From Cerasicoccus arenae (GTDB lineage: Bacteria; Verrucomicrobiota; Verrucomicrobiia; Opitutales; Cerasicoccaceae), in the NCBI RefSeq assembly GCF_014651635.1, contig NZ_BMXG01000004.1, forward strand, positions 124,001-188,000: a stretch of 64,000 nucleotides of DNA, given 5' to 3'. A program made the translations under genes and the position numbers. Positions 1 through 64,000 of this stretch are shown one piece after another; the first letter of the stretch is position 1; each line of letters opens with the position of its first letter. A model generated the notes under the pieces. The model saw only the letters and a program-made list of their open reading frames with translations. It did not search any database and was not told the origin of the DNA.

Positions 1-796
1 CCAGCCGATCCCAGCAAACATGAGTCGTCAGGTCCTGCTGACCAGGCCGCGCGAGTAAGTCTGACTCTTGCTGATGCCGATAATACGCCCGGGCAGAGCC
101 TTGCGGGGTCGCGGTCAGCAATTCAAGCCAAGGCTTACCGTAGTCAATTAGGATGACGCCCCCCCCCCAGTTCCCCGCGCACCAGCTTCGGAGGAGGGAC
201 TCAGCCTCCAGCGAAATATCGAGCCGATAGCCCTCGGGCATTCTGTGGGGCAATTCTGCGGCCAATTGATTTTGCACCGGCTGGCTCAGCGCGGACAACG
301 GAACTTCCGTCAGTTCATCGTCCGTAACGAGGACTCCCCATTCGCGCCAGCTCCCCTCGTGAAACTCCAATCGATGAAAAGGCTGGGCGTCGAGGACTTC
401 GTTTGCCGCAATTACGGTGCAATCGTCCGGGACGAAATCGGACCCGAGCGGAAACGTTTTTACAGTCCCAAAGCCAGTCGCTACGCCATTGAACATACCA
501 CCTTCGGGCTCAGCACCGATCTCAGTCAACGTATAGTCCGCTGGGTCTGAAGATGTAATTAACTGCCGTGCCGCTTCGCTGATTAGTCGGCCAAAAACAC
601 TGCCAACTGAGACCGAGGTGTAGAAATCGGTCGCTGTGCCTTTGCCAACACGCGGCCGGCTGCGGCGATAATAGCCCTCGGTCTCGTGATAAAGTGCGAT
701 GCGAGAGAAATCGGCATAGCTGACGCAGTCTTCTGAATCCGCAGCTGCGCGTAGGGCCATAAAGAGAGGTGAGGGGATTGTTTCACGGGTTGCCAC
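1..796 (-). CDS. MidA-like SAM-dependent methyltransferase (DUF185), 3' end cut by window
   Basis: Reading the minus strand gives one open frame that runs off the left edge, so the C-terminus is missing. The N-terminal part has a YHETEGYY block followed by GTATDFYTSVSVGSVFGRL, then EIGAEPEG, AANEVLDAQPFHRLE and ILIDYGKPWLE. This order matches the MidA/NDUFAF7 family, which in eukaryotes methylates an arginine of a complex I subunit; the bacterial substrate is not known. The start is uncertain: GTG at 796 and ATG at 760 are both in frame, with no clear ribosome binding site for either. It is divergent from tsaD, with 57 bp between if the GTG is used. A C10 run (G10 in the coding strand) sits in the middle of the frame and the reading frame is intact across it. 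Family call is good; function in this organism is inferred. Confidence 0.8.
   Translation of the reverse strand, partial: MATRETIPSPLFMALRAAADSEDCVSYADFSRIALYHETEGYYRRSRPRVGKGTATDFYTSVSVGSVFGRLISEAARQLITSSDPADYTLTEIGAEPEGGMFNGVATGFGTVKTFPLGSDFVPDDCTVIAANEVLDAQPFHRLEFHEGSWREWGVLVTDDELTEVPLSALSQPVQNQLAAELPHRMPEGYRLDISLEAESLLRSWCAGNWGGGVILIDYGKPWLELLTATPQGSARAYYRHQQESDLLARPGQQDLTTHVCWDRL
159..168. repeat. C10 mononucleotide run inside the MidA-like gene
   Basis: Ten consecutive C on the plus strand, read as Trp-Gly-Gly-Gly in the minus-strand gene just before the IDYG motif. A gain or loss of one base would shift the frame of the last part of the methyltransferase domain. Confidence 0.95.
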
Positions 797-853
797 GGCG
801 GAAAAGATTGTGCCTGATAGCGGTTCGCGCAAGCATCTGCGCGGATAATTTTC

Positions 854-1885
854 ATGAGATACATTGCGTTTGAAAGTTCCTGTGACGAGTCAGCGTTGGC
901 GCTCTTTGACAGCCGAGAGGGCTTGCTGGGCGAGTGGGTACACTCCCAAATTGCGCTCCACGGCGAATACGGGGGGGTTGTGCCCGATTTGGCCAGCCGC
1001 GAGCACGTGTCGAACTTTGGCCCTTTGTTGCAGCGTGCCCGGCAGGAAGTGGCATTGGAGCCCGTGGATCGCATCGCGGTGACGGTTGGCCCCGGATTGG
1101 CGGGCTGTCTAGCGGTCGGTATTGCCGCGGCGAAGTCGCTTGCCCTCGCCCTTGGTGCGCCGTTGATCGGGGTTAACCATCTGCGTGGTCATGCCTTTTC
1201 ACCATTTATCGCTCTGCATGCTGAAGCCCCCGAGGATTTCGAGGCACGCTTCCAGGCGCTGCTGCCTCATGTCGGGCTGCTCGTCTCTGGCGGCAATACC
1301 GTGCTCTTTCTGATCGATCGCGATCGGAGGATTTCCCTGCTTGCTCAGACCGTGGACGACGCTGCTGGTGAGGCAATTGACAAGGGAGCCAAACTGCTGG
1401 GCATGCCTTACCCGGGGGGGGTACAGATTGAAAATGCCGCCGCCAATGGTGAAACAGGTCAGTTTAATTTTCCAACCGGCATCCCGGATCGCAGCGATTT
1501 TCGTTTTAGTTTTTCCGGACTCAAGACCAGTCTGCGCTATCAACTGGAAGCCATGGGCGATGCGGTGCTTGCCGAACAACTCCCGAATATTTGCGCGGAT
1601 TATCAGGCGGCAGTGGTCCGGCAGCTTGTCAATAAGACCCGCCATGTGCTGGAGGGGGGGGGGGCAGCTAGCCTTGGGTTGTCGGGTGGAGTTGCCAACA
1701 ACACCTTACTACGAGAGGAGTTTGCGGCGCTGAGCCGTCGAAAAGGGCTCCCCTTGTTTATGGCAGAACGTCGTCATACGGGGGACAACGCGGCGATGAT
1801 CGCTTTTGCGGCGTGGCTTGATCCCGAAGCGACGGAGCAGTCGTTGGCAACCATGAGCTTTAACCCCGCTGTGACCTTAGCTTAA
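854..1885 (+). CDS. tsaD: tRNA N6-adenosine threonylcarbamoyltransferase TsaD
   Basis: TsaD (Kae1/Gcp family) transfers the threonylcarbamoyl group to A37 of ANN-decoding tRNAs. The 343-residue protein has the expected length. Visible landmarks are ESSCDES at residues 7-13 (family ETSCDET), the metal-ligand histidines H109 and H113 in NHLRGHAFS, SGGNT at 145-149, SGGVANN at 277-283 and the late DN at 311-312. The partner ATPase gene tsaE is at 28566-29006 in the same window. Three G runs lie inside the gene, G7 at 971-977, G8 at 1414-1421 and G11 at 1654-1664, encoding Gly-Gly stretches. The frame is intact over all three and each lies at a Gly-rich place that the family tolerates. No obvious ribosome binding site precedes the ATG. 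Confidence 0.97.
   Translation: MRYIAFESSCDESALALFDSREGLLGEWVHSQIALHGEYGGVVPDLASREHVSNFGPLLQRARQEVALEPVDRIAVTVGPGLAGCLAVGIAAAKSLALALGAPLIGVNHLRGHAFSPFIALHAEAPEDFEARFQALLPHVGLLVSGGNTVLFLIDRDRRISLLAQTVDDAAGEAIDKGAKLLGMPYPGGVQIENAAANGETGQFNFPTGIPDRSDFRFSFSGLKTSLRYQLEAMGDAVLAEQLPNICADYQAAVVRQLVNKTRHVLEGGGAASLGLSGGVANNTLLREEFAALSRRKGLPLFMAERRHTGDNAAMIAFAAWLDPEATEQSLATMSFNPAVTLA
1654..1664 (+). repeat. G11 mononucleotide run inside tsaD
   Basis: Eleven G encode the Glu-Gly-Gly-Gly just before the conserved LGLSGGVANN block of TsaD. Slippage here would remove the C-terminal metal ligand region. Confidence 0.95.
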
Positions 1886-1909
1886 AAGCAGCAAAAGACG
1901 ATCCTTTAC

Positions 1910-1938
1910 TTGACTATTTGACCCAAGATACTTAATTT
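1910..1938 (+). promoter_or_regulatory. Candidate sigma-70-type promoter for cysI
   Basis: TTGACT at 1910-1915 is a good -35 match. After 17 bases comes TAATTT at 1933-1938, a weak -10. It lies in the 89-bp gap between tsaD and cysI, an AT-rich stretch. Weak evidence; transcription start mapping would settle it. Confidence 0.3.
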
Positions 1939-1974
1939 ATTGTCAGAATACAAAAATCAGACCTAATTTACACC

Positions 1975-3684
1975 ATGGCCGAAACCATTGCACCGAAGCT
2001 TTCGAAAAACGAAACGATTAAGGAAAACAGCGCATTTCTGCGCGGCACGATCCTGGAAGGATTGGCCGATGTCATTACTGGCGCGTTGTCTGATGATGAT
2101 ACCCAGCTGACGAAGTTTCACGGGATCTACCAGCAGGATGATCGCGACGTGCGTAATGAGCGTCGGAAGCAGAAGCTCGACAAAGCATATAGCTTCATGG
2201 CCCGTGTTCGCGTGCCCGGCGGTGTTTGCACCAGTCAGCAGTGGCTTGAGATGGATCGCCTCGCGGATACCTATGCCAATGGCACGATCAAGCTCACCAC
2301 GCGCCAGGCCTTCCAGTTTCACGGCATCATCAAGAGCAACCTCAAGCAGACGATCAAGGAGATCAACGAAGCTTGTCTGGACACCATTGCGGCCTGCGGC
2401 GACGTGAATCGTAACGTGATGTGCAACCCGAACCCACACCAGTCGGCAGTCCATGCTCAAGTGCAGAAGCTCGCGGAAGACATCAGTAACCACCTGACGC
2501 CCGCTACCCGCGCCTACCACGAAATCTGGCTCGACGGCGATAAAATGGCTTCGAGCGAAGAGGATGTAGAGCCCATTTACGGTAAGACTTACCTGCCGCG
2601 TAAATTCAAGATCGTGATCGCCGTTCCGCCAAGCAATGACGTGGACATCTTCGCGCACGACCTTGGCTACATTGCGATCATCGAAGACGGTAAAATTATT
2701 GGCTACAATGTCACTGTTGGCGGCGGTATGGGGATGACCCACAATAACTCCGCTACGTATCCACGTGCGGCCGACCATTTAGGCTTCATTCTACCCGAGG
2801 ACGCGATCAAGATTGCCGAAGCAGTTGTCACCACTCAGCGCGATAATGGCGACCGCGCCGATCGCAAGCACGCCCGCCTAAAATATACCGTTGAAGACAT
2901 GGGTCTCGATACCTTCCGCGCGGAGGTGGAGAAGCGTTCCGGCGTGAAGATTCAGAAGCTGCGGGATTATACGTTTGAAAGCACCGGCGACCGCTACGGC
3001 TGGGTCAAAGGAGTGGACGAAAAGTGGCACCTGACGCTCTTTATCCAAAACGGTCGTGTCTTGGACACCGCCGAATATTCGATGAAGACCGCCCTCCGTG
3101 AGGTGGCAAAAATCCACACCGGCGATTTTCGCCTGACTGCGAATCAGAACCTGATCATCGGTGCGGTGTCGGATGCGGCAAAGTCGTCGGTCGAAGCCAT
3201 TCTGAATGAGCACGGCTTGATGGACCGCTTGAACACCAGCGGACTCCGCTTGAACTCGATGGCCTGCGTTGCTTTACCGACATGTGGTCTGGCGCTGTCT
3301 GAAAGTGAGCGCTACCTGCCGGATCTCATCACCGACATTGAATCGATTCTTGATGAAGCGGGTTTGCGTGACGACGAGATCGTCATCCGCATGACTGGTT
3401 GCCCCAATGGCTGCGCGCGTCCATTCCTGGCCGAAATCGGTCTGGTGGGTCGCAGCCCTGGCAAATACAATCTCTACTTGGGCGCAAGCTTCACGGGTAA
3501 TCGCTTAAACAAGCTCTACCGTGATAGCGCGACTCAGGAGCAGATCATTGCCGAATTGCGGGAGATTCTGGTGCGTTACGCGAAAGAGCGCAACGAAGGC
3601 GAACACTTCGGAGACTTCACGATCCGCGCGGGATACGTGAAAGCTGTCAATGTGGCCAAGACGGATTTCTGGGCCGAGAATTAA
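1975..3684 (+). CDS. cysI: Assimilatory sulfite reductase hemoprotein subunit
   Basis: Reduces sulfite to sulfide with siroheme and a 4Fe-4S cluster. The 569-residue length equals that of E. coli CysI (570), and the whole sequence is collinear with it, for example [12 protein letters not shown] near the N-terminus, [11 protein letters not shown] and RQAFQFHGI. The cluster/siroheme cysteines are C431 and C437 (CVALPTC) and C476 and C480 (CPNGC). The N-terminal form and length favour the NADPH-type hemoprotein over plant-type ferredoxin nitrite reductases. No cysJ flavoprotein, cysH or siroheme gene is nearby, so the electron donor is unknown. The stop codon overlaps that of the convergent glycosyltransferase gene by 4 bp. 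Confidence 0.95.
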
Positions 3685-3692
3685 TTCTCAGC
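3673..3692. repeat. Near-perfect 20-bp palindrome across two convergent stop codons
   Basis: The core GAGAATTAATTCTC at 3676-3689 is a perfect palindrome. Both TAA stops lie inside it, so both convergent proteins end in Ala-Glu-Asn. It may form a short hairpin in either transcript but has no U-tract, so I do not call it a terminator. Confidence 0.85.
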
Positions 3693-4532
3693 CTTGGCGA
3701 GTTTTTGCCGCTCTTGCTGAATACGCGTGTAAACTTGCGCGAAGTATCCAGCTTTGAGCCGTGCCCACATTACGCCACGTTTTCCGTCGCGCCAACCGCC
3801 CATGGCGAACAGACAACCGAGGAAAAATATCGGCGCTAGCAATGGCGTTCCCATCAGACGGTATTTGATCTTTTGCGGGTGGCTCCATTGGTGCTTGGCC
3901 GCGGGATCATTTGCCAAGGCCATGTAGCGCTTGGCCTCCCACGAGGCATACTCTGTGTGCTTACGCGCCCAGTGTTCTGGGCCACGCATGTCGCGATGGT
4001 CGATCTTCGCGTGGATGACGCCGGTTGAGCCATCGAGTACGGGGTGTTCATGGATTTCCATGTCCAGGGCGCTCCATTGCGCTTCATCAATGCGCTCATA
4101 CTCACCGCTTCCCACGCGAAAGAGCGCGAGCTTGCGGAGGGGATAGCCGCCTTTCAGCGGTTGTCCTAAAAAATAAATGCTGTAGTTCAACCAGAAGCCA
4201 ACATGCGGGGTATCAGCGAGTGCGGCGCGGAGTTCGGTTTTAAATTCTTCCGTCAACCATTCGTCGGCATCCAGAAAAAGAACCCATTTGGTTTTCGGTT
4301 TATGTTCGCGCAGGAACCAATTGCGCTTTTTGGGGAACTGGCCATTCCATTGAAAATTGATGACGTGTGCGCCGTGCTCTTGGGCAATCTTAACGGTGTC
4401 GTCCTCGCTATTGGAATCGACGACAACAATCGCTTGTGCGAGATCAGAACCAATCGACTGTAAGGCGGCACCGAGGTTTTCAGCCTCATTGCGCACGGGT
4501 AAAACGATAGTGAGATCTAACAGGCCGCTCAT
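3681..4532 (-). CDS. Family 2 glycosyltransferase (GT-A, WaaE-like)
   Basis: Last gene of the polysaccharide operon. The 283-residue protein begins with [14 protein letters not shown], then [11 protein letters not shown] around residue 37 and the metal-binding DAD at 88-90, which together define a GT2 nucleotide-sugar transferase. Overall shape, including the [10 protein letters not shown] segment and the basic C-terminal part, resembles the WaaE/KdtX group of lipopolysaccharide core transferases. A hydrophobic stretch near residue 230 ([17 protein letters not shown]) may attach it to the inner membrane. It overlaps the upstream gene by 4 bp (ATGA), which indicates translational coupling. Donor and acceptor sugars cannot be read from sequence. 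Confidence 0.85.
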
Positions 4533-5680
4533 TTGGCGAGGACCTCCAAGAGTTCATTGATGGTCTGATCGAGCGAGAAGCATCGGTCATAGCATTGTCG
4601 TGCGGCAATCCGCATTTGGGCGCGGTCTTGCTCGGTGAGTGCGATGAAGCTCTTTAGCAATTTTTCAATGCCGGCAAGGTCGTCATTTTCGACAAGTCCA
4701 GCGTGATTGCTTTGTACCTCGCGCCAGATGTTGACCTTGTTAGTCATGAGCACGGGTGTTCCTACGGCGAGGGCTTCCGCCACCACGATGCCGAAGTTTT
4801 CCTGATGAGATGGGAGCACCATTGCTAGGGCTTCGGTGAGTGCGCCCCACTTGGCTGCGCCTGTCACCATGCCGGTGAAATGGATGGCATTATCGCCGTC
4901 GGCAGCGGTTCGAAGGTGGGCGGTGAAATCGTTGTCTTGTGCAGGGCCAGCCATGACTAAATCGGGCAATGCATGTCCCTCGTGCTTGAGCTTTCGGTAA
5001 GCGCGAATCAGCAGGTCGCCGCCTTTCTTTTCGTGCAGGCGCCCGAGGTAGAGCAAGTAAGGTTTTCCCGGTTTTACGGGTGATTGCTTGCGCCACGTCT
5101 CGGTGGAATCTTGTACTGTGAAGACCGAGGAGGGGATGCCATAATGGACGACTTTTTCATGGCAACGATAGAGCCAGAATGATTCCCGGGCGAGATTGCG
5201 CTCTTCCTCTGCGGTAAAGATTACTGCATCCGCATCACGCAAGACTCGATACTCTGCCCAAGGCCAGTAAAGCCATTTTTTAAGGTGCTTGAGCGGATAG
5301 GTTTTTTTGAACCATGGGTCGAGCATACCATGGGTGAAAACATAATAGGGCGGCGCACTATTTCCGAGGCGACGCTTTGCTTTCCAAAGAGAATAACCAT
5401 GGTACTGCCAAATGCCCTCAATGATCACGCAGTCATATTCCTGCAAATGTTCGTCCAACCAAGCATCAAGCGCTGAGCAATAGCCATAGCTGGTTTTACC
5501 CGGCCCGACTGCGATGATTGGAATGGATAACTTGAAGCTGGCCGCTGCGTTAGCATCATCGACCGAAACGACAACAACATCGTGGCCACGCTTCAAGAGA
5601 GCCTCAGTGGTGGCGCGGACTCCTTCAAGAACACCGCCGCCCTCTGGATCAGCGGAATGTATGAGTCGTAGAATTTTCAT
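4529..5680 (-). CDS. Family 4 glycosyltransferase (GT-B)
   Basis: Retaining GT4 enzyme of 383 residues. It starts MKILRLIHSADPEGGG, the usual N-terminal Rossmann strand plus Gly-rich loop. The C-terminal domain shows LLYLGRLHEKKG and the E-x7-E signature in QENFGIVVAEALAVG. The ATG at 5680 is chosen because it forms an ATGA overlap with the upstream gene; a start 24 bp further upstream is possible but would overlap more. Sugar specificity unknown. Acts at the cytoplasmic face on a lipid-linked glycan, by inference from context. Confidence 0.87.
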   Translation of the reverse strand: MKILRLIHSADPEGGGVLEGVRATTEALLKRGHDVVVVSVDDANAAASFKLSIPIIAVGPGKTSYGYCSALDAWLDEHLQEYDCVIIEGIWQYHGYSLWKAKRRLGNSAPPYYVFTHGMLDPWFKKTYPLKHLKKWLYWPWAEYRVLRDADAVIFTAEEERNLARESFWLYRCHEKVVHYGIPSSVFTVQDSTETWRKQSPVKPGKPYLLYLGRLHEKKGGDLLIRAYRKLKHEGHALPDLVMAGPAQDNDFTAHLRTAADGDNAIHFTGMVTGAAKWGALTEALAMVLPSHQENFGIVVAEALAVGTPVLMTNKVNIWREVQSNHAGLVENDDLAGIEKLLKSFIALTEQDRAQMRIAARQCYDRCFSLDQTINELLEVLAK

Positions 5681-6825
5681 CGGTTTGCGCTGATAATGTC
5701 GCAATAGAACTTATAGTAATGAGCGATCATTTGTTCGGCTGTGAAGCGTTCTGCATTCTTGAGGCCATCAGTAGAAAGTTGCTCTAGTCGCGGTTCATCA
5801 GCCAATAGCTCCGCCAGTTGCCGACCCGCAAGGGCTTCAGCCTTGGGGTCGATGAAAAGTGCATCCTTACAATTGGACCGCAATGGTTCGATGTCGGAGA
5901 CGACGATGGGACAACCGCAAGCCTGCGCTTCTATGGGGGGCCATCCATATCCCTCAGCGAGGGACGGAAATAGCAAGCAGATTGCTTTGCGATACAAAGC
6001 TTCAAGCAATTCGTTGGATACATCCTGGATGAATGCGATGGAATTCTCCAGACCATGTGCGTTGCGAAGCATCTCCTCAGATGGCGGTTCGCCGACGAAA
6101 AGCATATTGAGGTTGTGTTCGCTGCATTCGCTAGCCGCCCGGAATATATTCAAGGCACCCGCGCGGTTTTTATACCAACTGTCATTGCCAACATGAAGCA
6201 CCCAATTGCCGCTGATGGCGTTTCCAGATAGCGATTTTATTTCCCGGGATTCGACAATGCGTCGATCGGCCTCAGCTTCATCAATGCGTTGAAATGGGTA
6301 GTTCAGCCCCATCGGAATTACGCGAGTGTCCGCACTTATGTCGGGGGCCAACCGGCGTAAGTCATCATGGGTTTTTGAGGAGACACAGAGAATTGCAGGA
6401 GCTTTCTTGATGCCGCTAAAAATCCATTGCTGCTGAAGGCCGCCGGTTCGCGATTTACACTGTCCCGGAATTTCTCCAAGCCAGACTTTTATCGCTAGCA
6501 AATCATGACAGCAGAGCACACTTGGAAACTTCGAAAAGAGGGGGAGATACATCGCATTACTGTGATCGCAAATATGCACGATGTCCGGTTGGAATTCTTT
6601 AACGGCTTTCCTGGTTTTTGCCCATGCAAGAATATACTTATCGAGATAGCCCATCCATTTTCCCAAGCCCGATGCAGTGTTTCGGCCACGACCAAAGAAA
6701 ACTGGTGGCGTTACAGTTGCAACTTCACAGCCTGATTTCGGAAGCGCGCGCTCCAGCATTTGTGCATAGGCTAGCATGCTAAATTGCCGGTCGGGGGCGT
6801 AGTTCTTTAACAGCAGAACTTTCAT
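5677..6825 (-). CDS. Family 4 glycosyltransferase
   Basis: 382-residue GT4 protein. N-terminus MKVLLLKNYAPDRQFSM, central WVLHVGNDSWYKNR (start of the nucleotide-sugar-binding domain) and the E-x7-E motif in LAEGYGWPPIEAQACG. It overlaps both neighbours by 4 bp and belongs to a block of four consecutive ATGA-coupled transferase genes at the 3' end of the operon. The specific linkage cannot be predicted. Confidence 0.87.
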   Translation of the reverse strand: MKVLLLKNYAPDRQFSMLAYAQMLERALPKSGCEVATVTPPVFFGRGRNTASGLGKWMGYLDKYILAWAKTRKAVKEFQPDIVHICDHSNAMYLPLFSKFPSVLCCHDLLAIKVWLGEIPGQCKSRTGGLQQQWIFSGIKKAPAILCVSSKTHDDLRRLAPDISADTRVIPMGLNYPFQRIDEAEADRRIVESREIKSLSGNAISGNWVLHVGNDSWYKNRAGALNIFRAASECSEHNLNMLFVGEPPSEEMLRNAHGLENSIAFIQDVSNELLEALYRKAICLLFPSLAEGYGWPPIEAQACGCPIVVSDIEPLRSNCKDALFIDPKAEALAGRQLAELLADEPRLEQLSTDGLKNAERFTAEQMIAHYYKFYCDIISANR

Positions 6826-8051
6826 AAGGATAGAACTGCGTCCACGATTCCTTGGCGGTATGACTTCCAGGAAACCGTTGCTGCCTTAATGGGTGCCGCT
6901 GTTTTCATTGCTTTGAGTCGCTCGGGGTGCTGTTTCAATAGAAGTAATTTGTCCGCAATTGATTCAGGGGAGCGGATAGGCACTAAGAAGCCAGCTTGCC
7001 CATCTTCCACAAGATCAGGTGCGCCTGCATTAGCCGTCACGATAATCGGTAGGCCACAGGCCAGAGCTTCCTGTTGGACTAACGCGCGCCCCTCGACCAG
7101 TGATGGCAAGACTAGCACGTCGCATGTCTTCATCAGAGCAAGCACTTGATCGTGCGGGCGGGGGCTATAGTGGATGAAATTCGGGTAAGCTTGGTGATAA
7201 AATTCCATCGGTGCCAGCGGACTGCCCATAACATGTAATTCAAACTGTGCAGAATCTAGTAAGGACATTGCCGTCATCAAATCGCCTAGTCCCTTACGCT
7301 GGCTCATCGATCCGGCGAAGAGCACGCGAAGCTTATCATTTTCTGACTTAGTGCTCGTATGCGGAATGATTCCTGTTGGCGAACCAAATGGAATTACGCG
7401 CACTTGTTTGCCTTTGCGGATTTCCTCTGGGATGGAATCCGCTACGAATGTGCTGGGGCAGACGATGCATTCTGCCAAGCTAAGCTCTTCTTCTTTGCGC
7501 AGGTATTTGTCTTTCGAATCCTGAACCCCGCTGAGGGTTGGACGCCAGTTGGGCAATCGCTCTGCTTCCTCTTCCATTATCCGTCGGCTCGCTTGCCAAT
7601 GTGCAATAGGCAGATCATAAACCCGCCGCAGGTCGCGTTTTTGAGCCACTCGAAAAGTCTCCAGTGCGCCGTCTTCATAAGCATACACGCAACTGATTTT
7701 ATCATTCTGTTTTAATCGATTCGAGACTTGGCGGTCGAAGTGTTGATAACATGCATCCACGCTCGCCCAACCAAACTCATGTCGCAGCAGGCTTACCCAA
7801 TGCATTCGTGAGGCGATCAGACGCACAGCTTCGCGCCATGGGTGTAAATGCAAAACCGGGGCGAGCTCCGCTGGATACGTGCGTCGCGCTAGTTCTGAGA
7901 ATCCAGGCAATTTTGAGATTTTGGCGACGGCATTGTTTCCACATGCAGCAATGCTCAAGTGAAGCTCTTTAAGTAGGCTCGCGTCCTGAAGACCAATGGC
8001 TGCCTCGCGGACAAAGTTATTGCCGGTTGGATGTGCGAGCAGAACATTCAT
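6822..8051 (-). CDS. Family 4 glycosyltransferase
   Basis: 409-residue GT4-like protein. The second domain has LRVLFAGSMSQRKGLGDLM and the E-x7-E signature within LVEGRALVQQEALACG, followed by GAPDLVEDGQAGFLV. The N-terminal domain (MNVLLAHPTGNNFVR) is more divergent than in its neighbours. It overlaps the genes on both sides by 4 bp. Sugar and linkage unknown. Confidence 0.85.
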   Translation of the reverse strand: MNVLLAHPTGNNFVREAAIGLQDASLLKELHLSIAACGNNAVAKISKLPGFSELARRTYPAELAPVLHLHPWREAVRLIASRMHWVSLLRHEFGWASVDACYQHFDRQVSNRLKQNDKISCVYAYEDGALETFRVAQKRDLRRVYDLPIAHWQASRRIMEEEAERLPNWRPTLSGVQDSKDKYLRKEEELSLAECIVCPSTFVADSIPEEIRKGKQVRVIPFGSPTGIIPHTSTKSENDKLRVLFAGSMSQRKGLGDLMTAMSLLDSAQFELHVMGSPLAPMEFYHQAYPNFIHYSPRPHDQVLALMKTCDVLVLPSLVEGRALVQQEALACGLPIIVTANAGAPDLVEDGQAGFLVPIRSPESIADKLLLLKQHPERLKAMKTAAPIKAATVSWKSYRQGIVDAVLSL

Positions 8052-9085
8052 GCTTCTAGCAACGTGCGGTATAACTTTGGATAAAACGACATCGGCGTTA
8101 AATGTGTTTCCAATGACGTCATCGTGGCATGAGATCGCTCTAGGTATTCGGCAGATGACATTTGCGTTGCTCGCTCGATTTCAGTTGAGAGGCTATCGAT
8201 ATTTCCAGGTTCGCAGAGGAGAGCTTGGTCGCCCGCAGATTCAGGCAAGCCTCCGTCACGACTCGAGATAACTGGGATGCCGTTTGCCCTGGCTTCGAGT
8301 GGTGTTAGTCCCATGTCCTCTCGGGTGTTTGGAGGGGCTACTAACCAACGTGCGGCGCGTATTCGCTCGCGCTTAATTCTCTCCGAAACAAAGCCATGTA
8401 TTGCTATTTTTCCAGGAGATTTCCGGGCAAGCACTTCTAATGAATCACGGAGCGGTCCGTCGCCCAGAATATGGAGAGGCCAGGCATTGTGGTCAATGTT
8501 TGCAGCTTGGTATGCCTCAATGAGGGTTTCCGCACCTTTGTTTGGAATCAGTCTTGAAACGAACACAAACCCGCGACGATTTTCGATAGGAGAAAAGTCT
8601 ATGGCCATCTGCGAGACAGTGGGGATGACCTGACTGTCAGGTCCATCACAGGTGCTCCATGATTGCTGAACAAATTTGGAATTATAGAGGCGATAATGCG
8701 CCAAACTCGCACCAAATTTCCAGCTGGCTGTGCGTATACGTCCACGATCGAGCAAATGATTATGAATTGTCTGAACTAGCTTGCCACCGGAAAGCCGCGT
8801 CATCAATGCAATGTCTGGCGATGCATTTTGCGCATGGACTAAATCTGCCGTCGCGATTTCATGAAATAAAGCAGGAGACGCTCGCTGAACAACTGAATAT
8901 GGCAAGCCAGAGGAACGAAGGATTTCTTCGAGGCGTTCATCGATCTTAGCCGACTTTACCAGTTTTAGACATACCTTTACAGAGAAGGATTTTTCTTCGG
9001 AGAGGTAGCGTCCGAGCTCGAGGACAAATGCTTCAATGCCTCCATAAGCGCCCTGGGTTGGACTGAGTATCAGCACGTTCTTCAC
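8048..9085 (-). CDS. Family 4 glycosyltransferase
   Basis: 345-residue GT4 enzyme. MKNVLILSPTQGAYGGIEAF is the donor-domain-facing N-terminal loop. The C-terminal half has FVFVSRLIPNKGAETLI, HILGDGPLRDSLE and the E-x7-E motif in REDMGLTPLEARANG. A 94-bp gap separates it from the upstream gene, one of the larger breaks in the operon, so an internal promoter or processing site is possible, though I see no convincing -35/-10 pair there. Confidence 0.87.
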   Translation of the reverse strand: MKNVLILSPTQGAYGGIEAFVLELGRYLSEEKSFSVKVCLKLVKSAKIDERLEEILRSSGLPYSVVQRASPALFHEIATADLVHAQNASPDIALMTRLSGGKLVQTIHNHLLDRGRIRTASWKFGASLAHYRLYNSKFVQQSWSTCDGPDSQVIPTVSQMAIDFSPIENRRGFVFVSRLIPNKGAETLIEAYQAANIDHNAWPLHILGDGPLRDSLEVLARKSPGKIAIHGFVSERIKRERIRAARWLVAPPNTREDMGLTPLEARANGIPVISSRDGGLPESAGDQALLCEPGNIDSLSTEIERATQMSSAEYLERSHATMTSLETHLTPMSFYPKLYRTLLEA

Positions 9086-9179
9086 AAATGCATGTCCATA
9101 ATGGGGGTGAATGACTGCCTATAAATGAGCATGCGAGTTTTTTAGAATGAACGAATACGGAAGCGTCGACCAAATCTCA

Positions 9180-10310
9180 TCAGCTAGCCAGAATCTTTAG
9201 TAGTTGCTGAGCAACATGCGGCGTCAAATTTTTGACGGGAAATGATGGAGGATCTCTGAATAACTGAGAATTCAAATCCTTCAGTTGTAGGATCTGGCCA
9301 GAGGGAAATAGTTCTGGGGCAATTCCAATTGTATCAGACGAACCATGGGCAATTACTGGTTTGCCGCGTTCGAGTATTGCGATCGAAGTGCTGCTTTTTC
9401 CAATGCTTTCCAACGGCGTTGTTGCTAGGCCGAAATCTACTGCCTGAATTAATTTATCGATATTATCTGAGGAGAGTTCGCCTAGACGTAGGTATTCTAT
9501 TTGTTCTGTTGGTGCCGATTGAAATGCCTCCCAAGCACCCTCACCGCGATCAATTTGACCAGCAGACAGGATGTATGCCCGAAGACCAGCTTGCTTGAGC
9601 ATTTTATCTAATGTAAGAAGAAACTCATCAGCTGGAAAGTCAGCAGCAATACGGCCAAAGAGTAGAATGAACAAATCCTCAGCTGAAGATTTTGAAGCTA
9701 GATTTAGGCGATAATCTGCAATGGTTTTATCACTGATTGGGGCACGCAGGGGAATATTACTGTAAATGGGAAGCAGATGGACGGGGGTGGCGATTATCTT
9801 TGAAAGAAGCGTCCGGTAATATGGAATACTGGTGCAGACACTTTTTGCGCCTTTAATGAAATGTCGAAGGAGTGCCTGCTGAGCAATCCCAAGCAATCGT
9901 TCCTTGAGTTTACATTCACGGCCTAGACCGCACCAGGTTTCGTGGCACATCCAATGCAATGGTATTGAGCCGATAGACTTTTTGAGCTGGCTAAGTGTCG
10001 TCCACGGGAGTCCTTTATAATGATAAGCAAAAGGCACGTATTGAAGAATCAACTGCCGAGGTTGATTGGTATCGAGCCAGGAAGTTAGATGAGCTTTTCG
10101 TTCTCCTTTGGTGAGCTTCTCTGGCAGTCTCAGAACCATAATGCCGTCTTGAAGTTCTTCAGTAGGTGTCTCGACGTAAGGGTCAGCCAGGGCCAGTATG
10201 ATAGTGCTTTCTCCAAGGGTATTCAAAGCTTGAGCTAGGCGACGAGAATAATCTCCAACGCCGTTACGGTTTGGCTCTAACGATCCGCATATTAGGCCGA
10301 TACTTCTCAT
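9180..10310 (-). CDS. Divergent GT-B-like glycosyltransferase
   Basis: 376 residues with a GT4-like plan: MRSIGLICGSLEPNRNGVGD at the N-terminus with the GVGDYSRRL helix, and FILLFGRIAADFPADEF where the second domain begins. The E-x7-E signature is not recognisable; the corresponding region reads ATTPLESIGKSSTSIAILE. It may therefore be an unusual transferase or one with an altered donor site. It overlaps its upstream neighbour by 4 bp. AT-rich codon use compared with the housekeeping genes. Function is inferred from context only. Confidence 0.65.
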   Translation of the reverse strand: MRSIGLICGSLEPNRNGVGDYSRRLAQALNTLGESTIILALADPYVETPTEELQDGIMVLRLPEKLTKGERKAHLTSWLDTNQPRQLILQYVPFAYHYKGLPWTTLSQLKKSIGSIPLHWMCHETWCGLGRECKLKERLLGIAQQALLRHFIKGAKSVCTSIPYYRTLLSKIIATPVHLLPIYSNIPLRAPISDKTIADYRLNLASKSSAEDLFILLFGRIAADFPADEFLLTLDKMLKQAGLRAYILSAGQIDRGEGAWEAFQSAPTEQIEYLRLGELSSDNIDKLIQAVDFGLATTPLESIGKSSTSIAILERGKPVIAHGSSDTIGIAPELFPSGQILQLKDLNSQLFRDPPSFPVKNLTPHVAQQLLKILAS

Positions 10311-11215
10311 CGACGTTTGAGGAATTTGAAATTCAAGTAAGGAGCTAGTAATACCCTCGGGTGAATTATTCCACGTGCAGCATGGCGTATTCTAGTTATT
10401 AATGACCTCGGAGCTTGAGGAGCTTCGGGATAATCGGTTCCAAAAATATCCCTCCAGCATTCTCGACTTTCCACTAACCGAACATCATCCATGGTTTCTG
10501 ATTTAGACAATGGGTGAAATCTGTAATATCCTAAAAATTGATTAATGAGATGGATTGGATATTTTGCATAAATTCGGCAGAAGAAATCTAGATCCAGGGC
10601 AAACGAAAGCGATTCATTGAATCCTCCTAGTTCGTCAAATGCCTGACTCTTCCAAAAGGCAGTTTCGGAGTTGATGTTATAGGGTGTCTCATCTGGATTA
10701 AAGGGAATGCTATGGCTCCAGCCAGCAACGTTGTCTGAAGCATCAATCAGAATACGTTCGCCGTGCACCAACATGGATTCAGGGTGCTGGGCGAATGTTT
10801 TTACAATACGGCTTATTGCGCCTTGAGCTAGCATGTCATCACTATTAAGAAATGACATGATGTCGCCGGTTGCTCTTTGAGCACCTTCATTAACGGCTGC
10901 AGATTGACCATTGTCTGAGTGGCTACGAGCATAGGCTAGGGCAGACCTGTAATGCTCAATGATCTCAGCTGAACCATCTTTACTTCCGCCATCAAGCACC
11001 AAGCACTCTACATTCGGATAATCCTGACAAAGGACCGACCGAATCGCAGCTTCCAAGTAATCAGCTTGATTGAAACTCGGAATAATAACGGATACCCGTG
11101 GAGTCTCTGATTCAATGCCGGTCAGTCGATTGACTCGACATTGAAACGGCCAAGCCTTTCTGGGCTTGAGAATAGGTATGTCAGTTGGCGTTGAAAGACT
11201 CATACCAATTTTCAT
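10307..11215 (-). CDS. Family 2 glycosyltransferase
   Basis: GT2 domain with VSVIIPSFNQADYLEAAIRS, then CLVLDGGSKDGSAEII, MSFLNSDDMLAQGAI (the DxD-equivalent SDD) and ALDLDFFCRI near the acceptor site. About 302 residues if the ATG at 11215 is used. That start has GGAA 8-9 bases upstream and gives a 35-bp overlap with the preceding gene; an ATG at 11203 is an alternative. An unusual feature is the N-terminal extension of about 40 residues before the catalytic domain. Sugar unknown. Confidence 0.83.
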   Translation of the reverse strand: MKIGMSLSTPTDIPILKPRKAWPFQCRVNRLTGIESETPRVSVIIPSFNQADYLEAAIRSVLCQDYPNVECLVLDGGSKDGSAEIIEHYRSALAYARSHSDNGQSAAVNEGAQRATGDIMSFLNSDDMLAQGAISRIVKTFAQHPESMLVHGERILIDASDNVAGWSHSIPFNPDETPYNINSETAFWKSQAFDELGGFNESLSFALDLDFFCRIYAKYPIHLINQFLGYYRFHPLSKSETMDDVRLVESRECWRDIFGTDYPEAPQAPRSLITRIRHAARGIIHPRVLLAPYLNFKFLKRR

Positions 11216-12425
11216 AAAGTGATTCCGTTTGCTGCACGTGATTTTCAAGCTCGAATGTCTTAACTGCAAACTCACGTGCGGCACTTTTTAAGCGAAATAA
11301 GAGCGACGGATTTGAAATGAGTCGAGAAATTGCAGCGTGAAATTCCTCGGAAGTTAAGCCCTCAACCAGCAAGCCAGTTGTTTCGTTTTTAACCATGTCA
11401 GGAATGCCACCGATTCGATTTGCGATGACTGGCACACCACAAGCCATGCTTTCTTGGATGATCAGTGGCAAGTTATCCCCGCGAGATGAAAAGAGAGTGA
11501 TGTCCGCTGAACTGTAAGCACGAACTTTTTCGGTATCACTGGCTAGATGGCCTAATGCCGTAACGGGAATTCTGGCATCAATGCTGTTGCGCAAATCGCC
11601 GTTGCCGAATGTGAGCACTTGAAGTCGATCAGGATGCTCATGAGCAACAGCGTTGATTGCATGGCAGAGAATGTCTTGTGGTTTTCGGGGATCGCGTAGG
11701 TTTGCGCTCGCGAGCAAAATGGTGAAACGCTTTGGCTCTAACGCTAGCTGTTCTTTACACTTGGCTTGATTGCTTGGGGAATAGGTTTGGGTGTCCAGCC
11801 CATAGGGCAAAACTGACACCGGTAAATCGCGCCCAATGCCTTCTCGGACGCAATCAGCGAGCCATTGGCTTGGAGTGATGACATGGATGCGTGAGCGGCT
11901 GAGCGCCCAGCGTTTAAGCTTCCATTCCGTTGAAGTCCAATCATGGGAAACGCCGGGATAGGCATTTAGATAGGGACACTTGCCGCATCCACTTCTCCAT
12001 CGCTCACAGTCGATGCTGAATCCACAATGCCCAGTGATTGGCCACATGTCGTGTATTGTCCAGACTACTGGCTTTGCTTTAGATAGACTCGGGAGGGTCA
12101 GGAAATTGAAATAATCGGGATGGAGATTATGCAAATGAATGATTTTTGAATCCTTGAACTGTGCCTCCCCCTTTAAAGAAAATGTCTGTGTTCGGAGGGG
12201 CGAAATCGTCAGCCGATCTTTACTTGGTAGGGCCAATAATCGATCAAAAAGTCTCGGCTTGATTTGGCTGTAGTCAGAGGGATAGTCCGCAGTCGCTACA
12301 CCAATATCTTTGACCATCCATGTTACATCATGGCCTTTGGAGCGCAGTCCCGCTGCTAGGCGTTCCGCCGCAATTGTTGCACCGCCACCACCGAACCTTG
12401 TGTGATTTATGAAAAGTTGCTTCAA
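11181..12425 (-). CDS. Family 4 glycosyltransferase with a cysteine cluster (WcaC-like)
   Basis: 414 residues. MKQLFINHTRFGGGGATIAA and HLHNLHPDYFNF give the first domain, VVWTIHDMWPITGHCGFSID is followed by three further cysteines (C..W..GCGKC). This Cys-rich loop is typical of the colanic-acid WcaC/mannosyltransferase-like group. The second domain has FTILLASANLRDPRKP and a D-x7-E variant of the catalytic motif (GDNLPLIIQESMACG). It overlaps the upstream gene by 4 bp. The metal-binding role of the cysteines is inference. Confidence 0.83.
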   Translation of the reverse strand: MKQLFINHTRFGGGGATIAAERLAAGLRSKGHDVTWMVKDIGVATADYPSDYSQIKPRLFDRLLALPSKDRLTISPLRTQTFSLKGEAQFKDSKIIHLHNLHPDYFNFLTLPSLSKAKPVVWTIHDMWPITGHCGFSIDCERWRSGCGKCPYLNAYPGVSHDWTSTEWKLKRWALSRSRIHVITPSQWLADCVREGIGRDLPVSVLPYGLDTQTYSPSNQAKCKEQLALEPKRFTILLASANLRDPRKPQDILCHAINAVAHEHPDRLQVLTFGNGDLRNSIDARIPVTALGHLASDTEKVRAYSSADITLFSSRGDNLPLIIQESMACGVPVIANRIGGIPDMVKNETTGLLVEGLTSEEFHAAISRLISNPSLLFRLKSAAREFAVKTFELENHVQQTESLYENWYESFNAN

Positions 12426-13525
12426 GGGCGACGGCTTGTTTGCTCGATTGCTTCAATGTAACGTGCAGCCATTATTTCATCGGTGTACTCACTGGACTTC
12501 ATCGATTGGAAGACCTGCTCCTGAAGATTTCTTCGGGTGCTTTTTTCATTAACGAGCTTATGGATAACCTGCGCCATAGATTTCGTGTCACTGATCTCAA
12601 CAACGAGCTGCTTATCCAACTTTAGAATGAAATCAAGAGGCTCGCCCACTCCGCTGTAGACAATTGGAATGCATCCTCGCCCCATCGCTTCTAAGAGAGC
12701 CATGGGGGTGCCTTCATATTCTGATGTCATCAAGATCACATCAGCCGCATCCATTGCCTCCCAGACTTTCGTTCGAGAAATTGATCCCGTCAAAGTAACA
12801 CGATCACCAGCAACGGAAAAATTCGATCGTAGCTTTTCACGCAACGAGCCTTCCCCGATAATTTGCAAGTGGAAATTAATGTTTAGCGATAGCAGTCGAT
12901 TGACCAGTGGAACCAAATCAGATGCTCGCTTTTGCTGATCCTCAAGCCTGCCACACCAGATGATTTCAATGGGGCCGTCTTGCGTTTTGCTGGATAGTTG
13001 GGAGGGGAGCGTTACGCCATTTGGAATCACTGATACTGAATGGTCTGCATCTAGCTGATCACACATAGCCTTGGCTTCTTTGCTAACCGAAATAACCGGT
13101 TGCCAGTAATCGCGATGATTTTTCCAGCGCGTCAGATTATCACTATCGGGTGAATGGACGACGCCGACCTGTTGAATGCCGGGCACATTACAGGGCCGCA
13201 AATAAGTTAAATGCCCACAAAAATAGATGGCTGGAGCCAAGGACTTGAGAATTCGTTTACACTGCCGATGCAAGTGAAGTCGCTGGAGGCGGGACCAATC
13301 ACGTCCTCTTGGTACAAGAACACGCAGGATTTGAGGAAGCGGATGGATACACTGCCGGGGGGTGAACAGTAGTGATTCATTACTCATCCGGGTCTTGCTT
13401 TCTAGCGAGAGGAACTCCACTCGATGACCCATTCGTTTAAGCCCTTGAGCTAAGAACCAATGGACGGAATCAACACCGGTAGGATCATCCGGTGAGACTG
13501 CAAAGATAAATGTTTTTACGCTCAA
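12422..13525 (-). CDS. Family 4 glycosyltransferase
   Basis: 367-residue GT4 protein: IEIIWCGRLEDQQKRASDLV begins the second domain, LQIIGEGSLREKLR and EYEGTPMALLEAMGRG contain the E-x7-E motif. It lies 5 bp downstream of the acyltransferase gene and overlaps the next transferase by 4 bp. Acceptor and donor unknown. Confidence 0.86.
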   Translation of the reverse strand: MSVKTFIFAVSPDDPTGVDSVHWFLAQGLKRMGHRVEFLSLESKTRMSNESLLFTPRQCIHPLPQILRVLVPRGRDWSRLQRLHLHRQCKRILKSLAPAIYFCGHLTYLRPCNVPGIQQVGVVHSPDSDNLTRWKNHRDYWQPVISVSKEAKAMCDQLDADHSVSVIPNGVTLPSQLSSKTQDGPIEIIWCGRLEDQQKRASDLVPLVNRLLSLNINFHLQIIGEGSLREKLRSNFSVAGDRVTLTGSISRTKVWEAMDAADVILMTSEYEGTPMALLEAMGRGCIPIVYSGVGEPLDFILKLDKQLVVEISDTKSMAQVIHKLVNEKSTRRNLQEQVFQSMKSSEYTDEIMAARYIEAIEQTSRRP

Positions 13526-13530
13526 TTCGT

Positions 13531-14589
13531 TTAGTATTGGAAGCGCCGCTTCAACTTAAGAATTGGTTTTTCAAACCAATGCCACGAAGTGGTGGCTAAT
13601 AGAAGCGTGAACACCGTCCATATCGGAATAAAGAGCCACGGATTTGTCATGGAATCGGAAGTGCCCGAAAGTGAAATAAATTTATATACGAAAAATAGAG
13701 AGATAAAATGGTATAGATAGATCCCATAGCTTATTTTTCCAAGGTAAACGAGTGGCTTGCAGTCTAGTATTTTCGGAAAGCGGCTCGTGCGCCCTTCGGT
13801 CGAAGTTGCCCAAGTGATACAGCCAATAAAGAAGATGCTGGATGCAAGTAGCCCTAAGGTCGGTCCTTGCAATGACCATATGGGTGCATGCATCGATCCG
13901 ATGTATACAATTGCAGCGATGGCCATCACCCCGATAAATATCTTATTCCACTGCTGCGCAATTCGCTGAAAGTTTCCATTGGATATCTGAGCGAGTATAG
14001 ATCCACCGATGAGTGCGTCGAGTTGGCTAGTGGGCAAGTTTCTAACCGAGAGGTAGTCCCAGCCTATGGAGAGTAATATGCCCCGAGATAAGACTGATAA
14101 GACAATGAGCAAAATGCTGATTTGCAACAGACGATTTGGTGATGGGAGAAGAACGATCCATGGCCAAATGAGGTAAAATTGCTCTTCAATACAGAGGCTC
14201 CAAATATGCCCAAGATATGGATAGTCGCCATTTGGCGAAACTGCTTGCTGGATATTGAATACGTACAGTAAGGCGCTGGCAAAAACTGGCAAGGTATACG
14301 TGACCCCAAATGCAAGGCACGTGAATAGCATTGCATAGTAAGGTGGGAAAATACGTAAAAATCGCCGTGCGAAGAATGAACGTATTATGGATGAAAAAGA
14401 GGATCCTCGCTTCTTGGATTCCAGCAAAATGCCGGTTATTAAATAACCACTGAGAACAAAAAAACATTGGACTCCCAATGCGCCCCATGAAAATAAGTGC
14501 ACGAAGGATGCTGCTGGTATATAATGTTCTACTAGAACACCAGTGACAGCGAGGGCACGAATCCCATCCAATTTCGGATAGTATTTCAT
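13531..14589 (-). CDS. Acyltransferase 3 family membrane protein
   Basis: Integral-membrane O-acyltransferase of 352 residues with about ten hydrophobic segments. Family landmarks: DGIRALAVTGVLVEHY with the R-x10-H pair (R11, H22), CFFVLSGYLITG, FFARRFLRIFPPYY and SLCIEEQFYLIWP. Such enzymes transfer acetyl or other acyl groups to sugars on the periplasmic side. Here it probably O-acetylates the polymer made by the surrounding glycosyltransferases. The gene is noticeably AT-rich compared with the flanking housekeeping DNA. Confidence 0.9.
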   Translation of the reverse strand: MKYYPKLDGIRALAVTGVLVEHYIPAASFVHLFSWGALGVQCFFVLSGYLITGILLESKKRGSSFSSIIRSFFARRFLRIFPPYYAMLFTCLAFGVTYTLPVFASALLYVFNIQQAVSPNGDYPYLGHIWSLCIEEQFYLIWPWIVLLPSPNRLLQISILLIVLSVLSRGILLSIGWDYLSVRNLPTSQLDALIGGSILAQISNGNFQRIAQQWNKIFIGVMAIAAIVYIGSMHAPIWSLQGPTLGLLASSIFFIGCITWATSTEGRTSRFPKILDCKPLVYLGKISYGIYLYHFISLFFVYKFISLSGTSDSMTNPWLFIPIWTVFTLLLATTSWHWFEKPILKLKRRFQY

Positions 14590-14616
14590 CTTAGAATTGG
14601 CCGGATGGAAGCGGCA

Positions 14617-15576
14617 TTAATCTAATTTCTTCAGGCAATCCGTGGAGACTCCGATTCGGCCCAGCATTGCGTCGATGAGCACTTGGTGCCGATCATATTG
14701 ATGTATGATTGGTATAATCGAGCCATCAAAATTTCTAACGAGGCCTTCTTCGTCCGGGAGGAAATTATCCACTGGTTCGTAGCCAAGAGTTAAGATCGGG
14801 CCGGATCCATTTTCCCAAATACGGTAATTCGAGACCTTCTCATTAACGATCATACCATTATGAGCGGCTTGGTCTGTTCCGTCTACATTAGTCATTCGGG
14901 CATTGGTGGCAGTGAGTTCGTCCGTCATGCTACGCAAATAATCTAAGATGCCCTCAGTTGTCCCTATCGTTGTGCCCGAACAGGATACGCGCCTCTCTGA
15001 ATGGCGTTTAAGATCCTCTTCGCCATATAGTCCACGAAACCAGAAGCTGTTGACGGGGCACGAACCAATCCGGGCATTGGGGTGCTCTAGGAAAAAGTTT
15101 AGCTCCGAATTCGTTGGGTAGCTGAAGGGATCAGCTTGAAAGAAAACATCACGGACATCAGTCAATAGGACATTGCTGAAGCGGTCCTTATTCGCAGCGA
15201 TATAGAGGTAGTAATACAAATACCGAGCACTGGTAATTTTCAGGTAATGCACTCCAACAAAGTTGCGGAAGCGCCGTTTTTGATCCTGATTGCCTGGCCA
15301 GTATTGAGAAAACGGCACATAGCTATGCAGCGGGATATTAATCCAATGCCGAGTGAAGCGTTTCTCGACAACAAATTGCGGCAAGAACTTCTTGAACTTT
15401 TCAACCTCAACTAAATTTATTTGATAGCCGTAATCCTTGGTCTCTAGAGAGGAAAGGCTATCGTTGATTAGAAGGCAGACTTCACCTGAAAAGTTTACTT
15501 GCTTGAGGCTTGTCAGAAACGGGCGAACATTCGCCTCAGTCAGATTGGTTGTACAACCAATGATCAGGTTTTTCAT
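14617..15576 (-). CDS. Unrecognised GT-A-like protein in the glycan operon
   Basis: 319 residues, no signal peptide or membrane segment. It opens MKNLIIGCTTNLTEANVRPF and has NVLLTDVRDVFFQADPF near residue 150, a DVRD stretch that looks like the DxD nucleotide-sugar/metal site of GT-A transferases. Later come SCSGTTIGTTEGIL and a NVDGTDQAAHNGMI segment, also reminiscent of GT8/GT77-type enzymes. I do not recognise the family with confidence. Position, between an acyltransferase and a GT61 gene with short gaps, supports a role in glycan assembly. Confidence 0.55.
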   Translation of the reverse strand: MKNLIIGCTTNLTEANVRPFLTSLKQVNFSGEVCLLINDSLSSLETKDYGYQINLVEVEKFKKFLPQFVVEKRFTRHWINIPLHSYVPFSQYWPGNQDQKRRFRNFVGVHYLKITSARYLYYYLYIAANKDRFSNVLLTDVRDVFFQADPFSYPTNSELNFFLEHPNARIGSCPVNSFWFRGLYGEEDLKRHSERRVSCSGTTIGTTEGILDYLRSMTDELTATNARMTNVDGTDQAAHNGMIVNEKVSNYRIWENGSGPILTLGYEPVDNFLPDEEGLVRNFDGSIIPIIHQYDRHQVLIDAMLGRIGVSTDCLKKLD

Positions 15577-15579
15577 TAT

Positions 15580-16662
15580 TTAATCGGTTGAGAGTTTCTC
15601 AGTCATGCTGGAAATAACTGTTAATAGCTGATCGACATCAACGACCAGATCTGCCTTTAACTCGCTCACCTCCTCTGGCGGGAAGTGTGGGCAGTAGGTA
15701 TAGTAGTAATCTAAATCTAGTGAATGCGCTAGGCGGAAGAAACAGGATGCCCAGTCGTTCAATTTTTGTATTTCAAGCACTTTGGCATCTGGTGGCAAAA
15801 AGAGCATGTTGGACAAGCCAGCTCCATGGATTCCAACAAAAAGCTCGGCATTCGCACAGAGCTTCATCTGTTCCAGTAGGCTGTAGTCTTCGAAATAGAC
15901 AGTTTGAAACCCGAGAGGCTTTAATGCCGATTCGACTTCGTCCTCGTTGATTATTTTTCGTTTGGGAGCTTTTTTTCGACTAATGAATAAGCGAGTTCGT
16001 TTCTTTGGGTTACGCTTAATGCCCGCCTGTTGAATGAGGTGGTCACGCAAGGCCTTCATGAGTGGCGGGTTAAATTGGTAGCCGCTTCCCATTTGGGAGA
16101 CCCATCGCATTTTTTTGAATTTACTGCGTGATGCGGGCTTCATCATATCGAACCGAACATCTGGAAAAAAGTTCAATGACTCATGGACGAAGCTTAACGG
16201 CTGGAGGCAACCTGGCAGGTAAATATGAGGTTTCTCTTGGAGCAAGCTTGCTAGGTAAATACGCGGTAGCGCCTCGACTAACCAATGATAGAAACCGATA
16301 GAGTAGGTGTCGGTGCACCAATAAACCTCGTTGTTAACGCGCTCCAATTTATACAGCAGGAAATCTCTCGCCCAGCGTCTTAGACGATGATCAGCGTAGA
16401 GGGCGGTCACGTTTTTCATCTCATCGTGGTCAGGCTGAAAGTAAAATGGATGTGATTCCAGTAGCGGCTGGAAGCGCTTGTAGATTATGCCCGTCGAAGA
16501 AACTAGCACATTGTGGAGCGTCTTGAGCTCCATCTGTGGGAGTGGTCGCTCAAAGTATGATTGGTAAATCCCACGGTGCTCATCATCCACATTACGCGGC
16601 AGCCAAGGGAGCATTGTACCGTGGCAATCGAAAACATTTTGAACTAAATCAGAACTATGCAT
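15580..16662 (-). CDS. GT61-family (DUF563) glycosyltransferase
   Basis: 360 residues. The C-terminal half carries the GT61/DUF563 signature: RTRLFISRKKAPKRKIINED, then FEDYSLLEQMKLCANAEL, FVGIHGAGLSNMLFLPP and KVLEIQKLNDW. A middle SIGFYHWLVEALPRIY segment (family HW...LPR) is also present. GT61 includes xylosyl- and N-acetylglucosaminyltransferases; the sugar here cannot be predicted. It overlaps the acetyltransferase gene by 8 bp and ends 3 bp before the next gene. Confidence 0.88.
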   Translation of the reverse strand: MHSSDLVQNVFDCHGTMLPWLPRNVDDEHRGIYQSYFERPLPQMELKTLHNVLVSSTGIIYKRFQPLLESHPFYFQPDHDEMKNVTALYADHRLRRWARDFLLYKLERVNNEVYWCTDTYSIGFYHWLVEALPRIYLASLLQEKPHIYLPGCLQPLSFVHESLNFFPDVRFDMMKPASRSKFKKMRWVSQMGSGYQFNPPLMKALRDHLIQQAGIKRNPKKRTRLFISRKKAPKRKIINEDEVESALKPLGFQTVYFEDYSLLEQMKLCANAELFVGIHGAGLSNMLFLPPDAKVLEIQKLNDWASCFFRLAHSLDLDYYYTYCPHFPPEEVSELKADLVVDVDQLLTVISSMTEKLSTD

Positions 16663-17263
16663 CCGTTGATGACTGAGCGTTTTTTATTTGAATGACAGCA
16701 GGAACTCCAACAGCAGTAGCTCCAGCTGGAACGTCGCACAACACCACGGCATTTGCGCCAATTTTTGCACCATCTCCAATTGTTATATCACCGAGCACTT
16801 TTGCGCCGGCACCAATAAAGACATTATTGCCAATCGTTGGGAGTTGGCCTGGCGCAAGATAGCCAACCGTCACTTGTTGATTAATCCAACAATTCGTGCC
16901 GATTTCGCGCGCGGCTATTATCGTGGAGAAAGCATGCTGGAGGAACATTCCGCCGCCAATTTTGTTAGCAGTTATATAGAGAGAGGTCTGTGGCGGTGTC
17001 ATGCGATTGCACCAAGCCAAGAGGCATTTTTTAACGAAGTTATTTGGCGCTCCAACGCGATAGTAGAACAGACTACGAAATTCCGGGAAGTTGTGGAAAC
17101 AATTAACGAAAGATTGCCGACTAAAAGTCGCGGAGTTGGTCCAGCGAAAAAGATCTTGGGCAATGACATCACGGCGGCTTGATTTTTGGAAAAGAAGCCA
17201 AGCGGGGTAGGCGAACGCTGCCGCTAATCGGCTAGTCGTCGGCGTATGTATTTCAGGCTGCAT
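16655..17263 (-). CDS. Left-handed beta-helix acetyltransferase (CysE/WcaB-like)
   Basis: 202 residues with C-terminal hexapeptide repeats (TIGNNVFIGAGAKVLGDITI, then GDGAKIGANAVVLCDVPAGA, ending GVPAVI), the fold of serine acetyltransferase and of polysaccharide acetyltransferases. The N-terminal 60 residues, with DLFRWTNSATFSRQSFVNCF, fit the serine-acetyltransferase-like group often found in capsule loci rather than a cysteine-pathway CysE. Likely acetylates a sugar or sugar nucleotide in the cytoplasm. A 44-bp gap precedes it. Confidence 0.82.
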   Translation of the reverse strand: MQPEIHTPTTSRLAAAFAYPAWLLFQKSSRRDVIAQDLFRWTNSATFSRQSFVNCFHNFPEFRSLFYYRVGAPNNFVKKCLLAWCNRMTPPQTSLYITANKIGGGMFLQHAFSTIIAAREIGTNCWINQQVTVGYLAPGQLPTIGNNVFIGAGAKVLGDITIGDGAKIGANAVVLCDVPAGATAVGVPAVIQIKNAQSSTDA

Positions 17264-17307
17264 GACGTGTCACTGGCGAATTGAGCTTCTGGTCATTCAT
17301 TTTCAAT

Positions 17308-18477
17308 TCAAGAGCGCTCCAATGCGCGGCGTAGTTGGGCGATGCTGTTATTATAGTAGTTGTGGTAGAGCAACCGAGCGGTATTGGCTATCTTCGGTAT
17401 TTCGTCGTATGAGTTCGCTAGATGGGTAATCTTATTGGCCATTTCTTGAGCGGAATCGACCACCAAATATGCTTCATCTCTGCCAGAATCAGGGAGGCCC
17501 TGTGCGCCGATTGTGGTTGTTAAGAGCGGACGAGCGTAGGATAGAGCCTCAACTGATTTGATGCTTAATCCTGATCCAGTCTGCGCGGGATTGATTACCA
17601 AATCGCAGGCAGCATACGCTTCCATTAATGAATCAACATGACCTAGGCTCACAACTTGTTCAGCGGGCCTTACATTTTTGCTAATCGAACCGCCAACCTT
17701 TAGCAAAATACTTGGGGAAGATTGATGGACTTTAGGCCAGACTCGATTGAGGAACCAATCAAGCGCTTGTCGGTTAATGGAGTTATCTGAGCCGAGAAAT
17801 AAGATGGAATTAAGTCCTGCGGGTGGGGGGAGTGGATTTGGCTCAGCTAAATGTCCAACGGTGTAGATGGCAGCTTTTCCTTTACCTATTTCGTTTAATT
17901 TTTTTGCCTCCCAGCCTTGGATTGCCAGAACTGAATTCGCTCGCCCAATGCCTTTTCGTTCTTCTGTTTTTGTCGTAAAAAACCATTCAGGAATCAGGCC
18001 CGCCTTGAGGAATGACTTATGCCGGTCCGAAAAAATGTCGTGTGTGTCGATTACGCGATGAACAGACGAAGGAAATGCAGAAAATGCGCGGGAGAAAAAC
18101 ACGTATTCAATCAGGACGACAGAAGGCTTGAACGAATTGTTAATGCTGCGAATTGAGTCCAGTACATCGTCGTTAAAGAAATAATCAATGTGCATCGAAG
18201 CCCAACCACGGGCGGCAAGTTGCCGAGTAAGCCTATCGGGAAGTGGAATGCCAGCGACGCGAATGTGTTTCCAAGGTTTATTGTATGGTAGCACTGTCAG
18301 TTTGTCGCCCCAGTATTTGCGCATTGCATCAAGATCGCCTGCTTCGAATGGGATGTAGGCCAAATGGATGTCATAGCCTAATTCGACGAGGAGGCGATGC
18401 ATGGCAAGAATCCGTTGTGCATTGCCACTGCCTACCGGATGAGTGGGGACCGGAGTGATGATTAAAAGTTTTTTCAC
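17308..18477 (-). CDS. Family 4-type glycosyltransferase
   Basis: 389 residues: MKKLLIITPVPTHPVGSGNA at the N-terminus with the Gly-rich loop, VVLIEYVFFSRAF, SILFLGSDNSINRQALDWFL at the start of the second domain, and SGLSIKSVEALSYARPLLTT at the donor site, a variant with a single clear Glu. This arrangement is seen in GT4 proteins of polysaccharide loci. It starts 3 bp after the upstream GT2 gene. Specificity unknown. Confidence 0.82.
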   Translation of the reverse strand: MKKLLIITPVPTHPVGSGNAQRILAMHRLLVELGYDIHLAYIPFEAGDLDAMRKYWGDKLTVLPYNKPWKHIRVAGIPLPDRLTRQLAARGWASMHIDYFFNDDVLDSIRSINNSFKPSVVLIEYVFFSRAFSAFPSSVHRVIDTHDIFSDRHKSFLKAGLIPEWFFTTKTEERKGIGRANSVLAIQGWEAKKLNEIGKGKAAIYTVGHLAEPNPLPPPAGLNSILFLGSDNSINRQALDWFLNRVWPKVHQSSPSILLKVGGSISKNVRPAEQVVSLGHVDSLMEAYAACDLVINPAQTGSGLSIKSVEALSYARPLLTTTIGAQGLPDSGRDEAYLVVDSAQEMANKITHLANSYDEIPKIANTARLLYHNYYNNSIAQLRRALERS

Positions 18478-18480
18478 TCC

Positions 18481-19404
18481 TTACCGGTATCGAATCATCG
18501 CATAGAGCATTCCAAGGCGCTGGTAGGCTTGCATTGCACGTTCGAGTTGCTCGAAATCGTTAATTTCACGAAAACGAAAATACCGCAAATCCTGCCTGAT
18601 AATTTGCTTTAGCAGTTGTACGAACCTGCGCATTGATTTCGTCTGGCGATTCAAATGCAATTCTTGGATTTCATAAGAAACACCAGACCAGAAATTTCGC
18701 TTGAGCATCCAGTTGGATGAACGTGTACGCTCTTCAAAAACAATATGAGAGACTAGCATCTTGGAGGTATACCAAATCTCATATCCCTTTGCTTCAATTC
18801 GTTGGCGTAGTTCATTGCCCTCGTTGGAGAGCAATTGATTTTTTTTCCGGCCGAGTCGGACAGTGAAGCCGCCAAATTCCTTTATCCGCGAAAGCCAATA
18901 GGCACAGTTGCCTTCTCCCAACCATTGATTTGAGGATGTCAGTTGAAAATCTCCTTCTCCCCAATGCATGCCGCTGTAGCAGCCGATGAAGCGCGGATGA
19001 TACCAGGAGGGGGGGGGGGAGTCCCAGTGTAGATTGATCGGCCCACCGAGCAGCCCCATGGTGCGATCGGTGTCAGCTTCAAAACGCTCTCTTAGGCTTG
19101 GCATCCATGTTGCATCAACCAGACAATCATCATCTAAGAAGGCTAGCACATCGCTTTTGGCCGCGTTGATTGCGGCATTACGCGCATGGGAGACACCGGC
19201 TTGTGGTTCGTAGACATGGATGATGGGGTTGCAACCAAATGACTGGCTTGCCAAACGTTCGGTCTCGAGATCAAGGCCGTTATTAATGATCAATATTTCA
19301 ACATCTGAGTCATTTCCAAAGTGCTCATGCCATCGCTTCAATGTTCGTTCCAACATCTGTGGGCGTCGATAGGTGCAGATGGCTACTGTGTAGGTGAGGG
19401 GCAT
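18481..19404 (-). CDS. Family 2 glycosyltransferase with a C11 tract
   Basis: 307-residue GT2: TYTVAICTYRRPQMLERTLK, then EILIINNGLD, VSHARNAAINAAKSDVLAFL followed by DDDC (metal site) and a later LSNEGNELRQRIEAKGYEIW segment. The frame contains an uninterrupted run of 11 C (coding strand) encoding Asp-Ser-Pro-Pro-Pro-Ser-Trp near residue 130, at a loop between the donor and acceptor parts. One-base slippage there would truncate the enzyme, so this gene is the best phase-variation candidate of the cluster. It lies 21 bp after the previous GT2. Confidence 0.86.
   Translation of the reverse strand: MPLTYTVAICTYRRPQMLERTLKRWHEHFGNDSDVEILIINNGLDLETERLASQSFGCNPIIHVYEPQAGVSHARNAAINAAKSDVLAFLDDDCLVDATWMPSLRERFEADTDRTMGLLGGPINLHWDSPPPSWYHPRFIGCYSGMHWGEGDFQLTSSNQWLGEGNCAYWLSRIKEFGGFTVRLGRKKNQLLSNEGNELRQRIEAKGYEIWYTSKMLVSHIVFEERTRSSNWMLKRNFWSGVSYEIQELHLNRQTKSMRRFVQLLKQIIRQDLRYFRFREINDFEQLERAMQAYQRLGMLYAMIRYR
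19009..19019. repeat. G11 run (C11 in the coding strand) inside a GT2 gene
   Basis: Eleven G on the plus strand, reading as a Pro-Pro-Pro loop in the glycosyltransferase. Surface-glycan transferase genes are the classic place for slippage-driven phase variation, so this tract deserves read-level inspection. Confidence 0.95.
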
Positions 19405-19425
19405 GGGATATTTAGTCAGTAACTG

Positions 19426-20385
19426 CTAGTTGAATAGATTCTGCTTTAATCTGCGTAACCAGTTCAGGTCTTTGTGGTCATGGAGCATTAGTCGTAGCTG
19501 CGTATAGCGGTCATCCGGCTTGACCATCCATGATATCGCTTGGCGGAAACAGCGGTTGTGGAAAACCGATTTGGTCGAACATTGGCTGCTTTTAGCAATT
19601 GTTTGCGCAATTCGTTTGAGGATTGGGTATGCCCGATCTTGTTGCCGACATCGTAATGAGTAGGCATTCTCTGCACTGATGCCATACGCATCCATGGCGT
19701 TTTCAGCGAAGTTCCGAATAGCAAAATCCTGATTGCCTGGATCAACGCCATAGGCCTCGCTCGTGCTGGCTGGATGTCGTCGATATTCAACCGTTGATTC
19801 TGGCATATTCTTAATGGAGTGGTGGGCCGATATCCGCACTTGCAGATCGTAGTCCTCGCACTTCCTGTCGCGGAAATTTCCAACAGACTGAACCGCTGAC
19901 TTTTTAAGCATTATGGTATTTTGCGCGTAGGCATTTGCGCGCAATAACGTGCATCGAATATCCAAATCGGTGAGCGGGACGCCAAATGCTTGGTTGATTG
20001 GTGTTCCCGTATGATCAATCAAAGACACACTTGAACCGAAAAATGCGAGCTCGGGATATTTTTCCCAGAATGCCAATTGTCGTTCAAATCGATTTGGCAA
20101 ACAGCGGTCATCGGCATCCATCAGAGCACAAGCTTCGGTTGGAGATTCATCAATGAGCGCTGCGCGACTTAAGCCAAGTGGAAGTGGTTGGTTGAGAAAA
20201 ACCTTACCTGGTAGTCGATTCGGTATCCAATGCTTCAGGCATTCACGTGTGCCATCGGTCGAGCCGTTATCCCATACGTAAACATTGAAGTTCGTGATGC
20301 TTTGTTTCGTGAAGCTGTCCAGACATTCTTCTAGAAAGGGCATGGCATTCAGCACCGGCATGAGCACCGTGAAGGCAGGGGTCAT
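19426..20385 (-). CDS. Family 2 glycosyltransferase
   Basis: 319 residues: FTVLMPVLNAMPFLEECLDS, VYVWDNGSTDGTRE, ACALMDADDRCLPNRFERQL (DADD metal site around residue 90) and RKCEDYDLQVRIS (ED acceptor-side motif). The order defines a GT2 domain similar to chondroitin-synthase/exopolysaccharide transferases. It overlaps the FkbM gene by 4 bp, so the two are translationally coupled. Confidence 0.88.
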   Translation of the reverse strand: MTPAFTVLMPVLNAMPFLEECLDSFTKQSITNFNVYVWDNGSTDGTRECLKHWIPNRLPGKVFLNQPLPLGLSRAALIDESPTEACALMDADDRCLPNRFERQLAFWEKYPELAFFGSSVSLIDHTGTPINQAFGVPLTDLDIRCTLLRANAYAQNTIMLKKSAVQSVGNFRDRKCEDYDLQVRISAHHSIKNMPESTVEYRRHPASTSEAYGVDPGNQDFAIRNFAENAMDAYGISAENAYSLRCRQQDRAYPILKRIAQTIAKSSQCSTKSVFHNRCFRQAISWMVKPDDRYTQLRLMLHDHKDLNWLRRLKQNLFN

Positions 20386-21350
20386 CGAGCGTTTTTATTC
20401 GGTTTAATGCCGTAAATCATGCCAGACGTTTGATCGTCCGTCCACTCGGACTTGAGTAAGATGAATCCGGAATCGAGTAATGTTTGGGCGATTTGCTTGG
20501 GATGCTGGTCCTTGTCGACGACGTGCCACTCCATCATAATGCAAGCGATCCTGTCCCATGTTGCTGAGTTGCTTAGCTCTTCGAGGATCGCGTATTCACT
20601 GCCCTCGGTGTCCAGTTTCATGATCACCGTTCGTTCGGGATGCGCTGAAATTACTTCTTGAATCGCCGTTGATGCCTGCCTGACCTCGATGGTGATTTCT
20701 TCGCAATCGTCGGCATGGTCCCGCTCTGTCAGCACCATTGATGAACGACCGCGGCGGGAATGGTTTAGTAAGAATGTATGCTTTCCGTCTTCATGGTAGA
20801 GACCAAAATTATGGAGATGAATCTTGGCTTCCACATGTTGATTGAGTGCTAAATTGCATTGCGCTCGTTTATAGGTTTCCGGCGCGGGTTCAAAGCCATG
20901 AATGATGACATCATCCAGTTTGTTGGCTAAGTAAATCGATGAATAGCCGACATTGGCACCGACATCAAGGATCAGAGCAGGACCCGCAAGGTCTAGGTCG
21001 TAATCCTTGGTCATGAAAACTTCATAGAGGACATAAAATTCTTCGCTGGTGCCGACGTTGAACCGGCAGGCATTCACGGTTGCGATAAATTCATCATTGG
21101 CGGAAAGCTGGATTTTTACTCCATTTAGCACTAGCTGGTGGATCCAGTTATAGCCTTCCAATATAATGCTGATGGCAGCCTTAGATTTCAGCTCGAGCCC
21201 AAATTCAGGAATGGAGATTCCGTTGTCCTGCACGGAAATGGAACCCAACGGAATATGGTTCTTGAGGATCGTTTCTCGCCAAGGCTCAAGATACGCAGGG
21301 AAACGATTTCCCTCGGTTTTGAAAAGCTTCCGGAATAGTTTGCACATCAT
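20382..21350 (-). CDS. FkbM-family SAM-dependent methyltransferase
   Basis: 322 residues. SAM-binding motif I is ALILDVGANVGYSSIYLA, followed by IIHGFEPAPETYKRAQCNL, and the family motif is VIMKLDTEGSEYAILEEL. FkbM enzymes in polysaccharide loci methylate sugar hydroxyls. Next to a Wzm/Wzt exporter with a C-terminal substrate domain, a methyl group at the chain end could be the export and length signal, as known for some E. coli O antigens; here that is inference. The gene lies 3 bp downstream of wzt. Confidence 0.9.
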   Translation of the reverse strand: MMCKLFRKLFKTEGNRFPAYLEPWRETILKNHIPLGSISVQDNGISIPEFGLELKSKAAISIILEGYNWIHQLVLNGVKIQLSANDEFIATVNACRFNVGTSEEFYVLYEVFMTKDYDLDLAGPALILDVGANVGYSSIYLANKLDDVIIHGFEPAPETYKRAQCNLALNQHVEAKIHLHNFGLYHEDGKHTFLLNHSRRGRSSMVLTERDHADDCEEITIEVRQASTAIQEVISAHPERTVIMKLDTEGSEYAILEELSNSATWDRIACIMMEWHVVDKDQHPKQIAQTLLDSGFILLKSEWTDDQTSGMIYGIKPNKNAR

Positions 21351-21353
21351 CTG

Positions 21354-22583
21354 CTAGGATTGAGGATTGTGGTTTTGGCGAAATTCAAATGGCACCGTTA
21401 GCAGTGCATTGAAGCCCGATGAACGGCATTCCGGGTAATCTGCTTGTGCGATTACACTGATGGCTTTGATTCGATCTACCTGTAAAAGCGGGCCGAGCTG
21501 TGGGTGATGGACATAAACCGTCGCGAAATAGTCGCCCGGTTTGAGCGGTGAGCATTCTAAGGTGTAGGTAATGCTGACGGGCTTGTCGCCCGTGCATTGG
21601 GCAGAATATTGATGGGGCAGACTGACTAGCTGTAGTACGCGGACGTTCTCCTGAGTCTCAAGCGCCATATCGATGTAAAGCTCTGGAGGGGCAGCTTTGG
21701 CATCGAGAAGTATCGTAAATTCAATCCGGCAGGTTGAGCGATCAATATACTGATAGGTGGCGTTGAAAGAGGTTAGTTTAAGACGTCCATCGTTAATTAT
21801 GACACGTCCATCAATTTTCATTTCCTCCGATTGGAGGTAACGGCGCATGACTTGATGAGCTGGCCCGTCGGCAACGATCTTTCCCCTTTCTAAGAGAATA
21901 GCGCGGGTGCAGAGGCTTTCGATCGCAGAGCTGTTATGGCTGACAAAGATGATGGTGCGGCCATCCTCTTGGATGCTACGTATCATATTGAGGCACTTCT
22001 CTTGGAATCGCGCATCGCCGACGGCTAAGACTTCATCGACAATCAGGATGTCTGCATCCAAGTGGGCAGCGACCGCAAAACCCAAACGGACAGTCATCCC
22101 CGATGAGTAGCGTTTAATAGGCGTATTAATGAATTTTCCAATTTCTGAAAACTCAACGATACGGTCGAACTTCTGAGCGATCTCGTCTTTGCTCATCCCC
22201 AGGACCGCCCCTGAAAGGAAAATATTATCACGGCCCGAAAGCTCGGGGTGGAAGCCGGTGCCGACCTCAAGGAGCGAAGCCACTCTCCCGCGAAGAGTTG
22301 CCTCACCCGATGTGGGTTCGGTGATGCGCGAGAGGATTTTGAGCAGCGTGGATTTACCGGCTCCGTTATGGCCAATGACGCCAAGGATCTCGCCCGTTTT
22401 CACCTTAAAACTTACGTCATCCAAGGCGCGTAATTCATTACCGTTCTTATCGGCTGTTTTACGCGAACGACCGCGCAGTGATTGCCATACAGCGCTCAAT
22501 TCCTCGCGTAAGCTGCCCGCTCCAATTTGACCAAGCCGGTAGCGTTTGGAGATGTGGTTTACCTCAATGATGGGTTCCGTCAT
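21354..22583 (-). CDS. wzt: Polysaccharide ABC exporter ATPase with C-terminal glycan-binding domain
   Basis: 409 residues. The N-terminal ATPase domain has Walker A GHNGAGKST, signature YSSGMTVRLGF, Walker B ILIVDEVLAVGD and the switch histidine in FVSHNSSAI. After about residue 245 comes a beta-rich domain of about 160 residues, as in Wzt proteins that recognise a modified chain end. It powers export of an undecaprenyl-linked glycan through Wzm. It overlaps wzm by one base (TGATG) and is followed by the FkbM methyltransferase gene, which could supply the recognised cap. Confidence 0.93.
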   Translation of the reverse strand: MTEPIIEVNHISKRYRLGQIGAGSLREELSAVWQSLRGRSRKTADKNGNELRALDDVSFKVKTGEILGVIGHNGAGKSTLLKILSRITEPTSGEATLRGRVASLLEVGTGFHPELSGRDNIFLSGAVLGMSKDEIAQKFDRIVEFSEIGKFINTPIKRYSSGMTVRLGFAVAAHLDADILIVDEVLAVGDARFQEKCLNMIRSIQEDGRTIIFVSHNSSAIESLCTRAILLERGKIVADGPAHQVMRRYLQSEEMKIDGRVIINDGRLKLTSFNATYQYIDRSTCRIEFTILLDAKAAPPELYIDMALETQENVRVLQLVSLPHQYSAQCTGDKPVSITYTLECSPLKPGDYFATVYVHHPQLGPLLQVDRIKAISVIAQADYPECRSSGFNALLTVPFEFRQNHNPQS

Positions 22584-23428
22584 TAGACCGTGTCGATGAA
22601 AGTTCGCTGGACGCGTTGGAAGAAATAAAGAGCGATGACCAAAATGATCCCGGTCGCAACGGTGGAAAATATGAGCGGTATGCCGGGTGCGCTGCCAGCA
22701 TCAAGCAGCATCCACTTCGCCGTGCTGATTGGGGCAGCCATAGGATTCAGCCAGACCATCCAGCGCCATTGCTCGGCGATCGATGAAACGGGATAAATGA
22801 CTGGTGTTGCGTAAAGGCCGAGTTGTACTAGGAAACCGAGAGCATGTTGCAGGTCGCGGTATTTCGCAGTAATCGCGGAGAATCCTAAACTGATGCCTAA
22901 GGATAGAGTGATTACTAGGATTAGAAGAAACGGAAACCAGAGCAACCGTTGCCAGTGGAATACCGCGGTCTCGCTTCCTGTGAAATACCAGATGCCGAAG
23001 CCTGCATAGATGAGTAGCTGAATGGTAAAAGGAATCAGCTGCGAAATCTGCGTCCCGAGTGAGGGGATGATCCGAGGAAAGTATACCTTGTTGAAGAGTG
23101 ACGCATTGTTTTGCAGAGAATTACCGCCCGCTAACACTGAGCCGGAAAACAATTGCCAGAAGAGCATTCCAGTCAGGTAAAAGAGGAAGGGGGGGGCACC
23201 GTCTGTTGGTATTTTGGCGACTTTTCCAAATATCACGGTGAACACCAAGGAGGTCGCCAAGGGTTGTACAATCGCCCATGCTGGCCCGAGAATGGTTTGC
23301 TGATAACGCGCAACGAAGTCGCGGCGTATGATTAGCAAGAGCAGATCTCGGTAGCCGCTCAGTTCCTTCCAATTTAATAGCGTGATCCGGCTAGCTGGTT
23401 GGATCTTGATTTCGTAAGATTTATCCAT
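22583..23428 (-). CDS. wzm: Polysaccharide ABC exporter permease
   Basis: 281-residue ABC-2 type permease with about six hydrophobic segments: LLLIIRRDFVARYQQTILGP at the N-terminus, then FLFYLTGMLFWQLFSG, IIPSLGTQISQLIPFTIQLL and LGLYATPVIYPVSSI, typical of Wzm/TagG proteins. It forms the membrane channel for the glycan energised by Wzt. It overlaps the upstream membrane protein by 8 bp. A G8 run at 23189-23196 encodes Ala-Pro-Pro-Phe in the first periplasmic loop. Confidence 0.92.
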   Translation of the reverse strand: MDKSYEIKIQPASRITLLNWKELSGYRDLLLLIIRRDFVARYQQTILGPAWAIVQPLATSLVFTVIFGKVAKIPTDGAPPFLFYLTGMLFWQLFSGSVLAGGNSLQNNASLFNKVYFPRIIPSLGTQISQLIPFTIQLLIYAGFGIWYFTGSETAVFHWQRLLWFPFLLILVITLSLGISLGFSAITAKYRDLQHALGFLVQLGLYATPVIYPVSSIAEQWRWMVWLNPMAAPISTAKWMLLDAGSAPGIPLIFSTVATGIILVIALYFFQRVQRTFIDTV

Positions 23429-24812
23429 GGCGCGTATTTACTTCGCGAGATTTGATGTTGTTGGTGACACATGCCGATAGCACCAGACCGGCTGAAAGTA
23501 TGCTAAACCCGAGCGTGGTTTGCTGTCCCCATTGCCCACTGAGAACGAGAAACATGCACGAAGAAAATATGAGCCAGGGCAATATGTTACCCTTTTTGAG
23601 AGCTCCCAGCGCGTATATGACGAGCATCACTACGAGCGAGAAACGCAGCATAATGTAGAGATAGCCGAACAGGGGGCCAATTTCCGCCATGATACGCCCC
23701 CATTCACTTTCGCCGCCAAGGAACTGGCGTTGGCCCACGGACATTTTGGCACCAACGTTTGTTCCAATGCCTAGGCCCAAGCCGATTGGCGAACTGAAAT
23801 CCGGATTAATCAATGGCGTGAGCAGCTCGCCGAACGTGCGCTCCATCAGTGCTTCCTCCGCGGTATCTTCACCACCCTTGGCTTGCTCCCAACGCGCCAT
23901 AAACGTTTCGACTCCATCTGAGAAGTAGGTGAATTGTGAGGCGATTAGGAAAAACACGATCATCGCCAGAGCGACCTTGAAGGTATTGTGGAGTTTACTT
24001 CCGTTAATGATCAAGCCGATCACACCGAAGACAAACACAAGTAGTACTGACAGAGCAAGCAGTCGGCTGATTGATCCGTAAATCGCCATCACAAATGAAA
24101 CTCCAGTCGGGATCAAGAGCCAGAGAGGCAGGGTCCGCCGGCTGATGTACTGTGCCATGAAGAATGCGAAAGTGAGTGTGTAGTACTGGGCCACGCCTGT
24201 AATAAAGCTAAACGTACCGGGTGGGCGGAATCGACCTAACGCTCCGGTAAAACCGGCACCTTCGACGCCCCCCACGCTACGATTTACCCATGCGGTTTGT
24301 GGCGCATAAAACTGGATGCTGATCAAAACTGTCATCGGTATGACCATGAATAGTAGAAAGCGTCCGATCTTTTCCGTATCGTCATAGTCGAGAACTTTGG
24401 GAAAGATAAAGATTAACGGTATGGCGAAATAATTGACCATAGTTCCGTAGATGGCCACGGGTATGCTGCCATGGGCTACGAGGGCCATCGGCATGGTAAT
24501 GAGCGCCAGTAAAAGCGTTACCATCACGAATCCATTGACCACGAATGCTCGCGCTGGAATTGCTAGCAAATAGATGGCGGCGATGACGGGCATGCGCGAA
24601 ATCAACAGCACGTCTGACAAACCCGGCAGGAACCATTTGCGCAATGATCCATCGAACATCAGCAGCAGAATATAAAGCCAAATGAGGTATTTGAGCAGTG
24701 ATATGATGCCTGGCTTACGCGGTTGCCTGGTTGGTTGTTCATCGGCTTGAGGTTTAGCTGGCAAACCAAGCCCGTCCGACCCTTGACGCCGTGGCTTTTT
24801 AATCAGGGACAT
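23421..24812 (-). CDS. Polytopic O-antigen polymerase/ligase-like membrane protein
   Basis: 463 residues, 10-12 hydrophobic segments after a charged N-terminal tail of about 50 residues rich in Pro, Arg and Lys. The layout, with a large extracytoplasmic loop after the middle helices (a region around ERTFGELLTPLINPDFSSPI, then GLGLGIGTN), resembles Wzy polymerases and WaaL ligases, which share no strong motifs. In a Wzm/Wzt system no polymerase is expected, so a ligase role or an exosortase-type Wzy-like role is possible. The ATG at 24812 shares its A with the TGA stop of the upstream gene; a start further upstream would overlap that gene by 78 bp. Confidence 0.7.
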   Translation of the reverse strand: MSLIKKPRRQGSDGLGLPAKPQADEQPTRQPRKPGIISLLKYLIWLYILLLMFDGSLRKWFLPGLSDVLLISRMPVIAAIYLLAIPARAFVVNGFVMVTLLLALITMPMALVAHGSIPVAIYGTMVNYFAIPLIFIFPKVLDYDDTEKIGRFLLFMVIPMTVLISIQFYAPQTAWVNRSVGGVEGAGFTGALGRFRPPGTFSFITGVAQYYTLTFAFFMAQYISRRTLPLWLLIPTGVSFVMAIYGSISRLLALSVLLVFVFGVIGLIINGSKLHNTFKVALAMIVFFLIASQFTYFSDGVETFMARWEQAKGGEDTAEEALMERTFGELLTPLINPDFSSPIGLGLGIGTNVGAKMSVGQRQFLGGESEWGRIMAEIGPLFGYLYIMLRFSLVVMLVIYALGALKKGNILPWLIFSSCMFLVLSGQWGQQTTLGFSILSAGLVLSACVTNNIKSREVNTRHG

Positions 24813-25564
24813 CAGCTCAATCCCCCTTGGATGGCAGGAGACTCTGCGCCGTATCGCTTGAGAAGTCTCCAAAGCCGCCGCGCATTCCAATAGCGTGACA
24901 CGTAGCGCTTGGGATCATGGAAAATGCGCAATAGCCACCCGAGAAAAAATCGGTCGCCCCAACTCGGAATATTGGCTTGTTCGCCGGTTAGAAAAGCAAT
25001 CGCGGCACCGGTGCAGATGATCGCAGGGCGGTATGGCAAATTCTCCATCAGCCAAGCGCCTAGGACCTCTTGTTTGCCACCCGCGACGTTGATCATGATC
25101 AGTCGTGGCTGTTGTTGGCGGATGCGTTGCAGTAACTCTTGGTCTTCTATTTTCCCCGTGGGATAATATGGAGCCGTATAAAAGCAATCCGGTGAAAGCG
25201 TGACGCCTTGGTCAGCCAAGTAAGTGCGGGTGCGCGTTGCAGACTCCATGGTCGGCATGACCCACAACTGTTCGGATTCACTTTGAAATGACTGACTCGC
25301 CAACATTGTTTCCACAAGAAGAAGCCCGGAAAGCCGCGAAAGCCGCTGCCCCTGCTGCATCCGCCAGCACAAAACGAGAAAGCCGCTATCGAGAACGATC
25401 AAGTCGGCCTTGTTCAAAGCGTGATGATACATCGGCGCTAGATCCATCTCTGCCAGATTGGGGCCAGAAGGTGCCACGGTGAGACCGCCCTTGAGCGCAA
25501 GTTCGATCGCCGAGGACGCCGTCCCTTGGTAAAAATCAATGCCGAGCACTCGTGTCATTGCCAA
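24812..25564 (-). CDS. WecG/TagA/CpsF-family glycosyltransferase
   Basis: 250 residues. The first half has VLGIDFYQGTASSAIELAL and VAPSGPNLAEM. The second half shows the family blocks LIMINVAGGKQEVLGAWLME (usual xGxGxPkQE), ICTGAAIAFLTGEQ and WGDRFFLGWLLRIFHDPKRY (usual gLEW..Rl..ePkR). The normally conserved proline of PkQE is replaced. The family transfers ManNAc-type sugars to lipid-linked GlcNAc, an early step. It is the first structural gene after the ops-like leader, which fits an early-acting enzyme. Confidence 0.87.
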   Translation of the reverse strand: MAMTRVLGIDFYQGTASSAIELALKGGLTVAPSGPNLAEMDLAPMYHHALNKADLIVLDSGFLVLCWRMQQGQRLSRLSGLLLVETMLASQSFQSESEQLWVMPTMESATRTRTYLADQGVTLSPDCFYTAPYYPTGKIEDQELLQRIRQQQPRLIMINVAGGKQEVLGAWLMENLPYRPAIICTGAAIAFLTGEQANIPSWGDRFFLGWLLRIFHDPKRYVSRYWNARRLWRLLKRYGAESPAIQGGLS

Positions 25565-25592
25565 TTATTTCTTCCACATTCACCCATCGGAG

Positions 25593-25604
25593 CACGCTGC
25601 CGCC
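25593..25604 (-). promoter_or_regulatory. ops-like element in the leader of the polysaccharide operon
   Basis: On the minus (transcribed) sense the sequence reads GGCGGCAGCGTG, one base different (C for T at position 6) from the E. coli ops core GGCGGTAGCGTG that recruits RfaH to a paused RNA polymerase. It lies 28 bp upstream of the TagA-like start codon and about 107 bp downstream of the stop of the RfaH/UpxY-like gene. The C3G4/C9G10 pairing that closes the small ops hairpin in the non-template strand is retained. The changed base corresponds to one that RfaH contacts in E. coli, so specificity may differ. Match seen directly; function inferred. Confidence 0.55.
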
Positions 25605-25661
25605 TTTGGCCGGATGCGTTGTAACGCAAAGCCAATCGATTCTAAGCGGAACTGTGGGTAA

Positions 25662-25675
25662 CGCCCATCGGGGCG
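25662..25675 (-). promoter_or_regulatory. GC-rich hairpin in the operon leader
   Basis: In the minus-strand transcript CGCCC and GGGCG pair around a CGAT loop. It sits between the NusG-like gene and the ops-like element and could be a pause hairpin. No U-tract follows. The octamer CCGATGGG of this hairpin recurs 81 bp downstream, next to the ops-like site (25583-25590). Confidence 0.4.
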
Positions 25676-25710
25676 GAGGGTCGCTTTAGGAAAGACGACT
25701 GAAATTTATA

Positions 25711-26259
25711 TTATTGACCGGACAGTGGGTTTTCAAACATGCGCTCTATCGAATCCATTGGCAGGACGATTTCTTGTTCGCGGCCTAAGATTTCCAAGAG
25801 CACTTTGACTCGCTCGGCGGATGGCGCGAGGCTGATGATTTCCGCCTCAGTGCCGGAGAAAATACCTTGGATCAGGCGGACTCGTTCGCCGGGCATGAGC
25901 GGGCGCGGTTCGAGGTCAAGCACCCCATCGGGAGCGAGCAGGCGAATCTCATCGATCAAGCTTTGGGATATGGACACGAGTGCTTCGCCCCGCTTAATGA
26001 TGTAGGCTACGCCTTGAGAATACTGGACCGAGCGGCAGGCTAAGACCGGCGCGAATCGACAAAAAAGGTATCCAGGGAAAATCGCTTCGCTGGTCACCCG
26101 TTTGCCTTTGTTAGTCTGTCGTGGATAGCGAACGAGCGGGAGGAAAGACTCGACTTGAGGTAACGTGAGCAAAGTCTTGTAAGCATTGCGTTCACGTCGA
26201 GGCTGCGTCTTCACGCAAAACCAAAGTGCTTGATCGCTGCTGGGGGGAATTAACGGCAT
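25711..26259 (-). CDS. NusG-paralogue antiterminator (RfaH/UpxY-like)
   Basis: 182 residues with an N-terminal NGN domain (LWFCVKTQPRRERNAYKTL, then EAIFPGYLFCRF and VQYSQGVAYIIKRG) and a C-terminal KOW domain (LMPGERVRLIQGIFSGTEAE). The sequence is that of a specialised NusG paralogue rather than housekeeping NusG. Such proteins ride with RNA polymerase and suppress pausing and polarity over long surface-glycan operons; UpxY members are encoded in cis. It lies 3 bp after a GbsR/MarR-like gene and just before a leader with an ops-like element, so it probably controls the 23-kb operon it sits in. Confidence 0.9.
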   Translation of the reverse strand: MPLIPPSSDQALWFCVKTQPRRERNAYKTLLTLPQVESFLPLVRYPRQTNKGKRVTSEAIFPGYLFCRFAPVLACRSVQYSQGVAYIIKRGEALVSISQSLIDEIRLLAPDGVLDLEPRPLMPGERVRLIQGIFSGTEAEIISLAPSAERVKVLLEILGREQEIVLPMDSIERMFENPLSGQ

Positions 26260-26262
26260 GCT

Positions 26263-26757
26263 TTAGAAATTAATGAACCGCGCGATGGCTGGCGTTAGTC
26301 TGCCTGCGATGCTGTGCAGACGGCGCAATTTGTCAATCCGCGCGCGGTAATGGATGGCGTCGGCTTCGCTGGAGCTCTCGGCCAAGCGCGTCATATGGTC
26401 AATGGCGTCTCGGCCCACTTCAATATGAGGGCTTAATTGGTCTTCAATGAAATTAGCAAAGAGCTTTCGGAACTCAGTTTCTGGCAGATAATGGTCCTTA
26501 CGCTCACCGGGGATATAGGTCACACGGATTGCTTTGAGGGTACGCAGTTGTCGTAAGCCTTGGCTGGCAGAACCCAGACTGATGCCTAGGCGCGAAACAA
26601 TGTCATCCATCGTTAATGGGCGAGGGGAGATGTAAATCAAGCCGTATATCTGGCCAATGGACTTCGGCAGGCCCAACAGTTGCACAAGGCGGACAAAAAG
26701 CGCCACTGCCTCCGATTCGAGCTCGGATAACTCAGTCTCTGCGGGAGCATCATCCAT
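26263..26757 (-). CDS. GbsR/MarR-like winged-helix regulator
   Basis: 164 residues. The segment IGQIYGLIYISPRPLTMDDI, then VSRLGISLGSASQGLRQL with the recognition helix, and IRVTYIPGERKDHYLPE is the GbsR pattern. The C-terminal 60 residues form a helical, probably dimerising tail. First gene of the polysaccharide operon, 3 bp upstream of the NusG paralogue, so it likely autoregulates and controls operon initiation. The ligand cannot be told from sequence. Confidence 0.87.
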   Translation of the reverse strand: MDDAPAETELSELESEAVALFVRLVQLLGLPKSIGQIYGLIYISPRPLTMDDIVSRLGISLGSASQGLRQLRTLKAIRVTYIPGERKDHYLPETEFRKLFANFIEDQLSPHIEVGRDAIDHMTRLAESSSEADAIHYRARIDKLRRLHSIAGRLTPAIARFINF

Positions 26758-26776
26758 TTATTAGGAGAATGCCCCA

Positions 26777-26801
26777 TTTTTTCGTTTTTTCAAGTTTTTT
26801 T
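26777..26801. promoter_or_regulatory. Spaced T/A-tracts upstream of the polysaccharide operon
   Basis: Three T runs (26777-26782, 26785-26790, 26795-26801) lie 20-44 bp upstream of the GbsR-like start, i.e. A-tracts on the operon's sense strand. Spacing of about 8 and 10-11 bp is near helical, consistent with an UP element or bent promoter DNA. No confident -35/-10 can be assigned. Confidence 0.35.
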
Positions 26802-26900
26802 GAAATAAGTGATAAGAAGCCAAGATGATCTCGGTCGGTTTTTGACGTCCTAGTCTGGACATTGACGCGGAAAATGCTTTCCTGCCCCAAACACAGACTA

Positions 26901-28505
26901 ATGACCATGATTCGACGCTTTGCTACTTTAACCATTCTTTCCATGCTCTCCCTGTTTGGGGCAACTAGCCTGTTTGCCGCTGGTGGCGGGCATGGAGCAG
27001 AGAGTGACATTGTTTTTCCAGAGCCTTTGGCTGGCTATATGGATAAAGAAGCCGATATGGAAGCCGAGCTGGGCCGTCCGCTAACTTTGGTGGAGATTCT
27101 CAAGGAGCGCATCGCCTCCGATCCCATTAATCTGGTCGCATCGATCATCTTCTTCTGCGCGATTCTCCATACCTTCATGTGCGCCAAGTTCAACAAGATG
27201 GCGCATAACTACGAGCATGCTCACAAGGAGAAGCTGAAAAAGGATGGTCACAGCTATCCTCCCGGCAAGGAGCCCGTCTGCTTCAAGGCGACTCTGTTTC
27301 ATTTTCTCGGAGAAGTGGAGGCGATTTTTGGCATCTGGGTGGTGCCGCTGGTCATCGCGATCTGCATTACGCCGAACCATGGTTGGGATTATGCGGTGGA
27401 ATACGTGAACAACCGCAACTACACGGAGCCGATGTTCGTGGTGGTCATCATGGCAATTGCTTCGACTCGTCCAGTGATCAAATTTGCCGAGAGATGCCTG
27501 AAGATGGTTGCCAGCCTTGGTCATGGCTCGCCGCTGGCCTGGTGGTTGGCCATTCTGACCGTTGCGCCGCTGTTGGGTTCGTTCATTACGGAGCCTGCCG
27601 CGATGACAATTGCTGCCATGTTGCTCGGCCAGCAGTTTTACAAGCTCAAGCCTTCGGCCAAGCTCTGCTACGCCACGCTCGGCCTACTTTTTGTTAATAT
27701 TTCAGTTGGCGGCACCTTGTCGCACTTCGCCGCACCTCCCGTGCTGATGGTTGCTGGTAAATGGAACTGGGACATGATGTTCATGCTTACGCATTTTGGC
27801 TGGCGCGCGATCTTGGGTATCATCATTGCCAATGCACTTTATCTGAGCATCTTCTTTAAGGAACTGAAGAGCCTCAAGGCAGAGCAGAAGGTCGAGAACG
27901 AAGCGAATTTCGAAGAGCCCGTGCCGTTTTGGGTCATCATTGTGCATTTAGGCTTTCTGGCTTGGACAGTGATGACGCTGCATGAGCCACCGTTCTTCAT
28001 TGGTGGTTTCTTATTCTTCCTCGGCTTTACCAAGGCTACGGATCATTACCAGTATCAACTGAACATCAAGAGCCCGATGCTCGTGGGTTTCTTCCTTGCT
28101 GGTCTGGTGATCCACGGTGGTTTGCAGGGGTGGTGGATCGCACCGATCCTCTCCAGCCTCTCCGAAACGATGTTGTTCTGCATTGCGACCGTCTTGACGG
28201 CCTTTAATGACAATGCCGCGATTACGCTCTTGGCCTCTGAGGTGCCTGCCTTTGGCCCGCTAGACATCCATGGCGTCGCCAAATCAGCCGAAGCATTGGT
28301 TACTGCTCGCGCGCTCGAATACGCAGTCGTTGCAGGTGCTGTTACCGGTGGTGGCTTAACCGTGATCGCCAACGCCCCCAATCCGGCTGGTCAGAGTATC
28401 TTGAGCAAGTATTTCCCCGAAGGCATTTCTCCGATCGGGCTCTTGCTGGGCGCTTTAATCCCGACGCTGATCATGGCCGTTTGTTTCATCGTGCTCCCTC
28501 ACTAG
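26901..28505 (+). CDS. Putative Na+/H+ antiporter (PF07399 type)
   Basis: About 534 residues with an N-terminal signal sequence or first helix (RFATLTILSMLSLFGATSLF) followed by a His- and acid-containing segment and about ten further membrane segments. Family-type stretches include PLLGSFITEPAAMTIAAMLL, VNISVGGTLSHFAAPPVLMV and VLTAFNDNAAITLLASEVP with polar residues in helices as expected for cation exchange, and GGGLTVIANAPNPAG near the end. The start is uncertain: ATG at 26901 or 26907 gives a normal signal peptide, a TTG at 26862 is less likely. It is divergent from the polysaccharide regulator; no functional link is implied. Confidence 0.78.
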   Translation: MTMIRRFATLTILSMLSLFGATSLFAAGGGHGAESDIVFPEPLAGYMDKEADMEAELGRPLTLVEILKERIASDPINLVASIIFFCAILHTFMCAKFNKMAHNYEHAHKEKLKKDGHSYPPGKEPVCFKATLFHFLGEVEAIFGIWVVPLVIAICITPNHGWDYAVEYVNNRNYTEPMFVVVIMAIASTRPVIKFAERCLKMVASLGHGSPLAWWLAILTVAPLLGSFITEPAAMTIAAMLLGQQFYKLKPSAKLCYATLGLLFVNISVGGTLSHFAAPPVLMVAGKWNWDMMFMLTHFGWRAILGIIIANALYLSIFFKELKSLKAEQKVENEANFEEPVPFWVIIVHLGFLAWTVMTLHEPPFFIGGFLFFLGFTKATDHYQYQLNIKSPMLVGFFLAGLVIHGGLQGWWIAPILSSLSETMLFCIATVLTAFNDNAAITLLASEVPAFGPLDIHGVAKSAEALVTARALEYAVVAGAVTGGGLTVIANAPNPAGQSILSKYFPEGISPIGLLLGALIPTLIMAVCFIVLPH

Positions 28506-28565
28506 GGAGCCGGTTTTCGATTCCATGTAGGCGGGGAGATGGTCATTTTTATCTCAAGTCAGCTT

Positions 28566-29006
28566 TTACTTTCCTGGAGCTAGCTGGATGAAGCGTCCAC
28601 CAGTATCGAGACTCAAGTTCAGCTTCCAGGCCTCTGTTAGCCAGTAATCGGGGACGTGCTCCGGCCATTCGATGGCCAGCATCCAGGGCTCTTGACGCAG
28701 GTCTTCGATCAGCAGAGCTTCTGCGTCGTCGGGTTTATCCAGCCGATATGCGTCCAAGTGCAACAGTTGACGCTCACCTTCGTAGCAGTGGAGCAGGTTG
28801 TAGGTCGGGCTGGTGATTGGCTGCGTGATACCCCAGGCCCGCGCTAAACCGCGAACAAACGTGCTTTTGCCCGCACCGAGGTCGCCATAGAGCGCCAGCA
28901 CGCTGTTGGCGGGCAGCACCGTGGCGAAACGCCGGGCGAGGGCTTCGGTTTCATCGGGGGAACTCGTGTGGACCCCGGTCTGTAATTGAGCGATAATCTC
29001 CTTCAT
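28566..29006 (-). CDS. tsaE: tRNA threonylcarbamoyladenosine biosynthesis ATPase TsaE
   Basis: 146 residues. TSSPDETEALARRFATVL leads to Walker A GDLGAGKSTFVRGLARAWG, then ITSPTYNLLHCYEG and LLHLDAYRL, all characteristic of TsaE (YjeE), with a C-terminal WPEHVPDYW block. It is the ATPase partner of TsaB-TsaD in t6A synthesis; tsaD is at 854-1885. It is divergent from the protease gene with only a short gap, so promoters overlap. Confidence 0.95.
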   Translation of the reverse strand: MKEIIAQLQTGVHTSSPDETEALARRFATVLPANSVLALYGDLGAGKSTFVRGLARAWGITQPITSPTYNLLHCYEGERQLLHLDAYRLDKPDDAEALLIEDLRQEPWMLAIEWPEHVPDYWLTEAWKLNLSLDTGGRFIQLAPGK

Positions 29007-29038
29007 GTGGATTGACTGGTGAACGAAGCAAACGTTTC

Positions 29039-30229
29039 ATGAGGCCAGTGACGAGACTTTGCTGCATTGCATGGATCATTCTTTCCGCCGCGACCCTCTC
29101 GGCGACCACTCGGACGTGGACCGATACCAAGGGACGCCAAGTCGAGGCTGAGTTTGTTGAAGTGGATCACGACCACGTAAAGATCAAACGAGTGCCTGAC
29201 GGAGATGTTTTTTCAATTCCCATCGCTTTACTGAGCAAAAATGACCAAAATTTCATTCGTCAGCAGACGATACCCCCCCCCTCAGCGCAGCCAGCAAATG
29301 AATCCAGCCCCCCCCCCTTTGATGGCTTGGTCTGGCCTCGTCGGGTTGATCTGCCCGATGATTACGAGGTGGAAGTTGTCCGAGAGGACAGCCAGACGGG
29401 CGAATACATCTACCGTACGCCGCACTTTGAGTTTCACTCGGACGTAAAGCTAGCACGTAAGGTCGTCCGAGAGTTTGGCAAAATTTTTGAAGGCACTTAT
29501 GCAGCAATGCAGGCCTTCCCGCTGGAATGGAAGCCGCAGCCTGGTGAAACGCATTTCACGACACGCCTTTTCGCGATGAAAGAGAGCTACTTGGCCGCTG
29601 GCGGTTTGCCGAACTCCGGTGGTGTCTACTTACCATCGAAACGCGAAATTTGGACGCCGCTATCGAGCTTGGGTGTGAAGAAATCGTCGAGTAGCTTCAC
29701 CTTGGATGATTCTGATGACTACGCCACACTGATTCATGAGATTACCCACCAAGTGCATCACGATTGGCTGCAATTACTCCCGCAGTGGATTGTTGAGGGG
29801 ATGGCGGTCTACATGGAAAGCGTGCCTTACGACGATGGCCAGTTCCGCTTTGATAAACGAGATGTGGAGGACTTTGTTTATCAGCGCAGCGGAATGCGTC
29901 TGCAAAAAGGCAACCCCGTGCCGATGGTCCCCGTGGAGCGCCTGATGACGATTTCGCATGCGGAATGGAACCGGAATTTCGAGGATGAGCCGGAACTGCT
30001 GAGCCAGTATTACCTGTCAGCGTTTTTATTGCTTAACTACTACCTGCATTTCGATGGAGAAGGTGAGGGACGGTGTATTTACGCTTATTGCCGGGCTTTG
30101 GAGTCAGGGGTGACTCCCGATGACGCACAGGCGTTCTTGCTTGATGGACGCACCTACGCAGAGATTTTTGCCGAGTTAGTCGCTGCTTACAAGCGGGAGG
30201 ACCTGGAAATCGTAATTTGGCGTTATTAG
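29039..30229 (+). CDS. Secreted SHD1-domain metalloprotease-like protein
   Basis: About 396 residues from the ATG at 29039. A signal sequence (LCCIAWIILSAATLSATTR) is followed by an SHD1-type domain (TWTDTKGRQVEAEFVEVDHD, then IPIALLSKNDQNFI), common in PVC bacteria. A Pro-rich linker joins it to a gluzincin-like domain with HEITH at residues 233-237 and the downstream Glu in QWIVEGMAVYMES as third zinc ligand. Likely a periplasmic or surface peptidase; substrate unknown. The linker region contains C9 (29273-29281) and C10 (29308-29317), both encoding Pro runs in frame. An in-frame start 27 bp upstream also exists. Confidence 0.75.
   Translation: MRPVTRLCCIAWIILSAATLSATTRTWTDTKGRQVEAEFVEVDHDHVKIKRVPDGDVFSIPIALLSKNDQNFIRQQTIPPPSAQPANESSPPPFDGLVWPRRVDLPDDYEVEVVREDSQTGEYIYRTPHFEFHSDVKLARKVVREFGKIFEGTYAAMQAFPLEWKPQPGETHFTTRLFAMKESYLAAGGLPNSGGVYLPSKREIWTPLSSLGVKKSSSSFTLDDSDDYATLIHEITHQVHHDWLQLLPQWIVEGMAVYMESVPYDDGQFRFDKRDVEDFVYQRSGMRLQKGNPVPMVPVERLMTISHAEWNRNFEDEPELLSQYYLSAFLLLNYYLHFDGEGEGRCIYAYCRALESGVTPDDAQAFLLDGRTYAEIFAELVAAYKREDLEIVIWRY
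29308..29317 (+). repeat. C10 run in the protease linker, with C9 27 bases upstream
   Basis: The two C runs (29273-29281 and 29308-29317) encode Pro-Pro-Pro twice in the linker between the SHD1 and peptidase domains. Slippage would separate secretion and SHD1 from the peptidase domain. Confidence 0.95.
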
Positions 30230-30300
30230 CGAGATTGTTACGGTGAAAGCACGTTTTTTCAGCTTTGCCTTATTGAGTTAGTCAGTTTCAGAATGGCGGT

Positions 30301-31746
30301 ATGTCTACTCCGAATATTCTCTTCATCTTGGCTGATGACATGGGTGCCTGGGCACTCGGCTGTGCTGGCAACAGTGAAATCAAGACCCCGAACCTCGATC
30401 GTCTGGCAGCGCGAGGCGTACGTTTAGAAAATGCATTTTGTGTGTCTCCGGTTTGTTCACCGGCGCGGGCTTCGTTGATTACGGGGCGTATTCCATCTGC
30501 GCATGGTGTGCACGATTGGATTAGCCGCGGGAGCACCGTTTCAAAGTCATCGAATGATGATAGCGTGTTGATCACCTACATGGAGGGACAATCGACTTAT
30601 ACGGACATTCTTGCTCAAAATGGCTACGAAGTCGCCCTCAGTGGTAAGTGGCACTTGGGCAACTCCCCCCAGCCCCAACAAGGGCACGGTTTCTGGTATG
30701 TACATGCGGGGGGGGGCAGTGCTTATTACAACGCGCCCGTAATCGAAAATAGCGAAGAATCCACAGCCGATCAGTATATCACGCACGCCTTTACGAATAA
30801 AGCCCTTGATTTCCTCGGCCAGCAGAAGGATTCGACAACACCGTTTTATTTGGGTGTGCATTACACGGCACCCCATAGTCCTTGGGAACGCGAACAGCAC
30901 CCGCCAGAGTATTTCGACCCGTATTTCAACGAGTGTCCCTTTGAATCAACACCGAATGAGCCGATGCATCCTTGGCAGATAAACAGTGCGCCTTGGGGCG
31001 GACGCGATCCAGAATTTCGCCGAGAGCAATTGAGCGGCTATTACGGTTCGATTACAGCAATGGACGCCGATATCGGCCGGTTGCTCGAAGAACTCGAGCG
31101 CCAAGGCAAGCTGGACAACACCATCGTCGTCTTTACCAGCGATAATGGGATGAACATGGGCCATCACGGCATTTACGGAAAGGGCAATGGCACCTATCCG
31201 CAGAACATGTACGACTCCTCGGTCAAGGTGCCGTTCATCATTGCAGGGCCGGGGATAGCTGGTGGGCACGTCTCGGAAACTTTGTTCAGCCATTATGATT
31301 TCCTGCCGTCGTTGCTGGCCTTTGTCGGGCTGGAAAGCAAGATTCCTGCTGGTCTGCCTGGACAGCCATTGACAGAGATCTGGACGGGTAAGCCCTTGGA
31401 GCGCGATGAACCTCTAGTTGTTTTTGACGAATATGGCCCTGTCCGCATGATCCGCAATCAGCGTTACAAATACGTGCATCGCTTTGAAGATTTCCCGTGC
31501 GAATTTTACGATTTGGAGAGTGATCCCGGTGAAACCAACAATTGCATTGATGATCCCACATATGCGGTGCAAGTCGCCGCATTACGTGGTGGCCTGGAGG
31601 ATTGGTTTGCCCGTTATGTGATCCCAGAAATGGATGGCGCGCACTTGTCCGTAAAAGGGAAAGGGCAGCTCGATCGGCTCGATGGCCCTCTAGGAGAAAA
31701 ATTTGCACAGAACTGGCATTACACAAAAGACCAAATGGCGCTTTAA
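30301..31746 (+). CDS. Type I (formylglycine) sulfatase
   Basis: 481 residues. PNILFILADDM gives the Asp metal ligands (D12, D13), and CSPARASLITGR contains the modification site C52 in the C-x-P-x-R context that is oxidised to formylglycine. GKWHLG near residue 117 and FTSDNGMNMGHHG near 280 complete the active site. No signal peptide is visible, which is unusual for a polysaccharide sulfatase and suggests a cytoplasmic enzyme or a missed upstream start. The substrate class cannot be told. No maturase gene is in the window. A G9 run at 30708-30716 encodes Gly-Gly-Gly. Confidence 0.92.
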   Translation: MSTPNILFILADDMGAWALGCAGNSEIKTPNLDRLAARGVRLENAFCVSPVCSPARASLITGRIPSAHGVHDWISRGSTVSKSSNDDSVLITYMEGQSTYTDILAQNGYEVALSGKWHLGNSPQPQQGHGFWYVHAGGGSAYYNAPVIENSEESTADQYITHAFTNKALDFLGQQKDSTTPFYLGVHYTAPHSPWEREQHPPEYFDPYFNECPFESTPNEPMHPWQINSAPWGGRDPEFRREQLSGYYGSITAMDADIGRLLEELERQGKLDNTIVVFTSDNGMNMGHHGIYGKGNGTYPQNMYDSSVKVPFIIAGPGIAGGHVSETLFSHYDFLPSLLAFVGLESKIPAGLPGQPLTEIWTGKPLERDEPLVVFDEYGPVRMIRNQRYKYVHRFEDFPCEFYDLESDPGETNNCIDDPTYAVQVAALRGGLEDWFARYVIPEMDGAHLSVKGKGQLDRLDGPLGEKFAQNWHYTKDQMAL

Positions 31747-31865
31747 ATTAAGCGCAATTCAGCTCAGAAACAGGCCTGTGTTGCAAAGAAAAGCATGGGA
31801 AAACGCCGTTGACGGCGAACACTTGGCGAGTCAGGGTGTCTGATTCGCAAAATCGCCCTTTGCCA

Positions 31866-34800
31866 ATGATCGGATCAATTCTTAAGAAGTTCTCGGGTAA
31901 CCATTACCGCAAGTTCTACAAGCGGGCTCAGCCCATTGTAGAAAAAATTAATCAGCTGGAGCAGTCTTACCAGTCGCTCACGGATGAGCAACTGCAGGCT
32001 AAGACGCCCGAGTTGATGGCTCGCTTTCAGGAAGCGTGGAAGGCCGGTGTGGCCGCTCTTGGCGGTGATGACGCCAACCCGGAGAAGCTTGTCGAGCTCA
32101 ACAAAAACATCTTGGATGATCTCTTGCCGGAGGCATTCGCCGTGGCCAAGAACGGTGCTCGACGCCTCTGTGACCGCGAGATCGAATATACTGGCACCAA
32201 GGACGTCTGGCGGATGGTCCATTACGATGTCCAGTTGATCGGCGGCATGGCGCTTCACGACAATAAAATTGCGGAAATGGCGACCGGTGAAGGTAAGACG
32301 CTCGTTTCCACACTGCCGCTTTACCTCAATGCGCTTTCTGGTCGGAATTGCCAACTTGTAACCGTCAACGAATACTTGGCTTCACGTGATGCCGAGTGGA
32401 TGGGCGCGTTGTTTAAATTTCTGGGCCTCACCGTTGGCGTGCTCCGCAACCAGCAGCCCAATGACGAAAAACGCGCTGCCTACGAGTGTAATCTCACCTA
32501 CGGCACGGCGTCGGAGTTCGGTTTTGACTACCTGCGTGACAACGGCATGGCCTCGACCAAGGAGCAGCAAGTCCAGAAGGATCACTATTTCTGCATCGTT
32601 GACGAAATTGACTCCATTCTCATTGACGAAGCTCGCACGCCGTTGATCATTTCCGGCCCGATTGCGGAGGACCGCGAAGCGCCGTTTGAAGAACACAAGC
32701 CTGGCATTCTGAAGCTCGTTTCGGCTCAGGTCAAAATGTGTGAACAACTTGTGCGCGAAGCCAAGGAAGAGCTGGAAAAGGAAGATGGCGACGACGCAGC
32801 AGCCAACGAAAAGCTTTTGCAGGTCAAGCTTGGCATGCCGAAGAATCGTGAGTTTATGCGCCTCATGGAAAAGGGCAATATTCGCATGAGCTTCGAGAAA
32901 TACGACCTCGAGATGCACTCGGACTTCAACAAGGCGCAGTTGTTCACGCTCAAGGAGCACCTTTACTACACGATCGACGAGAAGCAGCATCAGGCCGACC
33001 TTACCGAAGTAGGCCGCAGCACCTTGCGTCCGGGCGACCCCGACGCCTTCGTCATGCCTGACCTACCAACCGAGTTTATTGAGATTGATCGTGACGAAGA
33101 CCTCGATGACGCCGCCAAAATGAAGGCGAAGCAGGAGGCCGAAGCCAATTTTGCCCAACAGAGCGAAGACCTACACTGCATCAGTCAACTCTTGCGCGCC
33201 TATTCGCTCTATGAGCGCGATAGGCAGTATGTGGTCAGCGAAGAGGGCAAGGTCGTCATCATTGACGAAAATACCGGTCGCCCTATGCCTGGTCGCCGTT
33301 GGTCCGAAGGCCTTCATCAGGCCGTTGAGGCCAAGGAAAACGTCAAGATCGAAAAGGAATCGAAGACCTACGCCACGATCACGATTCAGAACTATTTCCG
33401 TCTCTACGAAAAGCTGGCGGGGATGACTGGTACCGCTGAAACCGAAGTCCAAGAATTTCACGACATTTACAACCTCGATGTAACGGTCATCCCGACCAAT
33501 AAGCCCTGTCTGCGTATTGACGAGAATGACGTTATCTATAAGACTGAGCGCGAGAAGTTTGCTGCGGTGGTAGAGAGTGTCGCCGTTGCACATGAGCGTG
33601 GCCAGCCAGTGTTGCTGGGGACGGCCTCCGTTATCGCCTCGGAAGAGATCGGTAAGTTGCTCAAGCGTCGCAAAATTCCGCACGCTGTTCTTAATGCGAA
33701 ATACCACCAGCAGGAGGCGGAAATCGTGGCCAATGCTGGTCAACGCGGAGCGGTCACTGTGGCTACTAACATGGCGGGTCGCGGTACTGACATTAAGTTA
33801 GGTGAAGGCGTACGTGAGCTTGGCGGCTTGCTTGTGTTAGGCACAGAACGCCATGAATCGCGTCGTATTGACCGTCAGTTGCGTGGCCGTTGCGCCCGTC
33901 AAGGCGATCCCGGCATGACGAAGTTTTACGTCTCCTTGGAAGACGATCTGATGCGCTTGTTCGCCAACGCTGGGCCGATTTCAAAGATTCTCCAGAACAC
34001 CTTCAACGAAGGCGAAGTATTGGAGCACCCGCTCTTGAATCGCTCGATTGAATCTGCGCAGAAGAAAGTTGAGCAGCAGCATTACTCGGTGCGTAAGCGC
34101 CTGCTCCAGTTCGACGAAGTGCTCAACCGCCAGCGCGAAGTCGTTTACGGCATTCGCAATGACGCGCTCCATACCGACATTCCGCGTGAGATCATCTTTG
34201 AGATGATCGAAGAGGAACTTGAAGAGCGTTGGGAGGCGATTGCACCCGCCGGTAAGGATCCAACAAACGAAGACTTAGAGAACCTGCTGAGTTGGCTGAA
34301 CAGCCACTTCCCGGTTTCCTTGAAGTCCGAGGATTTGGCGAACAAGGATAGTGCTGCGATCGTGCCACATCTCATGGAGCAGGTGAACAAGGTTTACACG
34401 GAGAAAGAGTCCCTAGAGGATCCAGAGCGTATTATTGGTCTACAGCGCACGCTGATCACTGTGTCGATCGACAATAACTGGCAGGACCATTTGACCGAAA
34501 TTGAAGACCTCCGCCGTTCCATTTATCTGCGTGGTCACGCCCAGAAGGACCCGTTGATGGAGTTCAAGGCCGAGGCTTTCACCTTTTTCACGGAAATGAT
34601 GGGGCGCGTGCGAAACGAGCTGTGCCGTCGTTTGTTCCGTAGCTCCACTTCTCTGGAGGCGCATGTGCGTTCGCAGCAGATGATGCAGCAAAAAGCGCAG
34701 CTAACCGGCCCTGACGAAGGTGCAGTTGCGCAAGGGCAGGGTGTTGGATCCGGCGGACTATCAGTCGCTTCCGGCCAGCAGGCGAAGTTGCCCAAGGTTG

Positions 34801-34958
34801 TTAAAAAAGCACCTCCTGTGGTCAATCTGCCCAAAATTGGTCGTAATGATACGGTTACGATCCGGCGTGGGCCTCAAACCCAGACCATGAAATTCAAGAA
34901 GGCTGAGCCGCTTATCAGGAATGAAGGCTGGGTGCTTGTTGAGCCAGTCCAGAAGTAA
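31866..34958 (+). CDS. secA: Preprotein translocase ATPase SecA, with large insertion and no SEC-C zinc tail
   Basis: 1030 residues from the ATG at 31866 ([20 protein letters not shown], a normal SecA start). ATP-binding motif [13 protein letters not shown]-type [21 protein letters not shown] and the helical scaffold region [19 protein letters not shown] are present. Between the first ATPase domain and the [14 protein letters not shown] block there are about 80 extra residues, including [16 protein letters not shown], similar to the insertion known in Bacteroidetes SecA. The usual CxCx8C[HC] C-terminus is absent; the protein ends in a basic tail then [12 protein letters not shown]. It drives Sec-dependent export. 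Confidence 0.95.
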
Positions 34959-35249
34959 TATCTAGTTTGGCGCGAGGAGAGGTGAGCGCGGGCTAATGAG
35001 TCCGTTTGAATTGTTAAGTCTGGTGCCCTTGTATAGGCACCAGATCATTGCGTGCCTAAGGGGATAATCAGGGGACAAGCATATCCGTATTGTACGTTAG
35101 CTTAAAGAAGTTCCACGGGCCCTCAGCTTCTAGGTGATTCCTATTGTGGATCACAGGTCTAGGAGTGCTGCGTGGAATATGGGGGGAGGGATGCGGCGCA
35201 AATCTCTCTGTTTTGGTAGAGAGCAGCTAGCCAGCGGCCTCAGGAGTGT
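34959..35249. other. 291-bp gap between secA and ctaB (convergent)
   Basis: No convincing gene. It holds a perfect 9-bp hairpin at 35019-35044 and a 6-bp one at 35204-35223. It is otherwise mixed sequence with several short TTT/AAA stretches. Confidence 0.6.
35019..35044 (+). terminator. Hairpin downstream of secA
   Basis: TCTGGTGCC (35019-35027) pairs perfectly with GGCACCAGA (35036-35044) over an 8-base loop. No U-tract follows, so it may be a transcript-stabilising structure rather than an intrinsic terminator. Confidence 0.4.
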
Positions 35250-36182
35250 TTAACCAATCAGCCAGCGATCAATTACAAGTGCGCCCAATAAGAACGGTAG
35301 ATAGGCAATGGAAGCTAGGAAGAGTTTTCGTGAGGCAGGGGTGCGTTGTTCGCCGCCAACTCGCCAGAAACGAAAGGCTGTCCAGAAATAACCTAGGCCG
35401 CAAATGAGGGCCACCAAACCATAAAGCAGCCAACTGGTGTAGCCGAGTAATGAAGGCAAAAGACTGATTCCGAGCAGAATCAAGGAGTGAGCGAGCGATT
35501 GGCGTGCCGCAGCTTGACCACTCGGGTCGGTCACTGTGCTCATGACAAATCCGCCTTGGGCATAATCCTCACGATAGAGCCAGGCAATAGCCATGAAGTG
35601 TGGAATCTGCCAACAAAAGAGGATGCCAAAGAGAATCCAGCCAAGGGGAGCGATTTGCCCTTGGGCGGCAGCCCAACCGATGAGGGGGGGGAGGGCACCG
35701 GGTACGGCACCGATCAGGGTGTTCCACGCCGTTACGCGCTTCAGCGGTGTGTAGACCAGCAAATAGGAGACTAACGTGGCCAAAGTAAGTGCGCCAGCGA
35801 GTGGGTTTGCGCCTAGCCAAACCAACGTCACGCCTGCAATACCAAGGGCTAGGCCAAAAGTTAATGCTGCTTGTGGGGAGATTGCTTCACTGGGCAGAGG
35901 GCGATCGCGCGTGCGTGCCATATGGCGGTCGACTTCACGCTCTAGCCATTGATTGAGGGCACCAGCAGCGCCTGCTGCCAAGGATGTGCCAATCAGCAAG
36001 GAAAGGAAGACACTGCCATCACGCTGGGAATCAGCCGCCATGTAGCCCACGAGGGCCGTAATTACAGAGAGCAGGCTTAGTCGTGGCTTGGTGAGTTCCC
36101 AGTAATCACGCAGCGCCATACGGTCCGCCCAAGATGCTGGGGAGACACGGTCGATACTGGGGTTACTAGGCGATGATCTCAT
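35250..36182 (-). CDS. ctaB: Protoheme IX farnesyltransferase (heme O synthase)
   Basis: 310-residue UbiA-family prenyltransferase with about eight membrane segments. WELTKPRLSLLSVITALVGY at the N-terminus and NQWLEREVDRHMARTRDRPL carry the Asp-rich prenyl-diphosphate site; PLIGWAAAQGQIAPLGW and PHFMAIAWLYREDYAQGGFV fit CtaB/CyoE. It converts heme B to heme O for terminal oxidases and is followed functionally by CtaA, encoded upstream with a short gap. An alternative start at 36119 (MALRDYW) is closer to the usual family N-terminus. A G8 run lies at 35684-35691. Confidence 0.93.
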   Translation of the reverse strand: MRSSPSNPSIDRVSPASWADRMALRDYWELTKPRLSLLSVITALVGYMAADSQRDGSVFLSLLIGTSLAAGAAGALNQWLEREVDRHMARTRDRPLPSEAISPQAALTFGLALGIAGVTLVWLGANPLAGALTLATLVSYLLVYTPLKRVTAWNTLIGAVPGALPPLIGWAAAQGQIAPLGWILFGILFCWQIPHFMAIAWLYREDYAQGGFVMSTVTDPSGQAAARQSLAHSLILLGISLLPSLLGYTSWLLYGLVALICGLGYFWTAFRFWRVGGEQRTPASRKLFLASIAYLPFLLGALVIDRWLIG

Positions 36183-36205
36183 CTTGAAACTGGCTCGGGC
36201 GCACT

Positions 36206-37234
36206 TTAAGTCGTAGTCTGAGCCTGCTTGGTTGAAGGTAAACGCCTATTCGTTAATTCTTGTGAGCCTTTGGGCAAGCGGAAAGTTTGCAATGTGAGCG
36301 TCCAGACGCTGGCAAGCAACAATGCGCCGACCAACATGTGGGTAGATGCCATGACTGGATTCTTGTAGGTCCACACGGTTGCTGCCCCCAGAAAGATTTG
36401 CAAGGCAAGTAGCATGATCACTCCGATGATTGATCCTAGGAGTGCGCGTCGTGTGTTTGACCGGCCATAAAGCATCCCTAAAAAGCCAAGAATTGCGATG
36501 GTGGCAATAACAGCACCCAGGCGATGAAGCCAATGCAGGGCGACAGGTGTGCTCCAGACTGCTGGCAATACCCCCCCCTCCGGTGTCAGTGGAAAAGTCG
36601 GAATTGCGAGGCCCGCGCCGGCGTGCCGCATAAGTGCGCCAAGTGTGATTTGAATGACCAGAGCCAAGACGGCCGCGATACCCCAAGAGCGAACGGAAGA
36701 CGGGACTGGGCTTTGCAAATTGCATTGGCGTTCTTTCCAGCGGCGAGACAGCACCAGCGCGAGTGCGGCCAGAGCGCATAAAGTAAATTCAGCCCCAAGC
36801 GCGTGGAGAATACGAAATGTGTAGCCTGCCACATTGGTCTCAGCACCGGTGTTTAATTTGTCATAGAGAACTCGCAGGCCGCCAAGTAGACCTTGGGCAA
36901 CCACGAGCGCGAGTAGCCCGTAAGCTAATTGTCGCACACGCTTCCTGTCCACCCGTAGAAAGGCCCAGATCGAGAGGATAATCGCCAAGTAACCAAGAGT
37001 CGTCGCTAGTAAGCGATGGCTGTGTTCGGCCCGCATGTCTTGATTTTGCCACCAGCCCTCGGGCATGATTGATGAGTTGGATAGGGGCCAGTCTAGGAAT
37101 ACCATACCCGCTGAAATACTCGTGGTATAGGCACCTGCGTAGAGCAGCACCAGCGTCCAGCATAGCGTAAAAACGGCAAACCAGAACAAAGCTGGCTGGT
37201 AATGGTCATGACGTTGGATGAAGCGCGATAACAT
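36206..37234 (-). CDS. ctaA: Heme A synthase CtaA/COX15-like
   Basis: 342 residues with eight membrane segments in two similar halves. The heme-ligand histidines appear as AEHSHRLLATTLGY and RILHALGAEFT in the first half and LHWLHRLGAVIATI and ASTHMLVGALLL in the second. It oxidises heme O to heme A. It is encoded 23 bp upstream of ctaB on the same strand and divergently from SCO, so the three form a cytochrome-oxidase assembly group. A C8 run (36571-36578) encodes Gly-Gly. No oxidase subunits are in the window. Confidence 0.92.
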   Translation of the reverse strand: MLSRFIQRHDHYQPALFWFAVFTLCWTLVLLYAGAYTTSISAGMVFLDWPLSNSSIMPEGWWQNQDMRAEHSHRLLATTLGYLAIILSIWAFLRVDRKRVRQLAYGLLALVVAQGLLGGLRVLYDKLNTGAETNVAGYTFRILHALGAEFTLCALAALALVLSRRWKERQCNLQSPVPSSVRSWGIAAVLALVIQITLGALMRHAGAGLAIPTFPLTPEGGVLPAVWSTPVALHWLHRLGAVIATIAILGFLGMLYGRSNTRRALLGSIIGVIMLLALQIFLGAATVWTYKNPVMASTHMLVGALLLASVWTLTLQTFRLPKGSQELTNRRLPSTKQAQTTT

Positions 37235-37278
37235 TCTCGGTTGCTAAAATGACAATATCGGTAAACTGGTAATAAAGG

Positions 37279-38115
37279 ATGAGCAGAAGGCAAACGACAA
37301 TCTTCTTTACTACGGCACTGTGTTTACTCGCCGGGAGCTTGGGGGCGCAGTCCATCACCGCGACCGTAAAATCTGTGGACAAGGAGGCGCAGACTCTGAC
37401 TCTGGGCGATGGGCGCGTGGTTCGTGTGGGAGCGGGAGACGCCCGTATTGGCTATGTTGGCGAAGAGATTCGAGGCGAACTGGAGCCCATGACAGAGCCG
37501 CCGACGCTTTATGCTATTTGGCCCAATGATTCCATCGACCGCCAGATTGAAAAGTCGGTTAATGAGTCGCTGCATACGGAAACGATTACGCAGGGGCGCA
37601 AGGCCTTTCGATCGTTGGGCGATTATCTGCCGGATTTCGCGCTCTATGATCAAGAGGGCAACCTCGTACGCAAAAGCACATTCCGCGGTAATAATGTCGT
37701 TTATAATTTCATCTTCACTCGTTGCCAAATGCCCAATATGTGCCCTGCGACAACCGCCCGCATGTTGCGTCTGCAAAAGCTAGTCGACGAGTCACAACTG
37801 AGGGATGTGCAACTGGTTACGATTACTTTTGACCCCGAATACGACACGCCAGGCGTTCTTAACGAATACGCCGTGCAACGCGGGGCGCATTTCAAGAACT
37901 TCAGTTTGCTCACAGGCGATCCTGACGCCATTGAGGACATGATGAAACAGTTTGGTATTTTGACGGTGGATGAGGATGGAACCATTAACCATACCATGGC
38001 CACGGTCATGGTCGATGGAAATGGTATGGTCGTTTACCGAAAAGAGGGTTCTCTCTGGACACCAGAAGAGTTCCTTGATCGGCTCGTCGAGCGGGAGGCA
38101 GGAAAAGGCTCATGA
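37279..38115 (+). CDS. SCO1/SenC-family copper chaperone
   Basis: 278 residues with a signal peptide (FFTTALCLLAGSLGAQS), an N-terminal extra domain resembling a cofactor/OB-like region (ITATVKSVDKEAQTLTLGDG), then a thioredoxin-like SCO domain from about residue 115. The cysteines are in TRCQMPNMCP, a C-x5-C spacing seen in a subset of SCO proteins instead of C-x3-C, and the copper-binding His is in TINHTMATVMVDG. It delivers copper to or reduces the CuA site of cytochrome oxidase. It is divergent from ctaA and translationally coupled (ATGA) to the next gene. Confidence 0.9.
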   Translation: MSRRQTTIFFTTALCLLAGSLGAQSITATVKSVDKEAQTLTLGDGRVVRVGAGDARIGYVGEEIRGELEPMTEPPTLYAIWPNDSIDRQIEKSVNESLHTETITQGRKAFRSLGDYLPDFALYDQEGNLVRKSTFRGNNVVYNFIFTRCQMPNMCPATTARMLRLQKLVDESQLRDVQLVTITFDPEYDTPGVLNEYAVQRGAHFKNFSLLTGDPDAIEDMMKQFGILTVDEDGTINHTMATVMVDGNGMVVYRKEGSLWTPEEFLDRLVEREAGKGS

Positions 38116-38984
38116 ACCGGTTGATTCAGTGTAGCTTGATTACAGCTGCGGCATTTGGGCTGTTCGTGGGGTTGCGATCGCTGCCTGACGCGGAGTGTGG
38201 ATTCCTGCATTACGAGCCGCCAGTAGTGGACGGTGATGGCATCCAGTTCTGTGGCTCCGACCAACCGGTCTTCATCGAAGTGCGTTCCCTACAATACCCG
38301 GTGGACTTCAAGCTGATGACTCAGCAGGAAAACCATCAAGTTGGAGAGCCGGTCAATGTGACCCTTGAAATCGGGGCTAAAGGTGGGCGCGCCATTACGC
38401 CAAATGACTTGGCCGTGACTCATACGGAGTTAATGCATGTCTTGGTCGTTGATCCATCACGGGAGGATTATCACCATATTCACCCGACACCCGTTGGTTT
38501 GTCGGGGCAATGGCAGTTTTCGTTCACGCCGCGTCGCCCTGGGCCTTACGAAGTCTTTGCGGAAATAGTTCCTTTGAAGACACGTCAAGTGGTCATTGCG
38601 GTGGGTCAGATAGAAGTAGCGGGTGCGCCCGCGCCCGAGGTGCCCATTGGCCTGCCTGGCGGTTGGACGGCTGCGCTGTTAGTCGAGCCTGCTGTACCAA
38701 CGGTCAATAATGAAGCGCGGCTCCAGTTGTCAATTGCTCGGGAAGATGGAGTGGCGGCGGTGTTGGAGCCAGTGATGGGGGCCTACGCTCACTTAGTTGC
38801 CTTTGATGAGGGCGTGTCTGGGTTTGCCCACTTGCACCCCAAATACACGGGGCGGGAAAAGAACGCTGCGCCCCAGTTGGACTTCGTGCTCAACACTCAT
38901 GTGCCCGGTGATTACCGTGTTTGGGCGCAAGTCAAGGTAGACGGGGTAGAGCGCTTTATGCCCTTTTCGGTTCGGGTTAATTAA
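38112..38984 (+). CDS. Two-domain His-rich periplasmic protein next to SCO
   Basis: 290 residues with an N-terminal signal or anchor (IQCSLITAAAFGLFVGL). Two similar beta-type domains each carry a histidine pattern: LMHVLVVDPSREDYHHIHP near residue 120 and YAHLVAFDEGVSGFAHLHP near 240. This HxxV...HxHP pattern occurs in secreted copper- or heavy-metal-associated proteins (YtkA/FixH-like folds). The 4-bp overlap with the SCO gene suggests a joint role in copper delivery. I do not recognise a named family; the metal function is inference. Confidence 0.75.
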   Translation: MNRLIQCSLITAAAFGLFVGLRSLPDAECGFLHYEPPVVDGDGIQFCGSDQPVFIEVRSLQYPVDFKLMTQQENHQVGEPVNVTLEIGAKGGRAITPNDLAVTHTELMHVLVVDPSREDYHHIHPTPVGLSGQWQFSFTPRRPGPYEVFAEIVPLKTRQVVIAVGQIEVAGAPAPEVPIGLPGGWTAALLVEPAVPTVNNEARLQLSIAREDGVAAVLEPVMGAYAHLVAFDEGVSGFAHLHPKYTGREKNAAPQLDFVLNTHVPGDYRVWAQVKVDGVERFMPFSVRVN

Positions 38985-39045
38985 TCGACCAATCGCAGCG
39001 AATTTATTTGTCCCCTGAACTCAAAACGTATTGAATTAGCCTGCC

Positions 39046-39348
39046 ATGATCGAATTTATCAAAAAAGGAATGCTCGCAGGAGTTGGTGCCGCCGTTGTTA
39101 CGAAAGAAAGTGCGGAGAAGGCTTTGAGTGAGCTGGTGGATAAGGGCAAGATTTCTACAGGTGAGGCCAAGGATCTTGCCGATAAAATTGTCTCTGATGG
39201 TCGTGCCGAGTTTGAAAAATCTCGCAGCGAATTAGAGAACTGGTTTGAGGACATGCTCCGCAAGGCGAAAGTTGCCACTCAGTCAGACTTGGCGCAACTG
39301 GAAGCCCGTGTTGCTGCGCTTGAGGCCAGTAACAAGACCGGCGAATAA
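39046..39348 (+). CDS. Small phasin-like protein (coiled coil)
   Basis: 100 residues: a short hydrophobic N-terminus (MIEFIKKGMLAGVGAAVV), an amphipathic helical region and a C-terminal coiled coil (QLEARVAALEASNKT). This resembles PhaF/PhaI-type proteins, which are found next to UbiB genes in many bacteria. It lies only 3 bp upstream of the kinase-like gene, so the two form an operon. Confidence 0.7.
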   Translation: MIEFIKKGMLAGVGAAVVTKESAEKALSELVDKGKISTGEAKDLADKIVSDGRAEFEKSRSELENWFEDMLRKAKVATQSDLAQLEARVAALEASNKTGE

Positions 39349-39351
39349 ACT

Positions 39352-41046
39352 TTGGCCAGCCCGCTCAAGACGCTCGACTTGTTCAGCAATGTCGCCCGTG
39401 CCAAGGAAATCTTCACGGTGCTGGCGAGGCATGGCTTTGGCGATTTGTTGGAGACGGTGCGACTGCCCAAGGGGCTGATCGAGAAGATTATTCCGCCGAC
39501 TGATCATAATTTAAATGTCTGGCAGCGGCTACGGATAACACTGGAAGATTTAGGGCCGACTTTCGTTAAGTTTGGGCAGGTGATGAGCACGCGCCCGGAC
39601 GCGCTACCCGAAGGACTGATTGAAGAATTTAAGAACCTGCGCAGTCGAGTCCGCCCCATTTCTTTTGAGGATATTGAGCCGATCATATGCGCAGAATTGG
39701 GCTGTGAAGATTATCGAGAGTACTTTGACGACTTTGATACGACGCCAGTTGCCTCAGGGTCCATTGGTCAAGTTTATAAGGCTAGGCTCAAAGGAGGCGA
39801 AGATTGGGTTGCGATCAAGGTTCAGCGTCCGAATATCAAAAAGGCTATCAAGGCCGATATCGAAATCATTGGCTGGCTGGTCAAACAATTGCACGCCAAG
39901 GTTGAGGAGTTGCAGCCCTACGACTTGCCTTCGATCGTAGAATCGACGGGCCAAGGCATTATGCAGGAGCTCAATTTTACTATTGAGGCCAACAATGCTG
40001 CGCTTTTTAACGCACTGAATCCCTACGAAGATGTTTTCTCACCCAAAGTCTACGATCAATTTACCCACGAGCGATTGACAGTGTTTGAGTGGGTGGAAGG
40101 CCGCCCGCCATGGGATCCAGAAATTCCGGAAGATATCCGGATCAAATTGGCTGCAGCTGGTGGAAAAAGCATATTTGAGCAGATTGTCATCAGTGGATTT
40201 TTCCATGCCGATCCGCATGGCGGCAACATCCTGATCACGGAAGATGGGCGGCTTTGCTTTATTGATTGGGGGTTGGCTGGCCAGTTGACCCGCGATATGC
40301 GCTATTTTCTAGCCGACCTGTTCAGCGCGATTGCCCAGAGTGATCCGGAAAAAGTGGTTCGGGTTGCAATGATGATGGCCCTCGGGAAAACACGAATTGA
40401 CCAGACTAAACTAGAGCAGGAGGTCGGCTTTGTTCTGCGTCAATATCGCTCGAAGTTCGATCAGAACGAAGCGATCGGCAAGATCGTCATCGAGTTGCTC
40501 TTTGTTTTCGGCTCCAATGGCATACAACTGGCGCGGGATTATTCGCTGCTGGCCAAGGCGATCATTTCCATTGAAGAAGTTGGACAGACGCTGGACCCAA
40601 AGTTCGATATCCGGGAGGTCGGCAAGCCCTTCCTACGTAAGCTGGAGTGGGAGCGTTGGAATCCAGCGGGTGTCATGTCCCGTGCTTGGTGGAATCTGCA
40701 AGGTCATTTGCACAAGCTGCGCGAGTTGCCCGGAGACGTTCAGCGCTTTTTCCGCCACCTTGAAGATGGTGAGATCAAGGTCACCATGAAGCATGAGGGT
40801 TTGAGTGAGGTCGGCGACGCTTTTGACATGGGCGTGAACCGGTTAACTCTGGCCATTATCACGGCTTCGATCATTCTTTCCTCGGCAATTGTAGTGGGCA
40901 CGATGGCACCCAAGGATGCGACTTTTAGCGACATTTACAACGGTGGCAATGTCATCACCTTGTTGGCCGCCTTTGGATTCAAGCTCGGTATCGTTTTCGG
41001 CGGCTGGATCATTTGGGACATCGTTCGCCACGGGCGACACAAATAG
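39352..41046 (+). CDS. UbiB/ABC1-type atypical kinase-like protein
   Basis: 564 residues, from a TTG start at 39352 chosen because it is directly after the upstream stop. Motifs: KFGQVMSTRPDALP (KxGQ), VASGSIGQVYKARL (nucleotide loop), VAIKVQRP, NFTIEANN (ExN/D) and FFHADPHGGNIL with the metal-binding Asp of DWG. Two C-terminal hydrophobic segments (LAIITASIILSSAIVVGT and LGIVFGGWIIWDIV) anchor it to the membrane. The family supports coenzyme Q or other isoprenoid-quinone biosynthesis; that link is family-based. Confidence 0.9.
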   Translation: MASPLKTLDLFSNVARAKEIFTVLARHGFGDLLETVRLPKGLIEKIIPPTDHNLNVWQRLRITLEDLGPTFVKFGQVMSTRPDALPEGLIEEFKNLRSRVRPISFEDIEPIICAELGCEDYREYFDDFDTTPVASGSIGQVYKARLKGGEDWVAIKVQRPNIKKAIKADIEIIGWLVKQLHAKVEELQPYDLPSIVESTGQGIMQELNFTIEANNAALFNALNPYEDVFSPKVYDQFTHERLTVFEWVEGRPPWDPEIPEDIRIKLAAAGGKSIFEQIVISGFFHADPHGGNILITEDGRLCFIDWGLAGQLTRDMRYFLADLFSAIAQSDPEKVVRVAMMMALGKTRIDQTKLEQEVGFVLRQYRSKFDQNEAIGKIVIELLFVFGSNGIQLARDYSLLAKAIISIEEVGQTLDPKFDIREVGKPFLRKLEWERWNPAGVMSRAWWNLQGHLHKLRELPGDVQRFFRHLEDGEIKVTMKHEGLSEVGDAFDMGVNRLTLAIITASIILSSAIVVGTMAPKDATFSDIYNGGNVITLLAAFGFKLGIVFGGWIIWDIVRHGRHK

Positions 41047-41099
41047 CCCGAAATGAATTGCCAATCTTCGCATTGGAGAATTTTCCAAGGCGCTTAAGA

Positions 41100-41108
41100 G
41101 GGGGGGGG
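41100..41108. repeat. G9 run between two convergent genes
   Basis: Nine G lie just before the stop of the convergent receiver gene. This is the only run of 8 or more found outside a gene in the window. Confidence 0.9.
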
Positions 41109-41113
41109 CTAGG

Positions 41114-41671
41114 CTAGCTACGGGCAAAAAGCCGAGTTAGGCCTTTGCGTTTTTTGGGCTCAAGCTCGACACCAGGGGGGGGGGGCATGCCTTCTGGACG
41201 TTCTTCTACGGCGACTTCCGATGGGGTCTTGTCCTCATCTTGAATGCCGAGCAGGCCAGAGCCTTTTTTCTCTGTCGATTCAGGAACTGGCATCGGGGGC
41301 ATCGTTTTCTTGCGACGTTTGTCCGGCGCTAAAAACGGTCGCACCACCTGATCGAGCAGGATCGGTTTTTTAAGGATTTCAATGCCGCACATTTGCAGTT
41401 GATTGAATTCCGACCGTAGAATTGATGGGGTAAGCACGACAACATGTAGCTCCGGATCGGTCGCCTTGGCTCCCATAATGAAGTTCATGCCGTCTTTCTC
41501 GTCGATTTTATAATCTGCAATAAAGAGATCAACCGGCGCGTCTTTGTCTTCCAGCGCGGCCTTGCAATCTTCAAGAGTTCGCGCTGGAACAACTTTGTGG
41601 CAGAGTTTCACGAGTTTTTTGGTAACATTCTCGAGTACTGCTTCTGAATCGTCCCAATAAAGTATCTTCAC
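41114..41671 (-). CDS. Stand-alone receiver-domain protein with Pro-rich tail
   Basis: About 185 residues from a GTG at 41671 (VKILYWDDSEAVL); an in-frame TTG lies 36 bp upstream. The receiver domain has the acidic pair DD, phosphoacceptor D53 in LFIADYKIDEKDG, VVVLTPS for the Thr/Ser position and K101/K102 in EILKKPILLDQVV. After residue 115 a low-complexity tail (MPPMPVPESTEKK...) replaces an output domain and ends in a basic patch. The tail includes Pro-Pro-Pro-Pro encoded by a C11 run. It may act on another protein or complex; partner unknown. No histidine kinase is nearby. Confidence 0.78.
   Translation of the reverse strand: MKILYWDDSEAVLENVTKKLVKLCHKVVPARTLEDCKAALEDKDAPVDLFIADYKIDEKDGMNFIMGAKATDPELHVVVLTPSILRSEFNQLQMCGIEILKKPILLDQVVRPFLAPDKRRKKTMPPMPVPESTEKKGSGLLGIQDEDKTPSEVAVEERPEGMPPPPGVELEPKKRKGLTRLFARS
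41175..41185. repeat. G11 run (C11 in the coding strand) in the receiver protein tail
   Basis: Eleven G on the plus strand encode Met-Pro-Pro-Pro-Pro-Gly near the end of the receiver protein. A frame change would alter only the last 20-odd residues, including the basic RLFARS end. Confidence 0.95.
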
Positions 41672-41719
41672 AATGATTAACGGTAACAAGCTATCGCCAT
41701 AAATCAAGAGGACTTTTGG

Positions 41720-41741
41720 CCCTTGTGTGAATTTACAAGGG
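41720..41741 (-). promoter_or_regulatory. Hairpin upstream of the receiver gene
   Basis: CCCTTGT and ACAAGGG pair perfectly over an 8-base loop in the 92-128 bp between namZ and the receiver gene. It could terminate namZ transcription or be part of the receiver leader. Confidence 0.4.
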
Positions 41742-41799
41742 AATTACATGAAGCCTTTATTTTCAGAAAATAAGGAAAGGCCGTCGATTTATCGTTTGG

Positions 41800-43038
41800 T
41801 TAATACAGCCAATAGGCTTGGCTACGTTGCTGAAAGGCTTTTGCTTGGCGCGACCACTCCTGCAGAAAGAGCTCAACCCGGGCATTCGCGCCTCGGGTAG
41901 ATAGCTCATCTAGCCATGCTGGATCACCCATGTGAATGAGGAAACCGCGTCGTTTTTCGCCGATATTTGCAAAGGGGTTGCTCGGGCTCCATTGGCAGGC
42001 TAATCGCATCATATAGGCGCTGATGGCGCAGGGGTCCAGTGCCTGCCAATTGGTGACCGTTAGATAAACACCGGGCACGCTCGCACCGCGGGTGGTTTTC
42101 CCGTCAGTTAGTTCGTAGCCGAGGCCGGGGATGCGCTCTGCTTCCAGCGCACGCTTGATAAACGCCGGGGAACGCCCAGGGTAGGTCAGTAGGCGGAAAT
42201 TATACTGCGTGCCAACGCCGTGGCGCCAATCGCCTACATAGGTGCCTAATCCCGTCATTGAATAGCCCATAGCAGCGGATAAGTCGGGGATTGCGGGCGA
42301 GGTCGGCACCCACTTCAGTCCGGTGTCGGGCCAGAGCATTGAGCGTTTCCAGCCGCCCATCGGAACGACGAGTAATTTGCCTTTCCGGCGGGTTTCGTCG
42401 CTTACATCGAGGACGCCTGGTTGCTTCTTTGCCATTATTGCGAGTTCGCCAATGGTCATGCCGTGAACGTAAGGCACGAGAAATTCGCCGACGTAGGATT
42501 TCCATTGAGGGTCCAGCGGCGGGCCATCGACTTTGAGCCCGCCAAGCGGGTTTGGGCGGTCGAGCACCATAACCTCCACGTCTTGCTCGAAACAGGCCTC
42601 CATGGCCTTTTTCATTGCGCTGACATAGGTATAGCTACGCACGCCCAAGTCCTGTAAATCGATAACCATGATGTCGATGCTGTTGAGCATCTCAGGGGAT
42701 GGCTTCCGGTGTTTGTCGTAAAGGGAGTAGGCGGGCAGGCCGGTGGGCCCGTGTGTGGTGTGGGCTACGTATTCGTTGGCGGCGGCATGGCCGTCGATGC
42801 CATGTTCGGGGCCGTAGAGGGCGACGAGGTTCACCTCGGGCGCATCGGCGAGTACTTTCCAGGTTGGGCGTCCATATTTGTCCACGCCTGCGGGGTGGGT
42901 CAGTAAACCAACGCGTTTGCCTTGTAGTTTGGCGTAACCAGACTCGCGGAGGGTGTCGATGCCGAGGTCGATCATGGGCGCAGCGTGGGCGTTAGTCAGG
43001 ATGGCGAGTAGGAAGAAAAGCAGCAGTGGGCGCGGCAT
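41800..43038 (-). CDS. DUF1343 exo-beta-N-acetylmuramidase-like (NamZ)
   Basis: 412 residues with a signal peptide (LLLFFLLAILTNAHA). RVGLLTHPAGVD, ALYGPEHGIDG, VIDLQDLGVRSYTYV and VLDRPNPLGG are the conserved blocks of DUF1343, whose characterised member NamZ removes terminal MurNAc from peptidoglycan fragments. GDWRHGVGTQYNF and LTVTNWQALDP follow in the C-terminal half. Likely exported, acting in peptidoglycan recycling or degradation. It is 4 bp downstream of the DUF2062 gene. Confidence 0.92.
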   Translation of the reverse strand: MPRPLLLFFLLAILTNAHAAPMIDLGIDTLRESGYAKLQGKRVGLLTHPAGVDKYGRPTWKVLADAPEVNLVALYGPEHGIDGHAAANEYVAHTTHGPTGLPAYSLYDKHRKPSPEMLNSIDIMVIDLQDLGVRSYTYVSAMKKAMEACFEQDVEVMVLDRPNPLGGLKVDGPPLDPQWKSYVGEFLVPYVHGMTIGELAIMAKKQPGVLDVSDETRRKGKLLVVPMGGWKRSMLWPDTGLKWVPTSPAIPDLSAAMGYSMTGLGTYVGDWRHGVGTQYNFRLLTYPGRSPAFIKRALEAERIPGLGYELTDGKTTRGASVPGVYLTVTNWQALDPCAISAYMMRLACQWSPSNPFANIGEKRRGFLIHMGDPAWLDELSTRGANARVELFLQEWSRQAKAFQQRSQAYWLY

Positions 43039-43042
43039 AAAA

Positions 43043-43783
43043 TCAGGTTTTGGGCTTTTGGGTAGACTTCAGGGCTTCAGCGGCTTTCAAGGCTTCGGCC
43101 TCGCGGAGGCGAACTTTGTGGTACTGGGTCCGTAGGTCAAACATCCGTGCATTGGCGCGACGGGCGGTAAATTGGTAGATCAGGCTCAAGAAGAAGCCAA
43201 TGAAGTAGCCGATGATCGTCCCGCCCACAAAAGTTGCCTTAAAGCCCAAGCCTACGATTTCTGGTAAGGACATTTGCGTTTGCTGGGCAAGCTCTTCCAT
43301 TGAGCCACGCATGGTGCTGGGCCCGACAATGCTCAGAAAGGCGTCCTTCAGATTGTGTGTGATCAGCATAGCGAACTCATAAACGGAGTCGCCTGGAATC
43401 GGTGCACCCAGAAAATGGAAAATCTGGAGACCAACATAGCACGCCGCTAGATAAAGCGGCCCGGCTGTAATCGGATTAGTAATGAACTGCGTAGCGACCA
43501 TCACCATCAGGTTGCAGCGGAAAACCATTGCGACCAGAAAGGCGGTGGGTACCTGAATACCATAGATCGGCAGCATCGATAGGATACAGCCAATGTAGAT
43601 CGCCGGGACAACATCTTCGCGCCGGAATGACCAGAGATAAGAGCGTTTGCGTGCGGTATCGGCGAACCAGCCCAACACCGGATAACGGTGGATTGTTGCA
43701 CGGCGGGGTAGCGGACGCAGCCAGCGTTTCACCCGCCGAATGCGCCTAAAATACTCATGCTTATGTTTTTCGTCCGCCGTCAC
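43043..43783 (-). CDS. DUF2062 membrane protein
   Basis: 246 residues. A basic N-terminus (RRVKRWLRPLPRR) is followed by SFRREDVVPAIYIGCILSML and then PIYGIQVPTAFLVAMVF, which with the following FITNPITAGPLYLAACYVGL block is typical of DUF2062. A further hydrophobic segment (FVGGTIIGYFIGFFLSLIY) precedes a charged helical C-terminus ending in Lys/Glu/Ala repeats. Function of the family is not established. It is probably co-transcribed with the NamZ-like gene, 4 bp downstream. Confidence 0.85.
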   Translation of the reverse strand: MTADEKHKHEYFRRIRRVKRWLRPLPRRATIHRYPVLGWFADTARKRSYLWSFRREDVVPAIYIGCILSMLPIYGIQVPTAFLVAMVFRCNLMVMVATQFITNPITAGPLYLAACYVGLQIFHFLGAPIPGDSVYEFAMLITHNLKDAFLSIVGPSTMRGSMEELAQQTQMSLPEIVGLGFKATFVGGTIIGYFIGFFLSLIYQFTARRANARMFDLRTQYHKVRLREAEALKAAEALKSTQKPKT

Positions 43784-44103
43784 AAGGTGTTGAGAAAAGG
43801 ATCAGTGTGGTGTGGTTCCATGAGCTTTGACAACACTTCTGTGAAAGTTTCATTAATTGTCTGTATAAACGGATGGCCGATTGGCTGGATATGCTGCGGG
43901 AAACTCAGGCGATTTTTGCTACGACATCTTTTTCAGCGAAGTGGGACATATTTACTTAGTTTTCTATTGGATGGATTACCATATCTTGACCGTCGTCACG
44001 TTCCGGCAATTACGTCAGTATGATATGTCGTTTGCCCAGGCCGCTGACATCAGCTTTTGCCCTTGCAAACAGACGGGCCGGGTATCAGCGTTCCTCGCTT
44101 CTC
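43784..44103. other. 320-bp divergent gap between DUF2062 and lysS
   Basis: No gene seen. It holds a candidate promoter for lysS at 43841-43869, which would leave a long leader of about 230 bases. I found no T-box, riboswitch or terminator-antiterminator pair in that leader by eye. Confidence 0.5.
43841..43869 (+). promoter_or_regulatory. Candidate promoter upstream of lysS
   Basis: GTGAAA at 43841-43846 (4 of 6 to the -35 consensus) is 17 bases from TATAAA at 43864-43869 (5 of 6 to -10). Reasonable but unsupported by other evidence. Confidence 0.3.
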
Positions 44104-45765
44104 ATGAGCCAGAAACAGCCCGATCAAGACAACTCCCATGACCTTTTCGCCGTGCGCCGCGACAAGCTCGACAAGCTGCGCGCCGTTGGCCGCGATCCGT
44201 TCCGCACGAACTGGGACCAGACGCACACCAGCAAGCAGGCCTTCGCGCAATTTGAAGCCGAAGAAGCCGCTTTCTTTGACGCCAACCCAACGGTGAAAGC
44301 CGAGCTCGCGGTTTACGAGGCAGCCGCGGAGAAATTTAACGCCGCCAAGATGGAGCGTCGGGCAAAGATCCAGGCGGGGGAGATTACCCAGCAGGACCCG
44401 TTTGAACTGCCGGAAGTCCCCGAAAAGCCAGAGGTGCCGATGGGTGCAGAGGTATCGGTGGCGGGTCGCGTGGTCATGTTTAACGTCATGGGCAAGGCCA
44501 GCTTTTTGAAGCTGCTTGACCGCGACGGCATCATCCAGATTTACGTGACACGCGACGATCTTCCGGAAGGGGATTACAATGCGTTCTTCAAGAAAATGAT
44601 CGACCTCGGCGACATCATTGGCGCGAAGGGGAAGGTTTTCCGCACGTCCACGGGCGAGATCACGGTCCACATTACGGACTACGCGATCGTCTCCAAGTCG
44701 ATGCGTCCGTTGCCGGAAAAGTTCCACGGCATGAAGGACCCCGAGCAGATTTATCGCCAGCGCTACCTCGACCTGATCAGCAACGAGGAGAGCCGTAATC
44801 GCTTCCGTTTGCGTAGCGAGATCATCAAGGAAATTCGCCGCTACCTGTGGGACCGCGATTTCAACGAAGTCGAAACGCCTTGTTTGCACAACGTGGCCGG
44901 CGGTGCTGCGGCGCGCCCGTTCGTGACGCACATGAACGCGCTGGACTGCGATTTCTACCTGCGGATTGCGCTGGAGCTGCACCTCAAGCGCATGCTTGTG
45001 GGCGGTGTGGATCGGGTGTTCGAGCTAGGCCGTGTTTTCCGCAACGAGGGTCTTTCGCGCCGCCACAATCCGGAGTTCACGATGCTTGAGGTTTACCAGG
45101 CATACACCGACCACCGCGGCATGATGGACCTCATTAAGGGCCTGATCCATCACCTGTGCGAAAACGTTTTGGGCACGTTCCAGATCCCCGTGCACGGCAA
45201 GGACGAGGTGATCGATTTCGCTGCCCCATGGCGCGAGGCTAAGTATAACGACCTCGTTATCGAAGCCACCGGTGATGCCGATTGGTTTACGCGCAGTCGT
45301 GAAGACAAGCTGGCCGCCTGCGAAAAGCTGGGCATCAAAGTTGACCCTGAAGCGGCGGACTTTGAGGTGACCAACGACGTCTTTGAAAAATTGATCGAGC
45401 CCACGCTGATCCAGCCAACCTTCGTCACTCGGATCCCGAAGGAGCTTTGCCCTCTGGCCAAGCTCAACGAATCCGGCGACGGCTCACTGGATGTGTTCGA
45501 GTTGTGCATCAATGGCCAAGAAATCGCCCCGGCTTACAGCGAGCAGAACGATCCCTTTGTGCAGCGCGAGATGTTCGAAGCGCAAGTTGGCGAAGAGACG
45601 CAAGACCTCGACGAAGACTTCCTCGTCGCCCTTGAGCACGGCATGCCCCCAGCTGGCGGCATGGGTGTCGGCATCGACCGACTGGTGATTTTACTCACGG
45701 CCGCAGGGAATATTCGCGATACAATCCTGTTCCCGACATTGCGAAACAAGAGCAGTGCGGAGTAA
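44104..45765 (+). CDS. lysS: Lysyl-tRNA synthetase (class II) with N-terminal insertion
   Basis: 553 residues from the ATG at 44104 (MSQKQPDQDNSHDLFAVRRD); an in-frame start 84 bp upstream looks spurious. Class II motif 1 region is EIIKEIRRYLWDRDFNEVET, motif 2 is VFRNEGLSRRHNPEFTMLE and motif 3 is GMGVGIDRLVIL. The OB-fold anticodon domain begins GAEVSVAGRVVMFNVMG. Between the usual N-terminal helix (LRAVGRDPFRTN) and this domain about 50 extra residues are present, rich in Ala/Glu and with a PEVPEKPEVP motif. The gene ends in a strong bidirectional hairpin terminator. Confidence 0.95.
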   Translation: MSQKQPDQDNSHDLFAVRRDKLDKLRAVGRDPFRTNWDQTHTSKQAFAQFEAEEAAFFDANPTVKAELAVYEAAAEKFNAAKMERRAKIQAGEITQQDPFELPEVPEKPEVPMGAEVSVAGRVVMFNVMGKASFLKLLDRDGIIQIYVTRDDLPEGDYNAFFKKMIDLGDIIGAKGKVFRTSTGEITVHITDYAIVSKSMRPLPEKFHGMKDPEQIYRQRYLDLISNEESRNRFRLRSEIIKEIRRYLWDRDFNEVETPCLHNVAGGAAARPFVTHMNALDCDFYLRIALELHLKRMLVGGVDRVFELGRVFRNEGLSRRHNPEFTMLEVYQAYTDHRGMMDLIKGLIHHLCENVLGTFQIPVHGKDEVIDFAAPWREAKYNDLVIEATGDADWFTRSREDKLAACEKLGIKVDPEAADFEVTNDVFEKLIEPTLIQPTFVTRIPKELCPLAKLNESGDGSLDVFELCINGQEIAPAYSEQNDPFVQREMFEAQVGEETQDLDEDFLVALEHGMPPAGGMGVGIDRLVILLTAAGNIRDTILFPTLRNKSSAE

Positions 45766-45772
45766 CTTCAGC

Positions 45773-45829
45773 GCATTTCTTACAAAAAAAAGGCCGGACT
45801 GATCAGTCCGGCCTTTTTATAAGAAATGC
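45773..45829. terminator. Large bidirectional terminator between lysS and PEP-CTERM gene
   Basis: A perfect inverted repeat (AAGGCCGGACTGA and its complement, with A- and T-tracts on the two flanks, 45786-45817) lies at the centre. Outer arms GCATTTCTTA (45773-45782) and TAAGAAATGC (45820-45829) pair as well, with one small asymmetry. A strong factor-independent terminator for both convergent genes. Confidence 0.92.
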
Positions 45830-45838
45830 TCAAAAACC

Positions 45839-46465
45839 TTAGGCCTTGGCTTCCTTTGCTCTATTCGCCTTTGTTCGGCGCGCCCAAAGAAAGACCCCGA
45901 GAATAACGAATCCTGTCATGGCAATATAGGTGGAGGGCTCAGGAATTATTGCTGCATTAGGAATTAGGACTAAGTCATCAATACCGCCATCTGAGACAAA
46001 TGCTGTGATGGTCACTGAGCTTAAGCCTGTCCAGTTCAGTACTAGATTCTGTGCGGTCAATAGACCAAGGCTGTCCGACGTTAGGTTAGGCATTGATGGA
46101 CGAAATCCAACAATTGAGAAATCGGAGGTTCCCGAACCTAGATCGCTCGGTCCTATCTCTAGAGAAATGAGGTCGAAGGAGCCTGAATTATAGGTTAACG
46201 TAAAGGTATTATTACTGGCAAAGCCCAACCAAGCACTTGTGTCGCCAATGAGTACCTGTCCAGATCCGGCTCCAAAAACAGCGGCGTCAGCATTGATCGG
46301 AGTTAAGACAAAGCCTGAATTGGTATAGGGAGCTCCTGGGGAAACATTCGTAATTGAGCCATTCGGCGCTTCTTCGAAATTGATTATAATAGCACCCTCA
46401 GTTGTCGCAGCAGTAATGGCCAGAAGGCCGATTACTGAAATGTTTTTAAGATTTGTCGGTATCAT
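45839..46465 (-). CDS. PEP-CTERM sorting-signal protein
   Basis: 208 residues. A short signal peptide is followed by a beta-rich region beginning IIINFEEAPNGSITN. The C-terminus is a PEP-CTERM signal: IPEPSTY, a hydrophobic helix MTGFVILGVFLWA and the basic RRTKANR end, recognised by exosortase. The middle has no family I recognise. No exosortase gene is in the window. Such proteins are typical of exopolysaccharide-producing Verrucomicrobia and Gram-negative biofilm formers. Confidence 0.9.
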   Translation of the reverse strand: MIPTNLKNISVIGLLAITAATTEGAIIINFEEAPNGSITNVSPGAPYTNSGFVLTPINADAAVFGAGSGQVLIGDTSAWLGFASNNTFTLTYNSGSFDLISLEIGPSDLGSGTSDFSIVGFRPSMPNLTSDSLGLLTAQNLVLNWTGLSSVTITAFVSDGGIDDLVLIPNAAIIPEPSTYIAMTGFVILGVFLWARRTKANRAKEAKA

Positions 46466-46731
46466 AGTATTATTGGATGTAAAGCTGACATTATTAATCT
46501 TTCATTTTTACCTTATTACAAGCCTTAATTGTTCGGTTGAGTTGGAAATAACTTTTTATCAATTATGGATGCTAAGAATTGATTGCTTTGCCAATTTTAT
46601 TAGCGCCTTTCACGTGGAAAAGGTGGCGCTGAGCGTATTGTTATTTGATGGAGTGGCAGCAGTTGGCTTTGGGTCAAATTGGCGCAATTTTCGTTTTGCG
46701 CCCGGTGAAGTGATCTGGCAGGTTGGCGGAC

Positions 46732-48126
46732 ATGTTGCACAGTCTCCTTATTGTTGACGACGAGAAGCATACGCGGGATGGACTTATGGCGGCCTTTGAG
46801 GACGATTATGAGGTCTCTGTCGCCCGGGATGCTGAAGAAGCCTTTCGCCTGCTTGATGCCGATGAATTTACTGTCGTGCTGACGGACTTGCGGATGGCTG
46901 GCCAGAGCGGGCTGAAGGTCATCGATAAGGCCGTCAAAATGGCCTATCACCCCATTATCATTATGATGACTGCCTACGGTAACGTGGAAACGGCGGTCGA
47001 GGCAATGAAACGCGGGGCCTATGATTTTGTCACCAAGCCACTGAATTTGGAGAAATTGGAGATTCTGATTAAGCGGGCGATTAAGACCCGCAAAATGGAG
47101 GCGGAAAACGTTGAACTGCATCAGCGGCTGGATCGTAAATTCAGCTTTCAGGGGATCATTGGCAATAGCGCGCCCTTGCAGCAAGTGCTGGAAGAAGTTA
47201 AGCAAGTCGCGCCGTCGAAGGCCACGGTAATGATCTACGGTGAGACTGGGACGGGCAAGGAGTTGGTCGCCCAGATGATCCATCAGAACAGCCCGCGCAG
47301 CCGAGGTGCCTTCGTGCCAGTGCACTGCGCTGCCATCCCCGCCAACCTCCTCGAAAGCGAACTCTTTGGCCACGAAAAGGGTGCCTTTACTGGTGCGAAT
47401 GAACGGCGAATTGGTCGTTTTGAAGCTGCTGACGGCGGTACGCTCTTTTTAGATGAAATTGGGGAGATTGACGCGCCCACCCAAGTCAAGCTACTGCGTT
47501 TCCTGGAGACACGCACCGTGGAACGTCTAGGCAGCATGAAAGCGATTCCGGTCGACGTGCGCCTGGTTTGCGCCACCAACCGTGACCTGCGAACAGAGGT
47601 TGAAGCCGGGCGCTTTCGGGAAGATCTTTATTTCCGCCTGAGTGTGGTACCGCTCACACTCCCCCCCCTCCGGTTCCGCCGAGACGATATTCCAATGTTG
47701 CTCGATCATTTTATCCAGCAGTTTGCTGCGGAGAATGAAATGCCGCCGCCGAAGTTGGCTCCGAGCGCGCTCAAAGCTCTCCAGCAATTCAATTGGCCGG
47801 GCAATATTCGCGAGCTGCGTAATTTTTGCGAGAATGCCGTCGTGATGAAGCGGGGAGGGGAGATTACGGAATACGACTTGGATCCGCGTTTCCTCGGTAG
47901 TGGTGAAGCCGCCGCACGGGCAACGGATGGGGGCGCTACTTTGGCACCGAAGGGCTCAGGCAATCCGCCGCCATTGTCCAAGGCCGAAAGCGAAAAGCGT
48001 CTCTTGCGTCGGGCTTTACAGGAGTCTGGCGGTAATCGGACGAAGGCCGCGGAGCTTATGGGTATTTCCCGCCGCACGCTTCATCGCAAACTGGCACGTT
48101 GGCCGGAACTGGATACTTCTAGTTAG
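46732..48126 (+). CDS. Sigma-54-dependent NtrC-type response regulator
   Basis: 464 residues from the ATG at 46732; a TTG three codons upstream is the alternative. Receiver domain with D52 in VVLTDLRMAG and VTKPLNLEK. Central AAA+ domain with Walker A GETGTGKELVA, the sigma-54-contacting GAFTGA loop at GHEKGAFTGANE and the arginine finger region DLYFRLSVVPL. C-terminal Fis-type helix-turn-helix (TKAAELMGISRRTLHRKLAR). Regulates sigma-54 promoters, probably of the following genes; its sensor kinase is not adjacent. A C8 run lies at 47661-47668, encoding Leu-Pro-Pro-Leu. Confidence 0.95.
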   Translation: MLHSLLIVDDEKHTRDGLMAAFEDDYEVSVARDAEEAFRLLDADEFTVVLTDLRMAGQSGLKVIDKAVKMAYHPIIIMMTAYGNVETAVEAMKRGAYDFVTKPLNLEKLEILIKRAIKTRKMEAENVELHQRLDRKFSFQGIIGNSAPLQQVLEEVKQVAPSKATVMIYGETGTGKELVAQMIHQNSPRSRGAFVPVHCAAIPANLLESELFGHEKGAFTGANERRIGRFEAADGGTLFLDEIGEIDAPTQVKLLRFLETRTVERLGSMKAIPVDVRLVCATNRDLRTEVEAGRFREDLYFRLSVVPLTLPPLRFRRDDIPMLLDHFIQQFAAENEMPPPKLAPSALKALQQFNWPGNIRELRNFCENAVVMKRGGEITEYDLDPRFLGSGEAAARATDGGATLAPKGSGNPPPLSKAESEKRLLRRALQESGGNRTKAAELMGISRRTLHRKLARWPELDTSS

Positions 48127-48129
48127 CGC

Positions 48130-49920
48130 ATGCAGAAATTCATTCACTGGCTGGAGGAGGGGCGCGGAGACACGCTTTTACGCATCTCCACGGCAGCGCT
48201 GTTTATCATTCTGTGCTCATTTTATTTGAGCGGCCTCCGTTTCGTGGGGCCAGCGAATGAGAAGGTGCTTGAGCGTGCTGTGCTGGCGCAAAATCTGGCC
48301 GATGGCAACGGCTTCACGACTCCGGTTTGGCATCCTCAGGCAGTTCGAGTCATGGAGGACAGAAACGATTGGCGCTACGGCTCGGATGTGCTTTTGCCTG
48401 ATCTTTACACCGCTCCAGCCTATCCAGTGGTGTTGGCATTCGTTTTGAAAACCATGCCAGACAAGTTTCGCGCTTGGGTGGAAAGCGAGCCGTTTCGCAC
48501 GTATTACATGGCCGATTTTTTCCTGCTCGGGGTGAGCCTTTTTTTCTTCTGGGTGAATATTGCGCTGATCGCGGTCATCACCAAATCGCTGTTTGGAGCC
48601 AGAGCAGCATGGCTGGCAGCAGCGGGCTACCTGCTGTCGGCAGGAATTTGGGAAGGCGTATTTTCGGTCAATGGCGGCTTACTGCTGACTTTCCTGGCCT
48701 TGCTGTTGTTGTTTGTCGTGCTGCGTTTTGAGCAAGCGTTGATGGGGCCACGTCGCTGGATGTGGGCCGTACTGGCGGGGCTTGTTAGCGGAGCCTTGTT
48801 TTTAACAGATTACCCAGCCGGGCTAACGATCTTGCCAACCGCGATTTACGTGGCGTTGCGGGCGTGGATGAAGTCCCCGAATAAGCAACCTTGGACTACG
48901 GGGATACTGTCATTGGCTCTGACCTCGACGGGCTTTCTGGCGGTGACATTGCCTTGGCTGTGGCGCAACTACGAATTGACCGGCCACCCCTTGGCCTTGG
49001 CCGGGCAAGAGATTGCTTGGAGGGCAGGGGACCCGACTGCCGAACCCGCGAATTTCCGTAACGATCTCAGCTCGGAAACGGCATCAGTAAATTTCCGTAA
49101 GCTGGTTAATAAAGGGCTGGATGGTATGGGCTCCGGATTGCGGACTGAGCTTTGGCAGGGGGGAGGGCTACTGTTTGTGGGATTCTTTTTGGCATCACTT
49201 TTTTACCAGTTTCGGCGAGGGAGCACGAACGCGCTTCGCTGGTATGCACTGGCCTTGATTGCATTCCAAGGCATTGGCGGGCCATTCCTGGATTCAGGAG
49301 AGGCACCCCTGCATGCAGGCATCTGGTTGGCACCCTTGTTTCTGATTTTTGGGACGGGTTTTTTCTTCGTTCTATTAGAGAGCTCGGGGGAACATTCGAT
49401 TTGGAAAAAACGAGTCTGGATTGCGGCAGTGTTGATTTTGCAGGCTTTGCCGGTGGTTCACTGGGTGCTGCAACCAGGCGTGCGCGGTCACTATTCCTTT
49501 CCTCCGTACGCACCCACGGTTTTTCGGGCGATCAAGCTCAACATGGCGGACAAGTTTTACCCAGATTACGGGCTGATGTCCGATGCGCCAGCTGGCCTTG
49601 CCTGGTATGGCCGCACAACAGTGTGGGGACAACCAACGCAAATGCGCGACTTTGCCGCGGTTCTGGAACATCAACCAATTGGGGCGCTGTTGCTCACGCC
49701 TCATCGGTTGGATCAGCCATTTTATACGGAGCTACTGAACTCCGACAGCGCCAACCCGAACCACGATGCGACGAAGAGCTACGGCTGGGGTGCCTTGTAT
49801 TATGGCCTTGCTGTTGGCCGTGTTCCGGCCTTTTTCCCCTTGCAAAAACCAGTGAAGATTTGGGAGAATATTTACGTCTGCTTGGACCCGCTTGCTTATC
49901 AACCGGGTGCAATCCGATAA
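48130..49920 (+). CDS. GT-C-like polytopic membrane protein
   Basis: 596 residues with around 11 hydrophobic segments. The first extracytoplasmic loop, ERAVLAQNLADGNGFTTPVW, resembles the start of ArnT/PMT-type dolichyl- or undecaprenyl-phosphate-sugar transferases. A stretch VTLPWLWRNYELTGHPL follows later, and the C-terminal part is soluble. Such enzymes glycosylate lipids or proteins on the periplasmic side. No catalytic Asp-Glu motif can be assigned with confidence. It is 3 bp downstream of the NtrC-like gene, so coregulated. Confidence 0.65.
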   Translation: MQKFIHWLEEGRGDTLLRISTAALFIILCSFYLSGLRFVGPANEKVLERAVLAQNLADGNGFTTPVWHPQAVRVMEDRNDWRYGSDVLLPDLYTAPAYPVVLAFVLKTMPDKFRAWVESEPFRTYYMADFFLLGVSLFFFWVNIALIAVITKSLFGARAAWLAAAGYLLSAGIWEGVFSVNGGLLLTFLALLLLFVVLRFEQALMGPRRWMWAVLAGLVSGALFLTDYPAGLTILPTAIYVALRAWMKSPNKQPWTTGILSLALTSTGFLAVTLPWLWRNYELTGHPLALAGQEIAWRAGDPTAEPANFRNDLSSETASVNFRKLVNKGLDGMGSGLRTELWQGGGLLFVGFFLASLFYQFRRGSTNALRWYALALIAFQGIGGPFLDSGEAPLHAGIWLAPLFLIFGTGFFFVLLESSGEHSIWKKRVWIAAVLILQALPVVHWVLQPGVRGHYSFPPYAPTVFRAIKLNMADKFYPDYGLMSDAPAGLAWYGRTTVWGQPTQMRDFAAVLEHQPIGALLLTPHRLDQPFYTELLNSDSANPNHDATKSYGWGALYYGLAVGRVPAFFPLQKPVKIWENIYVCLDPLAYQPGAIR

Positions 49921-49964
49921 TTCAACTAACCTGCTCTGCGTATCCACTCTGACATAAACATATC

Positions 49965-51146
49965 ATGAAGCCACTGCTGCTCGGCTCACTTACTTTCCTG
50001 GCCGCCACGCCGGTTCTTTTTGCGGTTTATGCGCCAATACCATCACAGGAGCAGGGGGAAGCCTTCTCGGGATCCATCACCAGTGGGGCGTATTATGACT
50101 CCAACATCTTTGGGTCACAGAATGGCCGTGTGTCGAGCGTGGTTGGTGAAATCAGCCCGCATCTCGATTATAATCAGTCGCTGACTGATCAGACTTTTTT
50201 CGCGGTCGATTATGACTTACAGGTTCTCATCTTTGAGAATCGCCCAGGCAGCGATGACGTGCTGACCAATAATTTTCTGAACGCACAGATCGACCACACG
50301 TTTGCGCCGAACATCTTCGCGAGCATCAGCGATAATTTTTCCTATACGCAAAACCCGGAGTCCGCCGTCATTGCTGGCGCACCACTCCAGACGGACCAGT
50401 CCTATTTCTATAATCGCGTCGATTTGGAAGCACTCTGGAATATCACCGAAATCTGGTCGCTGGAAGGCAAGTTCCGCAATCAGTTCTGGTTCTACGATGA
50501 CAATAGACTGGCCGATCAATTGGACCACATCCAGTACCTCTTCGGCGTGGAGGTTGGTTATAACTTTCTGCCTGAGCTTACGCTGATCGGCGAATATCGC
50601 TTCGAGTACAACGACTACACCAACGACTCCCCCCCCAAGAGCAACTACAGCAATTATGCGCTGGTAGGCTTTAATTACGAAATGTCCGAGCGCTTGATTA
50701 TTCTGGTGCGTGGTGGCGCGGAATTCCGTGTGCGCGAAAGCGCCCCGAATCGTAATTCGCCTTACGGAGAAGTCACCGCAGTCTATCAATTGACCGAGCG
50801 TTCCTACGTTTCTGGCGCGGCGACCTACGGCATTTTTCAGACCACGGATACGAACTCATTCCTCGACCAAGAAAACTTGGATCTGGAATTGAATTTCGAA
50901 TACTTCGTCTTCCCTAAAATTGCGGTGTCTGGCTCGCTTTTCTATCAATACGCCCAGATGAACGGTCGCGGCTTGGTGGCCGATGCCAACGAATACACCT
51001 ACCGCGCTGGGGTGGGGGTCTCTTATTTGATTACCGACAATTGGGCGCTGTGGGTCGACTACGACTATGATCTGGTTGACTCCCAAGTGCCGGGACGCGA
51101 CCAAGTGCGTAACCGAGTGGGCGGCTATTTTCGCTACACTTTCTAA
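49965..51146 (+). CDS. Outer-membrane beta-barrel protein (BBP2-type)
   Basis: 393 residues with a signal peptide (LLLGSLTFLAATPVLFA). The rest alternates hydrophobic and polar residues in strands rich in Tyr, Phe and Asp (SGAYYDSNIFG, HIQYLFGVEVGYNF), and it ends GGYFRYTF with a terminal Phe as required for barrel insertion. The pattern matches BBP2 proteins linked to exosortase/exopolysaccharide loci. A C8 run (50629-50636) encodes Ser-Pro-Pro. It probably acts with the Wzc-like kinase encoded next. Confidence 0.8.
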   Translation: MKPLLLGSLTFLAATPVLFAVYAPIPSQEQGEAFSGSITSGAYYDSNIFGSQNGRVSSVVGEISPHLDYNQSLTDQTFFAVDYDLQVLIFENRPGSDDVLTNNFLNAQIDHTFAPNIFASISDNFSYTQNPESAVIAGAPLQTDQSYFYNRVDLEALWNITEIWSLEGKFRNQFWFYDDNRLADQLDHIQYLFGVEVGYNFLPELTLIGEYRFEYNDYTNDSPPKSNYSNYALVGFNYEMSERLIILVRGGAEFRVRESAPNRNSPYGEVTAVYQLTERSYVSGAATYGIFQTTDTNSFLDQENLDLELNFEYFVFPKIAVSGSLFYQYAQMNGRGLVADANEYTYRAGVGVSYLITDNWALWVDYDYDLVDSQVPGRDQVRNRVGGYFRYTF

Positions 51147-51233
51147 TGGTTTAGCGGGTTGAGAGACTCGGGCCATCATAAGATTGCCTGTGCACAGCAA
51201 CACGCTTAGTGTGCGCGCTTTTATTCGTTATTC

Positions 51234-53420
51234 ATGGCTTCGCCTACTCAATCTGAAGATAGCAGTTCGCTCAGCTTTTATTTGCGAGCGCTTTATTTGC
51301 GCCGCTGGCTGATCCTCACCATTGTCGCGTTGACTTTGATTACGGCGATCATTGTCACTTGGGCAATGCCTCAGTGGTACCGTGCCACAGTGGTCATTAA
51401 AGTGGATAAGCCCGAGGAGCAAGTCGCGTTGTTTTCGCGTGAAGGCAGTGGCTACGACCCGTTCTTTTCGCAAGAGCAAGTAGAGATCCTGACCAGTAAG
51501 CAAATCCTCTATCAGGTGATTGAGGCGCTGGACCTCCAACAGAAGCTGGGCGACATGTTTGCCGACGGGCAAAAGCTTTCACCCGGCCAAGCCTATATGT
51601 TTTTGGCCGAGAGAGTGCCATTATCCAAGGGACCACCGTTGGCCCGGCGAATGATTTCCGTCCGCTCCACGCAGCAGGGCACATCGCTCATCGAAATTTC
51701 CGCTTGGACGCTTGGCGACCCGCAACTCGCTGCCGCGATCGCCAACGCCATTGCCGTGATTTACTCGGAGGACCGCATCGCCTTCGCCACGGCCAATCAA
51801 ACTGAGGGCATTGCTCGTTTAAGGGAAGAACTTGAGAAGCAGGGACGCATCGTTTCAGATCAACGTGATGCGGTGGAGAATCTTCGTAGCGAGTTGAGTA
51901 TTTCCGGCGTTGATCTCGACATGGCTGTCCTCAATCAAGACGTAGAAAATCTGCGTTCGATCGAGCGTTCGCTCATCCAACTGCGTGTGGAGGCCATTGG
52001 CCGTAAATCGCGGTGGGAAAATTTTAAGGCAATTCCGGAGGAGGATCGCCTGTCGTTGGTGAATTCCGAACTCATCACGGACGTTAATTTGCAGGATTTG
52101 CTACAGGCTTACATGCTTCAGCAGCAGCAATACGCGAAACTGGCAGCGCAATTGGGAGACGAGCACCCTGAGTTGAAGGCTTCCAGGCGAAGCATCGAAA
52201 CCATTCGCGAACAGCTGGATAACTTACTCAACGGCTATCAGCGCTCGCTTGAGTTGTCTTATTTAGAGGCTAAGGCGCGCATGGAGGAGCTTCAACGCCA
52301 GCTTGGAGAAATGCGTTCGGCGCAGATTGACTCTGAAACGAGCCGTATGCGCCCCTTTGAAGATTCAGTGGAAAAACTTCGTGAGGAAGAGCGCATTTAT
52401 CAAACGATGAAGCTAACCCTGCGCCAGCGGGAAATTGATTTTCAGGCACCCAAGAAAAGCATCGAAATTCTTAGCCAAGCTGAGGCACCGGTGCAGAGTG
52501 CATGGCCAAATTGGTTTTTAAACATCTTCTTGGCGCTTCTCTGTGGTTCGGTGTTGGGCATCAGCGTGGCGCTTATCGTGGACCTCTGCGACACCAGTTT
52601 CCGCGGCGTGGAAGAGATCGAAAAACTAACTGGCTTGCCGGCCTTAGGGATCATTCCCCGTGGGCTGCATCTGATCAACGCCAGCTCTTACGAAACGACT
52701 CAGGCAGAGCCTTATCGGGTGCTACAGACCAATCTCGAACTCGTCAGCGATCCGAGCAAGTCGCGTGTTCTCGCGCTCCAGAGCGCAGGCCCGGGGGAGG
52801 GCAAGTCCACCACTTTGCGTAATCTGGCCGCCGTGATGGCGCTTTCTGGCCAGAAGGTGCTCATCATCGATACTGACCTGCGGCGCCCGGTCCAGCATCG
52901 CCATGCGAAACTCTCCGTGGGGCCCGGCCTCGCCAACGTGCTCGATGGTGGCATGGCGCTAGACGAGGCGATCCGCCCAACCGATGTCGCAGGCTTGGAT
53001 CTGCTTACCAGTGGGGAAACCGGACGTGCGCTTAACCGGATCGCAGTTAAAAAGCTGGAGGCTGAGCTGCATCATCTACGCCAGCGCTACGATGTAATTT
53101 TCCTCGATTCGCCACCGGTGCTGGGCTTGAGCGATGCTGGCCTCATTGCTGGTCTGGTCGATACCGTGGTTTTGGTGGTGCAGCATCGTCGCCATCCGCG
53201 CCGGATGATCCTCCGCGCCAAGCAGACGATCGATACTCATGCCAATGAGTTGGCCGGGCTGGTCCTCAATCGCGTCCCCCTGAGTGCGGAGGGCGACTAT
53301 CAATACTATCACGCAAATTACGCCTACTACCGCGGACAAGACAAAGCCCGCATGATCAAGAGCCCGAAGTCTGATATGGCAGATGAAGAATCCGCCGAAG
53401 GTATTCGCCTAAAAGAATAG
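51234..53420 (+). CDS. Wzc-like polysaccharide co-polymerase / tyrosine autokinase
   Basis: 728 residues. The N-terminal Wzz domain has two membrane segments (RWLILTIVALTLITAIIVT near residue 25 and a second near 425) with a long coiled coil between. The BY-kinase domain shows Walker A SAGPGEGKSTTLRNL near 520, Walker A' VLIIDTDLRRP and Walker B VIFLDSPPVLG. The C-terminus has a Tyr cluster (YQYYHANYAYY) near residue 688. It regulates chain length and export of an exopolysaccharide. It is downstream of the BBP2 barrel gene and NtrC-like regulator, hinting at a second polysaccharide system besides Wzm/Wzt. Confidence 0.93.
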   Translation: MASPTQSEDSSSLSFYLRALYLRRWLILTIVALTLITAIIVTWAMPQWYRATVVIKVDKPEEQVALFSREGSGYDPFFSQEQVEILTSKQILYQVIEALDLQQKLGDMFADGQKLSPGQAYMFLAERVPLSKGPPLARRMISVRSTQQGTSLIEISAWTLGDPQLAAAIANAIAVIYSEDRIAFATANQTEGIARLREELEKQGRIVSDQRDAVENLRSELSISGVDLDMAVLNQDVENLRSIERSLIQLRVEAIGRKSRWENFKAIPEEDRLSLVNSELITDVNLQDLLQAYMLQQQQYAKLAAQLGDEHPELKASRRSIETIREQLDNLLNGYQRSLELSYLEAKARMEELQRQLGEMRSAQIDSETSRMRPFEDSVEKLREEERIYQTMKLTLRQREIDFQAPKKSIEILSQAEAPVQSAWPNWFLNIFLALLCGSVLGISVALIVDLCDTSFRGVEEIEKLTGLPALGIIPRGLHLINASSYETTQAEPYRVLQTNLELVSDPSKSRVLALQSAGPGEGKSTTLRNLAAVMALSGQKVLIIDTDLRRPVQHRHAKLSVGPGLANVLDGGMALDEAIRPTDVAGLDLLTSGETGRALNRIAVKKLEAELHHLRQRYDVIFLDSPPVLGLSDAGLIAGLVDTVVLVVQHRRHPRRMILRAKQTIDTHANELAGLVLNRVPLSAEGDYQYYHANYAYYRGQDKARMIKSPKSDMADEESAEGIRLKE

Positions 53421-53481
53421 AGGAATATTCCCTGCGCGATTGCTGTTGATTCGTGGAGGCGGATTGATTGACTGTCGCCTT

Positions 53482-53943
53482 ATGGATTTGACCCCTGAAC
53501 AGAAACAGCAAGTTGCCGCTTGGGTGAACGATGGTGAAAGCCTCGCTGAAATCCAGCGTCGGATTAACAACGAATTCAGCGTACCAATGACCTATATGGA
53601 TGTACGCTTCCTCGTCGACGACCTCGAACTGGACCTCGTGGATAAAACTCCCAAAGTTGATCCCGCAGATGCCACTAAGCCAGCTGTGGACGCCGAAGCG
53701 AGCATTGTGGACGATGCACCAGAAGGTGGCGTATCCGTAGAACTCGACGCAATCATGCGCCCAGGTGCCATGGTCAGCGGTTCAGTGACATTCTCCGATG
53801 GTGAAAGCATGGGTTGGCAGTTGGACCAGGCAGGTCGCCTAGGCCTCATCCCTGGCCCCACCGAAGGTTATCGCCCTTCTGAGGCAGATGTCATGGCTTT
53901 TCAGGCCGCCCTCGAAGAAGAACTACGTAAGAAGGGGATGTAA
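53482..53943 (+). CDS. Conserved hypothetical acidic protein
   Basis: 153 residues from the ATG at 53482. The first 55 residues (DLTPEQKQQVAAWVNDGESL, then AEIQRRINNEFSVPMTYMDV) look helix-turn-helix-like, followed by an acidic linker and a C-terminal half with GSVTFSDGESMGWQLDQAGR and a conserved-looking LIPGPTEGYRPSEADVMAFQ. I do not recognise the family. It ends 3 bp before the pseudouridine synthase gene. Confidence 0.7.
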   Translation: MDLTPEQKQQVAAWVNDGESLAEIQRRINNEFSVPMTYMDVRFLVDDLELDLVDKTPKVDPADATKPAVDAEASIVDDAPEGGVSVELDAIMRPGAMVSGSVTFSDGESMGWQLDQAGRLGLIPGPTEGYRPSEADVMAFQAALEEELRKKGM

Positions 53944-53946
53944 CTT

Positions 53947-54891
53947 TTGGACGAACTCACACAGCTGCCGGGCGAATCGGTCGAGATTACCGTGTCGCCT
54001 CAGGCGGCTGGTGGTCGAGTAGACAAAGTTCTTGCCGACGCCTTGCGCGATTGGAGCCGCGAACGCCTGAAAAGCGTTTTTGAAGCTGGTATGGTGACGC
54101 TTAATGGCGCGCCGACCGTTAAGAAAACTCGTGTTGCGGAGGGGGATGTCATTGCCCTGATTCTACCAGATCGGCCCTCAACCAAGGTTGAGCCGATGGA
54201 CGTCCCGCTTGATATTTTATTTGAGGACGAGTATCTCGTCGCGATTAACAAGCCTTGTGGTATGGTGACTCATCCTGGCGCTGCCGTAGAGCCGCCCACG
54301 CTCTGCCACGCGCTTCTACACTATACAGACGGCAAATTGGCTAAAGCTGGCGGGGAAGAGCGCCCCGGCGTTGTGCATCGGCTAGACAAGGCGACAACCG
54401 GCGTGATCGTCTTTGCCAAGACCGACGAGGCATATTACGCGCTGGTTCAGGCCTTTTCCCAGCGACTCACCAAAAAAGAATACTTGGCCATCGTCACTGG
54501 CAGTCCACAGCTGGAGGCTGGCAGTATTCGTGAGCCGATTGAGCGCGACTTACAGTATCGTACGCGAATGGCCGTCCGCGAAGATGGAAAGCCTGCGCAT
54601 ACGGACTGGCATATTGTTGAGCGATTGGACGAGCGTCATTGCTTGGTCCATTGTCGCATCCATACCGGACGTACGCACCAGATTCGCGTCCATTTAAGCC
54701 ATCTGGGCATGATCTTGCTGGGTGACTCGACTTATGGCTATCGCCCGCGTCAGGGACAAGATTGGCATGAAGATTTTTTCCTCCATGCAGCTAGTTTAAT
54801 TCTGCCGCATCCCATTACTGGTGAGCCATTGGAAATTACGGCAGAATTGCCCCCTGCATTCCAAGATCAGCTAGTCAAATTACGCGCATAA
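53947..54891 (+). CDS. RluA-family pseudouridine synthase
   Basis: 314 residues from a TTG at 53947 just after the upstream stop. An S4-type RNA-binding domain (GRVDKVLADALRDWSRERLK) is followed by the catalytic domain: INKPCGMVTHPG, the Asp-containing GVVHRLDKATTGVIVFAKTD and RTHQIRVHLSHLG. It isomerises uridines in rRNA or tRNA; overall layout is closest to RluD, but the exact target sites cannot be inferred. Confidence 0.93.
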   Translation: MDELTQLPGESVEITVSPQAAGGRVDKVLADALRDWSRERLKSVFEAGMVTLNGAPTVKKTRVAEGDVIALILPDRPSTKVEPMDVPLDILFEDEYLVAINKPCGMVTHPGAAVEPPTLCHALLHYTDGKLAKAGGEERPGVVHRLDKATTGVIVFAKTDEAYYALVQAFSQRLTKKEYLAIVTGSPQLEAGSIREPIERDLQYRTRMAVREDGKPAHTDWHIVERLDERHCLVHCRIHTGRTHQIRVHLSHLGMILLGDSTYGYRPRQGQDWHEDFFLHAASLILPHPITGEPLEITAELPPAFQDQLVKLRA

Positions 54892-54897
54892 AAATAG

Positions 54898-54921
54898 GGG
54901 GTTTACCTTTCGGTGAGCCCC
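54898..54921 (+). terminator. Hairpin downstream of the RluA-type gene
   Basis: GGGGTTTACC pairs with GGTGAGCCCC over a TTTC loop, with two G-U pairs. A T-rich but interrupted stretch follows. Moderate terminator candidate. Confidence 0.45.
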
Positions 54922-55030
54922 ACTGTGACTTTCTATTGTCCTTATTATGCCCAATGAGTGCTTTAAGGACCTTGCCAATAGGGGCTTTAGTACTGGTATC
55001 TCAATTTTTAGAGAATACAGTATCGATTTT

Positions 55031-55062
55031 TTCTTGTATAGGGTTTAATCATCATACAAGAA
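55031..55062. repeat. Perfect 9-bp inverted repeat upstream of a small membrane protein
   Basis: TTCTTGTAT (55031-55039) and ATACAAGAA (55054-55062) are separated by 14 bases, 43 bp before the next start codon. The geometry suits a dimeric operator, or a leader hairpin. Confidence 0.7.
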
Positions 55063-55104
55063 TGAATGCCTCCCCTTTGATAAACCTCTATTTCTCATTC
55101 CCCT

Positions 55105-55308
55105 ATGTCCTACGTTCGCCGTCGTAATTCGGTCCATTTCCACATCAACGGTTATCGCATCCGCAAAGGTGTATTCTGGCGCTGGATTGGAGCGAGTTCA
55201 CTGATTGTGCTTCTAACGATCGTTGCCATGGCTTGGACCTTTTACAGCAAAGACCACGTCATCCATCAGGCTGCCTCGCAACTGCTAGAGCAATTCTCTG
55301 GGCGCTAG
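55105..55308 (+). CDS. Small single-pass membrane protein
   Basis: 67 residues. A basic N-terminus with two similar stretches (YVRRRNSVHFHINGYRIRKG) is followed by one hydrophobic segment (IGASSLIVLLTIVAMAWTF) and a short polar end. Positive-inside rule puts the N-terminus in the cytoplasm. Flanked by an inverted repeat upstream and a terminator-like hairpin downstream, which supports a real gene. Function unknown. Confidence 0.65.
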   Translation: MSYVRRRNSVHFHINGYRIRKGVFWRWIGASSLIVLLTIVAMAWTFYSKDHVIHQAASQLLEQFSGR

Positions 55309-55332
55309 TTTCTTCCCAACCCTACCCCAAAA

Positions 55333-55373
55333 AAGAAGGTCGCGGCTTGTATTGAGTCGCGGCCTTCGCTTTT
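55333..55373. terminator. Bidirectional terminator between the small membrane protein gene and trpA
   Basis: GAAGGTCGCGGC and GTCGCGGCCTTC pair with two G-U pairs and a short loop. A-rich sequence lies on the left and T-rich on the right, so it can serve both convergent genes. Confidence 0.75.
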
Positions 55374-55381
55374 GAATGCAC

Positions 55382-56182
55382 TCAAGCAATCCCGGCGATC
55401 AGCTCATCAGCTTTGGCGCGTAGGGCAGCGACAGCTTTTTCGGGCTCATTGGGATTGGCGGCGAGGCAGTTGACCAGTGCGCTGCCCACCACGACACCGT
55501 CTGCAACCTGACCAATGGTCGCAACGTGCTCAGCTTGCGATACGCCGAAGCCAACTACGAGGGGCAAGTCGGTAATCGAGCGGATCTGCGCAACGGAGTC
55601 GCTCAGGTCAGCAGAAAGGTCGGCGCGTTCGCCAGTTACACCTGTCCGCGACACGTAGTAGAGGAATCCAGTTGCGGTTTCGGAAATTTTCGCAATGCGA
55701 TCAGGTGGTGTTGTTGGTGCGATGATAAACACCGTGCCCAGCTCCTCATCCGCACAAACCTTTTTCCAAGAGGCGGCTTCTTCTGGTGGCAAATCGAGCA
55801 CGAGAAAGCCGTCAACCCCGGCTTCTTTGGCTTGGCGGGCGTAGTTGGCCTCGCCGGGTGCAAAGACGAGATTGTAATAGGTGTAGAGCACGATTGGAAC
55901 TTCGCTGAATTCGCGAATCGCACGGACGAGCTCCAATACACGTGTCTGCGTCATCCCGTTTTCCAGTGCGCGTTGGGCGGCAAGCTGATTGGTGAGACCG
56001 TCAGCCAGAGGATCGGAGAACGGCGCGCCAAGCTCCAATAGATCGGCACCAGCATTAATCAAGGCGCGGCAAGCGGCTAGGGAGACATCAAAGGTAGGGT
56101 CGCCTGCGCACAGATACGAAACGAAAAGCGGGCGTCCCGATTGACGGCCCTTGGAAAATGCTTGGGATATACGGCTATTCAT
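55382..56182 (-). CDS. trpA: Tryptophan synthase alpha chain
   Basis: 266 residues from the ATG at 56182 (MNSRISQAFSKG), the normal family start; upstream in-frame ATGs add 5 or 14 residues. FVSYLCAGDPTFDVSLA, LLELGAPFSDPLADG with the catalytic Glu and Asp, GVDGFLVLDLPPEEA and FLYYVSRTGVTGERADL are the expected blocks. It cleaves indole-3-glycerol phosphate. No trpB or other trp gene is adjacent, so the alpha subunit is encoded apart from its partner here. It is divergent from pgi. Confidence 0.96.
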   Translation of the reverse strand: MNSRISQAFSKGRQSGRPLFVSYLCAGDPTFDVSLAACRALINAGADLLELGAPFSDPLADGLTNQLAAQRALENGMTQTRVLELVRAIREFSEVPIVLYTYYNLVFAPGEANYARQAKEAGVDGFLVLDLPPEEAASWKKVCADEELGTVFIIAPTTPPDRIAKISETATGFLYYVSRTGVTGERADLSADLSDSVAQIRSITDLPLVVGFGVSQAEHVATIGQVADGVVVGSALVNCLAANPNEPEKAVAALRAKADELIAGIA

Positions 56183-56329
56183 GGTCAAAGTTTTCGGCCT
56201 TAACGACATGGCTCTGGCTGCCATCTGACAATTGTTTTTTCCTTATCGGTGAAAATTTGCACTATATAGGTATAAAACACACATATCGCCTTGCGCCGCG
56301 CGGTCAGCGTTGCGTAGATAATCAACGCC

Positions 56330-57910
56330 ATGTCTTGGGATCGCTTTAAACAACACTATCTTTTCATAGAAACGCTCGATTTCGCACTCGATATCAGCCG
56401 CATGGATTTTGCGGATGATTACCTCGAGGTGATGAAACCGAAAATTGACCAGGCCATAATAGCCATGGAAGAGCTGGAGGGTGGTGCCATTGCCAACCCT
56501 GACGAGAACCGCATGGTCGGTCATTATTGGTTGCGCGATGCCAGCCTTGCGCCGACGCCTGAGCTAAAGAAAGAGATTTCTGACTGTGAATCCGCCATCA
56601 AGGCTTTCGCGGCCAAGATTCATTCCGGCGAAATTAAAGGTTCGGACGGCAAGTTCGAGCATCTGCTGTGCATCGGTATCGGTGGGTCCGCACTCGGTCC
56701 CGAATTCGTCAATCAGGCGCTGGGTAATCCAACCAACGACCCGATGACCATTCACTTTTTCGACAATACAGACCCGAACGGGATGGACAAAGTCCTCGCC
56801 CAGCTCAAGGGCAAGCTCGGGAAGACTCTGGCCGTCGTTACCTCCAAGAGCGGTGGTACTCCAGAAACCCGCAATGGCATGGTTGAGGCAGAAAATGCTT
56901 GGACCAAGGCTGGTCTCAAGTTTGGCCCGCACGCTGTTGCTGTGACTGGATTGGGCTCCAAGCTCGACAAACATGCGGTTGCTGAGGGCTGGCTGACGCG
57001 TTTCCCAATGTGGGATTGGGTAGGCGGGCGTACGTCTGAGCTGGCCGCCGTGGGCCTTGTTCCGGCTGCGCTGTCTGGCTTTGACATCGATGCGATGCTG
57101 AAGGGGGCCAAGGAAATGGACGCTGTCACCCGCGTAAAAGACTTTCGACAAAACCCAGCCGCGCTGATGGCGCTCATGTGGTTTTATGCAACTGATGGCG
57201 TGGGCAAGAAGGATATGGTCATTCTGCCTTATAAGGATCGCCTGGAATTATTTTCCCGCTATCTTCAGCAACTCGTTATGGAGTCGCTCGGTAAGGAATT
57301 GGACCTAGACGGCAATACTGTTCACCAAGGCATCGCCGTTTATGGCAATAAGGGTTCGACGGACCAGCACGCATATGTTCAACAACTTCGTGACGGTGTA
57401 TTGAACTTTTTTGCGACATTTATTGAAGTCCACACGGATCGCGCCGGCGAATCGCCGTTTGTGGAGGAAAAATTCACCTCGGGCGACTTTTTGCAAGGCC
57501 TGCTACTGGGCACCCGCGATGCACTTTATGAGAAGGGCCGCGAGTCGATCACGATTTCGGTCCGAGACGTGAGTGCGCATACAATCGGCATGCTCATTGC
57601 CCTCTATGAGCGCGCAGTCGGCTTCTACGGCTCACTCGTCAACGTTAATGCCTATCATCAGCCAGGCGTTGAGGCGGGTAAAAAAGCAGCCGCCAGCACG
57701 CTGGAACTACGTCAGCAAATTCTGGATGCGTTGTCCGCCAAACCCGGCGAAGCCTTTACCGCAGAACAACTTGCTTCGGAATTAGGTCTTGTATCGAAAA
57801 CAGAACTCATTTTTAAATTGCTAGAACACATGGCAGCTAATCAAAATCGCCCCTTACGCAAATTGATTGGCGACCCATTCTACGAATCTAAATACCTGAT
57901 GGAGCAATAA
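56330..57910 (+). CDS. pgi: Glucose-6-phosphate isomerase
   Basis: 526 residues. [34 protein letters not shown] (phosphosugar-binding SIS motif) and [20 protein letters not shown] with the active-site region are clear PGI features. A long C-terminal part ([20 protein letters not shown], then [11 protein letters not shown]) extends beyond the core, with a winged-helix-like look. It interconverts glucose-6-P and fructose-6-P, supplying precursors for nucleotide sugars. Confidence 0.96.
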
Positions 57911-57962
57911 GCTCAACGCTGACTCCCCAAAACTGTAAATATATCTCTCTCAATCTGACATT

Positions 57963-58772
57963 ATGAAAGGTCTTTCCATAGCGCTTCGCGTCATCGCGAT
58001 TCTCGGTGCGGCTGCTGCCGCCTTATTCTGGTACCAAACGAAGGGCAAAGTCCAAGCGGCAAATGACCAAATTGCGGAGCTACAAACGCAAAAGGCGAAC
58101 GTAGAGTCCCAGGTTGAAGACCTTACGAACGCCAAGACTTCGATTTTGGGCAAAGCAAACGAATTCGAGCGGCAATTGGCTGACGCCAATTCCAAGATTT
58201 CATTTACCTCGAATGAGCTTAGCAAATACAAGCGCGACATTGGCCGTACAGAAAAGGACAAAGAAGAGCTTCAAGCCAAATACGACAGCCTGAATCAGGA
58301 CTTTGACCAATTGAAGAGTGATGTTGCGAACATCAAAACAGTAGATGCTGGGGCCAAGGTTGATCCCGCTCTCCTCGCAGAAAAAGAAGAGCAGGTTACA
58401 CAGCTTCAGACTCAACTCAGCGACTTAAAGGACAAATTGGCTGTTGCCGTTCTCCGCACACAGGGGGCCGCATCTGGCGAAGTTGGTGTCAATGGTTCAT
58501 CAGCGACTGGCGGTCCTGTCACGCTGAAGGCTGTTAAGGAGCAAGATGCTTCCATTCTCCGCACCGATCCCGACAAGGGCATTGTCATCATCAGCCGTGG
58601 ACAGGTCGATGGCTTGCAGCGCCAAATGGAGTTCAATGTTGCCAAGGGTCTTGAGCGGAAAGTTCGCGTCAAGGTTGGCACCGTGGCACCCACTTACAGC
58701 GTAGCTTACATCTTGCCTGGTCAGGAGGCTTCACGCCTGCAAGAGGGCGATTCCGTTAAGATTACTCAATAA
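57963..58772 (+). CDS. Membrane-anchored coiled-coil protein
   Basis: 269 residues. An N-terminal membrane segment (ALRVIAILGAAAAALFWYQ) is followed by about 120 residues of coiled coil with repeated Gln/Lys/Asp/Glu heptads and a short linker with Gly/Ser. The last 80 residues (DKGIVIISRGQVDGLQRQME, then FNVAKGLERKVRVKVG and LQEGDSVKITQ) look like a small beta-barrel. No family recognised. An envelope-structural role in the periplasm is inference. The following lipoprotein gene is 41 bp downstream. Confidence 0.75.
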   Translation: MKGLSIALRVIAILGAAAAALFWYQTKGKVQAANDQIAELQTQKANVESQVEDLTNAKTSILGKANEFERQLADANSKISFTSNELSKYKRDIGRTEKDKEELQAKYDSLNQDFDQLKSDVANIKTVDAGAKVDPALLAEKEEQVTQLQTQLSDLKDKLAVAVLRTQGAASGEVGVNGSSATGGPVTLKAVKEQDASILRTDPDKGIVIISRGQVDGLQRQMEFNVAKGLERKVRVKVGTVAPTYSVAYILPGQEASRLQEGDSVKITQ

Positions 58773-58813
58773 CCTCTTGTCGCCTGCTGGAAAACAGCTA
58801 GCGTCTTTCTTTG

Positions 58814-59014
58814 ATGAGAGAAAACAAGCGTATCCAGTTGCGGCTGATCATCGCCGCAGCCTTCCTGACTTTTACTGGTTTATTCCTGTCTGGCTGTGAA
58901 TCAGCCAATCCGGACGAGAGTAACCTCCCTTGGGCGCGTCCAGCTACTTGGGAAGGCGGAGCTCCCGGTATGGGTGGCGGCGGTGGCTTAGGCGCTGGGC
59001 GTACTGGTTACTGA
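58814..59014 (+). CDS. Small lipoprotein with Gly-rich tail
   Basis: 66 residues. A hydrophobic signal ends in the lipobox LSGC, so it is predicted to be lipid-anchored; the residue after the Cys is Glu. The short mature part ends in MGGGGGLGAGRTGY. A start one codon earlier (TTG) is also possible. The position between the coiled-coil protein and rsmI suggests an envelope role. Function unknown. Confidence 0.8.
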   Translation: MRENKRIQLRLIIAAAFLTFTGLFLSGCESANPDESNLPWARPATWEGGAPGMGGGGGLGAGRTGY

Positions 59015-59060
59015 TTTTTTTGAGGCCCTGGTTGCGCTCCGCTCCGAGGCTACGCTCACT

Positions 59061-59771
59061 ATGGATGATTCTGCGGCAGAGAAGCTGGAGTCAGCGCTAT
59101 ACGTTGTCTCTACGCCAATTGGCAACCTCGGCGACTTGTCTGCCCGTGCGGTGGATGTGCTGTGCCGAGCAGATGTAATCGCCTGTGAGGACACCCGCAC
59201 GACTGGCCGTCTGCTGGGCCATATTGGCAGCAAACGTCCTGCAATTTCCTACCACGAGCACAACGAGCTGGCCCGTGCAACTGAGTTGGCGGATAAAATC
59301 ACCGATGGGCAATCTGTGGCCTTGGTTTCAGATGCGGGCACACCTACGCTGAGTGATCCCGGGTTCCGCGTGGTCCGTGAATGCCGTCGTCGCAGTCTAA
59401 CTGTTGTGCCAGTGCCGGGTGCATCTGCGCTTCTTGCGGCGTTGGCTGCCAGTGGTCTGCCGACTGACGCGTTTTTTTACGCGGGCTTTTTGCCGCCCAA
59501 GTCTGCCGCACGCCGCACTTTTTTAGAGCGACATCGGGATTTCCCGCACACGCTTGTGGTTTACGAATCCTGTCACCGCATCACTAAATTCCTTGCGGAG
59601 ATGTTGGATGTCTTGGGCCCGGATCGTGTTATCTGTCTCTCGCGCGAGATCACCAAAAAATTCGAGTCAATTCAAACCGCGCCGCTTAAAGATCTTGCGT
59701 CTGATCCGAGTAAAATTAGCATCAAGGGAGAATTTGTCGTACTGATTGCTACTGAAGGGTTTGTGTTATGA
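59061..59771 (+). CDS. rsmI: 16S rRNA 2'-O-methyltransferase RsmI
   Basis: 236 residues. YVVSTPIGNLGDLSARAV at the N-terminus, CEDTRTTGRLL, LVSDAGTPTLSDPGFRVV and VPVPGASALLAALAASGLP are the RsmI blocks; the family methylates the 2'-OH of C1402 in 16S rRNA. It is shorter than many homologues, ending soon after the core. It overlaps the Ppx/GppA-like gene by 4 bp. Confidence 0.95.
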   Translation: MDDSAAEKLESALYVVSTPIGNLGDLSARAVDVLCRADVIACEDTRTTGRLLGHIGSKRPAISYHEHNELARATELADKITDGQSVALVSDAGTPTLSDPGFRVVRECRRRSLTVVPVPGASALLAALAASGLPTDAFFYAGFLPPKSAARRTFLERHRDFPHTLVVYESCHRITKFLAEMLDVLGPDRVICLSREITKKFESIQTAPLKDLASDPSKISIKGEFVVLIATEGFVL

Positions 59772-60811
59772 GATTAGGCGTTATTGATATCGGGAGTAAC
59801 TCGATTAAGTTGCTTGTTGCTGAAACCGGATCGACCATGGCGATCCACTACGAAACGACTTGGGAAACTCGGCTTGGGACTACACTGGGGACTTCTGACC
59901 TTCCGATTTTGACCCGTTCAGCGATCCAAAAAGCCTGTGAGGCCGTGCAGTCTCTTATTGCGGAAGCAGCGGGCTATAATGTGGAAGAGTTTTTTGTCGC
60001 AGCAACGTCTGCTGTGCGCGACGCGGTTAACCGCGAGGAATTCATTGACGAGATTCACCAGGCAACTGGCCATCGGCTCAAGGTGCTTTCGGGGGACGAA
60101 GAGGCGGCCTACATTGCTTGGGGCATCACCACAGATCCCGTTCTCACGCAGTATCAGGAGTTTTGCTTGGCGGATCTCGGTGGTGGTAGTTTGGAGTTGA
60201 TCCATGTGCGCAATCGCGAAATCGTGGCGAAGGTTAGCCTGCCACTCGGTGCGATCCGTCTGTCCCAGCAGTTGCTGGCCGATAAGGGCGAGCCCATGAA
60301 GTCTGTCGAAATGCGTCGTATTGTGCGCCGTGTGCGCAACACCATCGATGAATCCGGCTTTGTATTTCCTCGGGAAACAAACATTCTAGCTGGCACAGGA
60401 GGTGCCTTAACGGTGTCTCGAGCGGTTCGCGCGGCTTGGCTTGGCCAAACCCAGAGTGAGGCTGGCAATTCCCTCAGCTTGGCGTATCTGCGCTTCCTGT
60501 ATGTCGAATTGGCGGCGATGAATCTTGAAGAGCGCAGCAAAATTCCAGCACTGCCATCTGAGCGGGCAGACATTATGCCTGTGGGACTCTTGATCTTGCT
60601 TACTGTTGCAGAAATGGCCGGTGCCAACTCGTATATCTACTCGTCGCATAATCTTCGCTACGGCATTGCGGCCAAGTATTTCTCAGGTGATTCGGGCGAT
60701 AGCCCAATTGCAATTAAGGCAGCGCTTCCGGGGCAAACATCGACGGATAAGTCCGCGCTCGCTGCCATGGCAAAGTCTGCTGTCGATCAAGGCCACGAAA
60801 AAAAAATGTAG
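59768..60811 (+). CDS. Ppx/GppA-family phosphatase
   Basis: 347 residues with an actin-like ATPase/phosphatase fold: LGVIDIGSNSIKLLVAE, DLGGGSLELIHVRN and ILAGTGGALTVSRAVRA are the phosphate-binding loops. Exopolyphosphatases (Ppx) are longer, so this is the short core type that may hydrolyse polyphosphate or pppGpp; the choice cannot be made from sequence. The ATG overlaps the rsmI stop. The gene ends in an A9 run (60798-60806) that encodes Lys-Lys. Confidence 0.9.
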   Translation: MRLGVIDIGSNSIKLLVAETGSTMAIHYETTWETRLGTTLGTSDLPILTRSAIQKACEAVQSLIAEAAGYNVEEFFVAATSAVRDAVNREEFIDEIHQATGHRLKVLSGDEEAAYIAWGITTDPVLTQYQEFCLADLGGGSLELIHVRNREIVAKVSLPLGAIRLSQQLLADKGEPMKSVEMRRIVRRVRNTIDESGFVFPRETNILAGTGGALTVSRAVRAAWLGQTQSEAGNSLSLAYLRFLYVELAAMNLEERSKIPALPSERADIMPVGLLILLTVAEMAGANSYIYSSHNLRYGIAAKYFSGDSGDSPIAIKAALPGQTSTDKSALAAMAKSAVDQGHEKKM

Positions 60812-60953
60812 GGCAGCGGTGGTTGGACGGGCTCCAACTGCGAAATTTATCCACATGATATTGGTTAATTTTTCTGAAGACTCGAAAGGTTTTTCCTGTA
60901 ACGTGGATTCTGCTGCGAGCTAATACGATTTTTTCGTGATAAATGGCATTGAG

Positions 60954-60968
60954 CGTTAGTCACTAACG
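60954..60968. repeat. 15-bp palindrome CGTTAGT-C-ACTAACG
   Basis: Seven-base arms flank one central base. It resembles an operator or short hairpin, about 140 bp downstream of the Ppx/GppA-like gene. Confidence 0.75.
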
Positions 60969-61013
60969 TTCATTGGCGTCGGACATCGCAAAAGGCACGA
61001 AACATTTGCCCAA

Positions 61014-61049
61014 CCCAACCAACTGAGCCAGCCCAGCCAACTGAACCAG
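61014..61049. repeat. 18-bp tandem repeat, two copies
   Basis: Units CCCAACCAACTGAGCCAG and CCCAGCCAACTGAACCAG differ at two bases. Such short C/A/G-rich tandem units in gaps of PVC genomes can be dispersed family repeats; I cannot test this here. Confidence 0.8.
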
Positions 61050-61229
61050 CCGAGTCATTGCGCGGTATCGGATTCTCTGATAAAATCATCGGCATGAAAC
61101 CAGTTTTTACCAATAACCGCATTTTAGACATACGCTCTATCAGATTCTTCAAATCCCTATTGCGCCTTCGCGTGGGCCACCACTATCTTGGCAATATCCA
61201 AATTAAATCCACAACTGACCACCTCTCTC

Positions 61230-62144
61230 ATGTCTACTGACCTTTACGGCTGGAAATGCCACACGCTCAAATCCGGTGATGCCACGCTTGCCATGCCGAC
61301 AGAGATCGGTCCGCGTATCGTGTCGTGCACGATCGATGGTGCCGATAATTTATTCCATGTTATCAAGGAAGAGCAGGGCGGTTTTGGTGAGCCTGATTGG
61401 ATGCTGCGTGGTGGCCATCGGCTCTGGCATTCACCCGAGCAAAACCCGCGCAGCTACGATCCAGATAATACGCCAATCAAGGTTGCCGAGATCGACGAAG
61501 GCCGGGAGTTCCTTTTGGAAGCCCCAGGTCCCGATCATTCCGGCATGGTGAAGTCCATCCAGATCGCCGCCCTCGGTGCCGAGACTTTCAAGCTCACACA
61601 CCGCATCCGCAATACCCTACAATGGCCGGTCCAGTTTGCTCCCTGGGCGTTGACCGTTATGGAGCGCGGTGGGTATTCCACCATTCCGCTTTTGCCCAAG
61701 GGCGACCACGAAACTGATTTATTGCCCAACTACACAATGGTGCCGTGGACTTACACCGACTTCTCCCGCCCAGAATGGGAATTTCATCAGGATTTCATCG
61801 GTATTGATACGACAAAGACTGCCGTTGCGCAAAAGCTTGGTCTGACGAATTACCCGGGCTGGGCGGCCTACTGGCAACCAGCGGGCACCTTTGTGAAGGC
61901 CGCCCACGTCGAGCTGCGCAAGACCTACCCGGACTTCGGCTGCGTGTATGAAACCTTCTGCAACGACTTCATGATCGAGCTGGAGACCCTCGGGCCGCTA
62001 ACAACCGTTCCCGCTGGTGGTGCCATTGAGCACGTCGAATACTGGGGCGTCTTCGCTGGCCTTCCCAAGCCCGACTCCGACAAAGTTTTCAACGAAGAAT
62101 TCCGCCCCATCATCGAAGGCTGGCGCACGGATTTGATTTCGTAG
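61230..62144 (+). CDS. DUF4380-like / aldose-epimerase-like protein
   Basis: 304 residues from the ATG at 61230 (MSTDLYGWKCHTLKSGDATL); an upstream start adds 14 residues. The fold looks like galactose-mutarotase-type beta sandwich: LAMPTEIGPRIVSCTIDGAD, GGHRLWHSPEQNPRSY, LTHRIRNTLQWPVQFAPWAL and a C-terminal VEYWGVFAGLPKP. No catalytic pair typical of mutarotases can be placed, so the activity is unknown. Preceded by the longest gap of the window. Confidence 0.7.
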   Translation: MSTDLYGWKCHTLKSGDATLAMPTEIGPRIVSCTIDGADNLFHVIKEEQGGFGEPDWMLRGGHRLWHSPEQNPRSYDPDNTPIKVAEIDEGREFLLEAPGPDHSGMVKSIQIAALGAETFKLTHRIRNTLQWPVQFAPWALTVMERGGYSTIPLLPKGDHETDLLPNYTMVPWTYTDFSRPEWEFHQDFIGIDTTKTAVAQKLGLTNYPGWAAYWQPAGTFVKAAHVELRKTYPDFGCVYETFCNDFMIELETLGPLTTVPAGGAIEHVEYWGVFAGLPKPDSDKVFNEEFRPIIEGWRTDLIS

Positions 62145-62192
62145 AGCGAATCGATTATTTATGTTTGAAATACGTTTTGTCGGCATTTGCGT

Positions 62193-62212
62193 TTCATCCG
62201 CGTTCATCCGTG
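62193..62212 (+). repeat. 10-bp tandem pair (TTCATCCGCG / TTCATCCGTG), possible dispersed repeat
   Basis: Two copies in tandem in the gap before fmt. From memory, similar ATCCGCG/TTCATCCGTGG-type sequences recur in gaps of several PVC and delta-proteobacterial genomes. Presence elsewhere in this genome needs a search. Confidence 0.6.
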
Positions 62213-62273
62213 GCTAAATAAACCCGTTCTCACTTTAACCTTTAACCTCCCAACTTTAACCTTCCCTCCCCCC

Positions 62274-63254
62274 ATGAACCTCGTCTTTTTCGGCTCAGAC
62301 CCGATTTCCCTACCTTTGCTCGACTGGCTGCGCGATACGCCGCCAGCAGGCTCGCGCTTGGTCGGTGTGGTCAGTCAGCCGGATCGTCCGAAGGGTAGGG
62401 GGAAGAAGCTTGCGCCGAATGAAATTTCCGCTTGGGCGTTAGCAAATAACATTGAGCTGCTCCGCCCAGAAAAGCCTGGCACCGAGCTGGAGGATTGGCT
62501 GCGTTCACATGACATCGCGTTGGCACTCGTCATGGCTTATGGGCATATTTTGAAGAAATCGCTGCTCGCGACCCCCCCCCTGGGCTTCGTTAATTTTCAC
62601 GCCTCGTTGCTCCCCGCCTATCGCGGTGCCTCGCCGATCGAAACTTCGGTCGCCAACGGCGAAGCCGAAACCGGCGTCTCCCTGATGCGTATTATCCCGA
62701 AGATGGACGCTGGCGCTGTCTGCGATGCCGAACGAGTTGCAATTGAGCACAACGACACCGGCGGCTCGATGCGGGAAAAATTGGCTGTGGCCTGCGTCCC
62801 GCTGATCGAGCGTGGTCTCCCAGCATTGTTGGAGGGTAGGGCAGAGTTTACCGAACAAGACGCCGAGGCTGTCACCTATTGCCGCAAGTTGGTGAAGGCC
62901 GACGGCGCGCTAGACTTCAACGCCAAAGCCGACGAACTCGCGGCTCGGATTAACGGCCTCTTTCCTTGGCCCGGCGGGTTTTGCGATTACCAAGGCACAC
63001 GTCTCAAGGTAAAGAGCGCGGTTGCGGAAACAGGCCACGGTGCCCCAGGGGAAATCCTCGCCGCCAATGTCGATGGTCTGACGGTTGCCTGCGGTGAGGG
63101 TGCAATCCGCATCTATGAGCTGCAACGCCCTGCTGGAAAAATGCTGTCCGTGGGCGATTTTTTGCGCGGATTCCCATTGGATAGCGGAACATTTCTCGAT
63201 GGGGGCGAACTTACCAAATTAGTGTCAAAAGCCCCTTTTCCGCGTCATGTGTAA
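62274..63254 (+). CDS. fmt: Methionyl-tRNA formyltransferase
   Basis: 326 residues from the ATG at 62274, the canonical start (NLVFFGSDPISLPLLDWL). VSQPDRPKGRGKK, FVNFHASLLPAYRGASPIET with the catalytic His and PKMDAGAVCDAERVAIEHND with Asp match the family; the C-terminal OB-fold domain follows (FPWPGGFCDYQGTRLKVKSA). It formylates initiator Met-tRNA. The leader is pyrimidine-rich with repeated CTTTAACC units and no ribosome binding site. A C9 run (62572-62580) encodes Thr-Pro-Pro-Leu. Confidence 0.95.
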   Translation: MNLVFFGSDPISLPLLDWLRDTPPAGSRLVGVVSQPDRPKGRGKKLAPNEISAWALANNIELLRPEKPGTELEDWLRSHDIALALVMAYGHILKKSLLATPPLGFVNFHASLLPAYRGASPIETSVANGEAETGVSLMRIIPKMDAGAVCDAERVAIEHNDTGGSMREKLAVACVPLIERGLPALLEGRAEFTEQDAEAVTYCRKLVKADGALDFNAKADELAARINGLFPWPGGFCDYQGTRLKVKSAVAETGHGAPGEILAANVDGLTVACGEGAIRIYELQRPAGKMLSVGDFLRGFPLDSGTFLDGGELTKLVSKAPFPRHV

Positions 63255-63309
63255 CCCCGGAGAGCTGATTTTGCTTTTGTTGATGAGGCCACTTTTTTAA
63301 GACTTTATT

Positions 63310-63894
63310 ATGTATCGTATTTTTTTCCTTTTTCTTGGCCTGATCTGGCCGATTTTCGCATGTGCGCAAAATTCGTCCTTTGCGCGCATGAACCAAGACA
63401 TGCTGATTCTCAGCGAACAGGTGGGCCAACTGCGTTTGCAGGTAGAAGAACTCCAGCGTCAGCAAGTTCAGATGATGAAGAATTACGAGCAACTGCTCAA
63501 GCAGCAGTCCGCATTGAGCCTGAGCGTGAATAGCTTCGTGGCCGAGACCGAAACAAAGCTCAGTGCTTTGCCTGAGCGCGAAGCCGCCCTCAAACGCGAA
63601 ATCGGTGCCGAGGTTTCCAAGCAAATCGAAAAGCTCGCCACAGAGACCCAGAAAGCGATCAATCTACTGGCCCAGGCCAAGAACAGCACACCGTCGGTGT
63701 CGCCACAGATGAATTTTTCCGAGGACTATCCTTCGACTGGTTTTTCACACGTAGTGAAGTCCGGAGAGACGATCTCCGGCATTGCGCGCCAATATGGCTC
63801 CACCACACGCGACATCATGAACGCCAACCGCATCGCCAGCGCGACCTCCCTCAAGGCAGGAGAGACGATTTTCGTGCCAGTTAAGCAGGAATAA
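63310..63894 (+). CDS. LysM coiled-coil envelope protein
   Basis: 194 residues. A signal peptide (FFLFLGLIWPIFACA) precedes a long coiled coil (MLILSEQVGQLRLQVEELQR, then QQVQMMKNYEQLLKQQ) and a C-terminal LysM domain (HVVKSGETISGIARQYGSTT to GETIFVPV). Likely binds peptidoglycan and acts in cell-envelope organisation. The coiled coil suggests oligomerisation. Partner unknown. Confidence 0.85.
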   Translation: MYRIFFLFLGLIWPIFACAQNSSFARMNQDMLILSEQVGQLRLQVEELQRQQVQMMKNYEQLLKQQSALSLSVNSFVAETETKLSALPEREAALKREIGAEVSKQIEKLATETQKAINLLAQAKNSTPSVSPQMNFSEDYPSTGFSHVVKSGETISGIARQYGSTTRDIMNANRIASATSLKAGETIFVPVKQE

Positions 63895-63950
63895 CGCTTC
63901 TGATGGAAAATGGTTTTGTATTTACACTCTCAACTGTGCTGAAATAGCCC

Positions 63951-64000
63951 ATGGCAGTATCGAAAAGCAGACTAGGCCGCGGCTTAGGCGGTATCATCGC
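63951..64000 (+). CDS. parB: ParB-like chromosome partitioning protein (5' end only)
   Basis: Only the first 16 codons are inside the window: MAVSKSRLGRGLGGII. The RLGRGLG motif is the canonical N-terminal box of ParB proteins that binds ParA. Identification rests on this short stretch, so confidence is limited. The rest lies beyond the right edge. Confidence 0.7.
   Translation, partial: MAVSKSRLGRGLGGII

Follow-up and report, generated by a model that had tools for sequence, protein, structure and literature searches.

We found that an ops-type core in a leader of Cerasicoccus arenae most likely belongs to a recruitment element of JUMPstart/ops type that serves the NusG paralogue whose gene lies directly upstream, within an RfaH/ops-type regulon in Verrucomicrobiota, a reading to which we assign a probability of about 0.8. 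It is favoured because the element is conserved after the paralogue gene, its hairpin carries compensatory changes, further copies stand in trans, many of them ahead of genes typical of surface-carbohydrate work, element and paralogue co-occur, the layout resembles JUMPstart, and the predicted structure of the paralogue has RfaH with ops DNA as its top match, a NusG structure being similarly close. It is weakened because the residues with which E. coli RfaH reads ops are replaced and because the core is biased by the training of the model that found the sites. From this combination we infer recruitment, pausing and antitermination by the paralogue. The window is the whole stretch of 64,000 nucleotides that was analysed, and its features are collected in Table 1.

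An ops-type core between a NusG paralogue and a putative polysaccharide gene cluster

The core, GGCGGCAGCGTG, lies on the minus strand at 25604-25593, downstream of the NusG paralogue (stop at 25711) and ahead of a WecG/TagA-type glycosyltransferase ORF (25564, or ATG at 25558). It matches the E. coli ops sequence GGCGGTAGCGTG at 11 of 12 positions, with T6 replaced by C as the sole mismatch, and is the only match with at most one mismatch in the whole window; the form GGCGGTAGCNTG with T at position 6 is absent from the window, C standing there. The first-pass annotation had described this match, in the transcribed sense and with position 6 changed, which the sequence confirms. Its chance estimate of about 3 in 10,000 for one 146-base leader also holds, as Markov chains of order 1, 3 and 5 fitted to the window (40,000 draws each) gave 2.5e-4, 4.3e-4 and 7.5e-5 for a match with at most one mismatch, and uniform bases gave 3.0e-4. 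The hairpin stem that it took to be kept has to be redrawn: the pairing of C3G4 with C9G10 is off, structure and function support C3:G8, and this site retains both of these bases. When both strands of the entire window are counted, 22 of 100 shuffles contained at least one one-mismatch match; at that scale the match taken alone is weak, a lead only, and it becomes significant because it is conserved in relatives.

The same-strand ORFs at 3681-24890 include, as named by sight, glycosyltransferases, an acyltransferase, an ABC-2 permease and ATPase, and others. GC content is 0.45-0.48 within this putative polysaccharide operon (window 8001-20000) and 0.485 at 20001-22000, versus 0.51-0.57 in the rest of the window; the low values at 8001-20000 fit acquired genes of the kind that RfaH serves in E. 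coli.

Table 1. Features of the window around the ops-type core, in window coordinates.
Feature	Coordinates	Strand	Basis
Ops-type core GGCGGCAGCGTG; position 6 is C, not T as in E. coli	25593..25604	-	Sequence; conservation in 73 sites
Conserved hairpin 5' of ops; outer stem UUGGCU/GGCCAA, inner stem UGC/GCA (here extended to UGCGU/ACGCA)	25606..25635	-	Covariation; predicted leader fold
Full extent of the hairpin-ops element in model R1; 60.3 bits, E 3.7e-16 (one of the 20 training rows)	25594..25638	-	Covariance model
Specialised NusG paralogue, RfaH/UpxY-like, 182 aa; proposed loading factor	25711..26259	-	NCBIfam scores; Foldseek
GbsR/CudC-like HTH regulator gene, 164 aa; heads the unit	26263..26757	-	NF047500, 62.6 bits, below the cut-off of 218
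WecG/TagA/CpsF-family glycosyltransferase; nearest gene downstream of the element, probably starting at ATG 25558	24812..25564	-	ORF and family scan
Run of at least 19 same-strand ORFs, each at least 150 aa, after the element; putative target operon of about 22 kb	3681..24890	-	Operon status inferred from spacing

The core as part of a conserved hairpin-ops element

Comparison with relatives placed the core as the 3' third of a larger conserved hairpin-ops element, in which the RNA hairpin abuts ops and whose consensus is CGATTGGCTTTGC-loop-GCATCCGGCCAAGGGCGGYAGCGT. We built a covariance model, R1, on 20 elements beside a NusG paralogue and scanned an order sample of 132 genomes, in 59 of which the paralogue was called at E<=1e-10. 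At E<=1e-4, R1 found 54 sites in 34 of the 132 genomes, 20 of them the training rows; together with 19 sites from a phylum scan they make up a set of 73 sites, 31 in cis and 42 in trans.

Within the 20 training elements, 98.3% of the cells of the 9-pair hairpin are paired and five of the nine pairs show two-sided changes, and none of 500 shuffles reached either value. Over the 73 sites the paired fraction is 95.2% versus a shuffled mean of 80.6% (reached by 0 of 500 shuffles), 100 cells are changed on both sides versus a shuffled mean of 23.8, and the outer pair 8:77 occurs as UA in 33 sites, CG in 32, AU in 3 and GC in 1, with two sites unpaired and two gapped. Since the 73-site alignment was fitted to R1, sliding controls matter here, and no slid version pairs more than 49.6%. 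When whole pairs with two-sided changes are counted over the 73 sites, the shuffles do as well (272 of 500 reach the same count), which counts against the main reading. Compared with plain letter shuffles, the hairpin parts of the 73 sites have a mean folding z of -2.6 (63 of 73 below -1.5); the whole leader of the window, folded alone, does no better than usual (z -1.13). Four of the sites (L260, L261, L262 and L264) look like false positives by poor stem or loop fit; they were left out of the arm-spacing and Shine-Dalgarno counts and stayed in the 73. A second element in one genome (G061, L163:13301-13349), about 9 kb from the first, has kept its core and has an offset outer stem (UCGGGU/ACCCGA possible).

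In the 73 sites, ops positions 2-5 and 7-9 are invariant, G1 is present in 72 and T11 in 71, and position 10 varies, an invariance that is partly due to training, as the sites were found with a model that favours those positions. Position 6 is C in 50 sites, T in 20 and A in 3. Judging from these alignments, the element appears to have kept the bases for pausing and for the hairpin, the base read by RfaH being C or T and the pocket residues of the factor being different. Among the 37 leaders lacking the element, a search for ops without hairpin gave one good case (G036) and one poor case (G084); in the former (locus L071) the core GGCGGTAGCTT stands 68 nt past the paralogue stop without the conserved hairpin.

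Association of the element with the NusG paralogue

The first-pass annotation had proposed enrichment of the motif beside NusG-paralogue genes as a test, and enrichment is what we found: the element lies no more than about 120 nt past the stop of the paralogue in 10 of 10 family genomes and at 21 of 59 order-sample loci (one of these, L084, is unreadable at a contig edge). Of the 19 phylum-level sites, 10 have the same cis layout, in a further family of the class and in a different class of the phylum. The further suggestion of the annotation, that a cis-encoded factor uses an ops-type element, stands as far as the tie between element and paralogue goes and fails as to use in cis only, as 32 of the 34 new order sites stand away from the paralogue gene, with one beside it (G039) and one at a contig end (G079). 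With these 32 sites, the factor, like RfaH, probably serves a small regulon.

In the order sample, 32 of the 34 element genomes have the paralogue versus 59 of 132 overall (Fisher 3e-12, a value that is too small given the relatedness of the genomes). In the phylum sample (387 genomes, paralogue in 92), the paralogue is present in 24 of 24 element genomes at E<=1e-5, or 19 of 19 minus the five training genomes, and none of the 295 genomes without paralogue has an element at that cut-off. Looser cut-offs gave 27 of 31 element genomes at 1e-4 and 35 of 51 at 1e-3, and the 4 and 16 element genomes without paralogue count against the association. The two samples share some genomes, and the E cut-offs were picked after the lists were seen. 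Element genomes without paralogue are G069 and G079 in the order sample and G207, G258, G272 and G288 in the phylum sample at 1e-4; G069 is listed as 81% complete, and the paralogue of G079 may be missing from the assembly, its site being at the very end of a contig. The pairing is not universal, since 27 of 59 order and 65 of 92 phylum paralogue genomes show no element at E<=1e-4, stricter filters there losing weak matches. Five genomes of family f20 (G129, G097, G074, G118 and G028) have the paralogue with no element after it, with a stop inside the match in G097 and G118, and the paralogue may have another role in this family.

An exact pattern (TTGGCT, gap, GCCAAGGGCGGYAGC), which would miss E. 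coli JUMPstart, was found in 60 stretches over 84,980 species genomes. Of these stretches, 39 score at least 40.5 bits with R1 and are all titled Opitutae/Opitutia/Opitutales, Puniceicoccales, Cerasicoccus, other Verrucomicrobia or Akkermansia; the other 21 score at most 27.8 bits, two of them titled Verrucomicrobia. Strong elements (42 bits) also occur on contigs titled Akkermansia muciniphila (L189 and L231), possibly misassigned metagenome bins.

Genes behind the trans sites

The genome of C. arenae itself has three candidate elements at E<=1e-4, on contigs C4, C13 and C2, one in cis and two before other operons, and thus shows several separate genomic sites, as is the case for RfaH. The C13 element precedes a SIS-domain (GmhA-like) gene followed by heptose kinase-like and sugar epimerase-like genes, and the C2 element precedes ABC-2 permease-like and ATPase-like genes (all named by sight); the C2 permease-like gene has no Pfam match and resembles the first gene of another locus (L130), which has one. 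Both operons look like surface-carbohydrate operons.

A Pfam scan of one early downstream ORF at 30 of the 42 trans sites, the other 12 lying outside the scan, assigned 21 of the 30 ORFs to families commonly involved in making or exporting surface carbohydrates (Epimerase 5, SIS_2 4, ABC2_membrane 4, Wzz 3, ABC_tran 2, and one each of nucleotidyl transferase, sugar transferase and glycosyltransferase). The remaining nine fall outside such families, three of them without any Pfam family. The scanned ORF is not always strictly the first: at L168 and L178 a nearer ORF, whose longest form crosses the element, was skipped, and at L169 an opposite-strand ORF was once listed. At L168 and L169 the element lies near sulfate-activation genes (PAPS reductase, APS kinase), which may hint at sulfated polysaccharides. 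Shine-Dalgarno pairing is no weaker in the first genes after the element than in later genes (63 versus 152 genes, p=0.30; 63 of 73 sites usable), so targets lacking a Shine-Dalgarno sequence, a hallmark of RfaH on its ribosome-loading side, are unsupported here.

The NusG paralogue

Among NCBIfam models, the window paralogue scores best with RfaH (TIGR01955, 81.6 bits), followed by UpxY (NF033644, 66.9), NusG (42.3) and LoaP (NF033641, 37.9), with all four scores under cut-off (RfaH needs 144.5, UpxY 100 and LoaP 125). The one other NusG-domain gene in the genome lies on contig C24 between EF-Tu-like and L1-like ORFs (neighbours identified by sight), so the housekeeping NusG is separate. The top Foldseek match of the AF2 model is RfaH with ops DNA (5ond, TM 0.55/0.72), and a NusG structure (8f5g) ranks fourth (0.58/0.60). 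In NusG, beta-barrel strands are expected where the model (pLDDT 70.6) puts one C-terminal helix, at residues 147-157; residues 121-142 are below pLDDT 50, and a second model is alike. As evidence of a fold switch the models were set aside, confidence in the C-terminal domain being too low.

When E. coli RfaH binds ops, it flips T6 into a pocket made up chiefly of H20, R23, Q24 and R73; the C3:G8 pair is important as well (excerpts of PMC5995543). In a MAFFT alignment the ops-contact residues of E. coli RfaH are replaced in the window protein (K10 by Q, R16 by N, H20 by T, R23 by T, Q24 by L and R73 by Q); one row of this comparison (L259_ph) was a wrong ORF chosen through a motif search and was ignored, and L250 gave none. 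At the autoinhibition positions, E48 is kept and F130 is I. Among 32 order genomes, 8 of 9 with K at residue 10 have T at ops position 6 only, and 19 of 23 without K have no T at all. This coupling was dropped as evidence, as all eight K/T genomes belong to one family and K goes with C in two phylum-level loci.

Alternative explanations for the element

The strongest rival holds that the paralogue, like LoaP, recognises the RNA hairpin and not ops DNA, the ops-like core being just a consensus pause. The clear covariation does sit in the hairpin, the residues that read ops in RfaH are missing, and LoaP, also a cis-encoded paralogue, needs a leader RNA hairpin (excerpts of PMC12691694). We still consider it unlikely: ops positions 2-5 and 7-9 are the same in 73 of 73 sites, which we judge to be beyond the need of a plain pause, training bias being part of that count; the hairpin loops differ in sequence and length among the 73 sites, unlike the UNCG-type LoaP hairpin; and the LoaP family score is far under its cut-off.

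The inverted repeat could instead be a DNA operator of the adjoining GbsR-like HTH protein, with the ops resemblance incidental. An HTH homologue lies within 2.6 kb of 53 of the 73 sites, namely at 30 of 31 cis sites, where it stands ahead of the paralogue, and at 23 of 42 trans sites, where it is directly upstream in 20, ending 23-101 nt before the element, and downstream in 3. These counts may be too low, HTH and paralogue neighbours alike, as flanks at the phylum-level loci extend for only about 1.5 kb, and L182 has none upstream. We nonetheless rejected an operator on the spacing of the outer arms, which takes every value from 17 to 26 nt (69 sites), a range ill-suited to a dimer operator. 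The nested inner stem covaries too (73 sites), and several sites, such as L121, L130, L131 and L132, have no HTH gene nearby, so that this explanation appears quite improbable. The HTH gene stands directly ahead of hairpin and ops in the window (26263-26757) and at L120, L122-L126, L128 and L163-L181, also where no NusG paralogue adjoins.

A leader attenuator or riboswitch-like RNA acting independently of the paralogue would account for a structured leader RNA ahead of biosynthesis operons and for the 65 of 92 phylum paralogue genomes that lack the element at E<=1e-4. It is very improbable, as none of the 295 genomes without paralogue has the element at E<=1e-5 and no Rfam family reaches its gathering score in the window; an intrinsic terminator was rejected because no T-run follows the hairpin. 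A chance ops match in one leader, to which the 22 of 100 window shuffles would lend some colour, is refuted by conservation, covariation and repeated occurrence in the comparative data and is scarcely conceivable.

Proposed mechanism of recruitment

Under the RfaH/ops-type reading, a promoter upstream of the HTH gene would transcribe the HTH gene and the paralogue, and expression of the factor would be independent of loading at its own site, because the factor gene precedes that site. As polymerase enters the leader, the RNA hairpin would form and polymerase would pause at the ops core; were it to stop at U11, as the E. coli enzyme does, 12 nt would separate the stem base from the RNA 3' end. 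Hairpins of pauses like that of his have a spacing close to 12 nt, and the templates on which the ops pause was compared with a hairpin-stabilised one presumably lacked the JUMPstart stem. In E. coli, U11 is the last RNA base at the pause, and the ops pause differs from a hairpin-stabilised pause (both from excerpts of PMC11001881). We hypothesize a composite pause of hairpin and ops. By analogy with RfaH, the N-terminal domain of the paralogue would bind ops, including the C3:G8 pair, on the exposed non-template strand, and the factor would then ride with polymerase and displace NusG/Rho silencing, so that the polysaccharide operon of about 22 kb would be read through. The same factor could load in trans at the copies before other surface-carbohydrate operons, and the HTH protein may control initiation where the paralogue controls elongation.

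A more specific proposal, which we hold tentatively and at less than even odds, is that the signal is read in two media, as an RNA hairpin at the spacing of an exit-channel pause and as a non-template ops DNA loop, by a factor that lost or never had the T6 pocket and that forms a two-layer control with the HTH protein. If true, such a composite signal would make JUMPstart/ops old and cross-phylum, not gammaproteobacterial, and would explain the stem-loop of E. coli JUMPstart.

Comparison with known systems

RfaH is about 95% proteobacterial and found in 23 of 117 phyla, which may include Verrucomicrobiota, and in 2020 the recruitment of NusG paralogues encoded in their own target operons was called unknown (both from excerpts of PMC7593976); for LoaP, later work has shown a leader hairpin (excerpts of PMC12691694). 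In the literature searched, made up of excerpts and excluding supplements, we found no ops or JUMPstart in Verrucomicrobiota. The cis-encoded paralogue described here comes with a defined candidate site that is conserved and varies naturally.

Several known systems share parts of this arrangement. In RfaH cluster CL4 (Wang et al. 2020) an HTH regulator gene adjoins, whereas the excerpts of its description contain no ops element (PMC7593976). ActX of conjugative plasmids is an RfaH homologue encoded inside the long operon that it is thought to serve (excerpts of PMC13250579 and PMC7819879), but its operons are for conjugation, and those excerpts give no recruitment site for it, whereas a candidate element is identified here. 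The first-pass annotation had regarded a cis-encoded factor with an ops-type element as a hybrid not yet described; as to the cis-encoded RfaH-type factor, ActX came earlier, its mechanism being called unknown in excerpts of PMC13250579. LoaP of Bacillota is likewise encoded near its operons and works with a leader RNA hairpin (excerpts of PMC12691694); the present system differs in having no UNCG-type loop, in its ops core and in its score of 37.9 against 125. UpxY of Bacteroides is a cis-encoded NusG paralogue of polysaccharide operons, and the window protein has a moderate score of 66.9 bits with its family model (below the cut-off of 100), but UpxY is described as acting in the 5' leader upstream of upxY (excerpts of PMC7819879), whereas here the element follows the gene, is of ops type and recurs in trans.

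The closest likeness is with RfaH/JUMPstart (RF01707), listed for Gammaproteobacteria with a conserved stem-loop by Weinberg et al. (excerpts of PMC2864571). Cross-detection is weak: RF01707 (gathering score 35 bits) has no match in the window and gave two below-cut-off scores (25.7 and 21.2 bits) on 19 loci from the window's genome and relatives, and R1 scores two E. coli JUMPstart sites at 20.8 and 13.9 bits. Here the factor gene stands directly upstream of one of its sites, the stem-loop is longer, an HTH gene module is present, position 6 is mostly C and the T6 pocket residues are replaced. In both systems, leaders of polysaccharide or LPS operons carry a stem-loop abutting an ops core, and one NusG paralogue goes with several separate sites. 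The galF-rfbB and waaQ leaders of E. coli (60.0 and 55.2 bits with RF01707) close their stem with CCAG or CCUG, directly followed by GGGCGGUAGCGUG, and in the verrucomicrobial element the 3' arm, ending in CCAA, abuts GGGCGGYAGCGT in the same order and spacing of stem and ops. The verrucomicrobial elements, with C6 or T6 and with hairpin present or absent, offer a test case for the evolution of ops recognition and predict a surface-polysaccharide regulon in a little-studied bacterial group.
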